From NCBI RefSeq assembly GCF_019578655.1, contig NC_063257.1, positions 11,222,001 to 11,286,000 of the forward strand: 64,000 bases of DNA. Reading direction: 5' to 3'. Of this stretch, positions 1-64,000 are shown piece by piece (positions within the stretch are counted from its first letter, which is position 1; the number at the start of each line of letters is the position of its first letter). Made by a program: the position numbers and the translations under genes. The stretch is from Ricinus communis. Taxonomy: Eukaryota; Streptophyta; Magnoliopsida; Malpighiales; Euphorbiaceae. The notes under the pieces are model-generated. The model made no database searches. It was not told where the DNA came from and worked only from the letters and a program-made list of their open reading frames with translations.

Positions 1-480
1 AGAATTAGGAACAGAAACAACACCTCGAACATCAACAATAGACTCACGGCTCAACCCAGCCACAAACTTAACCATTTGGCGGCTAACCAAATCAGCCTGA
101 ACAGTAACCACACACTGCACCGTAAACCCTTTCTGTCTAACCACAACAAACGCCATATTTTTCCCTACTGCCCTCGTAGTCTGTGCTCGTCCTCTAATCA
201 GCAATTCTTTGTCCTTTAATTCTTCATTTAGCTGACCCACTCTAGTCCACTCGCTGAGATCCGATTCCTCTTTTGATTGAAGGTCAGAGAGTGGTGTGTT
301 TCCGTAATTTCCGGATAATGGATCTTCCTGGTCCTCCATTGAGAGGGCTGCTGCCGCAGCAGCAGCAGCTGCAGCCGCTGCTTCTTCACGGCGGCGTAAC
401 TTTTCCTGTTTCGCTGCTTCTTTCTTCGCTGCTTTCTTGCTTGTGGTCTGTGCTGATGATTCTTCATTTGGTTGCTCCAT
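1..480 (-). CDS. Aspartate--tRNA ligase, cytoplasmic (N-terminal part, cut by window edge)
   Basis: The frame is open for 160 codons from an ATG at 480 to the window edge. It would charge tRNA-Asp with aspartate in the cytosol. The N-terminus is a charged Lys/Glu/Ala extension typical of eukaryotic AspRS, with about 12 consecutive alanines near residues 34-45 encoded by a mixed GCN run. From about residue 77 it enters the OB-fold anticodon-binding domain: W-T-R-V-G-Q-L, then L-L-I-R-G-R-A-Q and M-A-F-V-V-V-R-Q strands, as in plant and animal class IIb AspRS. No intron is seen in this part. The catalytic class II core lies beyond the edge. The ATG is the first in frame and is followed directly by the charged extension. 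An in-frame Met at residue 47-48, after the alanine run, could be an alternative start. Family assignment rests on recognising the OB-fold segment. Confidence 0.88.
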   Translation of the reverse strand, partial: MEQPNEESSAQTTSKKAAKKEAAKQEKLRRREEAAAAAAAAAAAALSMEDQEDPLSGNYGNTPLSDLQSKEESDLSEWTRVGQLNEELKDKELLIRGRAQTTRAVGKNMAFVVVRQKGFTVQCVVTVQADLVSRQMVKFVAGLSRESIVDVRGVVSVPNS

Positions 481-1539
481 GATGATCAAAAACCAAAAAG
501 GACCAAAGGGTAGCGTTCAGTTAGTTTTTGATGGAATGTAAGTACTGGGTTTGGTGTTACAATATTAAAAACCCTATTTTCGGTGTTTCAGAAAAGTCTA
601 ATGGGTGATTCCCTGATTGGGTTCTGGTTCTGCCAGCAACTTGGGCTGGCTGCTGGTAAAAGTGTATTACTGGTCCGATTCTGTTCGCCTTTTCTCATTC
701 GGGTTTTAACATTTACCGTTTTACATTGAAATTTACCCAAAGTGCATTCTACTAAAACCCGTTTTACATTGAAGCGGCTCGAGAAGCGAAATGGAAAGGG
801 GATGGGATAACTTGAGAGCCGCTTGTGTTTGAATTTTCTTATCAAGGTTTAGCAAATCTGTTGGCATATGATGCAGAGTTTCTTTTTCACAATTAACAAG
901 TTAGTCAACTCAGCATATTAGGGTTGGGTATGAGACTCGTAAATCTCAAGCATTACTAAAAAAAACCAAACTGAAAATATTAAAATTAAAAATATTTATT
1001 ATTTATTTAATTTTTTTTCGAACCAGACAATAACTTAATTTTTTTTTAGTATAATTTTAAATTTTATCAGTTCTTCGTACTAAAAATCATATCCAACAAT
1101 TTCAAGTTAAAATAATTAAAACTAACTAATACTTATTTTTAAAAATATTTGAATTTTAAACCCACACTTACAATCAAATATAAAAGGTTTTATAAATCTA
1201 ACGATTTTATTTTAATAAAATATAAAAAATTTATATTTATATTTAGTTACAAAATCAATTATTCTCTCTCTTTCTCTTCATGTTGCTACCATCCACCATA
1301 TTCTTTCACTAATAAAACAAACTCACGAGAAAAGATAGCGGATTTAAAAGAGTTATCATCATTTTCAAATTCATCCTAATTTCATGTGATTAAAGCTTCA
1401 CACCAACCCTTTTCTTTTATGAACTAGTGAGTCTAAAATAGAATTGTTCGAGCCAATCTCAAAGACGTGAGATTAACACTATAATGATAAAAAGAGATGG
1501 ATGAATTATTTCTTAAAAGAAGATAGTGAATGGAAATTA
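481..1539. other. 5' flank of the AspRS gene and AT-rich spacer
   Basis: This stretch holds the promoter and 5' UTR of the minus-strand synthetase gene (about 481-900, of more balanced composition), followed by AT-rich DNA. An 85-codon minus-strand frame at 588-845 has no recognisable domain and I do not call it a gene. Confidence 0.5.
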
Positions 1540-1815
1540 AGTATTAAATCAGGATCATATAAGTCTTTAGAGGAGTTTATTGAAAAACACACTCATGATT
1601 TTAATATCTTTAACATAGTGAAAAATCAATTCAGTATAGTATCAGCTTTTTGAGTAATGTTGCCAAGGATGTTTAGTATGGCTTATAAATCTACATTTAC
1701 TATTGGAGGCACGATTTTAGATTACTTTAAGAATTCTTTGACTCCTACTATTATTGAAACTCTTATTTGCTGCCAAGATTAGTAGAGGAGCATCGAAAAC
1801 CTATCCAAATTAAAA
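1540..1815 (+). pseudogene. hAT-family transposase remnant (C-terminal dimerisation domain)
   Basis: Translation of 1600-1800 gives fragments that line up with the C-terminal hATC dimerisation domain: an F-N-I-x-x-I-V-K segment, then S-T-F-T-I-G-G-T-I-L-D-Y-F-K-N-S-L and I-I-E-T-L-I-C-C-Q-D. These match the family pattern of a Ser/Thr-Phe-x-x-G-G-R-x-L-D block followed by a V-E-A-L-x-C-x-x-D-W block. The tryptophan expected after Q-D is replaced by two consecutive TAG stops, and another stop (TGA) and a frame change lie upstream. Only the last 60-90 codons are detectable; no N-terminal BED zinc finger or DDE core is visible. It is an old, dead insertion. Confidence 0.7.
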
Positions 1816-2768
1816 GGATAATAAGTACAACTTAAAAGTTTGGAATCAAGGGTATATCTTTTTATTTTTCTCATCTTACTTAAATTCATAAATAAGTAAA
1901 AAATATATAAATTTTTACTATTTTACAGTTTTTAGTATATGTATTTTCTTTTTACTAGAAGAGAAATATATGGTTACAAATCAATAATAAAAAAAATTTT
2001 AATTCGTAAGAATTTAGTCACCTTTACTTTTATCAACTATCATTACTATGCTGCTCGTGTCTTATAATATATGTTTAGAACTTAACAACACATAATTTTA
2101 TTATTTGATTGTTAAATTATGATTTTAAAAGTCAATAATCTGATATGATTGATTTTACGGTCAAACAACAACGTCTTAAATTGTTAAGCTCTAAATCCAC
2201 GTCATCAAACACATGTATTATGATAATGATGGCCGATCGAAGTAAAGATGGTTGAATCCTTACCAATCAATACATTTTAACGGTAAAATATTTTTTTTTG
2301 TTTATAATTTTTAACATATATTCTTTTGTCAGAAAAAAATTATACTAAAAATTGTCAAATGGTAAAATCACATATTTTTTAACTTATTCTTTAAATTTAA
2401 TAGGCTACAAATTCATATTTTATTTTCTTTATTCAGATATTTCTTAAGATCTTGAAATTAAAAAAAATATCTTGCGAAAGACCACCACGAGAGGTTTTCA
2501 CATACATATTCGCTTTTTTTTTATTCTCGGGAGTAGTTTCTTTTTATAGTTTTGTTACATAAATAAGTCTTTTTTTTTGTGTGTTTTTTCCTATCTTTCT
2601 TGATATGCACCTTAAATAAAAGAAAAAAAAAAAGCTTAAAGAAAACCTTAAAAGTGCCAAATGAAAGAGGAAAAAAATTATCAAAAGGGTTTCAGACTAC
2701 TCAAAATAGAGGCCCTCAATTTCACAAGGCGTAAGAACTCAAGGTCCTTGATTTCTGAAGAAGAATTG
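1816..2768. other. AT-rich intergenic DNA
   Basis: No gene is recognisable. The DNA is low in complexity with long A/T runs. The first viral base of the pararetrovirus cluster follows at about 2769. Confidence 0.5.
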
Positions 2769-3298
2769 ACAGTCCACTGGTATTGGGCATTAGGGATACA
2801 AAATGCAGTTTTGTATCTCTCTGTGGGCTGGATACCGAGTTGCCAAAAGCCTGCCTTTAGGTCAAATTTGGAATAGTACTGGGCCTTTTGGATGTGGACC
2901 TTGAGGCTTAGAAAGTCTGGATAAGAAATCCGGGATTAGGTTTCTTATCCCTTTTATATGCTCAACCTTAAAGTCATATCATCAACCCTTACAACATATT
3001 CAAGAAACAAAACTTTGTTAGAAAAACCTTTAACCAAATCATCCACAAAAAACCCCTCACCATAAAAGAATATGTTCAATCCTCCTCACTTTCTCAGAAG
3101 AACTAAAACGGGCCCTGCAGTACAGGAATGAATTAAGGACAGCTAATGTGTCTGCACCATTAGTCTGCACCTTCAATGGACATCAATCAACTGACTTTTC
3201 AATTTACTATAAAACCTCCTCCAGTCCCATATATTCCCATACAGATACTGTCCTCAAAATACTCCAAGCATGTTCCAGTAATAGCTTTCTTTGACCGA
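2769..3298. other. Patchwork of five short viral shards in alternating orientation
   Basis: By comparison with the longer copies, the segment reads: reverse-transcriptase shard (-) 2769-2905; post-RNase H shard (-) 2902-2978; movement-protein shard (+) 2977-3097; C-terminal-extension shard (+) 3095-3193; protease shard (+) about 3192-3296; then copy B resumes on the minus strand. Neighbouring shards share 1-4 bases at the joins (for example tgag at 2902-2905 and cag at 3095-3097), as expected for microhomology end joining. No open product results. Confidence 0.8.
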
Positions 3299-4460
3299 TT
3301 TCTTATCCCTTTTATATGCTCAACCTTAAAGTCATACCTGCTGAACCATGATTTTAATCGCAATAGTTGGGGCTCAGGCAAGGTCTTCTGGTTGGATTCA
3401 AGAATCTTGGGGAAGGAAGAGTTGTCCATCCGAACCGGGGAAGTCTTTGTCAATCGGGAAGAATTCAAACTTTTTATCCCGTACTTGTGCGAATTTCCTT
3501 GTAGGTTGTGTGATAATGTTTTTCCAAGAGGAAAACCGGCCCGATGCATATCCACAGTTGTTCTTTGTCGTGGAGCTTTTCTAGGAGGATGGCCCCCCAT
3601 GCATAGTCGGGATGCATCTGTTTGGAGAATAAGTTCTCCTGTGACGGGATTGTAAGAGGTGGCGGATTGTGGGCCGGCCTCTTTTAATTTTTGTGTTGTT
3701 TGTTCAAGCTCCCCATGGAGGGGGGTTCTTTTCGAGCATCTTTGAGAGGTGGCACGTGTAACTAGACAGTGTGGAATGGCCTCTCGAACATAATTCGGGA
3801 TTCCGAGGCTGTTGAATTTGTTTCTTTGATAAATTTTCTTAGGAAAATTATCAAGTTCCTTTGTCAGTGGGGACCATATGTGTCGGCCATTCTTGAAATG
3901 CATTCCAAGAAATTCAATTTCGTTGGCGATAAAGCTCTTCTTTCGGATAGCATAATGCCATATTTTTGGATGATGGCAAGGAAACTGTATGATTGGTGAT
4001 GGTCCTCTAGCATTTCCGAAAATAGAAGGATGTCGTCGATATAGATCAAAGAAGAGTAAAGGATAGGCCCAAAAATCTCAATCATTGTCTTCCCGGAATT
4101 GAGATGGGGCCGTCTTGAGCCCAAAAGGCATATGATCCGGTATTGGGCATTAGGGATACAAAATGCGTTTTGTATCTCTCGTAAATTTGGATACCGAGTT
4201 GCCAAAAGCCCGCCTTTAGGTCAAATTTGGAATAATCTTGGGCCTTTTGGATGTGGACCTTGAGATTTGAGATTCGAGGGAGAGGGAATTTGTTGTCTTG
4301 AAGGAAATGGTTTAAAGGTTTGTAGTCTATGACAAGCCTCTTTTTCCTCGGATTCTTTCGGACCTTTTCTCCACATAAAAGGCTTGGCAAGCCCATTGTG
4401 AAGTAGTGGGCTCAATTAAACCCTGCTGTAACAGTGTCAGGCATTCTGATCGGGCAAGGG
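3299..4460 (-). pseudogene. Copy B: reverse transcriptase and RNase H region (broken)
   Basis: On the minus strand the frames 4560-4327, 4396-4082, 4205-3864 and 3903-3199 carry successive parts of the Caulimoviridae RT and RNase H: L-V-I-D-Y-K-P-L-N early in RT, the catalytic Y-I-D-D at 4032-4043, and the RNase H segment with its first Asp (Q-T-D-A-S). The enzyme would have copied pregenomic RNA into DNA. The frame changes at least three times, so it cannot encode an intact polymerase. Next to the same region of copy A, 6.77 kb away, many differences are 1-3 base losses at CAG/CTG sites. It lies downstream of the copy B protease in the normal polyprotein order. Confidence 0.9.
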
Positions 4461-5369
4461 CTAGGTCTGTGGGAGACATTCCCATGTGTGTGGCTTTAGT
4501 AGGGTTAATGTCTTCATTAAGTTTGAAGGGGAGGCCGATATAGAATTGTGGATTTTCCACGGAGGAAGAGGATGTTGGAAATGTGAATGGGATTCTGGAC
4601 AGAACTGAAGGAATTTTTCTGTGTATGAAAGGAATGGAGGAATAGTATTCGTCACAGAAAACAGATTTGAAGTTTCAGTGTATGACCTAAACTGTCTTTT
4701 GAACTTTATACCAGTTGGAAGGATTTGGAGCTTTTGAGCTTGGTGATAAACATCAAATCCTATCAGAATATCCTTGCTTGGAAGATCTGAACCAATGATG
4801 TGTGTCCACACAACGCAATCAGGAAAGAACTGAATTCCGATCTTCTGTCTTGTGATCAGAGTAGTTTTGAAGGTTTGACCGTTGGCTGCCCTGAAGAACT
4901 GACCATGGGGCTTCCAATACTCTGATGGGAGAACCATTGGGTTCATCATGCTTCTTTGAGCTCCAGTGTCAAAGAAAGCTATTACTGGAACAGGCTTGGA
5001 GTATTTTGAGGACAGTATCTGTATGGGAATATATGGGACTGGAGGAGGTTTTATAGTAAATTGAAAAGTTTCAGGAGGTGGAGGAGAAACAAAGAAAGAA
5101 GATAATAGGGTTGGAGAAAGAGGATATTGTATTGCATCTTCCAGAATATCCTTCTGACTTTCTTCATGCAGACCAATCATCAGGATTGGTATTTCACTAT
5201 CATCTGAATCCGAAGAAGATTCTTGTGAAGACTCCGTGGAGTCTGAGAACTCCATTTCTAACCCAAATAAGCTTTCTCGGGTAAGATCTTCTTGCTCTGA
5301 AAGTAGGGACTCTATTTCTTCTTCGAAAGAGTCTGCAAGAGATAAGGACATGCTAACTTGTTGTATCAT
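4461..5369 (-). pseudogene. Copy B: acidic linker and retroviral-type aspartic protease
   Basis: A 302-codon open stretch on the minus strand. The first part is Ser/Asp/Glu-rich (S-S-D-S-D-D-S) and follows the CCHC knuckle. The second part is a pepsin-like viral protease with the A-F-F-D-T-G-A-Q active-site block (D-T-G codons at about 4962-4970), which would process the polyprotein. The tail runs toward RT. It is one of the longest undamaged frames of the cluster. The first Met in this frame is probably not a real start, because the stretch belongs to a longer polyprotein. The D-T-G triad is intact here and in copy C but altered in copy A. Confidence 0.88.
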
Positions 5370-6352
5370 CCTTGCTGACTTTTCTGGATTCCTGGGACAA
5401 TTTTTCGCATAATGTCCCTTCCTTTTGCAGATGAAACATCTATCGGACTTGTACCCCCGGTTCCGTTTTTACGGGAAGTATTTAAATCTCTTTGGGTTCT
5501 TTTCCCTGAACTTCTTGTTGCTGCGCGTGTATTTCTGAAAATGATGTCCAGATTTCTTCTTGTGATTTGTACAGACGCAGTTGGTGGCTTTGCACTTGAT
5601 CTTTAGGTGGTTTTTGTTGCAAGCCTTTTGGACAATCAAGTCCCTTTGAGACAACCTTTTGAATAATTCACATTGATCACAGTCTCTTAATGGAAGAGAG
5701 TGTGAATTGCCAGATTCTCCAAGTGTAATAGAGGTGGTAGTCTTTTTGTATGATCATATTGTTAACCTCAGGTTGTATCTCATCTGGTAGAGAAGTGATG
5801 AATGTATACTTTAGTGTATCATCACCATCATGTCCTCCAATGACATAGTAGAGCTTGGACATAGCCGAATAATGCTTTTCCAGATCCTTCATCTTGAATG
5901 AACAACATTTTCGATCAAAGAACTCTTGTTTCTGCTGTCTTATGACAAGGTCATAACTTCCAAGGCCCGGTTATGGAGGATCGTTCTACTGGCGATGGAG
6001 TCGGCAGAGTGACAAATTGAAGCCTAGTGTATTCGGGCTGAGACTGAAACCAATCTCTTAAGCTTCCGGTAAACCTTGTGACAAATTCGGCAAGGACTTT
6101 TTTGAGTGTGGCCCCTTCAAGGGTCATCTGAAGATCAATCCATGCCAAGAATTCAGAAAGCTTATCCTTCCATTTTGATGGTGGCAAGTCATCAAAAGTG
6201 AACCAAGGTCCTGTGCTAGCTGGCTTTGGCCTTGGGTTTGGAGCTCCAGTGGGAGCAAAGAATGACTGAGCATCTTCATCTTCAGGTTCTACTACTTCTG
6301 GACTGGGATCAGTAGCAGAAGTGTTCATGAGAATTTCAGTGATGTCTGCCAT
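5370..6352 (-). pseudogene. Copy B: capsid protein region with CCHC zinc knuckle (broken)
   Basis: Minus-strand frames at 6352-5951, 5892-5677 and 5654-5469 hold the capsid domain: a P-W-F-T-F-D-D-L-P segment, L-S-E-F-L-A-W-I-D, D-W-F-Q, then K-D-L-E-K-H-Y and I-T-S-L-P-D-E-I-Q, followed by a Lys/Arg-rich tract and an intact C-F-I-C-x4-H-x4-C knuckle at about 5400-5448. This is the usual Caulimoviridae capsid plus nucleic-acid-binding knuckle. Frames shift near 5670, 5940 and at the knuckle, so no continuous capsid is encoded. The equivalent region is present inverted in copy D (17514-18443). Confidence 0.87.
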
Positions 6353-7740
6353 CTCTGAATCCGAAGAAGATTCTGAATCATACGGACTGATGAGAGATTG
6401 CTCTGGAAATTTGTCTTTAGGGGCTAGAGGAGGAGAGGATTTCTTTTGCTGGGTTTCTGTGTTTTTTGGGTAAAGGTGAGAAAATGTGCCAAATGGTACG
6501 ATAAAGGGTTTCTTGTGGTTGTTCCGGTTGTGAAAGAAAAGGGAAAGAAGAAAAGTATGAAGGAGTAATAGCTGAGTGAGGTTGAAGCCGATATGAATGT
6601 TGGAATTCGGTGGTCTTTCCGGAGATCATTTTCAATTTGATCTATTTGCTTCTTCAGCCGGGAAATCTCCTTTTGCTTTTGCATGAAAGAGGGGGTAATC
6701 GGCTGAGGTATCCGGAGTTCTTTGTCCAGAGCTTGATACTTTCTGTCAAGGATGAGTCTGATTGCAAGACTTCTTGTGAAAAAGTATCCAGCTTGTGATC
6801 CATGTTTTGAACCAAGTGCAGGGCTTGATCCAATTTGCCATCTATCTTCTTCAAGTAAGTGTTTTGGACAATAGAATTAGATGTCTGCCAGTTGAGAACT
6901 TCTTCAGGGGGTGTCAGCGGTTCTAAGTTTCCAGAAGGTGAAATCCGTGTAGGAAGGATTTCAGATCTTTTGTTCTCTGTTTTTCCCAAGGGAGGGAAAT
7001 CCTCTGGTTGTAACATGAAACATTCTTGAACCAAGGGTTGTACCGTCTGATTGTGAGGAGATGAAGTAGGTCCAAAAGTTCGTGGCGTTGTTATACTGGC
7101 CCAACGTTTTGTACCTCCTGTACAAAGCGGGCCGGGTTTCCGACCTATAAACCTTTGGATCCGACTCGATCTCCATTCGCAAGTTGCGGAAGGGGGTTTG
7201 CCATATTCAATGTTGAGTTGTGCCATAATTTCTTTGAACTCATCATAAGAAACGTCAATGACCGTTTTTCCTTCTCCGGCAAGAAACTCAATTGCCTCGT
7301 CGAACATTGGCGTTGGCTTTTTATTCTCTTCCGGGAACCATCCGGATCTCGATCATCCGGCTTAGGATGAATCTCCGAACAAGAAGTATCCAGAGACATC
7401 CTTTTCGGATTCTTCACATTGATGCGAGGGTTGACATAATCCATGTCATCATGACATAGGCACTGGCTTGCACATTTCGGGGCTACATCCCGGACAAAGT
7501 GTCCCTCTGACTTGTGCGGCATAAATCGGCCGGATGCTTGAAAGGAGTGAATAGGGACCTTCTCCCTAGGCCGTGATACTGGTTGTATCATTGATGCTTG
7601 GAAAATTGACGGTGCTGAGGAAGATTCCTCAGTTCTTGTAAAGATCGTCTTAACAGTCCCATCCTTTTGCTGTATAAAGAGGGGATCTGTGGCTTGAACT
7701 GGTTTTGATTGAGATGCCTGGAGCTTCTCATAATTTGTTA
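6353..7740 (-). pseudogene. Copy B: polyprotein linker between movement and capsid proteins, with coiled coil
   Basis: Minus-strand frames 7591-7145, 7307-6654 and 6684-6424 cover a region without enzyme motifs. It includes an F-D-E-A-I-E-F-L-A-G-E-G segment, a Q-P-E-D-F-P-P-L-G-K motif, and a Lys/Glu/Ile-rich heptad segment (E-I-S-R-L-K-K-Q-I-D-Q-I-E-N-D-L) that should form a coiled coil, as virion-associated or capsid-arm segments do in this family. The function is not known from sequence; a virion-associated role is inference. It is broken by at least two frameshifts, but the same order is preserved in copy C (16311-17219). Confidence 0.75.
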
Positions 7741-7762
7741 CCCACTCAATAGGAATTAGTTT

Positions 7763-8549
7763 CTATAGATCTTCCTTTTCAAGCTGTCGAGGAGCTTGAA
7801 CTATTGTAGGGGTTTGACCAGAATCAGCCATGATGTACAAAGCATCTGATGAGGCTTGGAAGCCTGGGATCTGCAGGTTAAGTGCATGATCCTGCAATCG
7901 ATAAACGATCTGATGGTGAAGAGTCGCTGAGAGAGCATTTTCAACTTGACTAGCTCCCGTGATTTGGACTTGTACTTTTAAGGCAGTGGATAGATAAGGA
8001 TCACTCAAAGAGAGGTTAAAGTTTGGAAAGAAAGTCAAAACAACACTACCAGTGTTGAGTGTTGTGACTATTGTCCCAATCACTGCATGTTCGTACTTGA
8101 GGTAACGAGTGTCCAAAAGCGACATCCGTCTTTGTAACAGGCAATCCCATCCTTCCATGATAGGAAAGGACAAGTCTCACAGCTCCGAGATGGAGATGAG
8201 AATAGCCTTGCTTCCGCCATTGTTCTATGAAAGAGGTGGGGATTTCTAAAGTAACATACTGCTCTTGAGAAGTAGCAGTAAGTGAACACTGAGAAAGTGA
8301 GGAGGATTGAACATATTCTTTTATGGTGAGGGGTTTTTTGTGGATGATTTGGTTAAAGGTTTTTCTAACAAAGTTTTGTTTCTTGAATATGTTGTAAGGG
8401 TTGATGATAGGTACTAGAGTATCTTCTATCTGTACGTTATCAGGAATATGGGAGATCTCAACAAGATGATCTATCTTGTTAGATATGGTTTTCTTACAAG
8501 AGGGAGATAATTGAAGGGTAGAAGTATGAGAGGTAATCTCGGTTGACAT
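7763..8549 (-). pseudogene. Copy B: movement protein domain at the polyprotein N-terminus (one frameshift)
   Basis: The start ATG at 8549 lies 27 bases after the primer-binding site. Two overlapping frames (8549-8046 and 8173-7763) together cover a 30K-type plant viral movement protein, which would have served cell-to-cell transport through plasmodesmata. Recognisable segments are V-T-L-E-I-P-T-S-F-I, the hydrophobic A-V-I-G-T-I-V-T-T-L-N-T-G-S-V-V-L-T-F-F strand pair, and S-D-P-Y-L-S-T-A-L-K-V-Q-V. A single frameshift between about 8080 and 8170 separates the halves. Copy C has the same region at 15517-16310 and D a shard at 18899-19056. Confidence 0.87.
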
Positions 8550-8576
8550 GGTGTTTAGGTTTTCTCTTCTGCTATC

Positions 8577-8594
8577 ACCAAGGCTCTGATACCA
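8577..8594 (-). promoter_or_regulatory. tRNA-Met primer-binding site, copy B
   Basis: Read on the minus strand the 18 bases are TGGTATCAGAGCCTTGGT. The first 12 match the 3' end of plant initiator tRNA-Met, the usual minus-strand primer of plant pararetroviruses and many LTR elements. It lies just upstream of the movement-protein ATG. Confidence 0.93.
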
Positions 8595-9130
8595 AAGGGG
8601 AGCCGAGAGCTGTTCATGGCATAATCCTCATGCTGTAAACTCAAAGCATGGACAGATCCTCAAGTTAAGACACAAGCGGCCTCTTGCCATGGGGGTCTTT
8701 CTACTCTTTTGGATCTTTAAATTAGCTGAGTTAGCTCTTTTGGATTACACCATAAACAGATCGTAGCAACTATTAGAACATTGCCATTGGATCAAGAGAA
8801 GAGAAATGAGAAAGTTAGAAAGCCATAAGAGAGTGTAGAGAGAGTTTTAAAGAGACTTGTTTAGAGGAAAACTTGCTTTCTTCTTATTATCAAAGACTTC
8901 TCCTTATATAGAGTGGAGAGTCGGTAGAAAATGTACAATGGTTAGTGGGTATCCCACTAAGATTAATAATACAGCACTATCAAACAAAAGTTAGTGGATA
9001 TCCACTAAGACTAATAATACAGCACTATCAAACAAAGTGGACATCCCAACGAGACTAATGTCGACCTATCAAACAAAGGTTAGTGGACATTCCACTGAGA
9101 CTAATAATACACTTCACTTACATAATAAGG
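8595..9130 (-). promoter_or_regulatory. Viral promoter and leader, copy B (TATA box and repeats)
   Basis: On the minus strand an upstream block of near-repeats (about 8937-9120) carries near-palindromic AGTGG(N)CCACT cores, including AGTGGATATCCACT at about 8994-9007. It is followed by CTATATAAGG (complement at 8902-8912) and a leader of about 300 bases ending at the primer-binding site. The TATA context is like that of other caulimovirus pregenomic RNA promoters. It would drive transcription toward lower coordinates, through copy B. Confidence 0.82.
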
Positions 9131-9171
9131 ACAAACAATAATATAAGAGAGTGGCCGACAGTCGTATGTGG

Positions 9172-10100
9172 TCAGAAGACGTCATCATATGAGTCATCAT
9201 CCATTGGCTGGGAGTCTTGCATGAGGGCTTCTTGCTGCGCCCTGGTTAAGGTAGGGTCATCCAGAGGAGTTGGAAGATCAGAGAAACAGAAATGTTCTAT
9301 GGATTGTTCAGTTGATTGATGTCCATTGAAGGTGCAGACTAATGGTGCAGACACATTAGCTGTCCTTAATTCATTCCTGTACTGCAGGGCCCGTTTTAGT
9401 TCTTCTGTGATTGGTGGAGGAGCAAGATGTAAAGGACTATCAAGCGTTCTCCAATAGTGACAGATATTTTGAGTTGCATAGGTGTCTTCTGATAGTCGGA
9501 GATAGGGCCTGTGTAATATGAAAATAGCATGGTATTCAAGCTCTGGAATTATTATGCGAGAATAACTGGTGCCCATGAATAAGTTTAAGGAGATCTCCAC
9601 ATCCATTGGTATGGAGTCTTGAACCAGGTAAGGAATCTCCATGGATAAGACCCCGAGTTAGCTTCATTATTAAAGAAGTGTAAGAGATTCATAATAGGCA
9701 CCTCTATAGCATGATGATCGTAGATAGGCACCATAGAAACCATAACTCACTTTCATGCTTTGGATGTTCAGGAGATAAGTGGTAAATCAAACACCAAGGG
9801 TAGTCTGGAAAGAAGAAGTTGGGTTGGATTGGGAGTGAGAAGATTTGTTGAAAAGTTGCCAAATAATGGAACATCATGTTTCTGGCAAAGTCTGTGACTT
9901 GTTTGGTTGTAAGGTTGTTGGGAAGGTCTGGTGGTGAAGGAGGTTGCAGTTGGATCCGGAAGGATGAGGAGGCCATAAAGATTATGGGAAGATTTATTGT
10001 AGAGGTGAGAAGAACTATAGGCTGATTCTGAGGCTTAGAAAGTCTGGATAAGAAATCCGGGATTAGGTTTCTTATCCCTTTTATATGCTCAACCTTAAAG
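9172..10100 (-). pseudogene. Copy A: polyprotein C-terminal extension downstream of RNase H
   Basis: Minus-strand frames 10150-9704 and 9642-9172 continue past the RNase H end for about 300 codons. Features: a hydrophobic-aromatic stretch (F-F-F-P-D-Y-P-W-C-L-I-Y-H-L-S), a Pro/Leu-rich middle, and an acidic tail ending D-D-S-Y-D-D-V-F before a stop at 9172. I recognise no enzyme motif. The same sequence occurs in copy C (13841-14775) in the same position before the promoter. One frame break lies near 9640-9700. It could be the end of the polyprotein or a separate downstream ORF such as some florendoviruses have. Function unknown. Confidence 0.78.
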
Positions 10101-11291
10101 TCATACCTGCTGAACCATGATTTTAATCGCAATAGTTGGGGCTCAGGCAAGGTCTTCTGGTTGGATTCAAGAATCTTGGGAAGGAAGAGTTGTCCATCCG
10201 AACCGGGGAAGTCTTTGTCAATCGGGAAGAATTCAAACTTTTTATCCCGTACTTGTGCGAATTTCCTTGTAGGTTGTGTGATAATGTTTTTCCAAGAGGA
10301 AAACCCGTCATATCCACAGTTGTTCTTTGTCGTGGAGCTTTTCTAGGAGGATGGCCCCCATGCATAGTCGGGATGCATCTGTTTGGAGAATAAGTTCTCC
10401 TGGCCGGACGGGATTGTAAGGGTGGCGGATTGTGGGCCAGCTCTTTTAATTTTGTGTTTGTTCCGCTCCCCATGGAGGGGGGTTCTTTTTGAGCATCTTT
10501 GAGAGGTGGCACGTGTAACTAGACAGGTGTGGAATGGCCTCTCGAACATAATTCAGGATTCCAAGGAACTGTTGAATTTGTTTTGCTGATAAATTTTCTT
10601 CCGGAAAATTATCAAGTTCCTTTGTCAGGTGGGGACCATATGTGTACTGGCCATTCTTGAAATGCATTCCAAGAAATTCAATTTCTCGTTGTGATAAAGC
10701 TCTTCTTTCGGATAGCATAATGCCATATTTTTGGATGATGGCAAGGAACTGTTGTAACAGTTGGTGATGGTCCTCTGCTGTTTCTGAAAATAGAAGGATG
10801 TCGTCGATATAGATCAAAGAAGAGTAAAGGATAGGCCCAAAAATCTCAATCATTGTCTTCTGGAATTGAGATGGGGCCGTCTTGAGCCCAAAAGGCATAA
10901 CAGTCCACTGGTATTGGGCATTAGGGATACAAAATGCAGTTTTGTATCTCTCTGTGGGCTGGATACCGAGTTGCCAAAAGCCTGCCTTTAGGTCAAATTT
11001 GGAATAGTACTGGGCCTTTTGGATGTGGACCTTGAGATTTGAGATTCGAGGGAGAGGGAATTTGTTGTCTTGAAGGAAATGGTTTAAAGGTTTGTAGTCT
11101 ATGACAAGCCTCTTTTTTCCTCGGATTCTTTCAGACCTTTTCTCCACATAAAAGGCTTGGCAAGCCCATTGTGAAGTAGTGGGCTCAATTAAACCCTCGC
11201 ATGTGATTAAAGGGCATTCGATCGGGCAAGGGCTAGGTCTCATGGGGAGACATTCCCATGTGTGTGGCTTTAGTAGGGTTAATGTCTTCAT
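10101..11291 (-). pseudogene. Copy A: reverse transcriptase and RNase H region (best-preserved RT)
   Basis: A 281-codon open frame at 11291-10446 holds the whole RT palm core: L-V-I-D-Y-K-P-L-N, F-D-L-K-A-G-F-W-Q-L, the M-P-F-G-L-K-T-A-P block and catalytic Y-I-D-D (10800-10811), through L-N-Y-V-R-E-A-I-P-H. RNase H follows in another frame (10512-10123), so a frameshift near 10440-10510 separates them. Upstream, the join to the protease is also frame-shifted (about 11230-11300). Most differences from the copy B equivalent are short gaps at CAG/CTG. Confidence 0.9.
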
Positions 11292-11785
11292 TAAGTTTGA
11301 AGGGGAGGCCGATATAGAATTGTGGATTTTTCCACGGAGGAAGAGGATGTTGGAAATGTGAATGGGATTCTGGACGAATCGAAGGAATTTTTCCCGTGTA
11401 TGAAAGGAATGGAGGAATAGTATTCGTCACGAAAAGCAGATTTGAAGTTTGGTGTATGACCTAAAGCATCTTTTGAACTTTATACCGGTTGGAAGGATTT
11501 GGAGCTTTTGAGCTTGGTGATAAACATCAAATCCTATCGAATATCCTTGCTTGGAAGATCTGAACCAATGATGTGTGTCCACACAACGCAATCGGGAAAG
11601 AATGAATTAGATCTTGTCTTGTGATCGAGTAGTTTTGAAGGTTTGGCCAGATTGGTACGCCTGAAGAACCGATCATGGGGCTTCCAATACTCGATGGGAG
11701 AACCATTGGGTTCATCATGCTTCTTTGAGCTCTAGTGTCAAAGAAAGCTATTACTGGAACAGGCTTGGAGTATTTTGAGGACAGT
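11292..11785 (-). pseudogene. Copy A: truncated aspartic protease region
   Basis: This is the 5'-most part of copy A. The minus-strand frame 11802-11527 includes the viral protease active-site block, but the triad reads D-T-R instead of D-T-G, so the enzyme would be dead. The viral sequence stops at about 11785, where it is joined to an oppositely oriented movement-protein shard. Frameshifts occur near 11430-11530 with several base losses against copy B. Confidence 0.85.
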
Positions 11786-11786
11786 G

Positions 11787-12300
11787 TCCCCACCTCTTTC
11801 ATAGAACAATGGCGGAAGCAAGGCTATTCTCATCTCCATCTCGGAGCTGTGAGACTTGTCCTTTCTACCGGATGAGATACAACCTGAGGTTAACAATATG
11901 ATTGCGGGCTACAAAAGACCAGTCACCCTGTTACACTTGAGAATCGGCAATTCACACTCTCTTCCATTAAGAGACTGTGTGATCAACAGGAATTATTCAA
12001 AAGGTTGTCTCAAAGGGACTTGATTGTCCAAAAGGCTTGCAACAAAAACCACCTAAAGATCAAGTGCAAAGCCACCAACTGCGTCTGTACAAATCACAAG
12101 AAGAAATCTGGACATCATTTTCAGAAATACACGCGCAGCAACAAGAAGTTCAGGGAAAAGAACCCAAAGAGATTTAAATACTTCCGTAAAAAACGGAACC
12201 AGGGGTACAAGTCTGATAGATGTTTCATCCTGCGAAAAGGAAGGGACATTATGCGAAAAATTGTCCCAGGAATCCGGAAAAGTCGAAGGATGATCTGACA
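11787..12300 (+). pseudogene. Start of copy C: movement-protein shard joined to capsid and CCHC region
   Basis: 11787-11875 matches part of the movement-protein region; at 11873-11877 it switches, within a short shared sequence, to the capsid region. From there the plus strand carries the capsid C-terminus, a Lys/Arg/His-rich tract (12005-12200) and a CCHC knuckle near 12215-12270, where the frame is damaged. This is the inversion point of the cluster: everything to the left up to 3299 is on the minus strand, everything to the right up to 17219 on the plus strand. Confidence 0.82.
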
Positions 12301-12980
12301 AGTTAGCATGTCCTTATCTCTTGCAGACTCTTTCGAAGAAGAAATAGAGTCCCTACTTTCAGAGCAAGAAGATCTTACCCGAGAAAGCTTATTTGGGTTA
12401 GAAATGGAGTTCTCAGACTCCACGGAGTCTTCACAAGAATCTTCTTGATTCGGGATGATAGTGAAATACCAATCCCGATGATTGGTGCATGAAGAAAGTC
12501 GGAAGGATATTCGGAAGATGCAATACAATATCCTCTTTCTCCAACCCTATTATCTTCTTTCTTTGTTTCTCCTCCACCTCCGAAACTTTTCAATTTACTA
12601 TAAAACCTCCTCCGGTCCCATATATTCCCATACGGATCATCCTCAAAATACTCCAAGCCTGTTCGAATAGCTTTCTTTGACACTGGAGCTCAAAGAAGCA
12701 TGATGAACCCAATGGTTCTCCCATCAGAGTATTGGAAGCCCCATGGTCAGTTCTTCAGGGCAGCCAACGGTCAAACCTTCAAAACTACTCTGATCACAAG
12801 ACAGAAGATCGGAATTCAGTTCTTTCCTGATTGCGTTGTGTGGACACACATCATTGGTTCAGATCTTCCAAGCAAGGATATTCGATAGGATTTGATGTTT
12901 ATCACCAAGCTCAAAAGCTCCAAATCCTTCCAACTGGTATAAAGTTCAAAAGACAGTTTAGGTCATACACTGAAACTTCA
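12301..12980 (+). pseudogene. Copy C: acidic linker and aspartic protease region
   Basis: Plus-strand equivalent of 5369-4680. It keeps the Ser/Glu-rich linker (12306-12450) and the protease with an intact D-T-G (about 12677-12685; T-G-A-Q-R-S-M-M-N-P). The frame breaks repeatedly at 12440-12660, where bases are missing relative to copy B. At about 12978 the sequence jumps straight from the protease tail into the middle of RT, deleting roughly 600 bases. Confidence 0.83.
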
Positions 12981-13840
12981 AAAGGCCCAGTACTATTCCA
13001 AATTTGACCTAAAGGCAGGCTTTTGGCAACTCGGTATCCGACCACGGAGATACAAAAGCGCATTTTGTATCCCTAATGCCCAATACCGGTGGGTATTATG
13101 CCTTTTGGGCTCGGGCGGCCCCATCTCAATTCCGGAAGACAATGATTGAGATTTTGGGCCTATCCTTTACTCTTCTTTGATCTATAACAGTTCCTTGCCA
13201 TCATCCAAAAATATGGCATTATGCTATCTGAAAAGAAGAGCTTTATTGGCCAACGAGAAATTGAATTTCTTGGAATGCATTTCAAGAATGGCCAGTACAC
13301 ATATGGTCCCCACCTGACAAAGGAACTTGATAATTTTCCGGAAGAAAATTTATCAGCAAAACAAATTCAACAGTTCCTTGGAATCCTGAATTATGTTCGA
13401 GAGGCCATTCCACACCTGTCTAGTTACACGTGCCACCTCTCAAAGATGCTCAAAAGAACCCCCTCCATGGGGAGCTGAACAAACAATTGTCAAAATTAAA
13501 AGAGCCGGCCCACAATCCGCCACCTCTTTACAATCCCGTCAGTGAGAACTTATTCTCCAAACAGATGCATCCTGACTATGCATGGGGGCCATCCTCCTAG
13601 AAAAGCTCCACGACAAAGAACAACGTGTGGATATGCATCGGGTCAGTTTTCCTCTTGGAAAAACATTATCACACAACCTACAAGAAATTACGGCGATCAA
13701 GCACGGGATAAAAAGTTTGAATTCTTCCCGATTGACACTTCCTGGTTCGGATGGACAACTCTTCCTTCCCCAAGATTCTTGAATCCAACCAGAAGACCTT
13801 GCCTGAGCCCCAACTATTGCGATTAAAATCATGGTTCAGC
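12976..13840 (+). pseudogene. Copy C: internally deleted reverse transcriptase and RNase H
   Basis: Begins within RT at the Y-Y-S-K-F-D-L-K-A-G-F block. A second deletion at about 13186 removes roughly 90 bases, including the catalytic Y-I-D-D, so this copy cannot have RT activity. 13221-13478 keeps the segment with Q-R-E-I-E-F-L-G-M-H-F through L-N-Y-V-R-E-A-I-P. The RNase H part follows at 13540-13830 in shifted frames. Confidence 0.85.
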
Positions 13841-14775
13841 AGGTATGACTTTAAGGTTGAGCATATAAAAGGGATAAGAAACCTAATCCCGGATTTCTTA
13901 TCCAGACTTTCTAAGCCTCAGAATCAGCCTATAGTTCTTCTCACCTCTACAATAAATCTTCCCATAATCTTTATGGCCTCCTCATCCCTTGGATCCAACC
14001 CTGCAACCTCCTTCACGCACCAGACCTTCCCAACAACCTTACAACCAAACAAGTCACAGACTTTGCCAGAAACATGATGTTCCATTATTTGGCAACTTTT
14101 CAACAAATCTTCTCACTCCCAATCCAACCCAACTTCTTCTTTCCAGACTACCCTTGGTGTTTGATTTGCCACTTATCCCCTGAACATCCAAAGCATGAAA
14201 GTGAGTTATGGTTTCTATGGTGCCTATCTACAGTCTGTCATCATGCTATAGAGGTGCCTATTATGAATCTCTTACACTTCTTTAATAATGAAGCTAACTC
14301 GGGGTCTTATCCATGGAGATTCCTTACCTGGTTCAAGACTCCATACCAATGGACAGGAGATCTCCTTAAACTTATTCATGGGCACCAGTTATTCTCAGAC
14401 AATAATTCCAGAGCTTCGGAATACCATGCTATTTTATATTACAGTGCCCTATCTCCGACTATCGGAAGACACCTATGCAACTCAAAATATCATCACTATT
14501 GGAGGCGGCAGTAGTCCTTTACATCTTGCTCCTCCACCAATCAAGGAAGAACTAAAAGCGGGCCTGCGATGGGAATGAATTAAGGACTGACTAATGTATA
14601 CGCACCATTAGTCTGCACCTTGATGGACATCAATCAACCGAACAATCCATAGAACATTTTTGTTTCTCCGATCTTCCAACTCCTCCTGGATGACTACCTT
14701 AACCGGTGAGGAAGCAAGCCCTCGTGCAAGACTCACCATGATGACTCATATGATGGCGTCTTACGACCACATCTG
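13841..14775 (+). pseudogene. Copy C: polyprotein C-terminal extension
   Basis: The frame 13751-14077 runs through the RNase H end (H-I-K-G-I-R-N-L-I-P-D-F-L-S-R-L) into the extension; 14074-14514 continues with the F-F-F-P-D-Y-P-W-C-L-I-C segment. A third frame covers 14288-14578, and the acidic tail region lies near 14690-14775. It corresponds closely to 10100-9172 of copy A on the other strand. It has no recognised domain, and several frame breaks. Confidence 0.76.
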
Positions 14776-15060
14776 TTGTCGGCCACTCTCTTATATTATT
14801 GTTTGTCCTTATTATGTAAGTGAAGTGTATTATTAGTCTCAGTGGAATGTCCACTAACCTTTGTTTGATAGTGCTGTATTATTAGTCTCAGTGGGATGTC
14901 TACTTTGTTTGATAGTGCTTTGTATTATTAGTCTTAGTGGATATCCACTAACTTTTGTTTGATAGTGCTTTGTATTATTAATCTTAGTGGGATGCCCCAA
15001 CCTTTGTACATTTTCTCTACTCTCCACTCTATATAAGGAGAAGTCTTTGATAATAAGAGG
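14776..15060 (+). promoter_or_regulatory. Viral promoter, copy C: four tandem ~50-bp repeats plus TATA box
   Basis: Repeat units begin at about 14827, 14876, 14922 and 14972 (spacing 49, 46 and 50 bases). Each starts GTATTATTAGTCT(T/C)AGTGG; the first three also contain a TTTGTTTGATAGTGCT end. The third holds the perfect palindrome AGTGGATATCCACT at 14936-14949. TATATAAGG follows at 15030-15038. This mirrors the minus-strand promoter at 8900-9120. The repeats probably act as enhancer sites, which is inference from position. Confidence 0.82.
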
Positions 15061-15216
15061 CAAGCAAGTTTTTCTCTAAACAAGTCTCTTTAAAACTCTC
15101 TCTACACTCTCTTATGGCTTTCTAACTTTCTCATTTCTCTTCTCTTGATCCAATGGCAATGTTCTAATAGTTGCTACGATCTGTTTATGGTGTAATCCAA
15201 AAGAGCTAACTCAATA

Positions 15217-15471
15217 ATTTAAAGATCCAAAGAGTAGAAAGACCCCCATGGCAAGAGGCCGCTTGTGTCTTAACTTGAGGATCTGTCCATGCTTTGAGTT
15301 TACAGCATGAGGATTATGCCATGAACAGCTCTCGGCTCCCCTTTGATTTAAAGATCCAAAAGAGTAGAAAGACCCCCATGGCAAGAGGCCGCTTGTGTCT
15401 TAACTTGAGGATCTGTCCATGCTTTGAGTTTGGCGTGAGGATTATGCCATGAGCGACTCTCGGCTCCCCTT
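15217..15471 (+). repeat. 129-bp direct duplication in the copy C leader
   Basis: 15217-15345 and 15346-15471 are near-identical: both start ATTTAAAGATCCAAA(A)GAG and end CTCGGCTCCCCTTTG just before the primer-binding site. The copy B leader (8602-8740) has only one unit. Differences between the two units are small, including a loss at the CAG-bearing segment near 15433, so the duplication looks recent. Confidence 0.88.
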
Positions 15472-15489
15472 TGGTATCAGAGCCTTGGT
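15472..15489 (+). promoter_or_regulatory. tRNA-Met primer-binding site, copy C
   Basis: TGGTATCAGAGCCTTGGT, identical to the minus-strand site at 8577-8594, and 27 bases upstream of the movement-protein ATG at 15517. Confidence 0.93.
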
Positions 15490-15516
15490 GATAGCAGAAG
15501 AGAAAACCTAAACACC

Positions 15517-16310
15517 ATGTCAACCGAGATTACCTCTCATACTTCTACCCTTCAATTATCTCCCTCTTGTAAGAAAACCATATCTAACAAGATAGATCAT
15601 TTTGTTGAGATCTCCCATATTCCGATAGCGTCGGATAGAAGATACTCTAGTACCTATCATCAACCCTTACAACATATTCAAGAAACAAAACTTTGTTAGA
15701 AAAACCTTTAACCAAATCATCCACAAAAAACCCCTCACCATAAAAGAATATGTTCAATCCTCCTCACTTTCTCAGTGTTCACTTACTGCTACTTCTCAAG
15801 AGCAGTATGTTACTTTAGAAATCCCCACCTCTTTCATAGAACAATGGCGGAAGCAAGGCTATTCTCATCTCCATCTCGGGTATGAGACTTGTCCTTTCCT
15901 ATCATGGAAGGATGGGATTGCTATTACAGACGGATGTCACTTTTGGACACTCGTTACCTCAAGTACGAGCATGCAGTGATTGGGACAATAGTCACTGACA
16001 CTCAACACCGTAGTGTTGTTTTGACTTTCTTTCCAAACTTTAACCTCTCTTTGAGTGATCCTTATCTATCCACTGCCTTAAAAGTACAAGTCCAAATCAC
16101 GGGAGCTAGTCAAGTTGAAAATGCTCTCTCAGCGACTCTTCACCATCAGATCGTTTATCGATTGCAGGGATCATGCACATAACTGCGGATCCCGGGCTTC
16201 CAAGCCTCATCGGATGCTTTGTACATCATGGTGATTCGGTCAAACCCCTACAATAGTTCAAGCTCCTCGGCGACTTGAAAGGAAGATCTACGAAACTAAT
16301 TCCTATTGAG
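15517..16310 (+). pseudogene. Copy C: movement protein domain (multiply broken)
   Basis: Starts with the same M-S-T-E-I-T-S-H-T-S as copy B. It is interrupted near 15610-15700, where CAG/CTG positions differ, and resumes at 15889-16182 with the hydrophobic movement-protein core and S-D-P-Y-L-S-T-A-L-K-V-Q-V. Near 16170-16280 nearly every CAG or CTG of copy B is read as CGG or CG, breaking the frame several times. Confidence 0.85.
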
Positions 16311-17219
16311 TGGGTAACAAATTGTAGAAGCTCCAGGCATCTCAATCAAAACCAGTTCAAGCCACGGATCCCTCTTTATCTGATGAAAAGGATGGGGAAT
16401 TTAAGGCGATCTTTACAAGGCGAGGAATCTTCCTCGGCCGTCAATTTTCCAAGCATCAATGATACAACCGATTATCACGGCCTAGGAGAAGGTCCCTATT
16501 CACTCCTTTCAAGCATCCGGCAACCAGTTTATCTTGCACAAGTCGAGGACACTTTATGCGGGATGTAGCCCCGAAATGTGCAAGCCAGTGCCTATGTCAT
16601 GATGACATGGATTATACTTGAACCCTGTTTTCGCATCAGCGGAAGAATCCGAAAGGATGTCTCTGGATACTTCTTGTTCGGAGATTCATCCTAAGCCGGA
16701 TGATCGAGATCCGGATGGTTCCCGGAAGAGAATAAAAAGCCAACGCCAATGTTCGACGAGGCAATTGAGTTTCTTGCCGGAGAAGGAAAAACGGTCATTG
16801 ACGTTTCTTATGATGAGTTCAAAGAAATTATGGCACAACTCAACATTGAATATGGCAAACCCCCTTCTGCAACTTGCAGAATGGAGATCGAGTCAGATCC
16901 AAAGGTTTATAGGCTGGAAACCCGGTACCCGTCCAGTTTTGTACAGGAGGTACAAAACGTTGGGCCAGGTATAACAACGCCACGAACTTTTGGACCTACT
17001 TCATCTCCTCAACTGTCAGATGATACAACCCTTGGTTCAAGAATGTTTCATGTTGGCGGAGGATTTCCCTCCCTTGGGAAAAACAGAGAACAAAAGATCT
17101 GAAATCCTTCCTACACGGATTTCACCTTCTAGAAACTTAGAACCGCTGACACTCCCTGAAGAAGTTCTCAACTGGCAGACATCTAATTCTATTGTCCAAA
17201 ACACTTACTTGAAGAAGAT
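16311..17219 (+). pseudogene. Copy C: linker region between movement and capsid proteins (truncated)
   Basis: Frames 16618-16974, 16749-17102 and 16990-17400 carry the same segments as copy B 7740-6850: M-S-L-D-T-S-C-S-E-I-H-P, F-D-E-A-I-E-F-L-A-G-E-G and L-P-T-R-I-S-P-S. The viral sequence stops before the coiled coil at 17214-17220, where a 7-base shared GAAGATA joins it to the oppositely oriented copy D. Confidence 0.82.
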
Positions 17220-18898
17220 AATAGGGTTGGAGAAAGAGGATATTGTATTGCATCTTCCAGAATATCCTTCTGACTTTCTTCATGCAGACCAATCATCAGG
17301 ATTGGTATTTCACTATCATCTGAATCCGAAGAAGATTCTTGTGAAGACTCCGTGGAGTCTGAGAACTCCATTTCTAACCCAAATAAGCTTTCTGGGGTAA
17401 GATCTTCTTGCTCCGAAAGTAGGGACTCTATTTCTTCTTGAAAGAGTCTGCAGAGATAAGGACATGCTAACTTGTTGTATCATCCTTGCCGACTTTTCCG
17501 GATTCTGGGACAATTTTTCGCATAATGTCCCTTCCTTTTCGCAGATGAAACATCTATCGACTTGTACCCTGGTTCCGTTTTTACGGAAGTATTTAAATCT
17601 CTTTGGGTTCTTTTCACTGAACTTCTTGTTGCTGGCGTGTATTTCCCGGGAAATGATGTCCGGATTTCTTCTTGTGATTTATGCAGACCTTGATTGGTGG
17701 CTTTGCACTTGATCTTTAGGTGGTTTTTGTTGCAAGCCTTTTGGACAATCAAGTCCCTTTGAGACAACTTTTGAATAATTCCTGTTGATCACATGATCTC
17801 TTAATGGAAGAGAGTGTGAATTGCCGATTCTCCAAGTGTAATAGAGGTGGTAGTCTTTTTGTAGCCCGCAATCATATTGTTAACCTCGGGTTGTATCTCA
17901 TCCGGTAGAGAGGTGATGAAGGTATACTTTAGTGTATCATCACCATCATGTCCTCCAATGACATAGTAGAGCTTGGACATAGCCGAATAATGCTTTTCCA
18001 GATCCTTCATCTTGAATGAACAACATTTTCGATCAAAGAACTCTTGTTTCTGCTGTCTTATGACAAGGTCATAACTTCCAAGGAACTGGTTATGGAGGAT
18101 CGTTCTGCTAGCGATGGGTCGGGGTGACAAATTGAAGCCTAGTGTATTCAGTGAGAAACGAGAAACCAATCTCTTAAGCTTCCCAGGTAAACCTTGTGAC
18201 AAATTCGGCAAGGACTTTTTTGAGTGTGGCCCCTTCAAGGGTCATCTGAAGATCAATCCATGCCAAGAATTCAGAAAGCTTATCCTTCCATTTTGATGGT
18301 GGCAAGTCATCAAAAGTGAACCAAGGTCCTGTGCTAGCTGGCTTTGGCCTTGGGTTTGGAGCTCCAGTGGGAGCAAAGAATGACTGAGCATCTTCATCTT
18401 CAGGTTCTACTACTTCCGGGTGGGATCGATGTGAAGTGTTCATGAGAATTCGGTGATGTCGCCATCTCCGAATCCAAGAAGATTCGAATCATACTGACCG
18501 ATGAGAGATTGCTCTGGAAATTTGTCTTTAGGGGCTAGAGGAGGAGAGGATTTCTTTTCTTTGGGTTTCTGTGTTTTTTGGGTAAAGGTGAGAAAATGTG
18601 CCAAATGGTACGATAAAGGGTTTCTTGTGGTTGTTCACGGTTGTGAAAGAAAAGGGAAAGAAGAAAAGTATGAAGGAGTAATAGCCGATGAGGTTGAAGC
18701 TGCCGATATGAATGTTGGAATTGCAGCAGACTGGTCTTTTCGGAGATCATTTTCAATTTGATCTATTTGCTTCTTCAGCCGGGAAATCTCCTTTTGCTTT
18801 TGCATGAAAGAGGGGGTAATCGGCTGAGGTATCCGGAGTTCTTTGTCCAGAGCTTGATACTTTGCTGTCAAGGATGAGTACAGTTGCAAGACTTCTTG
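17214..18898 (-). pseudogene. Copy D: inverted segment with acidic linker, CCHC knuckle, capsid and coiled coil
   Basis: Minus-strand order from 18898 downward is coiled-coil linker (18889-18535), capsid domain (18443-17801), basic tract and CCHC knuckle (17767-17480; the frame is broken inside the knuckle) and acidic linker (17513-17216). It matches copy B 6850-5100 with scattered stops and frame breaks. It lacks protease, RT and RNase H, and its upper end is joined at about 18899 to a movement-protein shard. Confidence 0.84.
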
Positions 18899-19537
18899 TG
18901 AGTGGATAGATAAGGATCACTCAAAGAGAGGTTAAAGTTTGGAAAGAAAGTCAAAACAACACTACCAGTGTTGAGTGTTGTGACTATTGTCCCAATCACT
19001 GCATGCTCGTACTTGAGGTAACGAGTGTCCAAAAGTGACATCCGTGCTGTAACAGGCAAGAGCAATCTCTCATCAGTCCGTATGATTCAGAATCTTCTTC
19101 GGATTCAGAGATGTAGTCTATGACAAGCCTCTTTTTTCCTCGGATTCTTTCAGACCTTTTCTCCACATAAAAGGCTTGGCAAGCCACTCAACACTGGTAG
19201 TGTTGTTTTGACTTTCTTTCCAAACTTTAACCTCTGAAAATAGAAGGATGTCGTCGATATAGATCAAAGAAGAGTAAAGGATAGGCCCAAAAATCTCAAT
19301 CATTGTCTTCTGGAATTGAGATGGAGAGCTGTTCATGGCATAATCCTCATGCTGTAAACTCAAAGCATGGACAGATCCTCAAGTTAAGACACAAGCGGCC
19401 TCTTGCCATGGGGGTCTTTCTACTCTTTTGGATCTTTAAATTAGCTGAGTTAGCTCTTTTGGATTACACCATAAACAGATCGTAGCAACTATTAGAACAT
19501 TGCCATTGGATCAAGAGAAGAGAAATGAGAAAGTTAG
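18899..19537. other. Patchwork of viral shards at the right end of the cluster
   Basis: Sequence comparison with the longer copies gives: movement-protein shard (-) 18899-19056; capsid N-terminal shard (+) about 19058-19112; RT shard (-) 19111-19185; movement-protein shard (+) 19186-19236; RT shard containing the Y-I-D-D codons (-) 19233-19325; leader shard (-) 19324-19537. Joins share 1-4 bases. The last viral base is about 19537, after which AT-rich host DNA starts. Confidence 0.8.
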
Positions 19538-20338
19538 TGTATTATAATCGAGGCCCTAGATTTTACCACAATCAAACAAAAAATGAACATGTGTTGGCAA
19601 TCTTTTCTTTCAATTATTATAATATGGATCATAAAAAAAAAAAAGAATTTTGTAAAACACGCACATTTAAAATTGAAAATAGAAAAAAGAGAATCCCACA
19701 TTTTCAGCTAAGAAAACAACTATATTCCATGTGTCCAAAAAAAATATTGACTTCTTTACTTTTTTTTAAATTATACCTTTTTTAATTTTTTTTAAATTAT
19801 AATAAAATAAATTTATAAAAATTAATATTATATTAACAATTATATATTGAATAAATTTATATATAATGTATAAAAACTAGTTGTTTATTTACGTATTATA
19901 CGATTGTTATAATTATTTTATTGTCACTATTTAAAATATTTATATTTTAACATGTGTATTTATTTTTGATACATGAAATTTTTTATTTTTTCTTAAATTG
20001 TAATAAATAAATTCAAAGTTAATATTAATATTAAAAATAATATTTTGAATAAATATCATTTTATATAATTATGAAAGTTACTTGTTTATCCGTCTGTTGT
20101 ACAACCGTCATAATTATTTTGATTATAAATAATAATATAAATTAAATTTATATATAAGATTAAATAGGTCTTTTAATATTTTATAATTAATTAAAATATT
20201 TAAAAAGAATAATAAATTAAAAATTTGAATGTCTTTGTTAGTTTTTTTATATTTTAAAATTTTATTAATATACAAATATAAAAATTATAAATAAATTAAT
20301 AAAAATATAAAATTATATATAAATTTGAATTATATATG
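19538..20338. other. AT-rich intergenic DNA
   Basis: No gene is seen. Long A/T tracts; an 86-codon frame at 19525-19785 straddles the viral edge and has no domain. Confidence 0.5.
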
Positions 20339-22163
20339 TCAATAATAAGTACACTTGTTAAAATTAAAAATCATATGTGTTAGAATATAATAACATATGT
20401 CAAAAAGTTCTTATTAGACCATATCTATATTAATTTTTATTTATTTATTTACATGTATTAAAATGTTCATTTTTTATATGTACAATGTCTATTAGATGTA
20501 ATATTCTATAATAATTTATTTTTTATATTTAAATATTCATTATCTATGAACTTAATATTTATTACGGTTAATGTTCATATTCATTTCATTTAATGTATTA
20601 TTCATAAGTGTTAATATCAATATTCATTATCTAAAACTGCAATATTCATTGTCTGTATATATAATGTTTATCAATATTCTTAATTAAAAATATTAATTAT
20701 TTATGAAAGCTTTTATTATTTTTGTGATACATATTGAATTTTTTTTATGATTGATATAAACATTCATCATTTATAGGCATAATATTTATTAGTTTATCAA
20801 TGGATATTCGTCATTGATAAAGTCATAGTCACTAATTCATTCAAATGCGCATATATAATATAGATATAACATAAATCGTCTTTATATAATTAGTAAATAA
20901 AAAAATAAGCTAAAACTATACTACAAGTATTTATATTATGTTATACATATTTTTTCAACAAAATAAAATTAATAAATAATAAACACTTAATGTTTAAACA
21001 ATGAATATTCAACAATATATTTAATGAACATAAATTAATCAACCTTCAATATAAAATTAATGAACATAAATTATATTTCAAAAAAATTACATTAACATCT
21101 AACGTGCTTCAGTGTTTGATGCATGTATAAACTTAAAACATAAATTTTTGTACAAATAAAACGACACCTGATGAACCCCTGAGTTCAGAAAGCTACATGG
21201 ACAAGGATTCATCTCATAATTTGCGTACAAATCTCAATTGTTATAAGATAGACCTCGGTCTATGATTCTATATGGATCGGAGTCCATAACATATGTTTGG
21301 TGCAATAATAAGTATACATGCCAAAATTAAAAACATATGTGCTAGAATACAGGAACACATATTAAAATTTTTTTATTAGACCATTTATATATTAATATGT
21401 TTTGTTCATATACATGTACTAAGATGCTCATCTTCTATACGTATAATGTCCATTAGATATAATATTCTATAATAATTTATTTTCTTTCTATTAAAATATT
21501 AATTATATGTGAATTTAATATCCATTATGGTTAATGTTCATGTACATTTTGTTTGATGTATTATTCATCAATATTGATATTAATGCTTATTATCTGGTAT
21601 TACAATGTTCATTATCTATATATATAATGTTCATCAATATTTTCAAATAAAAACTTAATTATTTATTAAAGGTTTCATTGTTTTTGTGATACTTGTTTAA
21701 GTTTTTTTTATGATTGACATAAATATTTATCATTTATAGACATAATATTCATTAGTTTGTCAATAGATATTCGTTATTAATGAAAATTATACTACTAATT
21801 CATTCTAATGAATATATATATATAATATAGACACAAGATAAATCGTTCTTATACAATCGGTAAACAAAAAAGAATCAAGCTAAAGTTATACTACAAATAT
21901 TTATATTCTAGTACACATAATTTTTCAATAAAATTAAGTTAATAAATAATAAATATTTTATGTTTAAACAAATGAACATTCAACACATGTTTAATAAATA
22001 TTTAATATAAAATCAATAAACATAATTTTTTTTAAAAGAAATTACGTTAGCGTCTGACGCACACGACAGACATTTACGTAAATTTTTTTATAAACAAAAC
22101 AGTATTGAATGGACCCTTGGGTCCATGAAGCTATATGAATTAAGGTCCATCTTATAATTTGTA
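20339..22163. repeat. Long direct repeat, two ~870-bp AT-rich units
   Basis: Unit 1 at about 20339-21228 and unit 2 at about 21303-22163, offset 964 bases, share an ordered set of blocks: AATAATAAGTA at the start, ATTAGACCAT, repeated TGTTCAT / ATTCATTAT-like motifs, TTATACTACAA, and an ending with TTCA(G)AAAGCTA / TCCATGAAGCTA then CTTATAATTTG. Units are diverged by many substitutions, so the duplication is old. No coding capacity. The repeat class is unknown to me. Confidence 0.75.
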
Positions 22164-23015
22164 ATTTTCTCAGGAGAAATATTTATTTAGTTAGCTCTGT
22201 AGATTGGAAATAAACTTATCTAATTATGTATTATGCAGTTGTTAAAGTATAATGATTTTTATTTTTATTATATATATTTTGATTTAATTTTAGTTCAATT
22301 AGTTTAAGTTAAAAATATGTATTTTTTAATTATTTTAAAATGGAAATTTCTTCAATCTCTACTATATCATTTTGTATTAAACTGTTTCATTAGACCCGAA
22401 TCTCCATTCTAAAGACTTTTAAAATTTAGTTGGATTTTTAAAATTTTTCTATCTTCAAAATTTTCAAACCGTGCTCAACTTTAGTTGTAATAACATTTAA
22501 AATTCAATTTATTCAATTGAAATTAGATTGATTTTGTGATATTAATAACTATTTCTTTTTTCATGTGTTGTGATAGAGGAACGGGCAAATAATTTTATGA
22601 ATTAAATAAAGCCTTAATAGTTTAGAATGGTTAGAAAAAATAAAAGGGAAAGCATAACAAGTAACTAAAGTTCAGGCGGAGTTGAAATATGTCTAATGTA
22701 CTAAATATTTAAAGTTTAAAATTCAACTCAAAACTTAATTTAACATTTTTTAAAAGCTTAACAAATAGAAGAAATTCCCTTCTACTTGTCGACGTACCAA
22801 ATTCACATGAGGTGTCATCATATTACAGGCCACAAGCTTTTTCCAGCCAATAATTGCAGCAGTACCGACTCCGGTTCGGATTCTCCTTCTCTCTCGATTA
22901 AATTTTCCAATTTCCAGCTCTTTATTTCTATCCTCTGTTTCTCTAGGGGAAGTGAAAGAAAGGCACTCATTCCTTTTACGACTCCGTTTCAAGCCAAGCT
23001 AGGGTTTTTTTCACC
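22164..23015. other. Intergenic DNA and promoter/5' UTR of the RRM gene
   Basis: AT-rich up to about 22780, then pyrimidine-rich plant 5' UTR-like sequence (TCTCCTTCTCTCTCG near 22880) leading to the ATG at 23016. Overlapping frames on both strands at 22750-23052 look spurious. Confidence 0.5.
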
Positions 23016-24252
23016 ATGCATGGAAGCAGTACCAGTTGCACCGTTTACATAGGTAATTATACTTCTAAAACCTTAATTTTCCGCGATCTGTTCATCTTGA
23101 GTTTTGATTGAATCGAAATGGTGCAGGTAATTTAGATGAGAGAGTGAGTGAAAGAGTATTATATGATATTCTAATACAAGCAGGGCGTGTAGTGGAATTG
23201 TACATTCCACGCGACAAAGAAACTGATAAATCTAAAGGATATGCTTTCGCTGAATATGAATCTGAGCAGATTGCTGATTATGCTGTCAAGCTTTTCTCTG
23301 GCCTTGTTATTCTCCACAATCGCACTCTAAAATTTGCGGTCGGTGCTTTTCACCTTTTTCGTTTTGGGAATTTTTTGTGTACGTTTTTGCTGATTGTGAA
23401 CTTGTATTTGTTTTTTGGCTTTAATGTCAATTTGCCTCTTGAACTTGTGAGGGATGGGCAATTAACCCAAAATATAATTCTGGCCGAATTATTTAGCGGA
23501 CTAGTTTTACAATTTGGCTAATTTACAACATATTTAAATTCGTTTTACATTGAACTGGGACTGATTAGCTACACTGTAAAAATTGTCGGCTAGTCAGGCC
23601 AAAAAGTTAAGTTTGGAGCTAAGTACACATCCTCACTAGTTAATTTTGTAGCTGGTTTAAAACTATTTTTATGTTCTATAAGTGCAAATTGTGGATCTAT
23701 TTGGTCAATTCAGTTCTTAAGTAGTAGGAAAGGACTTAAATTCGTGGAACTATGACATTCTACTTCAGGTTTGGTTATTAACATATATCTTAATTGAACA
23801 GATTTCTGGACAAGACAAAGCCTTACAAAATGTATCCAGTGGAGCTATGCATGCATCAAATTCATCTAACAAGCCACGGCCTTACCCTATGCCAATGAAT
23901 AATGTAGATAACACTAATCAGTCTATGAGATTGTCCGCATCTTGCAGAATTTCAGCTTACCCATACAACCATTCCCAAGGTAAAGAGGCTTTTTTATTTT
24001 TTCATATTAGAAAAATGGCGTGGTAGGTTATTTTAGTTTCGTTGCGTGCTGAACGATGTTTTCTTTGATTCAGTGCCAGTTTCCTCTGGTGTAACACACC
24101 ATCATAATGGATTTGGGTCACAATTCAATGGCGTCAATTATGATAATGGTATTGGTAGAAGAGTTTTTGGGTCTTCTTTTGACAGTAACATTAGTCGTTC
24201 TAGGTCACGTCGCTATGATTCGAGTAACCCTGCGTCATACTCTCCTTACTAA
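23016..24252 (+). CDS. RNA-binding protein with one RRM (SF3B4-like), 4 exons, 201 aa
   Basis: Exons 23016-23052, 23127-23338, 23802-23979 and 24074-24252 have GT-AG junctions and consistent phases, giving 201 residues and a TAA stop. Residues 8-84 form an RNA recognition motif: RNP2 V-Y-I-G-N-L at 10-15 and RNP1 K-G-Y-A-F-A-E-Y at 49-56. The C-terminal 115 residues are low-complexity, Ser/Asn-rich, with a short R-S-R-S-R-R run near the end. The RRM resembles the first RRM of splicing factor SF3B4 and related small plant RRM proteins, so a nuclear RNA-processing role is likely but not proven. The short first exon encodes the start of RNP2, which fixes the ATG choice. A possible poly(A) signal AATAAA lies at about 24813. 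Intron 2 contains a 113-bp segment repeated near 42.9 kb. Confidence 0.88.
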
Positions 24253-25393
24253 TAGGATAAGTTATATTAAGGAGTGAACTCACATGTGGTTCTGGAATTC
24301 TTGCTTGATGTAGACAGCTGCATTGTTGCTTCTTTGTGTAATCAGTCAGTCAGATAACTTAAGAGTTCAGATGTGAATATATGTGCAATCTTAGTTGAAG
24401 ACTAAGTATTAGTAACTGTGTTGTGCATTCAATAGGTTGAGAGAGTAAGAACAGCAGTTTTCCATCCTTTTTGTAGTCATTCTCTATTTCTCAAACCTTT
24501 TGAAATTTAATGGCTTGAACTATGAATTATAAATTTCTTTTAAAGGCGCTCTCTGTACCCAATTTTTCATGCAATGGTAGGATTTGTTTTCCTTTTTTTT
24601 TTTTCTTTTCTCATTTCTGTTTGCTAATGTTAAATGTTTTCTTATAATAAATGAAAAAGATGAATCAGTAGTGAATATGTACTTTCTTATGTACATCTTT
24701 CTCCTGCAGGAAAATGTATGTGGTCTAGGTGCTAGTTGGAATGTTCACGGTTTGTGGATTATTGAACTTTGCTCACTTAATCTTTCCGTTGGATTTTTTT
24801 CCCTGTTTGCTGAATAAAACAGAAACGAATTCCGCTCTCTTTTCTTCTCTGTGCTTCTTGCTATCAATTATCTGATTTGCAAAATTTTGTCAATTAAAAA
24901 TCATAATATTTTACAAAATGGATAAATGGGGAGTTATGTCTTATTGGCAACATTTTGTGTTATTTATTTGTTGGTTATGGACATTCTGTAACCTTAATTT
25001 ACTGTTAGATGACAACTTCTAAAGATGCTATTTGAAGTTGAGGTGGCAGTAGTAAATGGACAAGATAAAAGCTGTACTGGAGTAAGTTTTCCTGCAGTGC
25101 TGCATGTTCAATATGTTGGTCTTGTTTACTTGCCATCAAGGTCGTGGTTGATTGTAGTCTAGTTTCCTTCGACATTATGGAAGTTTCTCACACTATTAAC
25201 TTGTGATGAAGAACTGATTTGCAGAAAGGGTAGTGGTTTTATGCAGATAGAATTCTCTTTAGTTGACCTTAACATGAATTATGTTTATTGAATCCAACAT
25301 TGAAATGAAAATGAGCAGCTAAATTTTGCAGACAAAAGATAACCACCCGCTGTATGAAATATGAAATTTCTTTGGAAAATCCTAACTGATAAT
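24253..25393. other. 3' UTR of the RRM gene and intergenic DNA
   Basis: 3' UTR-like sequence to about 24820, then AT-rich DNA. The 77-codon frame at 24584 has no domain. Confidence 0.45.
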
Positions 25394-26246
25394 CATAGTT
25401 GTTAAAGGCACGCCTTAGGCTCAAGGCGCACAAGGTTTAAGCCTCTGCGCCTCGTAGCCTTAGAGGCGACAACTTCACTACGGCATGTGCCTTCCAGGAG
25501 GTAAGGAGGTGCAAAAAAGGCGAGCCTTAGTGAGTTGAATCTTAAAAATAAGACTTACAATTAAAATTGGGCCATTGATGATAAGTTGGGCCTCACTAAT
25601 ATTAGCCATTACTTCAAGAAATCAAAAGAATGTTGAATAAAGGTTTGTACAATTCACAAGCAACTTCTCAAAAAAGGCTAATACTCTAGTACTTAAAAAT
25701 GAGGAACAGATTGATTCTGAAGAAGATGATAAAAAGAAAATTGAAAGTCGCCATGAGAATTCAGGAATATAATGAAGAAGAGGAGGATGACTAAATTAAG
25801 CTTAGTTATGATAAGTAATAGTCTTTTGCAACATGCTTTAGGAATTACAATTATTTAGTAGAACCATGAGAATTGAGGAATTTTATGAAGAAGATGATGA
25901 CTAAATTTAGCTTAATAATGATGAGTAATAGTCTCATGCAACATGCCTTAGGAATTATAGTTATTTAGCAGAACTATAAGTCTATAACTATGGTTTATGT
26001 CTCTTGAACATGTTTCTTTTTAGTTTCTATTGTGGATTTAGAAATTAGCCAAGTAAGATTATGTCTGTGCATGTACTTTTTTATAGATTAAAAAAACATT
26101 GATGTCTAGTTTATGATTGGTTGCATGTGTTATGTTATGAGTGGTATAAGCTTTATTTTTTTCTTTTTTTTTTTTGCCTCACTTTGATAAGGCATGTGTC
26201 TGCACCTTGCGCGGCTTCAGGAGAGCCTTGCGCCTTTGATACTATG
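25394..26246. mobile_element. Non-autonomous TIR-like element with AGGCGC-rich ends and internal duplication
   Basis: The left end CATAGTTGTTAAAGGC (25394-25409) and right end GCCTTTGATACTATG (26232-26246) are imperfect inverted repeats. Both are followed inwards by GGCGC/GCGCC-rich sequence (left to about 25545, right from about 26190). GC-rich ends of this kind occur in many plant genomes in small non-autonomous DNA transposons. Inside, a 113-base unit is duplicated in tandem (25751-25863 and 25864-25976) around GAAGATGATGACTAAATT-like sequence. No transposase. Class assignment (hAT-like) is tentative. Confidence 0.6.
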
Positions 26247-26645
26247 CTGGTAATTTTGAATCCAGTGGTTGGATTTATCTCATATGATCTGTCATGTTTC
26301 AATAAACATGAGAGAATTTATATTTTTCTAAAGCATATGTCCTTGTGTAGAGTAGAGCTGCAGTGCAAGAAGATATCGAAGAGAGTTGAGAGAATGAGCA
26401 GTACATAGAAGAAACAAAGGAATGAAAGAATATGAAGAGAGAGAACTAACCCAAAAGCAAATTCTTACTTTTTTAACTCATTGTAACTGCGTAATAGTGT
26501 AACCTCGCATCATAATCAACCATTAATTAGGAAAACCATAGTTGCTTAGCAGTGTTAAACTCCTAATTAGTAGTTAGGAATGTATACTGGTAATTCTCAA
26601 GATTATTGGATGAAATTCCTAAGAGTGACTACTAAGGAGCTAATT

Positions 26646-26838
26646 AAAGTTCGTGAAAAATGGAATAAGCAGCTTCAAGATAAAAGGTTTCCAATAATTT
26701 TTTTTTATCACTATCGACGAAGCGTTGCTCTTCCCAAACAGAACTAAATAAGCGAAATCCTTAATTGTAATGGTTGATAAAAGAGTTTTAGGAAACCTTT
26801 TTATCTTGAAGCTGCTTATTCCATTTGTCACAAACTTT
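26646..26838. repeat. Long hairpin (inverted repeat with ~48-bp arms)
   Basis: 26646-26692 and 26791-26838 are reverse complements with about three mismatches; the core is GGAATAAGCAGCTTCAAGAT against ATCTTGAAGCTGCTTATTCC. The loop is about 98 bases. It could be a MITE derivative or a small-RNA hairpin. Open frames on both strands here are by-products of the symmetry. Confidence 0.75.
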
Positions 26839-29790
26839 TTGGTTTTAAAAAAAATGCCTCTTATCAAATTGGTTATAGCTGCTCAAGTCAGTTCTAGTGT
26901 GTCGAACGATTCATTGCTTGAGCTGTGTTTTTATAGCTTTCAGTTTTCTCCCCGTCAAACTGGTCAAATGAGGAGGCAAATTTCTTGCTCTCATACTTCC
27001 TGGTTAAAACCAGGAGCCACAATTTAGTAGGAATTATTGGGGGTGATGGTGCATATGGTTGGTAGTTTACTTGCAGAGTGTTATTCTGATAGTGCATGTA
27101 GTTTGACAGATTACTCACAGAATGCTATCTCATTGATCCATGGTATATTATGGTCATCATTGATTGATATTTGGTTTGCTTTGGTAATACCCATTTACAA
27201 TATATCCCTGCTTCCTCCAGCAGATCTGATTTTTGCTTTCTAGGTGCGAGCATTCTCCTTTTGATGCGTCGGAAAGGTTTTACCCGTGATAACATGACTG
27301 CAGATCTTTTAAGCTGTTATTGTGCGGTCATGATTGGTAATCTTTAAATCCATTATAAATTCAGAAATTATTGGTAAAGCATATTTTTCAAGCAGCAAAA
27401 CCAGTGGTCTCCCTGATTCAGACTTTTTACTATTCTGATAATGGTAGCTGTAAAAACCAGTGCTCCCTCGCACAATAAGTATGCTGGCGGATGTGGTTAA
27501 AGTTGCATGCTTGTGTAGCTTCTAATCCTGAAATGTGTGCTTGCAGGTGGGAGTTTCTTTGCTCCCATCTTGAAGCTCACAATTTGCGTTAAGAATTCCG
27601 GGTAATTCTCAAAAGATAATCAATAGGTTAAAGGACGTGTTGGGTTCTTGGGAAATTAGTTAAAAAAGGAGCAATTATGGTTTTTAAAAGCCGAAGTAAT
27701 TTTGTAAGAATAAGGTTGAATTCAGCTTCTAAATGCTCCATTTGGTCCTTGGTTTTTGGAGCTATTTTAGTCCAAAATTTTATTATTTGGGCTCAAATTA
27801 GCCTTATACTAGAGATTGAGTCATTTCCCGTGAGAATTAAAAAATTGATTTTTTTTTTTGAAAGAAATGGAACTCTTTTAGTGAAAGTAATTAGATTATC
27901 ATATTTAGCAACTCATTATCTTTGATAGGGAGGGGGTTATACTCTCTCGAATGGAGCAATTTGAGAAAAAAAAGGAAAAGAAAAAGGGCTAAATTGAACT
28001 TTACTGCAAAATTCAGGGGCCATATTCAACTTTATTCCTGATGTATATGGATTTCTTGAAAATCATAGACGGAAAAAACTTATAAGAGAAGCACAGCTGA
28101 TTCTTACATAGAGAGAAAATCTTTAAATGGTTGTAAACCTTAGAGGCCCTGCTCTGGAAGAATCACTGTTTAAAAGACAAATTAACTCTTTTTAAGAAGT
28201 AATTCTTTTTTTGGACAATAATATTGACTTTTTCAGTATAAATATTTTTAGCATGTCTTTATTTCTATTTTTCATGATTTTGTTCTGTAATTATTTAACC
28301 AGTTAATGACTATTCATCTAACAACTCATTATATTAATTATTTTTCATATCTCTAATAGATATTTAATTGCCAATACTTGCATATTGATCCACAAATTAA
28401 CATTTTAGGAAGTAAAGGCTTTTTGGGTTTAGACAATAATAGCCTCACTCTAAACTAAAAATATTTCCAACAAACAAACACTGTTAATTGCTAACACTTA
28501 TATTTGTGTACAAAAAATCTAATCAAACTCTATATTTTCTCAAAGAAACTTTTATTAGACATAAATTCTTAATAACATTACGAATTTAAATTTAATTATT
28601 TGAAAATAAATCTTGTCTTATATGAGTATTTAATTTGATGAGTAAATAATGTTAACATAAATAAAAAAAATATGTTAACTATTCTTTTAACATCAGTCTG
28701 TTATTTTAAAATTAAATTGGGTGCAAATTGGTCGAATTGCACACTCAACTGAAGCAATTTTTCTTGCCAAGGGAAATCTCTTACTTTCCATGGTTGTCTA
28801 ATCTGGTTTGATCCCAGCTGAAACTGGGATTTCGGTAAAAAGGTCTCTAAGGTTCGTTTTCGCATTAACCCGGTAAAAACTCAGTGAGTCGACCAATTTA
28901 AGTGGGACCTAGAGTGATTTGGTTGCCATGTCAATTTGGCAAACAAATAATTTTGAAATTTTTCTGGAGCTCGAACTTGGGTTCATAGGCCTTCGTTTGA
29001 GTGGTTTAATCTCTCGGAGACCTTATGAACTTGCTTATTTTGTTTTATACATTCAAATTAAAGTATTTCTTTTTTTCACTGAAAAAGTGGTTCTTATTTA
29101 TCTAATAAAATCCAAAATCCTTATTTTTTTTATATGTTTTATATGATATTTAATATATATTTTTTTAATTTAATGTATGATTTCACTCTTTAATACCAGA
29201 TCAGGATTTAAAACATAAGTATGAAAAATGCAACAAGACAACTTGTTGTATTTTCTGGGAAATCAGATTTCTCGAGAAACCTCATAGACAAACTGTAGAA
29301 CAAAGCTTCCGTAGGAGAAAAGAAAAGAGAAGAGAAAGAAAAAGAAAAAAAAGAACATAATTCTTTTCAGCTATGATTTTTATTGGTAACTCAGAGGGGG
29401 GTACAAGAACATATGCCCATAAAAATGTTCTGCCTTTATTCTCATGGCATCACTATCATCGAACCCAAACTGATGCAGAGAATGGAAGGCATTCACAATT
29501 TGATCTACTGTTATTTTGAAGTGGAAATTGTCTATTTTCTTACTTAATGCCTCTCACAGATAGATAATATATGTATTTCTTCTGTTCACATTCAATTATT
29601 TATTTCATTTTCAATTACAGAGGAGGTCTAAATGAAAACAAACAGAGACTGGGGACATCTCCTCCAAATGTTTTCGAGTTCCTTCGGATGGTTATGTGGG
29701 TGTCAGCTTAGGTTCTGGGAGCAATTTGCTAAGGACCAAGGCAGCTATGAAATTATATTAATTGTAAAGGCCTTGCGGTAATTTCTATGT
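26839..29790. other. Intergenic DNA, no gene recognised
   Basis: Repeat-like AT-rich sequence. 27640-28040 resembles degenerate dispersed plant repeats (GGGCTAAATTGAACTTTACTGC-type phrases). No ORF with a domain is seen. Confidence 0.45.
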
Positions 29791-30165
29791 TTGCTAAGAA
29801 CATATCATGAATGCATACAATTCATGTATATTTGACTCTTTTTTTTTATTCTCTTCACTATACCATTTTTGCCTTTGGTTCTCATGTGAACCCAATTCCT
29901 ACACAATAAGGAACACATTTTGGCAGGTTTGCACTCTCAGGAAAAGACAATTAATCAGTCTTTGGCGTACGCATTACACACCAAAAGAGGGGTAACTTAA
30001 TAATTAGATAAATGAATGCAAAATTATCATAAACAATACAAATGTAAATAAAAATATGAAACAAAAGAACAACTTGCCGGTTTCATCAGGTAATTGGCTT
30101 TTCCATTCATGATTTAACATCATATAATGGGAATGCAATTCAAGAGAGATCCAGCATGAATTTCC

Positions 30166-30173
30166 TATAAATA
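30166..30173 (+). promoter_or_regulatory. TATA box of cysteine protease 1
   Basis: TATAAATA about 72 bases before the ATG. The same context (TTCCTATAAATAGC) is found at the same place in the duplicated gene. Confidence 0.75.
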
Positions 30174-30244
30174 GCTATTTAGATTTCAAAGGACACATCC
30201 TACCAACTATCATCATCCTGAACACCCGTATTATATTTATCAGA

Positions 30245-32152
30245 ATGGCTACAATTTCTGAAAGGAAACTGATGTTTGTGGCACTGTTGGTTGTGGGGCT
30301 CTGGGTATCTCAAGCCTGGTCTAGGTCGCTCCATGATGCAGCCATGAATGAGAGGCATGAGATGTGGATGGTTAAATATGGCCGTGTGTATAAAGACAAT
30401 TCGGAGAAGGAGAGACGATTTGAAATCTTCAGGAACAATGTGGAGTTTATTGAATCTTTCAACAAGCCTGGGAACAGGCCTTACAAGCTGGACATCAATG
30501 AGTTTGCAGATCTAACTAATGAAGAGTTCAAGGCCTCTAGAAATGGATACAAAAGGTCTTCCAATGTTGGGTTGTCTGAAAAATCATCATTTAGGTATGG
30601 AAATGTTACTGCAGTGCCTACCTCCATGGATTGGAGACAGAAAGGAGCCGTCACCCCCATCAAGGACCAAGGTCAATGTGGTAAGACACATTACCCTATA
30701 GACTAATAGCCGCATTCAGATTTATTTTTAACTCGGCTCCTATTAGGATTTAAACTTAGTAATCTCTTAGTTTTGGAGATAAATTTGACTGAACTAGAGA
30801 CCTAGAAGTACCGATACTTTTAAAAGGTAAAAGTGTTGGTGACAGATATTTTTCAATGCAGATATACGCTCAATATATATTTTTATATATTGAATATTTT
30901 ATTATTTTTAATTTTAGTGAAACGAGATGAACACGATTAGGACACATTTAGGGCACGACTAAGACACTTTTAGAATATCAGTAGGCCATTTTAAAATTTT
31001 AAAAACCAAATTAATTAATAGCAATTGGCTCCTAGATTTACAGATAATTCCACTGTTAGCACTAAAATTATTATTATTTTATCTAATTAGCCAATAATAT
31101 CTACAAACATAATAATCATTGATAAAATTTAAAAAATATTTCGTTCAATAATAAATTAAACTCTATTTATATATAATATATTAATTTTTATTATTTTATT
31201 TTTAAATGTGAATGATTATATATTATATATTTTAAGTATTATAATATAATATATTTAATTAACATGTATTTCACACGTTGTATTCTAATTTTTTTAAAAT
31301 AATTGTATCAACTTGGCCGTGTATATCTTCTATCGTATCCGTACTTGTTATGCTAAGAAGGTATTTAGTACTGCTTCAATTGGAATACTTATCCCTATGA
31401 GTATCTGTGTCGGCGTGTCTGCGTCATTTTGCTCATGTCCGTACTTCTTACGCTAGAGATCATCGGTGGCGTATTTGTTTTGGAAGGTGTTTAGTGCTAC
31501 TTAACTTTCAATACTTAATTCTTCTTACTCCCTATGAGTAATGCATAAATACTGAAATGCAGGATGTTGCTGGGCATTTTCTGCTGTGGCAGCAATGGAA
31601 GGTATTACAAAGCTTTCAACAGGAAAACTGATCTCTCTTTCAGAGCAAGAACTAGTTGATTGTGACACAAGTGGCGAAGATCAAGGCTGCGAAGGGGGTT
31701 TAATGGATGATGCATTTGAGTTCATCAAACAAAATGGAGGCCTAACTACTGAAGCCAATTACCCTTACCAAGGAACCGATGGAACTTGCAACACCAACAA
31801 GGCAGGTAATGATGCAGCCAAGATTACAGGTTATGAAGATGTGCCTGCCAACAGCGAGGATGCCCTACTGAAGGCAGTAGCCAGCCAACCGGTCTCTGTT
31901 GCCATTGATGCTAGTGGATCTGCCTTCCAATTCTACTCAGGTGGAGTGTTCACAGGAGACTGTGGAACTGAACTGGACCATGGTGTCACTGCAGTAGGTT
32001 ATGGGACAAGTGATGGTACTAAGTATTGGCTTGTCAAGAACTCATGGGGAACATCTTGGGGTGAGGATGGATATATAAGAATGGAAAGGGACATTGAAGC
32101 CAAGGAAGGACTCTGTGGAATTGCGATGCAATCTTCCTATCCAACAGCATAA
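30245..32152 (+). CDS. Papain-like cysteine protease, senescence-associated SAG12/SAG39 type, copy 1 (341 aa)
   Basis: Two exons, 30245-30680 and 31563-32152, joined inside the Gly codon of Q-C-G, give 341 residues. Residues 1-26 are a signal peptide. The I29 inhibitor prodomain follows with an ERFNIN-type helix ([10 protein letters not shown]) and [12 protein letters not shown]. The mature C1A protease begins near V124 (V-P-T-S-M-D-W-R). Catalytic residues: oxyanion Gln142, Cys148 in C-C-W-A-F-S, His285 in L-D-H-G-V and Asn305 in K-N-S-W-G. The tail ends Y-P-T-A with no granulin domain or KDEL, so vacuolar or secreted targeting is expected. Members act in protein remobilisation during senescence and programmed cell death. 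It is a tandem partner of the gene at 34402, nearly identical in the second exon. Confidence 0.95.
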
Positions 32153-33034
32153 AATGGCAGCAAATTAAACTGTATAGATGGGTCAGTTGTCTGAAGTTGT
32201 TACAAGTTTATGTATTATACTACTGTATCATCCTTTAAGCTCATGTATTGGTCTGATGTATTTACTAAAGGTTTTATTTCATGTGATGATGACTAATCTT
32301 TTCAAAGGAGAAACTCAAAGTAAAAATAAAGCAGAAAAAAGAAAAAATTAAGGCAAAGCATATAAGGGACCTTGAGCAAAAAGACAAATTGTATTCTGGA
32401 CTCATCTGTATACAGCACCATTGACTCGGTAAAGACAAAAAGAAATATGTCACGTGAGCTTTGGAAAAAGTGTAGAAAGGGATTGACATTTAGGGGGCAA
32501 CTTGCAATGAAAAGAAAAAAAGAGAGAATATTTCATTCAAGTTACAACCTTGATTCCTTGTTAATATTCCTTGTTAAAAAGAGGTAATCAGGGTTCGGTT
32601 AACTGAACCGTTAGCCATTTTTAGAAGTCTAATTATATATATTGGTCTTTAAATTTATTAATTATAAACTTAAATTGTTAATATCGGTTAATCAATATTT
32701 ATAATACGGTTAATTGATTTTTTTATAGTTTTTAACCATATTAAATTTTATAGATATTTTTAAAAGAGTTTTTAATATTTTAGTATATTTTTCTTTTCTT
32801 CAATTAGTCAATAAATTTATAATAATAATGTTAATATAATTAATATATTTTTAAAAATTAGACTTATTTCTTAATAAATTTTTTATTAACTAATATATTA
32901 AATATGCTTATATAAATTAATAATAAAGTAATTTATTAATTAATATATTAATTATATTTATATAAGTTAATACTAAATATATAATGAATATGAAAATTAC
33001 ACATATATAACAATTATAGTAAATATAATAATTG

Positions 33035-33073
<39 letters not shown>

Positions 33074-33277
33074 ACATAAGTTAAAAAATTGTATATGTAA
33101 ATATATATATATTCAGAAGGTTAACTAAATTGTGTGTTTTTTTACATAGAAAACTGAAAATAAAATCGAAAACTTCTAAGAAAAAATTGAGACCGAAACA
33201 GTTGATTCGGTTAAGCTATTTATCGGTTTTTTTTATCACCCCTAGTATATGCAATGATTTTTAGCCAACATTATTTG
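32153..33277. repeat. 3' flank of protease 1 with a CGGTT-rich dispersed repeat
   Basis: 32153-32585 is the 3' flank, partly alignable to the flank of protease 2 (36296 on). About 32586-33244 is an AT-rich insertion bounded by GGGTTCGGTTAACTGAACCG and ATCGGTTTTTTTTATCACCCC, typical of a common plant repeat family. It includes a (TA)n run near 33040-33070. The flanking sequence resumes at about 33245 and leads into a serpin fragment. Confidence 0.55.
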
Positions 33278-33881
33278 GCTTTAACTGTTTTTCTATCAAG
33301 GAGATGAAAGTCTTCATTCCTAGTTCTTGAGGTATCAAATGTATGAAGCTAAGTTCCTTTAGAGTGCATAGAGGTGAGCAAAACCGAATCGATATCGAAA
33401 AACCAAATTGAACCAATTAGTTCAATTCGGTTTGGTTCAGTTTAAAAATCACCAAACCGAATAATATTTTAGTTCAGTTCGAATTTTAATTATAATCGAA
33501 ATGACTAGAATTTATATAATATTTAAATATTTAAAATATTATATTTGTTTAAAAAAATCAAAATGTTTAACTATAAAAATATATTATTTTATTATTGTTG
33601 ATGTTGAATAAATATTATATATATTTATTTAAATATAAACAATTATAATTTAAATACAAAAATAAAAAGTAAAAAATCTCAAACCGATTATCAAAAGAAT
33701 TATTTTGGTTCAGTTTGGTTCGGTTGCATTTTATATTTCGATTCAGTTCGGTAAATAAAATTTAAAAATTTTGATTATTTTTTCGTTAAAATCGAAATGA
33801 ACAGATTACTATTAAATATTGAATCTGATTAAAGGAATTCACCTAGAAGAAAATTATCAATGACCACTCTGATTGCTATTT
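33278..33881 (-). pseudogene. Serpin gene fragment, split by a repeat
   Basis: 33278-33369 and 33815-33881 match the serpin pseudogene on the same strand at about 38387-38475 and 38485-38555. Shared sequence includes CTATCAAGGAGATGAAAGTC and ATTATCAATGACC-like blocks. It encodes part of the serpin segment around F-D-A-S-R-T-R-D and the helix before it. It is divergent, has no open frame, and is interrupted by a 445-bp insertion. It shows that an earlier serpin lay downstream of protease 1. Confidence 0.82.
33370..33814. mobile_element. CGGTTTGGTTCGGTT-type insertion inside the serpin fragment
   Basis: Starts AGAGGTGAGCAAAACCGAAT and is full of CGGTTTGGTT / AACCAAATTGAACC motifs in both orientations, typical of a dispersed non-autonomous plant repeat. 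Serpin homology stops at GAGTGCAT on the left and resumes at AATATTGAATCTG on the right, so the boundaries are defined by the interrupted host sequence. No coding capacity. Confidence 0.65.
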
Positions 33882-34304
33882 AAAAAGTAATAACATATTA
33901 TGAATGCATACAATTTCTGCATATTCATTTGCGAAGTCATTACATATAAAATTTATGTATATCGACTCTATTTTTATTCTCATCACTATACCATTTTCCC
34001 TTTCTTCCCATGTGAACCAAATTCATACACAAGGAACACATTTTGGCAGGTTTGCACTCTCAAGAAAGGACAATTAATCAGTCTCTGGCTTGTGCATTAC
34101 ATACCAACAGAGGGGTAACTTAATTAATAGATAAATGAACTCCAAGGAATGCAAAGTTATCATAAACAACACAAATGTTTGATGATATAAAAATATGAAA
34201 CAAATTAACGCCTTGCCGGTTTCATCAGGTAATTGGTTTTTCCATTCATGATTTAACATCATATAGTGGGAATGCAATTCGAGAGAGATCCTACATGAAT
34301 TTCC

Positions 34305-34312
34305 TATAAATA
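34305..34312 (+). promoter_or_regulatory. TATA box of cysteine protease 2
   Basis: TATAAATA in the context duplicated from the first gene, about 90 bases before the ATG. Confidence 0.75.
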
Positions 34313-34401
34313 GCCATTGAGTTTTCAAAGGACACATATCCTACCAACTATTTTTTACTTGTGATCATCACCCTGAGCAAACCCATATTATATTTATAAG
34401 A

Positions 34402-36295
34402 ATGGCTACAGTTTCTGAAAACAAACTGATGTTTGTGGCACTGTTGGTTGTGGGGCTCTGGGCATCTCAAGCCTGGTCTAGGTCGCTCCATGATGCAGCC
34501 ATGAATGAGAGGCATGAGATGTGGATGGCTAAATATGGCCGTGTGTATAAAGACAATTCAGAGAAGGAGAGACGATTTGAAATCTTCAGGAACAATGTGG
34601 AGTTTATTGAATCTTTCAATAAGCTTGGGAACAGGCCTTACAAGCTGGACATCAATGAGTTTGCAGACCTAACTAACGAAGAGTTCAAGGTCTCTAAAAA
34701 TGGATACAAAAGGTCTTCCGGTGTTGGGTTGACTGAAAAATCATCATTTAGGTATGCAAATGTTACTGCAGTGCCTACCTCCATGGATTGGAGACAGAAT
34801 GGAGCCGTCACCCCCATCAAGGACCAAGGTCAATGTGGTAAGACACATTACCCTATAAACACATAGACGCATTCAGTTTTCTTTTTAACTCGGCTCCGAT
34901 TAGGATTTAATCTGAGTAATCTCTTAGTTGTGGAGATGAATTTAACTGAACTAGAAACCTAGAAGTACCGACACTTTTGAAAGATAAAAGTGTCTGTGTC
35001 AGATATTTTTCAATCCAAATATACGTTCAATGTAAATTTTTATATATCGAATATTTTATTATTTTTAATTTTAGTGACACGAGATGAACACAACTAGGAT
35101 ACATTTAGGACAGGGCGAAGACACTTTTAAAACATCAATAGGGCAATTTTAAAATTTTAAAAACCAAATTAATTAATAGCAATTGACTCCTAAATTTACA
35201 AACAATTCCACTATTAGCACTAAAATTAATTTTTTTTTTATCTAATTAGTCAATAATATCTACAAACATAATAATCGTTGATAAAATTTAAAAAATATTT
35301 CTATCAATAATAAATTAAACTCTATTTATATAAAATATATTAATTTTTATTATTTTATTTTTAAATTTGAATGATTATAAATTTTATATTTTAAATATTA
35401 ATAATATAATATATTTAATTAACATGAATTTCTCATGCCATTTTTTAATTTTTTAAAAATAATTGTATCAACGTGTATTTAGTACTGCTTAATTTGGAAT
35501 ATTTATCTTTATGAATAACTGTGTCAGCGTGTCTGTGTCATATTGTCCATGTCCGTACTTCTTATGCTAGAGACTATCGGTGGCGTATTTGAATACTTAA
35601 TTCTTTTTTATATTATAAAAATATAATACTGAAATGCTACTTAAATTTCAATACTTAATTCTTTTTACTCCCTACGAATAATGCATAAATACTGAAATGC
35701 AGGATGTTGCTGGGCATTTTCTGCTGTGGCAGCAATGGAAGGTATTACAAAGCTTTCAACAGGGAAATTGATCTCTCTTTCAGAGCAAGAACTAGTTGAT
35801 TGTGACACAAGTGGCGAAGATCAAGGCTGCGAAGGGGGTTTAATGGATGATGCATTTGAGTTCATCAAACAAAATGGAGGCCTAACTACTGAAGCCAATT
35901 ACCCTTACCAAGGAACCGATGGAACTTGCAACACCAATAAGGCAGGTAATGATGCAGCCAAGATTACAGGTTATGAAGATGTGCCTGCCAACAGCGAGGA
36001 TGCCCTACTGAAGGCAGTAGCCAGCCAACCGGTCTCTGTTGCCATTGATGCCAGTGGATCTGCCTTCCAATTCTACTCAGGTGGAGTGTTCACAGGAGAC
36101 TGTGGAACAGAACTGGACCATGGTGTCACTGCAGTAGGTTATGGGACAAGTGATGATGGTACTAAGTATTGGCTTGTCAAGAACTCATGGGGAACATCTT
36201 GGGGTGAGGATGGATATATAAGAATGGAAAGAGACATTGAAGCCAAGGAAGGACTCTGTGGAATTGCGATGCAACCTTCCTATCCAACAGCATAA
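34402..36295 (+). CDS. Papain-like cysteine protease, senescence-associated SAG12/SAG39 type, copy 2 (342 aa)
   Basis: Exons 34402-34837 and 35703-36295 have the same junction as copy 1, giving 342 residues; the extra residue is a second Asp in T-S-D-D-G. Signal peptide, I29 prodomain, Cys148, His285 and Asn306 are all present. The second exon is almost identical to copy 1 (the visible changes are mostly silent, plus S to P near the C-terminus), while the first exon has several substitutions such as K-P-G to K-L-G. The intron is also shared but has indels. Start-to-start distance to copy 1 is 4157 bases. Likely co-expressed in senescing tissue, as the duplicated promoter suggests, but regulation cannot be read directly. 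Confidence 0.95.
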
Positions 36296-37811
36296 AATGG
36301 CAGCAAATTGAACTGTATAGATGGGTCAGTTGTCTGAAATTATTACAAGTTTATGTATTATACTACTGTATCATCCTCTAAGCTCATCTATTGCAGTCTG
36401 GTGTATTTATTAAAAGTTTTATTTTACGTGATGATGACTAATCTTTCCAAGGAGAAAATAAAGTAGGAAAAAGAGAATAATCAAAGTAAGCACATAAGCG
36501 ACCTTGAACCAAAAAATTTCAGACGCAATATTAGGAGAATGGACAAATGGTCGGGCTGGGCCTTGATTCTTGTGCCTGGATCCAAGCCGCAATAACTTCT
36601 CTATTGGCTCTGATCTCATTCTATCAATGTGTTCTTTTTACAACTTTCATATTCTGTGTTTAATTTCATTTGCCATTTATATACCTCAATCAATTTATAC
36701 CATTAGTCACCTGTATAACATGAACAGATAGTAACAAATATTTTTATAATAATATTGTATAGTTACATGTATAAAAAAATCCCATAAAAGAATTTATTTT
36801 AGAAAAATGATCTTTTAATTTAATTATAAATTATAAGTGTTCTTATCATTCATTTTAAGTTCAAACAATTATTTAGTTGTGAAATTGCTTGACAAAAAAA
36901 ATTGTATTAAAATTTTGAAAATTATCTTATAGAACATTAATGATATTAATTAATTTGGTACTAAAGTATTAAAATGCAAAAATATAAAACTACATTAGAG
37001 CTAATAGACAATGAATAGGAGAAAGGAGTTTTCAATTGAAGTTACAACCTTGTGTCTTTGTGCATATTATATATAATCTATGCATTGATTTCTAGCAAAT
37101 ACTTATGGTTCGTTTGAATATGATAGGCATCTTCAGTTAAAATTCACTTAAATCATGCACTGATATTTCATAATTGGCATGGTTATTAACATTCTAAGTA
37201 TCATTTCTGAGTTCAGTTAAGCCATGCATTGGGCAATGTTTACAAGACACTAACTATGATTTTGTCTTGGTCAGTGGTTCATTAATGAGGTAAACAGGTC
37301 TAGTTCTTTGGGTATTCTTCTATTCTTAAAATACACGTTTCCCTTGGTCAATTCTGAGTTGTATTCAGTCTCTGGACTATTCTTGGGTTCAGGTTACTGT
37401 CAGAAGTTGGTTATTCCTGACAGGAGTTGGATATTAAGAACTTGATCAAGGCCTGTGCTGTTTAATTTGCTTCCTGACATAATTAGAACTAGTTCAGCAT
37501 CCTATTTCTTTTTTTCCTGGTTTCAGTGTTCATAATGAACATTATCATTCAAATGTAATTGTTTGTTGCGACACTTCTGAATTTCAAATGAGCTAGCTCT
37601 CCCTTCTCATAAGCCCTCCCCACCCACCTAGCAGAAATCAAATAATGAAGATTTGATGCTTTCCTGCTTATAAAATTCATATTCTTGTGCATAATTTTGG
37701 AAAGCATTTCAATGAAAAGAAAAACGTATTATTATTTCTGCAATTGAAAGATGATCTCAAATTGCACAACCCTTCTTGACCTGAAAAAAACTAAATGTTC
37801 CATCCTAATTC
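36296..37811. other. 3' flank of protease 2 and intergenic DNA
   Basis: Partly homologous to the flank of protease 1 (for example ATTGAAGTTACAACCTTGTG near 37035 against TTCAAGTTACAACCTTGATT near 32540). No gene. Confidence 0.5.
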
Positions 37812-38897
37812 CTAAAGAGGATTAAGTACTGCTCCAGTGAAAAGAACAATCCCAGATATTTCTTCTTTAATGATGAACATGAATGGATGGTCAGCTACAA
37901 AACTTGGTGGAGGAGGGAACCTAGGTGGTGCGGCTCCACAACAAACAGACATGAGAGTCACAGCTGCTGCAACTGTACCTTCTTAATTTACTTTAATGTA
38001 AGCTTTGTGAATTGCATTTGACACAAAAGCTTCAAAAGAATCTACCATCTTTGTGAGCTCCCCATTGATCTCAAAACGCAACTTCAATCACAATTCTTGC
38101 ATGATGTCTGAAGCTATTAAATCATATGAGAATTTCAACTTTGGAATCCACATCTTAGAAAGTTTCATCGGCTGAAATCCCGATTCTCATGTAAAAAGCT
38201 TGAATCAGAATTGAACTTTTGTACTAATTCTTTAAGTCCATCTCTTTTATCAGGTAGAAAGATGAACACTGAATAAAGCTTGTTGTCTTTGCCCTTTTTG
38301 TATGGCCTCCTGAGAAGCTTGAAACCCTCAAATGATCCATAAAATTGTGGCTTACTAGAAGAGCTAATCATGAAGGGAGCTTTAACTGTTCTTCCATCAA
38401 GGAGATGAAAGTCTTGATCCCTAGTTCTTGATGCATCAAATGTATGAAACCAAGTTCCTTTGAAGTAGAGTGCATTTGCAAGTGCAAGTATTGTATCTGG
38501 TTTAAAGAATCCAGGCGGAAGAAGGTTATCAATGAGCCCTCTGGTTGCTGTTTCTGCCCACAAATTCACTTCTTTTCTCACCTGCTCAGCCTGCACGAAA
38601 TCAGTAATTTTTTAAAAAAGAACAGTTGAAAGTACTTATGCACACAAAGAGTGGCAAGACTACACTAATGCTCTCATCAAGCAATATAATTAAACAAGAG
38701 CACAGGAGGGATACCTGCTTCCCAAAATCCACAGACTCGGCTTTGGCCTTATAAACATCTTCAGCTAACTGTTTGAAAGAAGGCTTAAGATTGAATCGAT
38801 AATCGATCCAAATTCCATTAACAAAAGAAATAATCGGTCCACTATTGCCGCTACCTATGGAGAGTCCTGCATTTCCATTATCAAATCTACCAACAGG

Positions 38898-39138
38898 TGT
38901 TAACTAAAGGTAAGAAAAGACAAAGAAAACTTAAGAGAAAGAAGAATCTATTTCTACCTATTTATTCAGTAAACTTGAAGCCATTAAATAGGCAAATACA
39001 TAAAAGAAATAGCATAATAATAGAACTGTAAATTAAAACATAATCTGTAACTAAACTCCTAAAGGCTAGGACAACTTTGACTTAGACTATAACTGAACTA
39101 TTCAAAATTAAATGTAAAAATCAACTATTATTCTAACA
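38898..39138 (-). repeat. 3' LTR of copia element 1
   Basis: Matches 42046-42283 over its length, from GGTAAGAAAAGAC through AAATAGGCAAATACATAA to ATTATTCTAACA. Confidence 0.92.
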
Positions 39139-39312
39139 ATCTTTTCCCTAAACTGAACACTGCAATGTTTCAGTTAGGAGTTTCAACATTTTTCAAAGTG
39201 TAAACATCCATCAACCTTCTCAAATTTTGGAAAATTTTTTTTTTTGAAAGGTCTAGTAAATATGTCGGCCAGCTGTTCCTCACTTTTGCAATATTTCAGA
39301 TCAATGGTTCCA

Positions 39313-42010
39313 TCACTCCTCAGATCTCTTAAAATAGTATTTTATATCTATATGCTTGCTCCTTCCATGTAATACATGATTTTTTTTCAACTTAATGGCT
39401 GAAGTATTATCACAAAAGAAATCGTAGTAGCTCATGGTTGCTTGAATTGCAACTCCTCCAAAATTCTTCTTAGCCAAATCGCTTGACAAGCACAAGCTGT
39501 GGCAGCAACAAATTCAGCTTCTGTGTTTGACAATGTGACAATCTATTGCTTCTTGGATGACCACAAAATAACACTTGTTCCAAACAGAAAAACATAGCCC
39601 GAAGTACTTCTCCTATCGTCTTGATCTCTTGCATAATCATTGTCAGTATTACCCCTTCTATAAATAACCCATAATCTCTAGTTCCTCGCAAGTAACAAAG
39701 AATTCTCTTGGCAGCTAACAAATGTATTTATGTAAGATTTTCCATATATCTACTAATTAAACTTACAAAGTACATTAATGTCGGGCCTTAGGCAGTTAAA
39801 TACATCAATCTGCCTACAATTTGCTTGTAAAGTGTGCTGTTAACCTTCTTTCCTTCATGATCTTTATATAGTTTCAAGCTAAGCTCAACTAAAGTATTGA
39901 CAGGATTACAATCCTTCATCTTAAATCTATCCAAAATATCTCCTACATATTTCTTTTAAGAGATAAAAATTCCATCACCTGATTGTATCACTTCTATGCC
40001 AAGAAAATGGTGCATCATGCCAAGATCAGACATTTCAAACTCATCCATCATAGACTTCTTAAATTCTTTAAATATGACATCACGATTTTCAGTAAAAATG
40101 AGATCATCAACATACAAGCAAATGATGAGCATTTTCCCATTATCGCCAATCTTAACAAAAAGTGTATGCTCATGTGGACATCTCGAAAAACCAAATTTAA
40201 CAAAATAGGATTCAATGCGACTATACCAAGCTCGAGGAGCTTGCTTTAGCCTGTAGAGGGCTTTCTTCGATTTGTAAACTTTATGCCCATTTCCAATATT
40301 GACATAACCAGAAGGTTGTTCGATAAATACCTGTTCTTTCAAGTGCCCATGCAAGAATGTTGATTTGACATCTAGCTAGAAAATAGGCAATGAATTTGAG
40401 CCGCCAACGCAACCACCAATCTAATTGTGTCATGTCTAGCAACTGGAGAAATTTTTTTTGTATAGTCGATCACGTATTGCTGCTTATATCCCTTGACCAC
40501 CAATCGTGCTTTGTGTTTGTCAACTTTACCATTTTCTTTCAGCTTTGTTTTAAATACCCACTTTACACCAATGATTATGTGTCCTTTTGGAAGGTCTGAT
40601 AATTCTCAAATATCATTTATTTCAATGGAATTAATTTCATCATCCATAGCTTTTCTCTATTTTTCTTCTTTGACAACACTCTCAAAGGTTGTGAGATCAT
40701 AATCTGAAAATAAGGCAAAGTGAGTAACTGAATTTTTAATTCCATTTACCTTATAATCCTCCATCCAAGCAGGCCTTCTTCTAACACGCCTAAGAGACTA
40801 ATCCTCTTCTTCATTAACTTGGTTGATTGTTGGTGATGTTTTAGTGGCTGTTGGGTTTGTATCTGATGAGCTTTCAAACATGCGAGGTGCTGAAATTTGC
40901 TCTTCTTCAACATTATTATCATAAAGAACTTGAGCAGGCTACTGCCTATTACAGTTCCATATGTTCTTCATCAGAAACAACATGCTGCTGATCACTATAT
41001 TTTTTATCAATGAATTGAACAATTTAAATGCTTTAGATGCTTCACTTACACCAAGAAAGACACATTTTTCAGTCTTGTCATCAAGTTTCTTCCTTTTTAC
41101 ATTTGGAACATGAACATATGCAGTGCATTCGAAGATTCGGAAATGATCTATAGCTGGTCTTCTTCCACTCCAAGCCTCTTATGGAGTCATATTTTTAACA
41201 GCAAAAGTTGGACTTCTGTTTAAAATATGAATGCTCCAGTTAACTGCTTCCGGCCAAAAAGTCTTTGGAACTGCTCCTCTTGCCAACAAGCTTCTCACCC
41301 TATTTAGAATGGTTCTGTTTTTCCTTTATGAATTACCATTTTGTTATGGTGTATAGGCAACTGTAAGCTCTCTCCGAATGCCATGCTTTGCACAAAAAAC
41401 TTCAAATCCATTTGAGCAATATTCACCACCACGATATGTACGAAGTGATTTGATGGTTTTGCTTGCTTCATTTTCAATATGGGCTTTGAAGCTTTTAAAT
41501 GTAGAGAAAGCTTCTGATTTTTCTTGCAAAAAATAGACCCAAGTTTTTCTTGAAAAATTGTCAGTGAAGTTAAGTAGCTTTTACCTCCATTCGAAGATGG
41601 ATTTATTAGTTTGCAAATATTTGAATGCACCAGTTCCAAGACTTCCTTTGCTCTACATGACTTCCCTTTTGGAAATTGAGAAAGATGTTGTTTGCCAACA
41701 ATACATTCTTTACAAACTTGGGAAGGATTTATAATTTAAGGAAGACCAGTCACCATATTCTTTTGTTGTAGAGTCATTAATCCACCAAAACTCAAGTGGC
41801 CATAACAAAAATGCCATAACCATGAGGGATCTTTTATTTCAGCCATCAAACAAGACTGAATATTCTCAATTTCTAAAGGAAACAATCTATTTGAACTCAT
41901 ATAAACAACTGCAATAGCACATCTAACAGGATCATAAATTTCACAAGCACCATCTTTAATAGTGATAACATATCCCGTTTCTTGTAACTGACCAGCACTC
42001 AATAAATTAT
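39313..42010 (-). pseudogene. Copia element 1 pol remnant (pre-integrase, integrase, RT, RNase H)
   Basis: On the minus strand, 42002-41736 is the GAG-pre-integrase domain (W-L-W-H-F-C-Y-G-H-L) with the first zinc ligands; integrase fragments continue to 41304; the linker runs to about 40760; RT frames at 40354-39956 contain L-Y-V-D-D-L-I-F-T; RNase H lies at 39721-39313. Coding sequence begins almost directly after the primer-binding site within the pre-integrase domain, so gag and the protease are missing (roughly 1.5 kb short of a full element). Many stops and frame changes. Confidence 0.9.
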
Positions 42011-42045
42011 TTTTCAGAAGCCATTTTTGCAGGCTCTAATACCAC

Positions 42046-42283
42046 TGCCAACTACAGGTAAGAAAAGACAGAAAATTTAAGAGAAAGAAAAATCTATTTC
42101 TACCCATTTATTCACTAAACTTAAAGCCATTAAATAGGCAAATACATAACAGAAATAGCATAATAATAGGACCGTAAACTAAAACATTATCTGTAACTAA
42201 ACTCCTAAAACTAGGATAACTTTGACTTAGATTATAACTGAATTATTCAAAATTAAACATAGAAATCAACTATTATTCTAACA
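42046..42283 (-). repeat. 5' LTR of copia element 1
   Basis: 238 bases, TG...CA, adjacent to the primer-binding site at 42032-42044 and to target-duplication copy ACAGG at 42284-42288. Confidence 0.92.
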
Positions 42284-42719
42284 ACAGGTGCTACGAATGT
42301 GTTTGCAAATGGTCCAATAATCTGATGACCATGAATGGAATCTTCTCGGTTAATACTTGGAAAGGATCCTCCAAGCGCATTAAGGAAAGAAGGATTGCTT
42401 CTGGCTTGCAGAGATTGAGTATTGAGATCATCAACATTTTCAGACTCAAGAAATTCTTGGATAGTAGTTGTAAGATCCATAATCTGAGAAGACTGAGCAG
42501 TGAGGTGGGTAATGCCATCAGATTCAAGAAAGCTAAGCAATTGCTCCAGAGTACGTCCCTTGGAGCCAGAAGCGACCATATTCAACATGGCATGGAGTGA
42601 CAGTGGAGATACAACCACATTGCTTTTGCAGCCTTAAGAATGATATGCCTGGCCATCTGCATGCCAAACTCTATCTTATTCATATGACCCTTGTCTGTAA
42701 AACTAGTGTCAATCTCCAT

Positions 42720-45137
42720 AGGACTAGGACTCACCTGTCTCAAAACTTTCAGGAAAAATAATGACTAGAAAAAGCCAAAAGAAAAAAAAAAAACTTGAAC
42801 ACTCTGAAGGAAACTGAATTGAGAAAATATATATATATATATACAAATCCTTATACTAATTCTAATAGATATTTGAATCAAGCTAGCAATACCTAGTTAA
42901 TTTTTGTAGCTGGTTTAAAACTATTTTTATGTTCTATAAGTGCAAATTGTGGATCTATTTGGTCAATTCAGTTCTTAAGTAGTAGGAAGGGACTTTAATT
43001 CGTGGACTTTAATTTATTTTCAAAATACTTTTCAATGATAATTTCTGAAATTTCACAGTAAAAAAAAAAAAAGAAAAGTTGACTGTGTTGAGTAAAGAAA
43101 TAATAATTGTGAATAAACAAATATAATTTGTCATAGATTTAATAATTTGGCCATTAAAATCTCAATATGTAAATTTTTTCACACATCTTACATATAAACA
43201 CAATAAATGTTTACTGACTCACTAATTTTTCTTTTGATAAGTAAAATTAACTTACCACATCATTTTTTTTATTGTAAAATTTTAAAAATTATTGCCAAAA
43301 AATATTTTTGAAAAATAAGATGAAAATACAGATATATTTTAAAAAAATTTTGAAACAATTAAATAAAATTTTTAAAAATATAAAATTCAAGATTTAATTG
43401 GCAATTAAATCTTTTAAAAAGTATCACTTCTATGATAAATGACATTTTAAAAAATATTTAAATATAAAGATTATTTAAAAAAAACTCAATAAACTCTTCA
43501 TGTTTCGTTGTTTATTTTATTTTTTTCATAAGCATAATGATTTTATTTTACTTTTTCTTTCTTTTATAACTTCTATCAATAAAATTAAAAGAATTAAAAT
43601 AAATATTAATTAATAAAAAGCATAACAAGTTCTAGTCTACATTTATATGCTTAGGTGTCTGTCCCGACCGCACAAATCAACTAAAGTTTTTTACTTACAG
43701 TTTTTCTCGGACAGGTGAGTCTTAAAAAAACAACTTTCCTAAGATTAAGTAAATAATGATCAAGTTTTTTAAGGTTCCAACTCAAACAGATCTAAAGAAA
43801 AAAAATTAGGTTTTCAGGTCTGAAAATTTTAGGCCACGTAGGCTGAGCCGGGCTCCACCCGAGGCTGAGAAAATTTAAGAGAATTTTGCAGAAATACTTT
43901 AAAATTAATAAAAAAAATTTTTTAATATTTTTTAAGAATATAATTTTATTATTTTTCGATTATTTTTTCTTTTAATTTTCTTTAGTTGTTTTACCAAAAA
44001 AATAACCAAAGAGAAACTAAAAACAGCCAAGACTGTATATTAAAAGTCAAAAACAGTATTTTTGATATTTTTACACTGAGAATTAAAAAATTCACAGTGG
44101 TAAAAGATAAAAAAGAATATGGATATTTTTATTATTTTTTTTCAAAATTTAAACCTATTTTGTGTTAATTTTTTAAAATAAAATAAAAAATTAACATATT
44201 TAAAATGTATTGAACTAACAATTCCAAGTCTTGTGCACTCGACTCTACGGAGCAACTGGGAACTAATATATTTCCAATCAAACTTTCATCCTCCAAATTG
44301 TACTAATTCAAAGTTAAATTTTATTTTAGATTTAAATGCTCCCTCGAAGCCTCAATTCTTTTTACTATTTAAATTAAATTCTAAGCTCTCATCATTTACA
44401 GTGAAATTTTATATTTTTTTTCGAATAAACACTTGCGGCTGCGGATCTTGTAGGTAAATGTAGAGTAAATGCGTAAACTGTTTGAAGAAATGCGTAAATG
44501 AAACTCATACACTTGGTATACTATGACCGCTGTCTTGTCGAGGACCACAGCACAATGGAAATCATTGTCGTTATATGGAAATGGAAAAGAAAATAATACA
44601 TATTTTAGTATCTAACATACCATTTTTTTTATTTATTTATCTTTGTAATTATCACATATATTTCTAAATATAAATATATATATATATTCATAATTGCTGG
44701 TAGTCTGCATGCTTAAGTATCAAAGTCATCCAGCTTCTTTTGTTGCTGAATAAAGATAATGGAAGAATTAATGATTCCCTTATTTTAATAAAGAACAAAA
44801 AGGTATTGTTTTTTTTTTTTTTTGGTAAATTATATTTTAAATCAATTTTATAAATATAAGCATGCATTAAGGAGGCTTACTGTTGAAACTGATCAATCCA
44901 TCCTTCCCACAACCATCAGACCTGGAAACAGCAGATAATCACTGAAGATACTGAAATCTAGTATTACATGCTTGTTGATCATGAATTACTTGTAAGAAAT
45001 TACATGAATAGCTATAATAATTTCTGTAAATAAATAACATTACATTCCTCTGTAAAGAAAAATGAAAAACAAATGAAGAAAAGAATTTAGCAGAGGCCTT
45101 TACATTGGATTTGGCAGAGATCACACCAAAAAAATTG
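42720..45137. other. Intergenic DNA between serpin pseudogene and transporter gene
   Basis: AT-rich. 42893-43006 is nearly identical to part of intron 2 of the RRM gene (23636-23748). The transporter 3' UTR probably extends into about 44700-45137. No other gene; frames at 43986 and 44233 have no domain. Confidence 0.55.
42893..43006 (+). repeat. 113-bp segment shared with RRM gene intron 2
   Basis: Near-identical to 23636-23748 in the same orientation (GCTGGTTTAAAACTATTTTT ... GGTCAATTCAGTTCTTAAGT), with about five small differences. No match is visible outside this segment. Confidence 0.88.
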
Positions 45138-48100
45138 TTACAGTTGTCTTGTTAGCTTCCCAATAGAGTGTAGATATACTGAGACAGAGACAACACTGGA
45201 GAAATAACAGATGAACTAGTCAGTAAAAGGGAACCACCTTGTGTTTTTAACATTGAAGTAATTAAATTAACCCACAAAATATAAAGTTATTATCTCCTCA
45301 GTTAAATCTGATATGCTGATTGCAAGACTGGTCCTGATATTGCTCATGATGTATTTTATGCTCACAGGACAGGAGAATTATGGAGGTAAATGCTAAAGCT
45401 GTAAGTAAAGGAGATGAAGCATGAGCTAAAGGCAACTTACGTTGAGCCGAGGAAGAAAGCAAGGGAGAGATGAAAACCAAAAAGAAAAACGGAGACGACT
45501 GCGGTGAGAAGCATTGCTACTGAAGTAGCATAAACCTGCATAAAGTTTGGAAGTTAAGTAAATGCAGGGACTACACAAGGATCAAAGCTATATTGTGAAT
45601 GCATTTTCTATTCTTTCCAAATACTTCAAAAAAAAAAATCAAAATTAGAGAGGAAGTAAACGAACAACTCAAACAGTTCTCATATCAAATGACACCTTGG
45701 AGCTTATTTTCCTTCACGGCAGTATGTTAGTATCTAATATTCCACCCAAGGTTTCTCTCAAACTAGCACCCCAAAAACTCCATTCTGATACTAAATCCTA
45801 GCAAATTGAAAAGAAATGAGATGGATTGTTTTCATTTTCATTGACGATAATTAACAGCTGTTAGTTAACCAAACAAATTATCATGTGTTTACTTCACATT
45901 TTCATCAGAACAAATAAAAATCCGTCAATGTGCTGTGGTCATGGAAATGAAATTAAGAAGTGTGTTTTACCTTTACGATATTGTCTGCATACTTCATCAC
46001 CATGGATACAGCAATGCCACTGTACAGAAAATAAAACGTTAAGCATGTTCTCTTAAGAAGATTTTGAACTGAAAATTGGGAAAACAATCAAAAGAGGTAA
46101 AATAAAAAGGAGGGCTAATGTTCATGCCAAGTAGCATCGATACTATTAAAAATGACCAACTTTGAATAACTGTCTAGCATATAGTCAAATATCACTAATC
46201 ATTTCCACCATTTCTGGATATCTTAGCTACGAAAACATTACAAATATGTTTTCTTTATTGCAAAAGAAGCAAGTACTGATAATTATGAATATCCAGAAAG
46301 AGACAAAATAAAACAAACCTGAGTGCATGATTGAGAATCATGAGAACTGTGATTAATGAGTATCCATGGAAGAACCCCCTGCATGTTAAATACACCAATC
46401 ATAAGTATCAACCCAATGCAAAGAGTTATTAATGCATTTTACATTTGCCCGAAAAACTGAGCAAAAACAAGATGGTATCTATCATTTTAAGTATAAAAAC
46501 AGTCAAATCAGTGTAATAATGAGATCCCAAAAAGTAAAGAAAAAAATGGGGAGGGAGGAAGAGAAAGAGAGAACATTAATAGAAATCACAAGATAATAAA
46601 AAAGTTTCATACTTGTTCATGACTGCATCAAAATCTTGAATTACAATGGCAACAGCATTGAAGATCATCCCAAAGACATACAACCAGAAGTTTTGCACAT
46701 TAATGTTTCTTGAGGGGCGCTTTTTAATTATAGCCTGCCAAAAGCAAAAGTAACAATCAACCAAATCATTAAGTAGGTATCTTTTGCTATTAGCACTCAG
46801 TTCATGCATTTTTCTATAAGATTATTCCCAACGTCTGAATCTAATAAGAACTTAGATGCAATGCAACTTTTGGTCAAGCTATACCAGCTCATGGAAGTAT
46901 CTAAAACATAAATTGCAATTCCAACTGGTTAAGATACAAACTGTATTTAAAAAACCCACCTCAGTGTAAACACCAGCAAACCCACTTAGAAGTGCCATTA
47001 CCTGCAAATGCATCACGATTATACCCTTAACAAATAAACAGGCATAAGAAACCTTTCTATCTATTTTCTGTTGCATCGATTAAAAAACCAGAAGGATGTA
47101 AAAGACTCACAATGGCCATTATCCAACCCTGATAAGGTGTTTGAAGAACATGATCAGAACTGCAAAATGAATGTCATCTTCTAAGGCAGTCATTCAATAG
47201 AATTAACAAAAGCATTTATTTTCATATAAAGTTTATACAAATAAGAAGGTGAAGAACAATGTTAAAAGGCAAAATGAGCTTGCACTATAAGGAACATTGA
47301 CCCTTTAATTAATCCCAGCAGCTCAGCCCCATCCCAATTTAACAGAAATTTGAATCAGAAGCCAACATACGTTGGACCATCCAGGTTCAGACTGCTGGAC
47401 TGTCCTCTGGATAGTAAAACACAGTTATTGATTCTTGATTCTGAAACATGGTTATAATTTGGTGATATTTATTGGATAATTTAATGTTACTACCCATTGT
47501 TTAGATACAAGTTATTGGAACTCAAAGTCAAAAGGATTAATTGACTAGTGTGTTTCAAACATGCACCATGCAAGTCTATCAATTTGCAAAATGAGAACAG
47601 TTGAACAATCCTACCACATGAAAAACTGAAGATAGGTAGTCAATCTTACGAAGGGTTTAATTGTGCTGTGGTGCATCCAGCACATAATAGAATGAAAGCT
47701 GCCCATTGAATCTCACTTAACCTGAAAACAAGATATTAATTAGAACACTGAAGCTGTCATGAATGTGACAAAACCATTAGCACTGAGACCTGTCTTCACC
47801 TAGCCAATATCAACAGTCTCATATTGTTGGTAAGGCTTTTTAAAATATTTCCCATTGGAAATAATAATATTCAACATACATGGTGGAAACAGAAAAGACT
47901 TACTTTCTCTTAAGTATCATTTGATACAAAACACCAGTGCTAATGATATTAAGGTTCTTCAGTATCTGATAACCAGGAGCATCCACATAGGCAAAGATAT
48001 AATACTGCCATTGAAATTGCAAAGAACATATAATGAGATTTATTAAAAGAACAGAACTATAAGGTTATTACCTAAATCACAAAACAAAAAATTAGCAGAA

Positions 48101-49529
48101 CCCACCTGAAGCAAATTCTTGACAAGGTAAAGTGCCGCTGGAATGGGATAGACACTAACTTCATCCAAAGTCGTACTCAACCTGGTTGAATAGCAAGATT
48201 CACAAGCAATATATGTTACATAACACTCAGTAATCTAGCGTAAAGATCAGTAACCAGCCACTGAAAAGACACGCATGGGTGACTTAGTTCTAAGAGAAAC
48301 CAAGACAATAATCCTTCTAAGAGATGTCCAAATGTTCAAATTCTAATGGATGAGATCAAATAAAATAGATAGTTTCAGTCATGATATGGAATCATAGATT
48401 CTCATCATAATTCTAAAATGTAAAATGGACAAAAGCTGATATGTACAAATAAGTTAAACCTGTTATCTTCAGTGACACCTTCATTTTTCCAGATTCTTGC
48501 TAAGGCTGCAAGTGACAGCACACATTTCAGAGTTTCCACCTAACAGTAGAAAGAGAGACAAATAACCAGGATTAATAGACACTTCCAAGTTTCTCCAGAG
48601 ATATTTAAGTGCATTAATATACACATCCTTTCCTTATCGAAATTTTCTCACCAAGAAATTTGCAGTAGTAACACTGTACTCGTATCTGCCAGCTCTCTTG
48701 GACCAAACAATAAGTATTGCTTGTGAACTTGTGAGAAAAGTCAATGCAAGGGTAACGATGCTCCTAATCCAATAAAAGGGAAAGTTAATCAACAATTATT
48801 TTTAAAAAAGAGGAACATGCACACTCAGAGAATATAAAATCTATCATTAGTTTTATCTCCTCATTTTCTTAGTTGGCTGCTGTTAATTGAAATTAGAAAC
48901 ACATCTATCTTACTTGCGCTTCCACTTGGATCGGTCATTTGAGCCACCTCCCAATGCAGCCACATTACTTGCAGCAACTGCAAATCAGAATATTGAAAAA
49001 CCAAACAGATTAGCCAACAAGCATCAGCATTAAGTTCAATATAGAGAGAGCATTTAGTTAAAAAAAAAAAAGAAAAAAGAAAAGAGAAGACTTCAAAACA
49101 TAAAAGTAATATATAAGACCACCTAGAAAAGAGAAGACTTCAAAACATAAAAGTAATATATAAGACCACCTGAAAGAGATTTGTTTCTTAAGCTTTCTAT
49201 GTCATCACCAGTAGCACCCTCATCTTTATCCTACAAGATATTATATCATTCAACAATATAAATAATATTGATCCAGGTAATTTTGAAATGCACAAATTGA
49301 AATAGCCAAACTAAACTAAACTGGATTCAACAGTATAAAAAGAAAAGGCAAAGGGAAGAAGAGCCCATTTTAGATATACATTGGATACCATATAATTAGC
49401 CAGATTTGAACTCATTAGTGTAAAATTATAATCATTAATTTGATTTCTTTTAATAACAGCAAAAGAGTGATTTTCAAAAAAAAGAATAAAGCACACACAA
49501 ACCTCGTCCTTGATTTTCCTGTACTCCAT
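45138..49529 (-). CDS. Nucleotide-sugar transporter, CMP-sialic acid transporter-like (15 exons, 355 aa)
   Basis: Coding exons (high to low): 49529-49503, 49230-49170, 48977-48914, 48763-48652, 48539-48460, 48181-48106, 48004-47904, 47721-47650, 47159-47111, 47001-46960, 46734-46613, 46378-46319, 46019-45971, 45535-45441, 45195-45138. All junctions are GT-AG, phases agree, total 1068 nt. The protein is a multi-pass (about ten TM) Golgi-type drug/metabolite-superfamily transporter of the SLC35A group: S-S-Q-A-I-L-I-V-W-S-K-R, Y-V-D-A-P-G-Y-Q-I-L-K-N-L-N-I, L-S-G-F-A-G-V-Y-T-E, F-W-L-Y-V-F-G-M and a Y-A-D-N-I-V-K-V-Y segment. Plant members carry UDP-galactose or CMP-sugars into the Golgi lumen; the substrate cannot be told from sequence. 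The cytosolic N-terminus M-E-Y-R-K-I-K-D-E is encoded by a tiny first coding exon. Two short uORFs lie in the 5' UTR. Confidence 0.93.
49078..49170 (-). repeat. ~44-bp tandem duplication in intron 2 of the transporter gene, touching the splice donor
   Basis: AGAGAAGACTTCAAAACATA ... ATATATAAGACCACCT is present twice (about 49082-49126 and 49126-49170). The copy nearest the exon supplies the real donor GTGGTC; the second copy carries a duplicate GGTGGTC. Confidence 0.85.
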
Positions 49530-49571
49530 TTGCAAATTAACAAAATTCACACTTAGATCTCTCACTCACTC

Positions 49572-49604
49572 TCAATTGATAATGAGCGAAGCAAGACCCA
49601 ACAT
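49572..49604 (-). CDS. uORF 2 in the transporter 5' UTR (10 codons)
   Basis: ATG at 49604, TGA at 49572-49574, encoding M-L-G-L-A-S-L-I-I-N, 42 bases before the main ATG. It may lower translation of the main frame. Not a separate gene. Confidence 0.45.
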   Translation of the reverse strand: MLGLASLIIN

Positions 49605-49624
49605 TTATCTTCCTTAAATCTCTT

Positions 49625-49648
49625 TCAACTTGTAAATCTTGCTTCCAT
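49625..49648 (-). CDS. uORF 1 in the transporter 5' UTR (7 codons)
   Basis: ATG at 49648, TGA at 49625-49627, encoding M-E-A-R-F-T-S. It sits in a probable second UTR exon whose acceptor is the CAG at about 49659-49661 on the minus strand. An upstream UTR exon (about 49764-49900) appears to end at the GTAAGTC donor near 49763. Confidence 0.45.
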   Translation of the reverse strand: MEARFTS

Positions 49649-50290
49649 CTTAACTTTCCTGTATAGAATTTGAAAAAAGAAAAAGCAGCATCAGTGTCCA
49701 TTATTTAATCAATTAGTTAATTAAATTGCACTATCTAAATTTTGTGAAATAGAGACTTACGCTTATCATGGTTTGTTGTGAGCTGAATCAAGAATCAAAA
49801 TGGTTGAAGGCCATAATTTCAATCAATTTAATTTGCAATTAGAAGATTAGATTTGAGAAGAAATCGAATTTCTTTTTTAGCTAAGAACCGAATGTGAACT
49901 CAAAAGTGAGAGCGAGCGAGCGAGGTATTATTACTTACTAACTCAACCAGCGCGTCTTTCTCAGATTGTGCTTTCCACGACGCGAGCGCGTCTAGCAAGC
50001 AGATTGTCAAAATAAAATACAGGAATAACCATTTCATTTGAGATCTAATTATCAATTAAATTTTTAATTTTATAATTTTATAATTTTATTTAATTATTTT
50101 AAAATCTGAAAATAAATATTTTTATTTTATTTCAGAAATATATTTTATAATAATGTTTATAATTTTATAATAAAAAATATGACATTATAAATCGAGATAT
50201 AGTAATAAAAATATAATATAAAATATATATTAATAAGAAATAAATTGATTGTGCTTATTAAAAAATTATTTTTATAAAAATATAGATATT

Positions 50291-50327
<37 letters not shown>

Positions 50328-53300
50328 ACATAATGGATATACTATTAAATTTAAGATAAAATCTTTTATTAAGTTCTAAATTCTTTTCAATAAGCATATT
50401 TCACTTGCAAAAGTAAAAAAGGAAGATAGACGAGAACATATTCATATTATCTTTTTTTATTATAAAATTATAAGATTTATATTTTAAAAGTATTTTAAAA
50501 AATAATTTAAAAGTATAGATATTTATTTTTAAATTCTAGAACAATTAAAAAATTATTAAAAATTATAAAATTTAGAATTTAATTAATAATTAGATCTTCA
50601 TTTTAACTTAAAACTAAAATTGATCATATTTATTTCATTGTTAAGATAAGATTATATTATATTATTTTAATAATATATTTTTATAATAACTAATCCTTTA
50701 ATTCTAAGTTCTGTTGTTACTATTTTAATATATTTAATTAATAAATTAGACTTATAAATATTAATTTAAAAATTTATTTATAAAAAGGTTAACTAATAAT
50801 AGATTGAATATTGTTTAAGATTAAAAGTCAATAATATTTAGTTAGAAAATATTTATAAAAAAAAATTCTAAAGCAGGTTCAATAGCTAGCCATAAAAATC
50901 AAAAGAATAATAAATAAAAAATAATAATATTTTCTATCAAAAACGAATTTAAACTGATAAGAAATTAATTACGAAAATAAATCGCTCAGCTACTCTAAAG
51001 ATGAATCTTCACTAAACCTTTTAATTTCATAGAAAAATTTAATATAATTAAGAAATTATCAATAAGGTTTAATAAAATAATTGTATTAGTTTGCATATGA
51101 ATGTATGTTTTAAATGAGTTTTTTATGATTATATATAGCTACAAAGACCTAAAATTAAATATAAAGTCCTAATTCTATACAACTTATAACTTAAGAATTA
51201 ACATTATCTATAACCTTCAACATTCTTAAAAAAAAAGTCCTAAACAAACAATAATACCAGTCGATTTTCTCTCTAAATTCATATCATTTTTTTTTTAAAT
51301 CGATTGGCCTCTTTCAAAAATGATGGGCTTTATATTGTTGGAATTTTATTCGTATGACTTTTTTATATATATTATATATACTTTTTCGTATATAATATCA
51401 AACTTATAAATACCATATTCATTAAAATTATTATAAAAAAGTTAATATTCAGAATATTCATTAAATATTTTAAATACATATATAAATATTAATTAAAATT
51501 ATTTATTTCTTAATATTTTTACACTAGAATAGTGAATTAATATATTTCTTATCAAATTACTAAATCTCAATATTTTAAATACATAATCGATAACAAATTA
51601 AAAAAATTTAATATATTTTATAATATTTTTAATTAAAAAAAACACATTTAAAAAAATAATATGAAATTTAAAAATTAGAATTCAATTATTATTTTAAAAA
51701 TATTTAACATTTTAGCAAAAATATTTATTATTTTTTATTCAAAAATATTTTAAAAGATAATTTTTTACAACAAAAAAACTCAATTTGCCCATTTAATTTT
51801 TTTTAATAAGAAAAAGAAGAAAACGTTAACTAAAAAGGCCGACAAAGTATGAAAATGTCTTTCTATTTACTATTTATCAATTTTATATATTAATTATACA
51901 ACCTATAAAAGATAAAACTATTGATGCTACTACTCATAATAATACAAAGACTGACACTTTTTTTTTTTATACTGTGAATCTCTAGAATAAATGCATGCTA
52001 TTTTTTATCTTTAAAGATGGAAGTATAATTTTACTAAAAAAAGAAATAAAAAAAGAAAACATAAGGGATCGAGAAAAAGAAATAAAAATAATAAATTAAA
52101 TATAGATACACAGTACAAATGAAAGAGAAAAAGAGCTAGCTTGACATTCCTGCTCGACGTGTCATCCATGCAATTAGCCATCTTGGAGCGGGATTCTCCA
52201 AGCAGCAAAAATTTTGAAAATCCATATATACATTGCACCTTCTGTATCATTTCTTCTGATCTCTAAAGCTCCCAATCCTGCGACTTTCAAAATCTGTTGT
52301 CAATCTCAATCCATTCGTCAATATGGCAAAGAGAAAGGAGACATCATTTACTTCATCATTTAACTGAAGTTCGGTCTAGGGAGCTCTTCTGATCAACAAT
52401 CTTATGCTCTCCTCAGAAAGAGTCTACCTCTTGGACGAAGCGCCTCGAGCCACAGTATAAATCTGATCAAGGCATATTTAACTGGTGATTTTTATGACCT
52501 TTCATATATTGCCCAAAATAGTAAAAAATTAATAGTGTTGAACTCATAAACATCTTTAAGAAAATATGTAAAAGTAGTAATATTAATGTAGATATGAATT
52601 TATTTAATGTTCTTTATTAAAATTATAATGAGATTGTCCAAATTGGTCTGACTATCTAAATTATCTTTTATTTTTTAGATTATGGGACTTAGCAAGTTGA
52701 AGCTCTATCTAGTGTTACTATCTATTTCTCTGTACAGGCTGACCGATAGCATTTTATTTTGTTTATCTAATATGTATGTATGATTTTTGAAATAATTTTT
52801 CTTAAAAATGATTTCTCTTAAAAGCAATTTTTTTTAATCTAGTATTTATAGTTAGTATGATTAATATATAAATAAAAAATTTTTCTAATTTAAAATTTCG
52901 AGTTCGAATTTTAAATGTGCAGCTTCACTAAAATTGTTCAAGTAACGCTATATTACCCACAAGGAATATTCGTCCGGACTATATTAATTTTTATAACTCA
53001 TTATTTTATGTTAGTAAGATTGATACTTAATTCTAAGTTTATGTTTTTTTATCAGTAGTACTAATTGTCATTTTATTGTTGTACCAAAAATAATAATGCA
53101 GGTGCGGGTGTTATCCTAATAACCAAAAGTAAAAATTTCTAAAACTGCATTCAGGAGCTTCAGTTCTGCTAATGCTAAGATATATTAGTTCTTTTTCTCA
53201 TTATATGGGAAATGCCTGAAAATAATTATTTTTTTTTAAAGAAAGGAAATTTCAGCCCACAGTACGGCCATAAAAATAGGCCGTCTGAGATTGGGCAATA

Positions 53301-53503
53301 GGTTTTCTTTTTTGTCTTTGGAAAAGTAGGATTTGCCACCACTTTATATTAATCAAAACAAGGTATCCTCGCTGGCCATTTTTCTAAGAAATGCAATTCA
53401 GATAAAATGATCACAAAAGCTGCATATGTTTGAAATTGGTTGCAAGAACGCAGGGCATGGAGGTTGTAAATACAAGTATAATTTACAGGAAAGTGATAAA
53501 TGG
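49649..53503. other. Promoter/UTR of the transporter gene, then AT-rich intergenic DNA
   Basis: 49660-50000 is the 5' UTR, a UTR intron and the promoter of the minus-strand gene. From 50040 to 53490 the DNA is very AT-rich, including a (TA)n run near 50308-50336. No recognisable coding sequence; 52240-52480 is more balanced in composition but has no convincing frame. Confidence 0.5.
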
Positions 53504-53718
53504 TGTTAGAAATAATTAATGTTTTACTTATTTACTATGCAGTCATTTGATTAGAGTTTATTTAATCTTAAATTTGTCATAGTCTTTAGCTATTTAGTAA
53601 TATTTCAGTTGCAGTGAATATCTATTCCTATTATGTAGAAAGTCATTGCGTCGTAGTTGGGAATTCTGTTTTGTATTTGCCTAGATTTCAGCTTTTATTT
53701 CTTTCTTATGTCTTAACA
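53504..53718 (+). repeat. 5' LTR of copia element 2
   Basis: Starts TGTTAGAAATAATTAATG, ends TTCTTATGTCTTAACA. It aligns to 58068-58270; the central part near 53640-53690 differs. Confidence 0.9.
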
Positions 53719-55430
53719 CAATTGCTTTAAAGCTTTTAAATATGCCAAAAGTTTCTGACTTTGGATTTTTCGAGTATAATCATCAATGAAGGTAATTATA
53801 TACCTTTTACCTCTATTTGAAGTGGGATTTATTGGTTCACATATATCAGAATGAATCAGCTCCAATACTTGCTTTGCTCTCCATGACTTTCCTTTAGGAA
53901 ATTGTGAACGATGTTGTTTGCCAACCACATATTCTTCACAAACTTGAGAAGGAACAACAATCTGAGGAAGACCCGTCACCATATTTCTTTGTTGAAGCGT
54001 TTTTAATCCGTTGAAATTCAAATGACCATAACGAAAGTGCCAAAGCCATGATGGATCTTTCGTTGCAGCCATTAAACAAGTTTCAACATTCTCTATCTTT
54101 AAGGGAAACAATATGTTTGAACTCATTTGAACAACAACAATAGCACCTCTAGACGGATCATATATTTCACAAGCATTCTTTTGAATCGTTATCACATAAC
54201 CCTTCTCTAACTACTGACCAACACTAAGCAAATTACATTTTAAATTAGGCACACAAAGAACATTTAAAATTGTTTCTACAAATCCATTCTTGGTTTTAAT
54301 ATTAATGCTGTCCTTTCCCATCACACTAACAGTAGAACAATCACCAAAACTTACTGTAGAATGAAATGCTTAATATAAGAATGAAAAAGAAGACCTACTT
54401 CCACATATATGCTTGCTGCAGCCTGTATCCATGTACCAAACATCCGATTGAGATTCTTTTTCATCTTGTACAACCATTAATAATGTTTCTGCCTCTTTTG
54501 TTTCAACAAAATTTGACGTTTTTCCCCTTTCTTTGTCATTCGGCAACTTTGTGTAACATTTAAAGCGATAATGTCCAAATTTATGGCATCTGTAAAACTC
54601 TACCTTAGACTTCTCCTGCTGATCTCGTCCTTTGCCTCTGCCAAGCGACTGGTCATGAACAGATAGATTATGTTTGCCACCATCTCCATTCCCTCGATAG
54701 CCTCTGCCCCTTCCTCTTCCTCTACCTCTTCCCCTTGCATTAGAGAAATTAGTAGAAGATGTTACCTTCAAAGCTTGCTCCTTTGTAGTAGTGTTTCGAT
54801 TCCGATTAATTTTCTGCTCATGGATCACCAAAGAACTTTGAAGTTCATCAAGCGAGAGTGAATCTATATCCTTAGATTCTTTGATGGAGTAGACAACAAA
54901 GTTGAACTTTTTAGTCAAAGACCGCAATATCTTCTCAACGATCACAACATCCATTTTCTCACCATGAAACCGCATGTTGGTGGCAATCTCCATTGTCCTA
55001 GCAAAATAGCTTGTAACAGATTCTCCATCTTTCATTCCTAAACACTGAAAACTTTTTCTAAAGGCTTGAAGCTGTGCACTCTTCACTCTAGAAGACCCTT
55101 CATATTTTCTCTTTATTGAATCCCATATGTCCTTGGAAGTATCTTTACAAAGAATTGTTTTCAAGATGGATCGGTCAATAGCTTGAAACAAATAATTTTT
55201 TGCTTTCAAGTCTTTAAGCTTTAATCCTTCCATTTCTGTCTTCTATGCATCTGTGATTGTTGAGCTAGGTGTTGTTTGAGATATGCCATCTGAAACAACT
55301 TGCCAATATTCTTTCGATCTCAAAAAGTTGTCCATCAACATGCTCCAATGATCGTAGTGACCATCAAAATGTGGAATAGCTGGCTGCACAAAATTTTCAG
55401 AATTCATTTTTTTTTTTTTGATTCTCAATC
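53719..55430 (-). pseudogene. Copia element 2: inverted gag, protease start and pre-integrase region
   Basis: Minus strand from 55430: gag N-terminus (55428-55243, ended by a TAG), then a 287-codon frame 55233-54370 with the gag core (D-I-W-D-S-I-K-R-K-Y-E-G, F-Q-C-L-G-M-K-D-G-E-S-V), a Gly/Arg-rich tract, and a knuckle whose first Cys is Phe (E-F-Y-R-C-H-K-F-G-H-Y). The protease D-T-G-C-S follows. 54195-53713 has the GAG-pre-integrase domain (W-L-W-H-F-R-Y-G-H-L) and the first integrase segment, where a zinc Cys is replaced (V-C-E-E-Y). The frame is broken between 54370 and 54200. Confidence 0.9.
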
Positions 55431-55530
55431 AAGCTCTGATACCATTGTTAAGACATAAGAAAGAAATGGAAAGCTGAAATCGTACATCAAGCAGCCCTTG
55501 TTAAAAGGCAAATATAAAACAGAATTCACG
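55431..55530 (-). other. Inverted primer-binding site and LTR end of copia element 2
   Basis: Complement of TGGTATCAGAGCTT at 55431-55444, immediately followed by the reverse complement of an LTR 3' end (55446-55530). This LTR end is closer to the 3' LTR (it shares the AAGCAGC...CATCAAGCAG-type block and GGAAAGCTGAAAT) than to the upright 5' LTR at 53504. Confidence 0.85.
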
Positions 55531-58036
55531 ATACATGTGGACCCATAAATCCCACTTCAAATGGAGGTAAAAGGTATCTAATTACCTTCATTGATAATTA
55601 TACTCGAAAAACTTGGGTCTATATTTTGCAGGCAAAGTCAGAAGCTTTTGGCATATTTAAAAGCTTTAAGGCAACTGTTGAAACTCAAACTGAGAGAAAA
55701 ATTAAATGCCTTCGTACCGATCGTGGTGGAGAATATTGTTCAAAGGAGTTCGAAGCTTTCTGTGACAGTCATGACATTCGGAGAGAGTTGATAGCTCCAT
55801 ATACGCCACAACAAAATGGCATATCGGAGCGGAAAACATAACCATTCTTAATATGGTGAGAAGCTTGATGGCAAAAGGAAGAATTCCTAAGAAATCTTGG
55901 CCTGAAGCGGTGAACAAGAGCATTCATATTTTGAATAGATGTCCAACGTTTGCTGTTCAAAATATGACTTCAGAAGAAGCTTGGAGTGGGAAGAAGCCGA
56001 CATTAGATCATTTCAAAATTTTTGGTTGCATCGCCTACACACATGTATCAGAAGAAAAGGGGAAGAAGCTTGATGATAAGGGTGAAAAATATGTTTTTCT
56101 TGGCGTAAGTGAAGCATCAAAAGCATACAAGTTGTTCAATCCATTGATAAAAAAGATAATAACCAGTAGAGATGTGATTTTTGACAAGGAAAGCATATGG
56201 AATTGGGATGAACAACAGTCCACGACAATTATTCTTGACAGTGAATCCAATGAAGAACAAGAGCACATAGAGCAGCCTCTACATCAGCAAATTTCAGAAC
56301 TGCTTTCACCAAGAACTCCACCAAATACAACACCATGCAATCTTGACTTTTTACCAACAATAATAGAATGTGATGCTACTACTGAAGCTAAACGTGTTCG
56401 AAAAAGACCAGGGTGGATGGTGGACTTTGAAGTGCCAAGAATTTTTTAAGATGAAGATCCAATCACTCATTTTGCTTTGTTTGCAGATTGTGATCCTACA
56501 ATGTACGAAAGTGCTGTTAAAGATTCCAAATGGCGCAATGCAATGAATGATGAAATTGAAGCCATTGAAAGAAATGGAACATAGAAGCTAACTGATTTAC
56601 TAGAAGGGCATGAAGTCATTGGCGTAAAATGGGTGTTCAAAACAAAGTTGAAAGAGAATGGGGAAGTCAACAAGTACAAGACGCGTTTAGTAGCTAAAGG
56701 CTACAAGCAACAGTATGGTGTTGATTACAAAGAGGTTTTTGCGCCAGTTGCACGACATGATACCATCAGAATGGTAATTGCATTGGCTGCTCAGAGTTTA
56801 TGGCCTATCTTCCAAATGGATGTCAAATCGGCATTCTTGCACGAAACTCTTGAAGAGCAGGTATATGTTACTCAACCTCCTGGCTATATTAAAACTGGAA
56901 ATGAAAATCAGGTTTACAAATTAAAAAAAGGCTCTTTACGGTTTAAAACAAGCCCCGCGGGCATGGTACAACCGTATCGAGAATTATTTTTAAAAGAAGG
57001 TTTTCATAAATGCCCATATGAGCATACACTTTTTGTTAAAATTAGAGATGAAGGAAGAATACTCATTGTGTGTCTGTATGTTGATGATCTTATATTTACT
57101 GGAAATGATCCTGCCATGTTTGAAAAATTTAAGAAGTCCATGATGACAGAGTTTGAAATGTCGGATCTTGGTCTAATGCACTACTTTCTAGGCATAGAAA
57201 TAGTGCAATCAGCTGATGGAATTTTTGTTTGCCAAAAGAAATATGTACGAGAAATTTTGGACAGGTTTCAAATGCAAGATTGCAATCCTGCAAGCACTCT
57301 AGCTGAGTTTAACTTGAAAATAAATAAAGATCATGAAGGTAAGAAGGTGGAAAACACATTGTTCAAGCAAATCGTTAGGAGTTTGATGTATTTGACCGCA
57401 ACTAGACCAGAAATAATGCATTCAGTGAGTCAAATTAGTAGATACATGGAATCTCCAACTAAAATGCATCTTGCTGCTGCGAAGCGAATCCTACGGTACT
57501 TGCAAGGTACTAGAGATTTTGGCTTATTCTTCAAAAAGGGAATAAAGTCAGATTTGGTTGGTTATACTGATAGTGATTATGCTGGGGATGTTGACGACCG
57601 AAAAAGTACTTATGGATGCATTTTTATGATGGGTTCAGCAGCTGTTTCTTGGTCTTCGAAGAAGCAACCCATTGTCACTTTATCCATGACCGAAACTGAA
57701 CTTATTGCTGCCACTTCTTGTGCATGTCAAGCTCTTTGGCTTAAAAAAATACTTGAAGAATTGCAATTCAATCAAGAAGGAGCTGTTGTGATTTACTGTG
57801 ATAACAATTCTACAATCAAGCTTTCCAAGAATCCGGTGCTACATGGGAGAAGCAAGCATATCGATGTTAAATATCACTACTTGAGAGACCTTGACAAGGA
57901 TGGAAAAATTGATTTGAAGTATTGCAGAAGTGAAGAACAGCTGACTGATATATTTACTAAAGCTCTTAAGGTTTTTCCTTTTCAAGATTTGAGAAAAATA
58001 ATTGGAGTTTGTACTTTGAAAAGGTTTGTAAACTGA
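55531..58036 (+). pseudogene. Copia element 2: integrase, reverse transcriptase and RNase H (broken)
   Basis: Plus-strand frames 55591-55841, 55853-56449 and 56633-58036. Integrase core: T-D-R-G-G-E-Y-C-S, then R-S-L-M-A-K-G-R-I-P-K-K-S-W-P-E-A. RT: V-K-W-V-F-K-T-K-L, F-Q-M-D-V-K-S-A-F-L, catalytic L-Y-V-D-D-L-I-F-T-G-N. RNase H: G-Y-T-D-S-D-Y-A-G-D and the D-I-F-T-K-A-L end. The final frame is open for 467 codons but has a compensated frameshift near 56930-56970 that garbles the A-L-Y-G-L-K-Q-A-P motif. Stops occur at 55839-55841, 56447-56449 and a TAG at about 56582-56584. Confidence 0.92.
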
Positions 58037-58067
58037 TGCAACAAAAGTTTCAGTTTAAAGGAGGGAA

Positions 58068-58270
58068 TGTTAGAAATAATTACTGTTTTACTTAGTTTAC
58101 TATGCAGTCATTTGATTGAAGTTTATTTGGTCTTAAATTTGTCCTAGTCTTTAGCTATTCGGTAGCATTTCAGTTGGAGTGAATATCTATTCTTATTATG
58201 TAGGAAGTGCTGCTTGATTATTCAATAAATATATGATTTCAGCTTTCCATTTCTTTCTTATGTTTTAACA
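58068..58270 (+). repeat. 3' LTR of copia element 2
   Basis: Starts TGTTAGAAATAATTACTG, ends TTCTTATGTTTTAACA, followed by AATGG. Confidence 0.92.
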
Positions 58271-58275
58271 AATGG

Positions 58276-60491
58276 TTCTGTTCTAGATTGACCAAAATTT
58301 TGAATTGGAGTTTTAAGTATGTAATTATATCAAAATTCTTGAATTAGTGTTTTCTTATCCATAAGAATCTTATCGGACATGCTAAAAAAAATGATCAATG
58401 GTTACGGATTAAATAGGAAGAAGCTGCCACAAACGAGCCGTGGGTACAACCAATACAGTCGTAGCTAAATACAATAATGACGTCTGTTATCAGTTTGAAA
58501 AGTGTCATTGCTACTATTAGTCCCCATTTAAGTGGTATTGCATGATATAACAGTAAATTTGGCGACTCTTTAGTAGCAATGATAGGTAGTCTTTTCTAAT
58601 TTCGGTCACTTATCTGTCGCTAATATCTATAGATTAAATTATTAAATTATTCAGTTATTCATTGCTAATTTGTTCTATGCCATTTCTAATTAGAGAAGAT
58701 TTTTTTCTATCGCTACTTGGACATTTTCTTGTAGTGGAAGTTACAAATCTCTTACATAGTACATCAAATCCAGAGACAGTTCGTAAAGAGACTGTGGCAA
58801 GTACTTAAAAAGAAAAATTACTTGGAGAAAGAGACATATAGAAGGTAAAAGAGAGTGGGTATATTAGAGTGGTAACAAAAACAACAGGGCATCCATTGGT
58901 TCTTTATTGCTGGAAAATGAGGTATTGATTTATGATGAGTAGACAGCATGGCTCCAACTGGAGCAGCAGCCCGTAAATAACCAAAGGTTACTAAACTTTA
59001 ATTTTAATAATATTTTTTCGACTATGATAATTTACATGGATGATCACTAAATTTTACACTTTATAAAAAGAAATACCAATGGTTACTAAACTTTAATTTT
59101 ATTAACTATAACTATTCTCATGTAAACTGGATACACAAATGTTGTTGTCAACTCTAAAACTGATTTGCTTTTTGAAATAAGGTTCAATTTGGCTCTCTAA
59201 ACTTTGCAGTCATATTCAATTTAACTTTCTTTTAATTCTTGTGGCCAATTTAACCTCTAAATTTTTTTCGAATAGGTTTGATTTAGCCATTTTTTAAGAG
59301 AGTGAAATGTACACACTGTAGAGTTCAATTTGGTTATTTAACTTTTAATACAGGCTCAATTTGGCCACTCAATTTTTTAATGTGATTTATTTTGACCATT
59401 TAAATAATAGTTTGAATTGATTTAATTATATAATTGATTTATATATTAATTTTTTTTTATATATTTTAGATTTTTTAAATTAGTATGTGGAAGTCATGTG
59501 GAGGCTCATAAAGAGGTGGTAATGGTGGTGTTGTATTGTAAAATCTCATATTGTTTTCATTTTTTAGTGATAATATTAACAAAATAATTTCCTGCCTACC
59601 ATATTGATTGCCAAGAAAATTATCGCATAATAAATAATTCATGCGATGCAAAATTTCTCTATTAAAGATGGAAAGTATAGGGTATAAGGACCAGGGCAGA
59701 CTCTATTAAAGGTAGAAAGAGTTGCTATAAATTTAAACTTGAAATAGAAAAGAATGTTGCCTAACCGTTGACATGGAGAGTTAATTGTTATCATATTAAG
59801 TTGTGGTATTATATGAAGTAGGCCATAGCTCCTGCAAGTTGCGGTGAAATTTCTTACAACATGTGCTTCAAAGTAGGTTTTCATGGGGATGTTTTTGCAT
59901 GGACAACGAGACACATGCATATAGGATCCTCCGTTTTGAACGATGGACTACCCAAGAAACTCCTGTTCTGTGTGCATAGTATTCTCAATAGGTAATAGAG
60001 AAATAAAATAAACAAGGGAAAAAGAAAGTGATATAGAAAAAGACTTAGTATATAATTGAATTGTATACTAAAGTACGTGGTCAGCTTTAAGAAGTATGTA
60101 CAATACAGGTATTAAGATATTAAGTTGTAACAACTGAATAATATTTCTAAAGTTTTCTCTTTCACTCTCCTCTACCAACTAAGTGATTGCTAAATACTAA
60201 TATAAGTATTTCTGAAGTTTTCTCTTTCACTCTTCTCTACCAACTTTACTGTGGTTTCACACAATTTAAAATAATTTTGATCAAGTGTGCTTCCTCGGAT
60301 ACATAGGAACAAAGATTCACTAAAGTTTATTTGTGATGTTGAATTGGTTTCACATTTATGCAAATGGGTCTGGTAAGTATTTTAAGAAGAAATTGGAAGT
60401 TTCGGTGAATAAGCATTATATGTATTGTATTCCTTTGCTATATTGAATGGAGAGCTAGCTAGCCACTTCTTGTAGATTTTGGATTCAGCTC
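58276..60491. other. Intergenic DNA with repeat remnants
   Basis: 58724-58736 reads TTTTCTTGTAGTG, the complement of CACTACAAGAAAA, a typical CACTA-transposon end; no matching left end was found. 59176-59410 repeats phrases such as TTCAATTTGG and GGCCACTCAATTT, a common plant dispersed repeat. No gene. Confidence 0.5.
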
Positions 60492-60498
60492 TATAAAT
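60492..60498 (+). promoter_or_regulatory. Probable TATA box of the P450 pseudogene
   Basis: TATAAAT, 137 bases before the ATG, in CAGCTCTATAAATGAGAG. Confidence 0.6.
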
Positions 60499-60628
60499 GA
60501 GAGAGAGGCTCCTGTGAAAATTACTACATCGTGGGAGAAAGCAAATGCGATAAAAGAGCTGAGAGTTTGCTAGACACAGCATCCTGTAAAGTGTGCAAGC
60601 TTTCCAGTTCTAGTAAATTATAAGCAGC

Positions 60629-62476
60629 ATGTCCATGGACAGTTTTGTGGCCATGCAGAACGCTATCTCTGTAATATCTTGCACTAGGCTAGCTTCTCTT
60701 CATGGCACACCAGATTTTGCAGGAATTGGCATTGGCTTTCTCAGAACATTGTTGAGCTCCTGTTCCCTAGTTCTTCTCTTGGCGTTGGCCTTAATTTACT
60801 TGACGAAATTCCAAAAGCTAGAAAGCCAAAACGCCAAGCAACTCCCACTACCTCCTAGGCCAAAACCTTGGCCTCTGGTTGGATGCCTGCCAGCAATGCT
60901 AACAAATAAGCCAACCGTGCGATGGATAGACAATCTCATGAAAGAAATGAAAACTGAAATTGCTTGTATCCGTCTCGGAAACGTTCATGTGATTCCTGTC
61001 ACTTCTCCTGAGCTTAGCCGCGAAATCTTGAAAGCACAAGATGCTGCTTTCGCAAGCAGACCGTTGACCATGTCCACCCATCTCTCTACAAGAGGTTACT
61101 TGACAACAGCTCTTGTGCCCTTGGGAGAACAATGGAAGAAAATGAAGAGAGTCCTGGTAACACAATTCCTTTCTCCTGAAAAATATTAGTGGTTTTACGG
61201 GAAAAGACTTGAAGAAGCTGATCACCTTGTTCCTTATGTGTATAACCAATGCAAGACTGCCGAGGAAGGTGGATTAGTTGATGTGAGAATCACAGGACGA
61301 CACTATTGTCGAAATGTAATAAGGAAGATGGTGTTTAACAAGAGGTTCTTTGGGGAGGGAATGAAGGAGGGAAGACCTGGTGTCGAGGAGAAAGAGCATG
61401 TTGATGCGATTTTCACAGCCCTTGCTTATACCTATGCGTTTTGTATGTCTGATTACATGCCATAATTGAAGCGAGGGTCTAACAGTGGAGGGATGGCACC
61501 CAGAAGGAAGTGGATGACTTGCTTGACGTTCTCATAAATTTAGAAGATGCCAATGGCAACTCTTTGCTGTCAACAGAAGAGACTAAAGCTCAAATTACCG
61601 TAATCTCTGTCTCTCCCACTCTCTCTTATATGCACACAAGTACAGTCTTTCTCACATAAATCAAATGTTGTACTCTCCAAATATAGGGTTTAAAGAAAAT
61701 TGACTATCAAAATAAAGTTATAGGAAAGTCTAATGCTAATGACAAACTAAGTAGCACACATTAAAGGCATATGTTTATTAAGATACAAATTTATTTGTCC
61801 ATTTTTGCAGGAAATAATGCTGGCAGTAGTAGATAATCCATCAAAGGCTATAGAATGGGCACTTGCAGAAATGATAAACCAACCAAAGCTGCTTGAGAAA
61901 GCGGTAGAAGAACTGGATAGAGTTGTTGGAAAGGAGAGACTAGTCCAAGAATCAGATTTCCCACAGCTCAATTACATATAGGCATGTGCTAAAGAAGCGT
62001 TTCGCCTCCACCCTATTGTTCCCTTCAATATTCCTCATGTCTCTGTAGCAGATACAACTGTTGCTAACTATTTTATTCCAAAAGGCAGCACTGTCTTGCT
62101 TAGCCGAGTCGGCCTTGGTAGGAATCCCAGGATTTGGCATGAACCACACGTGTTCAAACCAGAGCGCCATCTCAAGGAGGATCGGTTTCAAGTGATGCTG
62201 ACGGAGCCTGATTTGAACTTGCTTTCATTTAGTACAGGACGAAGAGGTTGTCCAGGCATCATTTTGGGTACGTCAATGACTCTGATGTTATTTGCTAGGC
62301 TTCTTCAAGGGTTTAGATGGAGCGTCCCTCCGAATGAGATAAGCATTGATTTGATGGAGTCTAAGAATAGTTTGGCACTTGCTAAACCGTTGGTTGCAGT
62401 GGCAAAGCCACGCTTGCCTGCATACTTGTACCCTGCTTGCGGAAATAATGCTTCCAAATTAAACATTTTAGATTAA
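60629..62476 (+). pseudogene. Cytochrome P450 pseudogene, CYP79 family (amino-acid N-hydroxylase)
   Basis: Exon 1 from 60629 to 61599, intron 61600-61810 (phase 0, GT-AG), exon 2 from 61811 to a TAG near 62474. CYP79 enzymes convert amino acids to aldoximes in cyanogenic-glucoside, glucosinolate or defence pathways at the ER. Visible: an N-terminal membrane anchor, the proline hinge L-P-L-P-P-R-P-K-P-W-P, the I-helix region with [13 protein letters not shown] in place of the usual A-G-x-D-T, E-A-F-R-L-H-P (ExxR), P-E-R-H, and the CYP79-type haem loop [11 protein letters not shown]. Lesions: TAG at 61187-61189, TAA at 61463-61465, TAG at 61979-61981, and a frameshift with a loss of tens of codons near 61465-61485. 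Substrate cannot be predicted. Confidence 0.9.
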
Positions 62477-64000
62477 CAAGTGCTGCACAAAGGAAAAGTC
62501 ATTAGCATTGTATCACTTCCCTGAAAAAATTAAAAAAAATGTGCAATTCTTTATTAAACTTAATTATGCTTTGGTTCACCTTGTCCAAACAAATCAAATG
62601 TTGCAATTTTTAGTAGTCATTTATTATGATATGTTGTATGTAATGTGATTTGATGTAGAAATCTGCACTAACTCTCTCATATGTCCTGAATTTTCTTATA
62701 TACAATTTTAATGAGTTTGCAAAATATAATTTTTATTTGTAAGAATACTTTTTTTTAAAGCACCAATAAATTTGCAAAGAAAAAATAGTAAAAAACAAAT
62801 ACAATTTCTTTTTGCATTTTTTCTTATGCTCTTTCTTTTTTTACTCATTTTTTAAATTTCAAAAATTGTAACCTCTATTATCAATATAATTATATTTTAT
62901 AGCCTATATCTTTAGTTAATTAAAAATACATTTAAGATCTTGAAGCTCTAAAATTGCCACTGACATGCTTTAATCACTATTTATCTTAGATGCTTTTTAT
63001 ATCTCATTTATTTATTGAATTAAAATTGTAAATAAATATCTTTTCAAATCAGAATATCAAATTGTGAAGCAATCGTGACATATATTTCAAAAAATAAAAA
63101 AGAGAATTAATGAATTAACGAATGTTTGGACCATCATGCTTACTCCTATTTGTCACTCTCAAGATTCATTAATTATATGTTTATTATTTATTTTTCCTTT
63201 TCAATAGAATCATCTTTTTATTGATTAATGAATTTAGGAAAGGTTTGATTGAAGTGATCTTCATCCTTCAATTCTAAAGCTTAATTTTTATTTTTACTTT
63301 TAAAACTATATTTATTTATAAATTATTATACAACATTATGCCCAAAAAAATATATTATTAGCAATTAAATGCACTTTACTTTTATAAAGTATTACTTAAA
63401 TTTGAAATCTTAGAGTTTTGAAATTAGTTTTAATATTAATAAGACAAAATTCATTGGTGTTTGCTATTTTTTTTTCTCTATTTTTCTACTTTTGTTCTTA
63501 CTAAAATTTCAGTCTACTGTTGATTATCTTTATAATCAACGATTATTTTACTTGTTATATAATGTTTTTTTTTTTAATTTCTAGTTATAGTAGCTTTTGA
63601 AAAGCCTATCCCATATAACTAAGGGTGAGCATAAAAATTAAAAAAAATTAAACTGATAGGAATCAAACATTAGTGATTTCAATTAATAGAAAGTAAATTA
63701 TAAATATTTAATAAATAAAATATATAAATTTTAAATTTCAATCTGAAACTTAAGATGTTTCAGTTTGACAATATTTATGTCCCTAAATAAATCTCCTTAA
63801 AGCTCACACACGATGATTAAGAAATATACGGTATTAAATTGTCTCAATTATAATAAAAAATAATTTTATATGAATAACCCTTTTATACTATAATACATAA
63901 AATTTCTATAAATTCTTTTTCATTTCAGTGAATTTCTTTTTCCTATTCTATTATTCTATCACAATAAATAAAGATAAAATTAAAAGTAATTAATACTCCA
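62477..64000. other. AT-rich intergenic DNA to the window end
   Basis: No gene. Near 63620 AAGGGTGAGCATAAAAATTA resembles the start of the dispersed repeat at 33370. Confidence 0.5.

What the first reader, a model, noticed from the sequence alone, without database searches (positions are those of the whole stretch)
2769..19537. Shattered and reassembled endogenous pararetrovirus locus
About 17 kb consists of at least 14 pieces of one virus, from ~50 bp to ~8.5 kb, in mixed orientation, with almost no host DNA between them. Pieces are similar enough to come from one source genome. This looks like one event in which fragmented episomal viral DNA was stitched together at a break, rather than repeated separate insertions. 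Piece identities come from comparing the copies by eye; the single-event model is inference.
Basis: partly seen in the sequence, partly recalled or inferred. Interest (0 to 1): 0.75.

Follow-up and report, generated by a model that had tools for sequence, protein, structure and literature searches.

The report
Patchwork viral insertion in castor genome
A 16.8 kb stretch of castor-plant DNA is made of 17 pieces of one plant virus joined end to end, most simply explained by one botched break repair; it is a clearly readable example of a kind of insertion already known in plants.

Summary
Window 2769-19537 is 17 abutting pieces (51 bp to 8,490 bp) of one caulimovirid (endogenous pararetrovirus), in both orientations, without host DNA between them; the host is castor or very near it. 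At 14 of 16 internal joins the neighbours share 1-9 bases (mean 2.25; random joins 0.69; 0 of 20,000 sets as high), as reported for polymerase-theta end joining in Arabidopsis. No two pieces are contiguous in the source within 18 nt, so nothing suggests later insertion into earlier viral DNA. The longest piece is 1.25 laps of a 6,769-nt circle, so it is not a fragment of one monomer. The 6-10% mismatch in the five main long pairs sits mostly at CG/CHG sites, in a pattern that looks like nanopore error at methylated cytosine rather than evolution (inferred; no reads seen). Eleven short pieces differ from their best match in the long piece at 2 of 1,105 bases, one of them inside a join, so the locus looks young. 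A single repair episode is the best reading; whether fragments were ligated or copied by template switching is open. Rearranged viral loci and this general mechanism are already published.

The parts
2769..2905 (-). S1, 137 bp (strand = strand carrying the viral sense, for all pieces); left host junction at 2768/2769
   Evidence: 100% to 10900-11036 in S6; 91% to S6's other copy and 93% to S9
2902..2978 (-). S2, 77 bp
   Evidence: 100% to 10029-10105; 4-nt microhomology with S1
2977..3097 (+). S3, 121 bp
   Evidence: 100% to 8289-8409 reversed
3092..3194 (+). S4, 103 bp
   Evidence: 99% to 9308-9410 reversed; its only mismatch (3094) lies in the join
3194..3295 (+). S5, 102 bp
   Evidence: 99% to 4968-5069 reversed; one difference at 3270
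3296..3298 (.). 3-nt filler between S5 and S6
   Evidence: outside the exact match of either template
3299..11788 (-). S6, 8,490 bp = 1.25 laps of a 6,769-nt circle
   Evidence: 3299-5019 repeats as 10068-11788 at spacing 6769
11787..11865 (+). S7, 79 bp
   Evidence: 100% to 8164-8242 reversed
11864..12982 (+). S8, 1,119 bp
   Evidence: matches 4666-5791 reversed
12979..15345 (+). S9, 2,367 bp; its 3' end lies 2 nt into the primer-binding site; lacks 55 bp present in S6
   Evidence: matches 8593-11021 reversed
15346..17220 (+). S10, 1,875 bp; starts 128 nt upstream of the primer site, giving a 130-bp tandem repeat with the end of S9 (15217-15473)
   Evidence: matches 6843-8722 reversed
17212..18901 (-). 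S11, 1,690 bp; 9-nt microhomology with S10
   Evidence: matches 5096-6779
18901..19059 (-). S12, 159 bp
   Evidence: 97% to 7985-8144, three difference blocks, which a third copy assigns to S6
19059..19113 (+). S13, 55 bp
   Evidence: 100% to 6350-6404 reversed
19112..19185 (-). S14, 74 bp
   Evidence: 100% to 11093-11166; 97% to S6's other copy
19185..19235 (+). S15, 51 bp; its source lies inside that of S12, opposite orientation
   Evidence: 100% to 8011-8061 reversed
19233..19324 (-). S16, 92 bp
   Evidence: 100% to 10783-10874; 97% to S6's other copy
19324..19537 (-). S17, 214 bp; source runs from near a transcription start predicted by eye to 11 positions before the primer site; right host junction at 19537/19538
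   Evidence: 100% to 8605-8818
8583..8594 (-). primer-binding motif TGGTATCAGAGC in S6
   Evidence: exact match
15472..15483 (+). primer-binding motif TGGTATCAGAGC in S10
   Evidence: exact match
10446..11291 (-). open reverse transcriptase frame, 281 aa, in S6
   Evidence: PF00078 E 9.8e-28
4461..5468 (-). zinc knuckle and aspartic protease frame in S6
   Evidence: PF00077 22.2 bits against cut-off 20.7; PF00098 20.4 bits against cut-off 20.8
7763..8176 (-). movement protein frame in S6
   Evidence: PF01107 E 1.3e-8
8941..9111 (.). 48-nt tandem repeats upstream of the leader in S6 (also 14826-15007 in S9)
   Evidence: TRF

Best explanation
An endogenous caulimovirid locus in castor, made in one repair episode. 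A chromosomal break was healed with DNA of one virus population present in the nucleus. Ends were joined, or patches copied, at 1-9 nt of microhomology in most joins, as in polymerase-theta-mediated end joining. The result is a core of five large pieces (S6, S8-S11) with one short patch (S7) among them, flanked at the left host junction by five and at the right by six short viral patches (51-214 bp). At least one template was circular or multimeric, because S6 is 1.25 laps long. Some ends look like reverse-transcription ends: S9 stops 2 nt into the primer site, and S17 has about the span of minus-strand strong-stop DNA. Shown: the pieces, joins, microhomology, lap length and primer motifs. Inferred: single episode, polymerase theta, reverse-transcription ends, young age, and methylation-linked sequencing error as the cause of most mismatch between long copies. 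As assembled the polyprotein frame is broken in S6, and the locus most likely does nothing as a virus; its inverted repeats could feed small-RNA silencing (untested).
For: 17 abutting pieces with no host DNA between them. Microhomology at 14 of 16 joins, mean 2.25 against 0.69 for random joins, 0 of 20,000 sets; P 0.00035 without the 9-nt join. Over all ordered pairs of the 17 pieces, only three have source ends within 30 nt, with gaps of 19, 25 and 26 nt; by my arithmetic about 2.5 are expected by chance. Five main long pairs: 20-27 difference blocks per kb, including the pair inside S6. Eleven short pieces against their best copy in S6: 2 differences in 1,105 nt, one of them in a join. Short pieces crowd the two outer ends, 61 of 6,188 arrangements, post hoc. 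In Arabidopsis, T-DNA left-border junctions attributed to polymerase theta average 2.4 bp of microhomology, and fillers are templated (PMC10923293, passages).
Against: Short pieces show far fewer differences than long ones (5 blocks against 32 expected); taken at face value this would mean different histories, and my polishing explanation is unchecked on reads. Two long comparisons left out of the equality test are higher (31.9 and 39.4 blocks per kb). The clean zone of the outer edges is not seen at the inner joins near 11788-11865: 9 private blocks lie within 150 nt of them. Short patches are not clustered in the source (P 0.93). No (TA)n repeat lies within 1 kb of either flank, whereas 14-51% of large florendovirus loci in five species have one (PMC4241990, section 9). 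I did not compare the patch lengths (51-214 nt) with published filler lengths; they may be long for polymerase theta.
Confidence: 0.72

Rival explanations
1. Built up over time: several separate viral insertions at one hotspot, later ones landing in or beside earlier ones, perhaps with homologous recombination between viral copies.
For: Tandem arrays, hotspots and recombination between existing copies or with an episome are proposed in the review PMC10377300 (passages). Castor is reported to hold more than 1% florendovirus sequence (PMC4241990, section 9). Short and long pieces differ in apparent divergence.
Against: No host DNA between pieces, no split piece whose halves are contiguous in the source within 18 nt, similar difference rates in the five main long pairs, 2 differences in 1,105 nt of short pieces. 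Homologous recombination would not leave 0-9 nt joins between unrelated parts of the virus.
Confidence: 0.15
2. Variant of the single-episode view: pieces were joined first outside the chromosome into a concatemer, which was then inserted as a unit through two host junctions.
For: Concatemer integration is a published proposal (PMC10377300, passages). The sequence does not tell inner joins from joins made at the chromosome.
Against: Short patches concentrate at the two host ends (post hoc), which fits patching at the host junctions better.
Confidence: 0.25
3. Assembly chimera: the patchwork was created by mis-assembly of repetitive viral reads.
For: Error-like consensus in the long copies. Castor WT05 was assembled from nanopore reads with short-read polishing (PMC9510866, passages); the window's own assembly is not identified.
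Against: A microhomology excess at the joins is not expected from mis-assembly, and 12 pieces are 51-214 nt, far shorter than long reads. The fewest private differences are in the patch-dense margins.
Confidence: 0.06

Closest known systems
Endogenous florendoviruses (Geering et al. 2014, PMC4241990), which include a Ricinus communis virus
   Same: Caulimovirid with movement protein, zinc finger, protease and reverse transcriptase in that order, in castor; the paper proposes viral DNA as filler at breaks by NHEJ or MMEJ.
   Different: Lap length 6,769 nt here against 7.2-8.5 kbp reported; no (TA)n within 1 kb; genus-level phylogeny not tested here.
Rearranged rice ERTBV segments (Kunii et al. 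2004, PMC526188)
   Same: Rearranged pieces; host junctions concentrated in the intergenic region and at replication discontinuities, read there as integration after reverse transcription (passages).
   Different: Those are segments dispersed over the rice genome; here the pieces of one locus are resolved to the base, and only two or three ends point to the primer site or start.
Endogenous banana streak viruses and tomato rearranged pararetroviruses with inverted repeats (as told in PMC10377300)
   Same: Fragmented, duplicated, inverted viral sequence in one locus; inverted repeats may give small RNAs (passages).
   Different: Different host and virus; no small-RNA or activation evidence here.
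T-DNA capture with templated fillers by polymerase theta (PMC10923293)
   Same: Microhomology of about 2-3 bp and patches templated from the incoming DNA (passages).
   Different: Viral DNA, 12 patches in one locus, kilobase core pieces, no enzyme test.

Membership tests
Caulimoviridae (endogenous pararetrovirus) | Reverse transcriptase with aspartic protease upstream | tested here: met
   PF00078 and PF00077 above their cut-offs
Caulimoviridae (endogenous pararetrovirus) | Viral movement protein | tested here: met
   PF01107, 35.1 bits against cut-off 23
Caulimoviridae (endogenous pararetrovirus) | tRNA-Met primer-binding site before the coding region | tested here: met
   TGGTATCAGAGC exact at 8583-8594 and 15472-15483; that this is the family's primer motif is recalled, and a third exact match at 55433-55444 lies in a copia-like element
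Caulimoviridae (endogenous pararetrovirus) | No integrase, no LTRs | tested here: inconclusive
   No integrase domain in the 20 frames scanned, some overlapping; the lap closes on itself; not every frame was scanned
Florendovirus | AP-RT-RH1 inside the florendovirus clade | not tested
   No labelled reference sequences were at hand; the three highest-identity hits among the 120 listed are castor proteins, 82-99% over about half the query
Florendovirus | Genome 7.2-8.5 kbp (reported range) | tested here: not met
   Lap 6,769 nt against PMC4241990 section 6; a descriptive range, but I do not file the virus under the genus
Florendovirus | ORF2 of 45-58 kDa after ORF1 | tested here: inconclusive
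   Frame 9172-9657 (161 aa) has no Pfam match; frames are broken as assembled
(TA)n-associated caulimovirid insertion | (TA)n repeat within 1 kb | tested here: not met
   TRF with the published settings: the only dinucleotide arrays in the window are at 33038 and 50280
Polymerase-theta end joining footprint | Microhomology of about 2-3 bp, above chance | tested here: met
   Mean 2.25 against 0.69
Polymerase-theta end joining footprint | Dependence on polymerase theta | not testable with these tools
   Needs genetics
Small-RNA-producing rearranged pararetrovirus | Inverted repeats giving 22-nt siRNA | tested here: inconclusive
   Inverted arms up to about 2.4 kb present; no small-RNA data

The most novel reading that the evidence does not exclude
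The locus is a record of replicative template switching rather than ligation of fragments: a broken chromosome end copied short patches from viral replication intermediates (including strong-stop DNA), then ran more than one full lap round a circular viral template, switched again several times, and ended with more short patches at the other side.
Probability: 0.3. Interest if true: 0.6.

Novelty: new member of a known kind. Interest (0 to 1): 0.4.

Why it matters
How pararetroviruses without an integrase enter plant chromosomes is called poorly understood in PMC4241990 (passage). A young-looking locus with 16 base-resolved joins gives direct, countable evidence for microhomology-driven capture, and the outer patches and the 1.25-lap piece help to separate ligation from copying models. 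It also carries a warning: divergence between copies in such an assembly may not be usable to date or separate insertions, because most of it here sits at CG/CHG sites in an error-like pattern.

Tried and rejected
Real divergence as the main source of the mismatch between long copies: rejected as the main reading. 227 of 287 difference blocks touch CG/CHG against 17% of matched controls (seven comparisons that partly reuse the same pieces, so blocks are not all independent), and 42 of 71 isolated substitutions are CCG/CTG or CAG/CGG swaps, against 2 of 177 in seven duplicate pairs elsewhere in the window. CG/CHG enrichment alone is not specific: control pairs show it too, for example 43 of 126 blocks against 18% and 93 of 176 against 8%.

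Cytosine deamination: argued against. In nine stretches held three or more times, isolated private changes run T>C or A>G 20 times against C>T or G>A 11 times, of 37. The numbers are small and the majority state is assumed to be right.

A short-read halo round every join as proof of the joins: tested in three stretches and not found at the inner joins examined. Only the outer margins are clean: on the left S6's own first private block is at 3593 (P 0.008 for none in 294 nt), with one exception at 3270; on the right no S12-S17 piece has a private block, one column being ambiguous.

Clustered sources of short patches: not found (P 0.93). A purine tract at sense 4241-4254 as plus-strand primer: no piece end falls on it. 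Target-site duplication: an imperfect 21-nt repeat (16 of 21) lies about 43 nt outside the left and 8 nt outside the right junction, reached by 61 of 2,000 shuffles; left open. Relatives in IMG/VR by one pattern scan: none confirmed.
Full report
What is there. Self-comparison of the window and base-level views of the joins show that 2769-19537 consists of 17 pieces of one virus, named S1 to S17 from left to right. Source intervals are given on S6, the longest piece. The lap length is 6,769 nt, from the spacing of the repeat inside S6 (3299-5019 and 10068-11788). S6 is 8,490 nt, 1.25 laps. The other large pieces are S8 (1,119), S9 (2,367), S10 (1,875) and S11 (1,690). Twelve pieces are 51-214 nt. 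Every base of the lap is present one to four times. With 1001-22000 as query at E 1e-5, no copy lies elsewhere in the window.

Whose virus, whose genome. Frames in S6 match reverse transcriptase (PF00078), aspartic protease (PF00077) and movement protein (PF01107); a zinc knuckle falls just under its cut-off. The primer motif TGGTATCAGAGC stands at 8583-8594 (minus) and 15472-15483 (plus). Among the 120 hits listed of 666, the three with highest identity to the reverse transcriptase frame are castor proteins: 93, 99 and 82% over 54, 46 and 47% of the query (P0023, P0043, P0092). A host cysteine protease of the window is 98% identical to a castor protein; the next highest identity among the 120 listed of 2,203 is Manihot at 81%. 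The host is therefore castor or very near it. One castor protein in that list (P0140) lies on a contig of 31,927,722 bases, the scaffold N50 printed for the WT05 castor assembly (PMC9510866, passages). This ties that protein record, not the window, to that assembly. A Ricinus communis virus is named as a florendovirus (PMC4241990, passages and sections 6 and 9). I do not file the virus under that genus: the clade test was not possible and the lap is shorter than the reported 7.2-8.5 kbp.

Joins. Exact microhomology at the 16 internal joins is 4, 2, 3, 1, -3 (filler), 2, 2, 4, 0, 9, 1, 1, 2, 1, 3, 1. The mean is 2.25 with filler as 0, and 14 of 16 joins have at least 1 nt. Random joins drawn from S6 give 0.69; 0 of 20,000 sets of 16 reached 2.25, and without the 9-nt join P is 0.00035. 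In Arabidopsis, T-DNA left-border junctions without filler, attributed to polymerase theta, average 2.4 bp of microhomology, and fillers are copied from flanks or incoming DNA, whereas classical end joining uses 0-1 bp (PMC10923293, passages).

One episode or many. If later insertions had landed in earlier viral DNA, some pieces would be contiguous in the source. Over all ordered pairs, only three have ends within 30 nt, with gaps of 19, 25 and 26 nt; my arithmetic gives about 2.5 expected by chance. The difference rate is similar in the five main long pairs, 20-27 blocks per kb, including S6 against itself (chi-square P 0.81). Two further long comparisons reuse the same pieces and were left out of that test: S6 against S9 in the region held three times (31.9 per kb) and S8 against S11 (39.4 per kb). 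Short pieces sit at the two ends: five on the left, six on the right, one inside (61 of 6,188 arrangements as compact, post hoc).

Why the mismatch is probably not history. The seven long comparisons are 84-94% identical over alignment columns. But 227 of 287 difference blocks touch a CG or CHG site in one copy, against 17% of matched control spots; 171 blocks contain gaps; and 42 of 71 isolated substitutions swap CTG with CCG or CAG with CGG. In seven other duplicate pairs of the window this swap makes 2 of 177 isolated substitutions, although CG/CHG sites are enriched at differences there too. In stretches held three or more times the isolated private change is more often T>C or A>G (20) than C>T or G>A (11) among 37, which argues against deamination as the main cause. 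Miscalls beside methylated cytosine would give such a pattern. The castor WT05 assembly was made with nanopore reads, nanopolish and five rounds of Pilon. Short reads are hard to place inside long repeats but can be placed near unique flanks, and the outer margins are indeed the clean part: S6 has no private block of its own in its first 294 nt (P 0.008), and S12 to S17 have none. Against this, the inner joins examined show no clean zone. I had no reads, so this remains inference. I saw no paper stating this exact error pattern: one search returned one paper (listing only), and the passages of PMC11971355 that I saw do not state it.

Age. Eleven short pieces (ten in the margins, and S7) differ from their best copy in S6 at 2 of 1,105 positions, one of them inside a join. 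S12 was left out of that count: it shows three difference blocks against S6, which a third copy assigns to S6. Where S6 holds two copies, the better match was taken; S1 for instance is 100% to one and 91% to the other. One difference gives about 35-65 thousand years, upper bound about 190-360 thousand, with recalled rates of 1.3e-8 and 7e-9 per site per year. This assumes identical pieces at insertion and is rough.

Reverse-transcription ends. S9 stops 2 nt into the primer site and S17 stops 11 positions before it (at least 2 of 34 ends within 11 nt, P 0.006). S17's other end lies about 30 nt downstream of a TATA-like TTTAAAA (the start site is predicted by eye). So S17 has about the span of minus-strand strong-stop DNA. 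S9 and S10 overlap by 130 nt just upstream of the primer site. Rice elements also have host junctions concentrated in the intergenic region and at discontinuities (PMC526188, passages). Here the sample is one locus, so this is suggestive only.

Verdict. Two mechanisms remain: joining of fragments, or template switching, for which the over-long S6 and the edge patches speak. Rearranged loci and filler-DNA models are already in print (PMC4241990, PMC10377300; passages). In the listings of my searches I saw no description of this locus; most of those papers I did not open.

Noticed in passing
38165-42618: Serpin-like frames at 42253-42618 and 38165-38596 (minus) are separated by a copia-like element with a 238-nt repeat at 38902-39139 and 42050-42284 (91%); it looks like a retrotransposon inside a serpin gene (names by eye; repeat).
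   Followed up: no
29815-36514: Tandem duplication (88%) of a SAG39-like cysteine protease gene; used as a control for the error pattern.
   Followed up: partly
53504-58270: Copia-like frames in both orientations between repeats of about 210 nt that are 81% alike; a nested or inverted element.
   Followed up: no
60629-62476: Two exon-like frames of a cytochrome P450 that looks like CYP79 (by eye).
   Followed up: no
20340-22059: Very AT-rich tandem duplication (80% alike) just right of the viral locus.
   Followed up: no
2705-2725 and 19546-19566: Imperfect 21-nt direct repeat (16 of 21) just outside both junctions; 61 of 2,000 shuffles score as high, so perhaps a target duplication, perhaps chance.
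   Followed up: partly
11109-11122 and 4337-4349: Purine-rich tract in the viral sense strand, a possible plus-strand primer; no piece end falls on it.
   Followed up: partly
near 13186: S9 lacks 55 bp present in S6; real deletion or assembly collapse.
   Followed up: no
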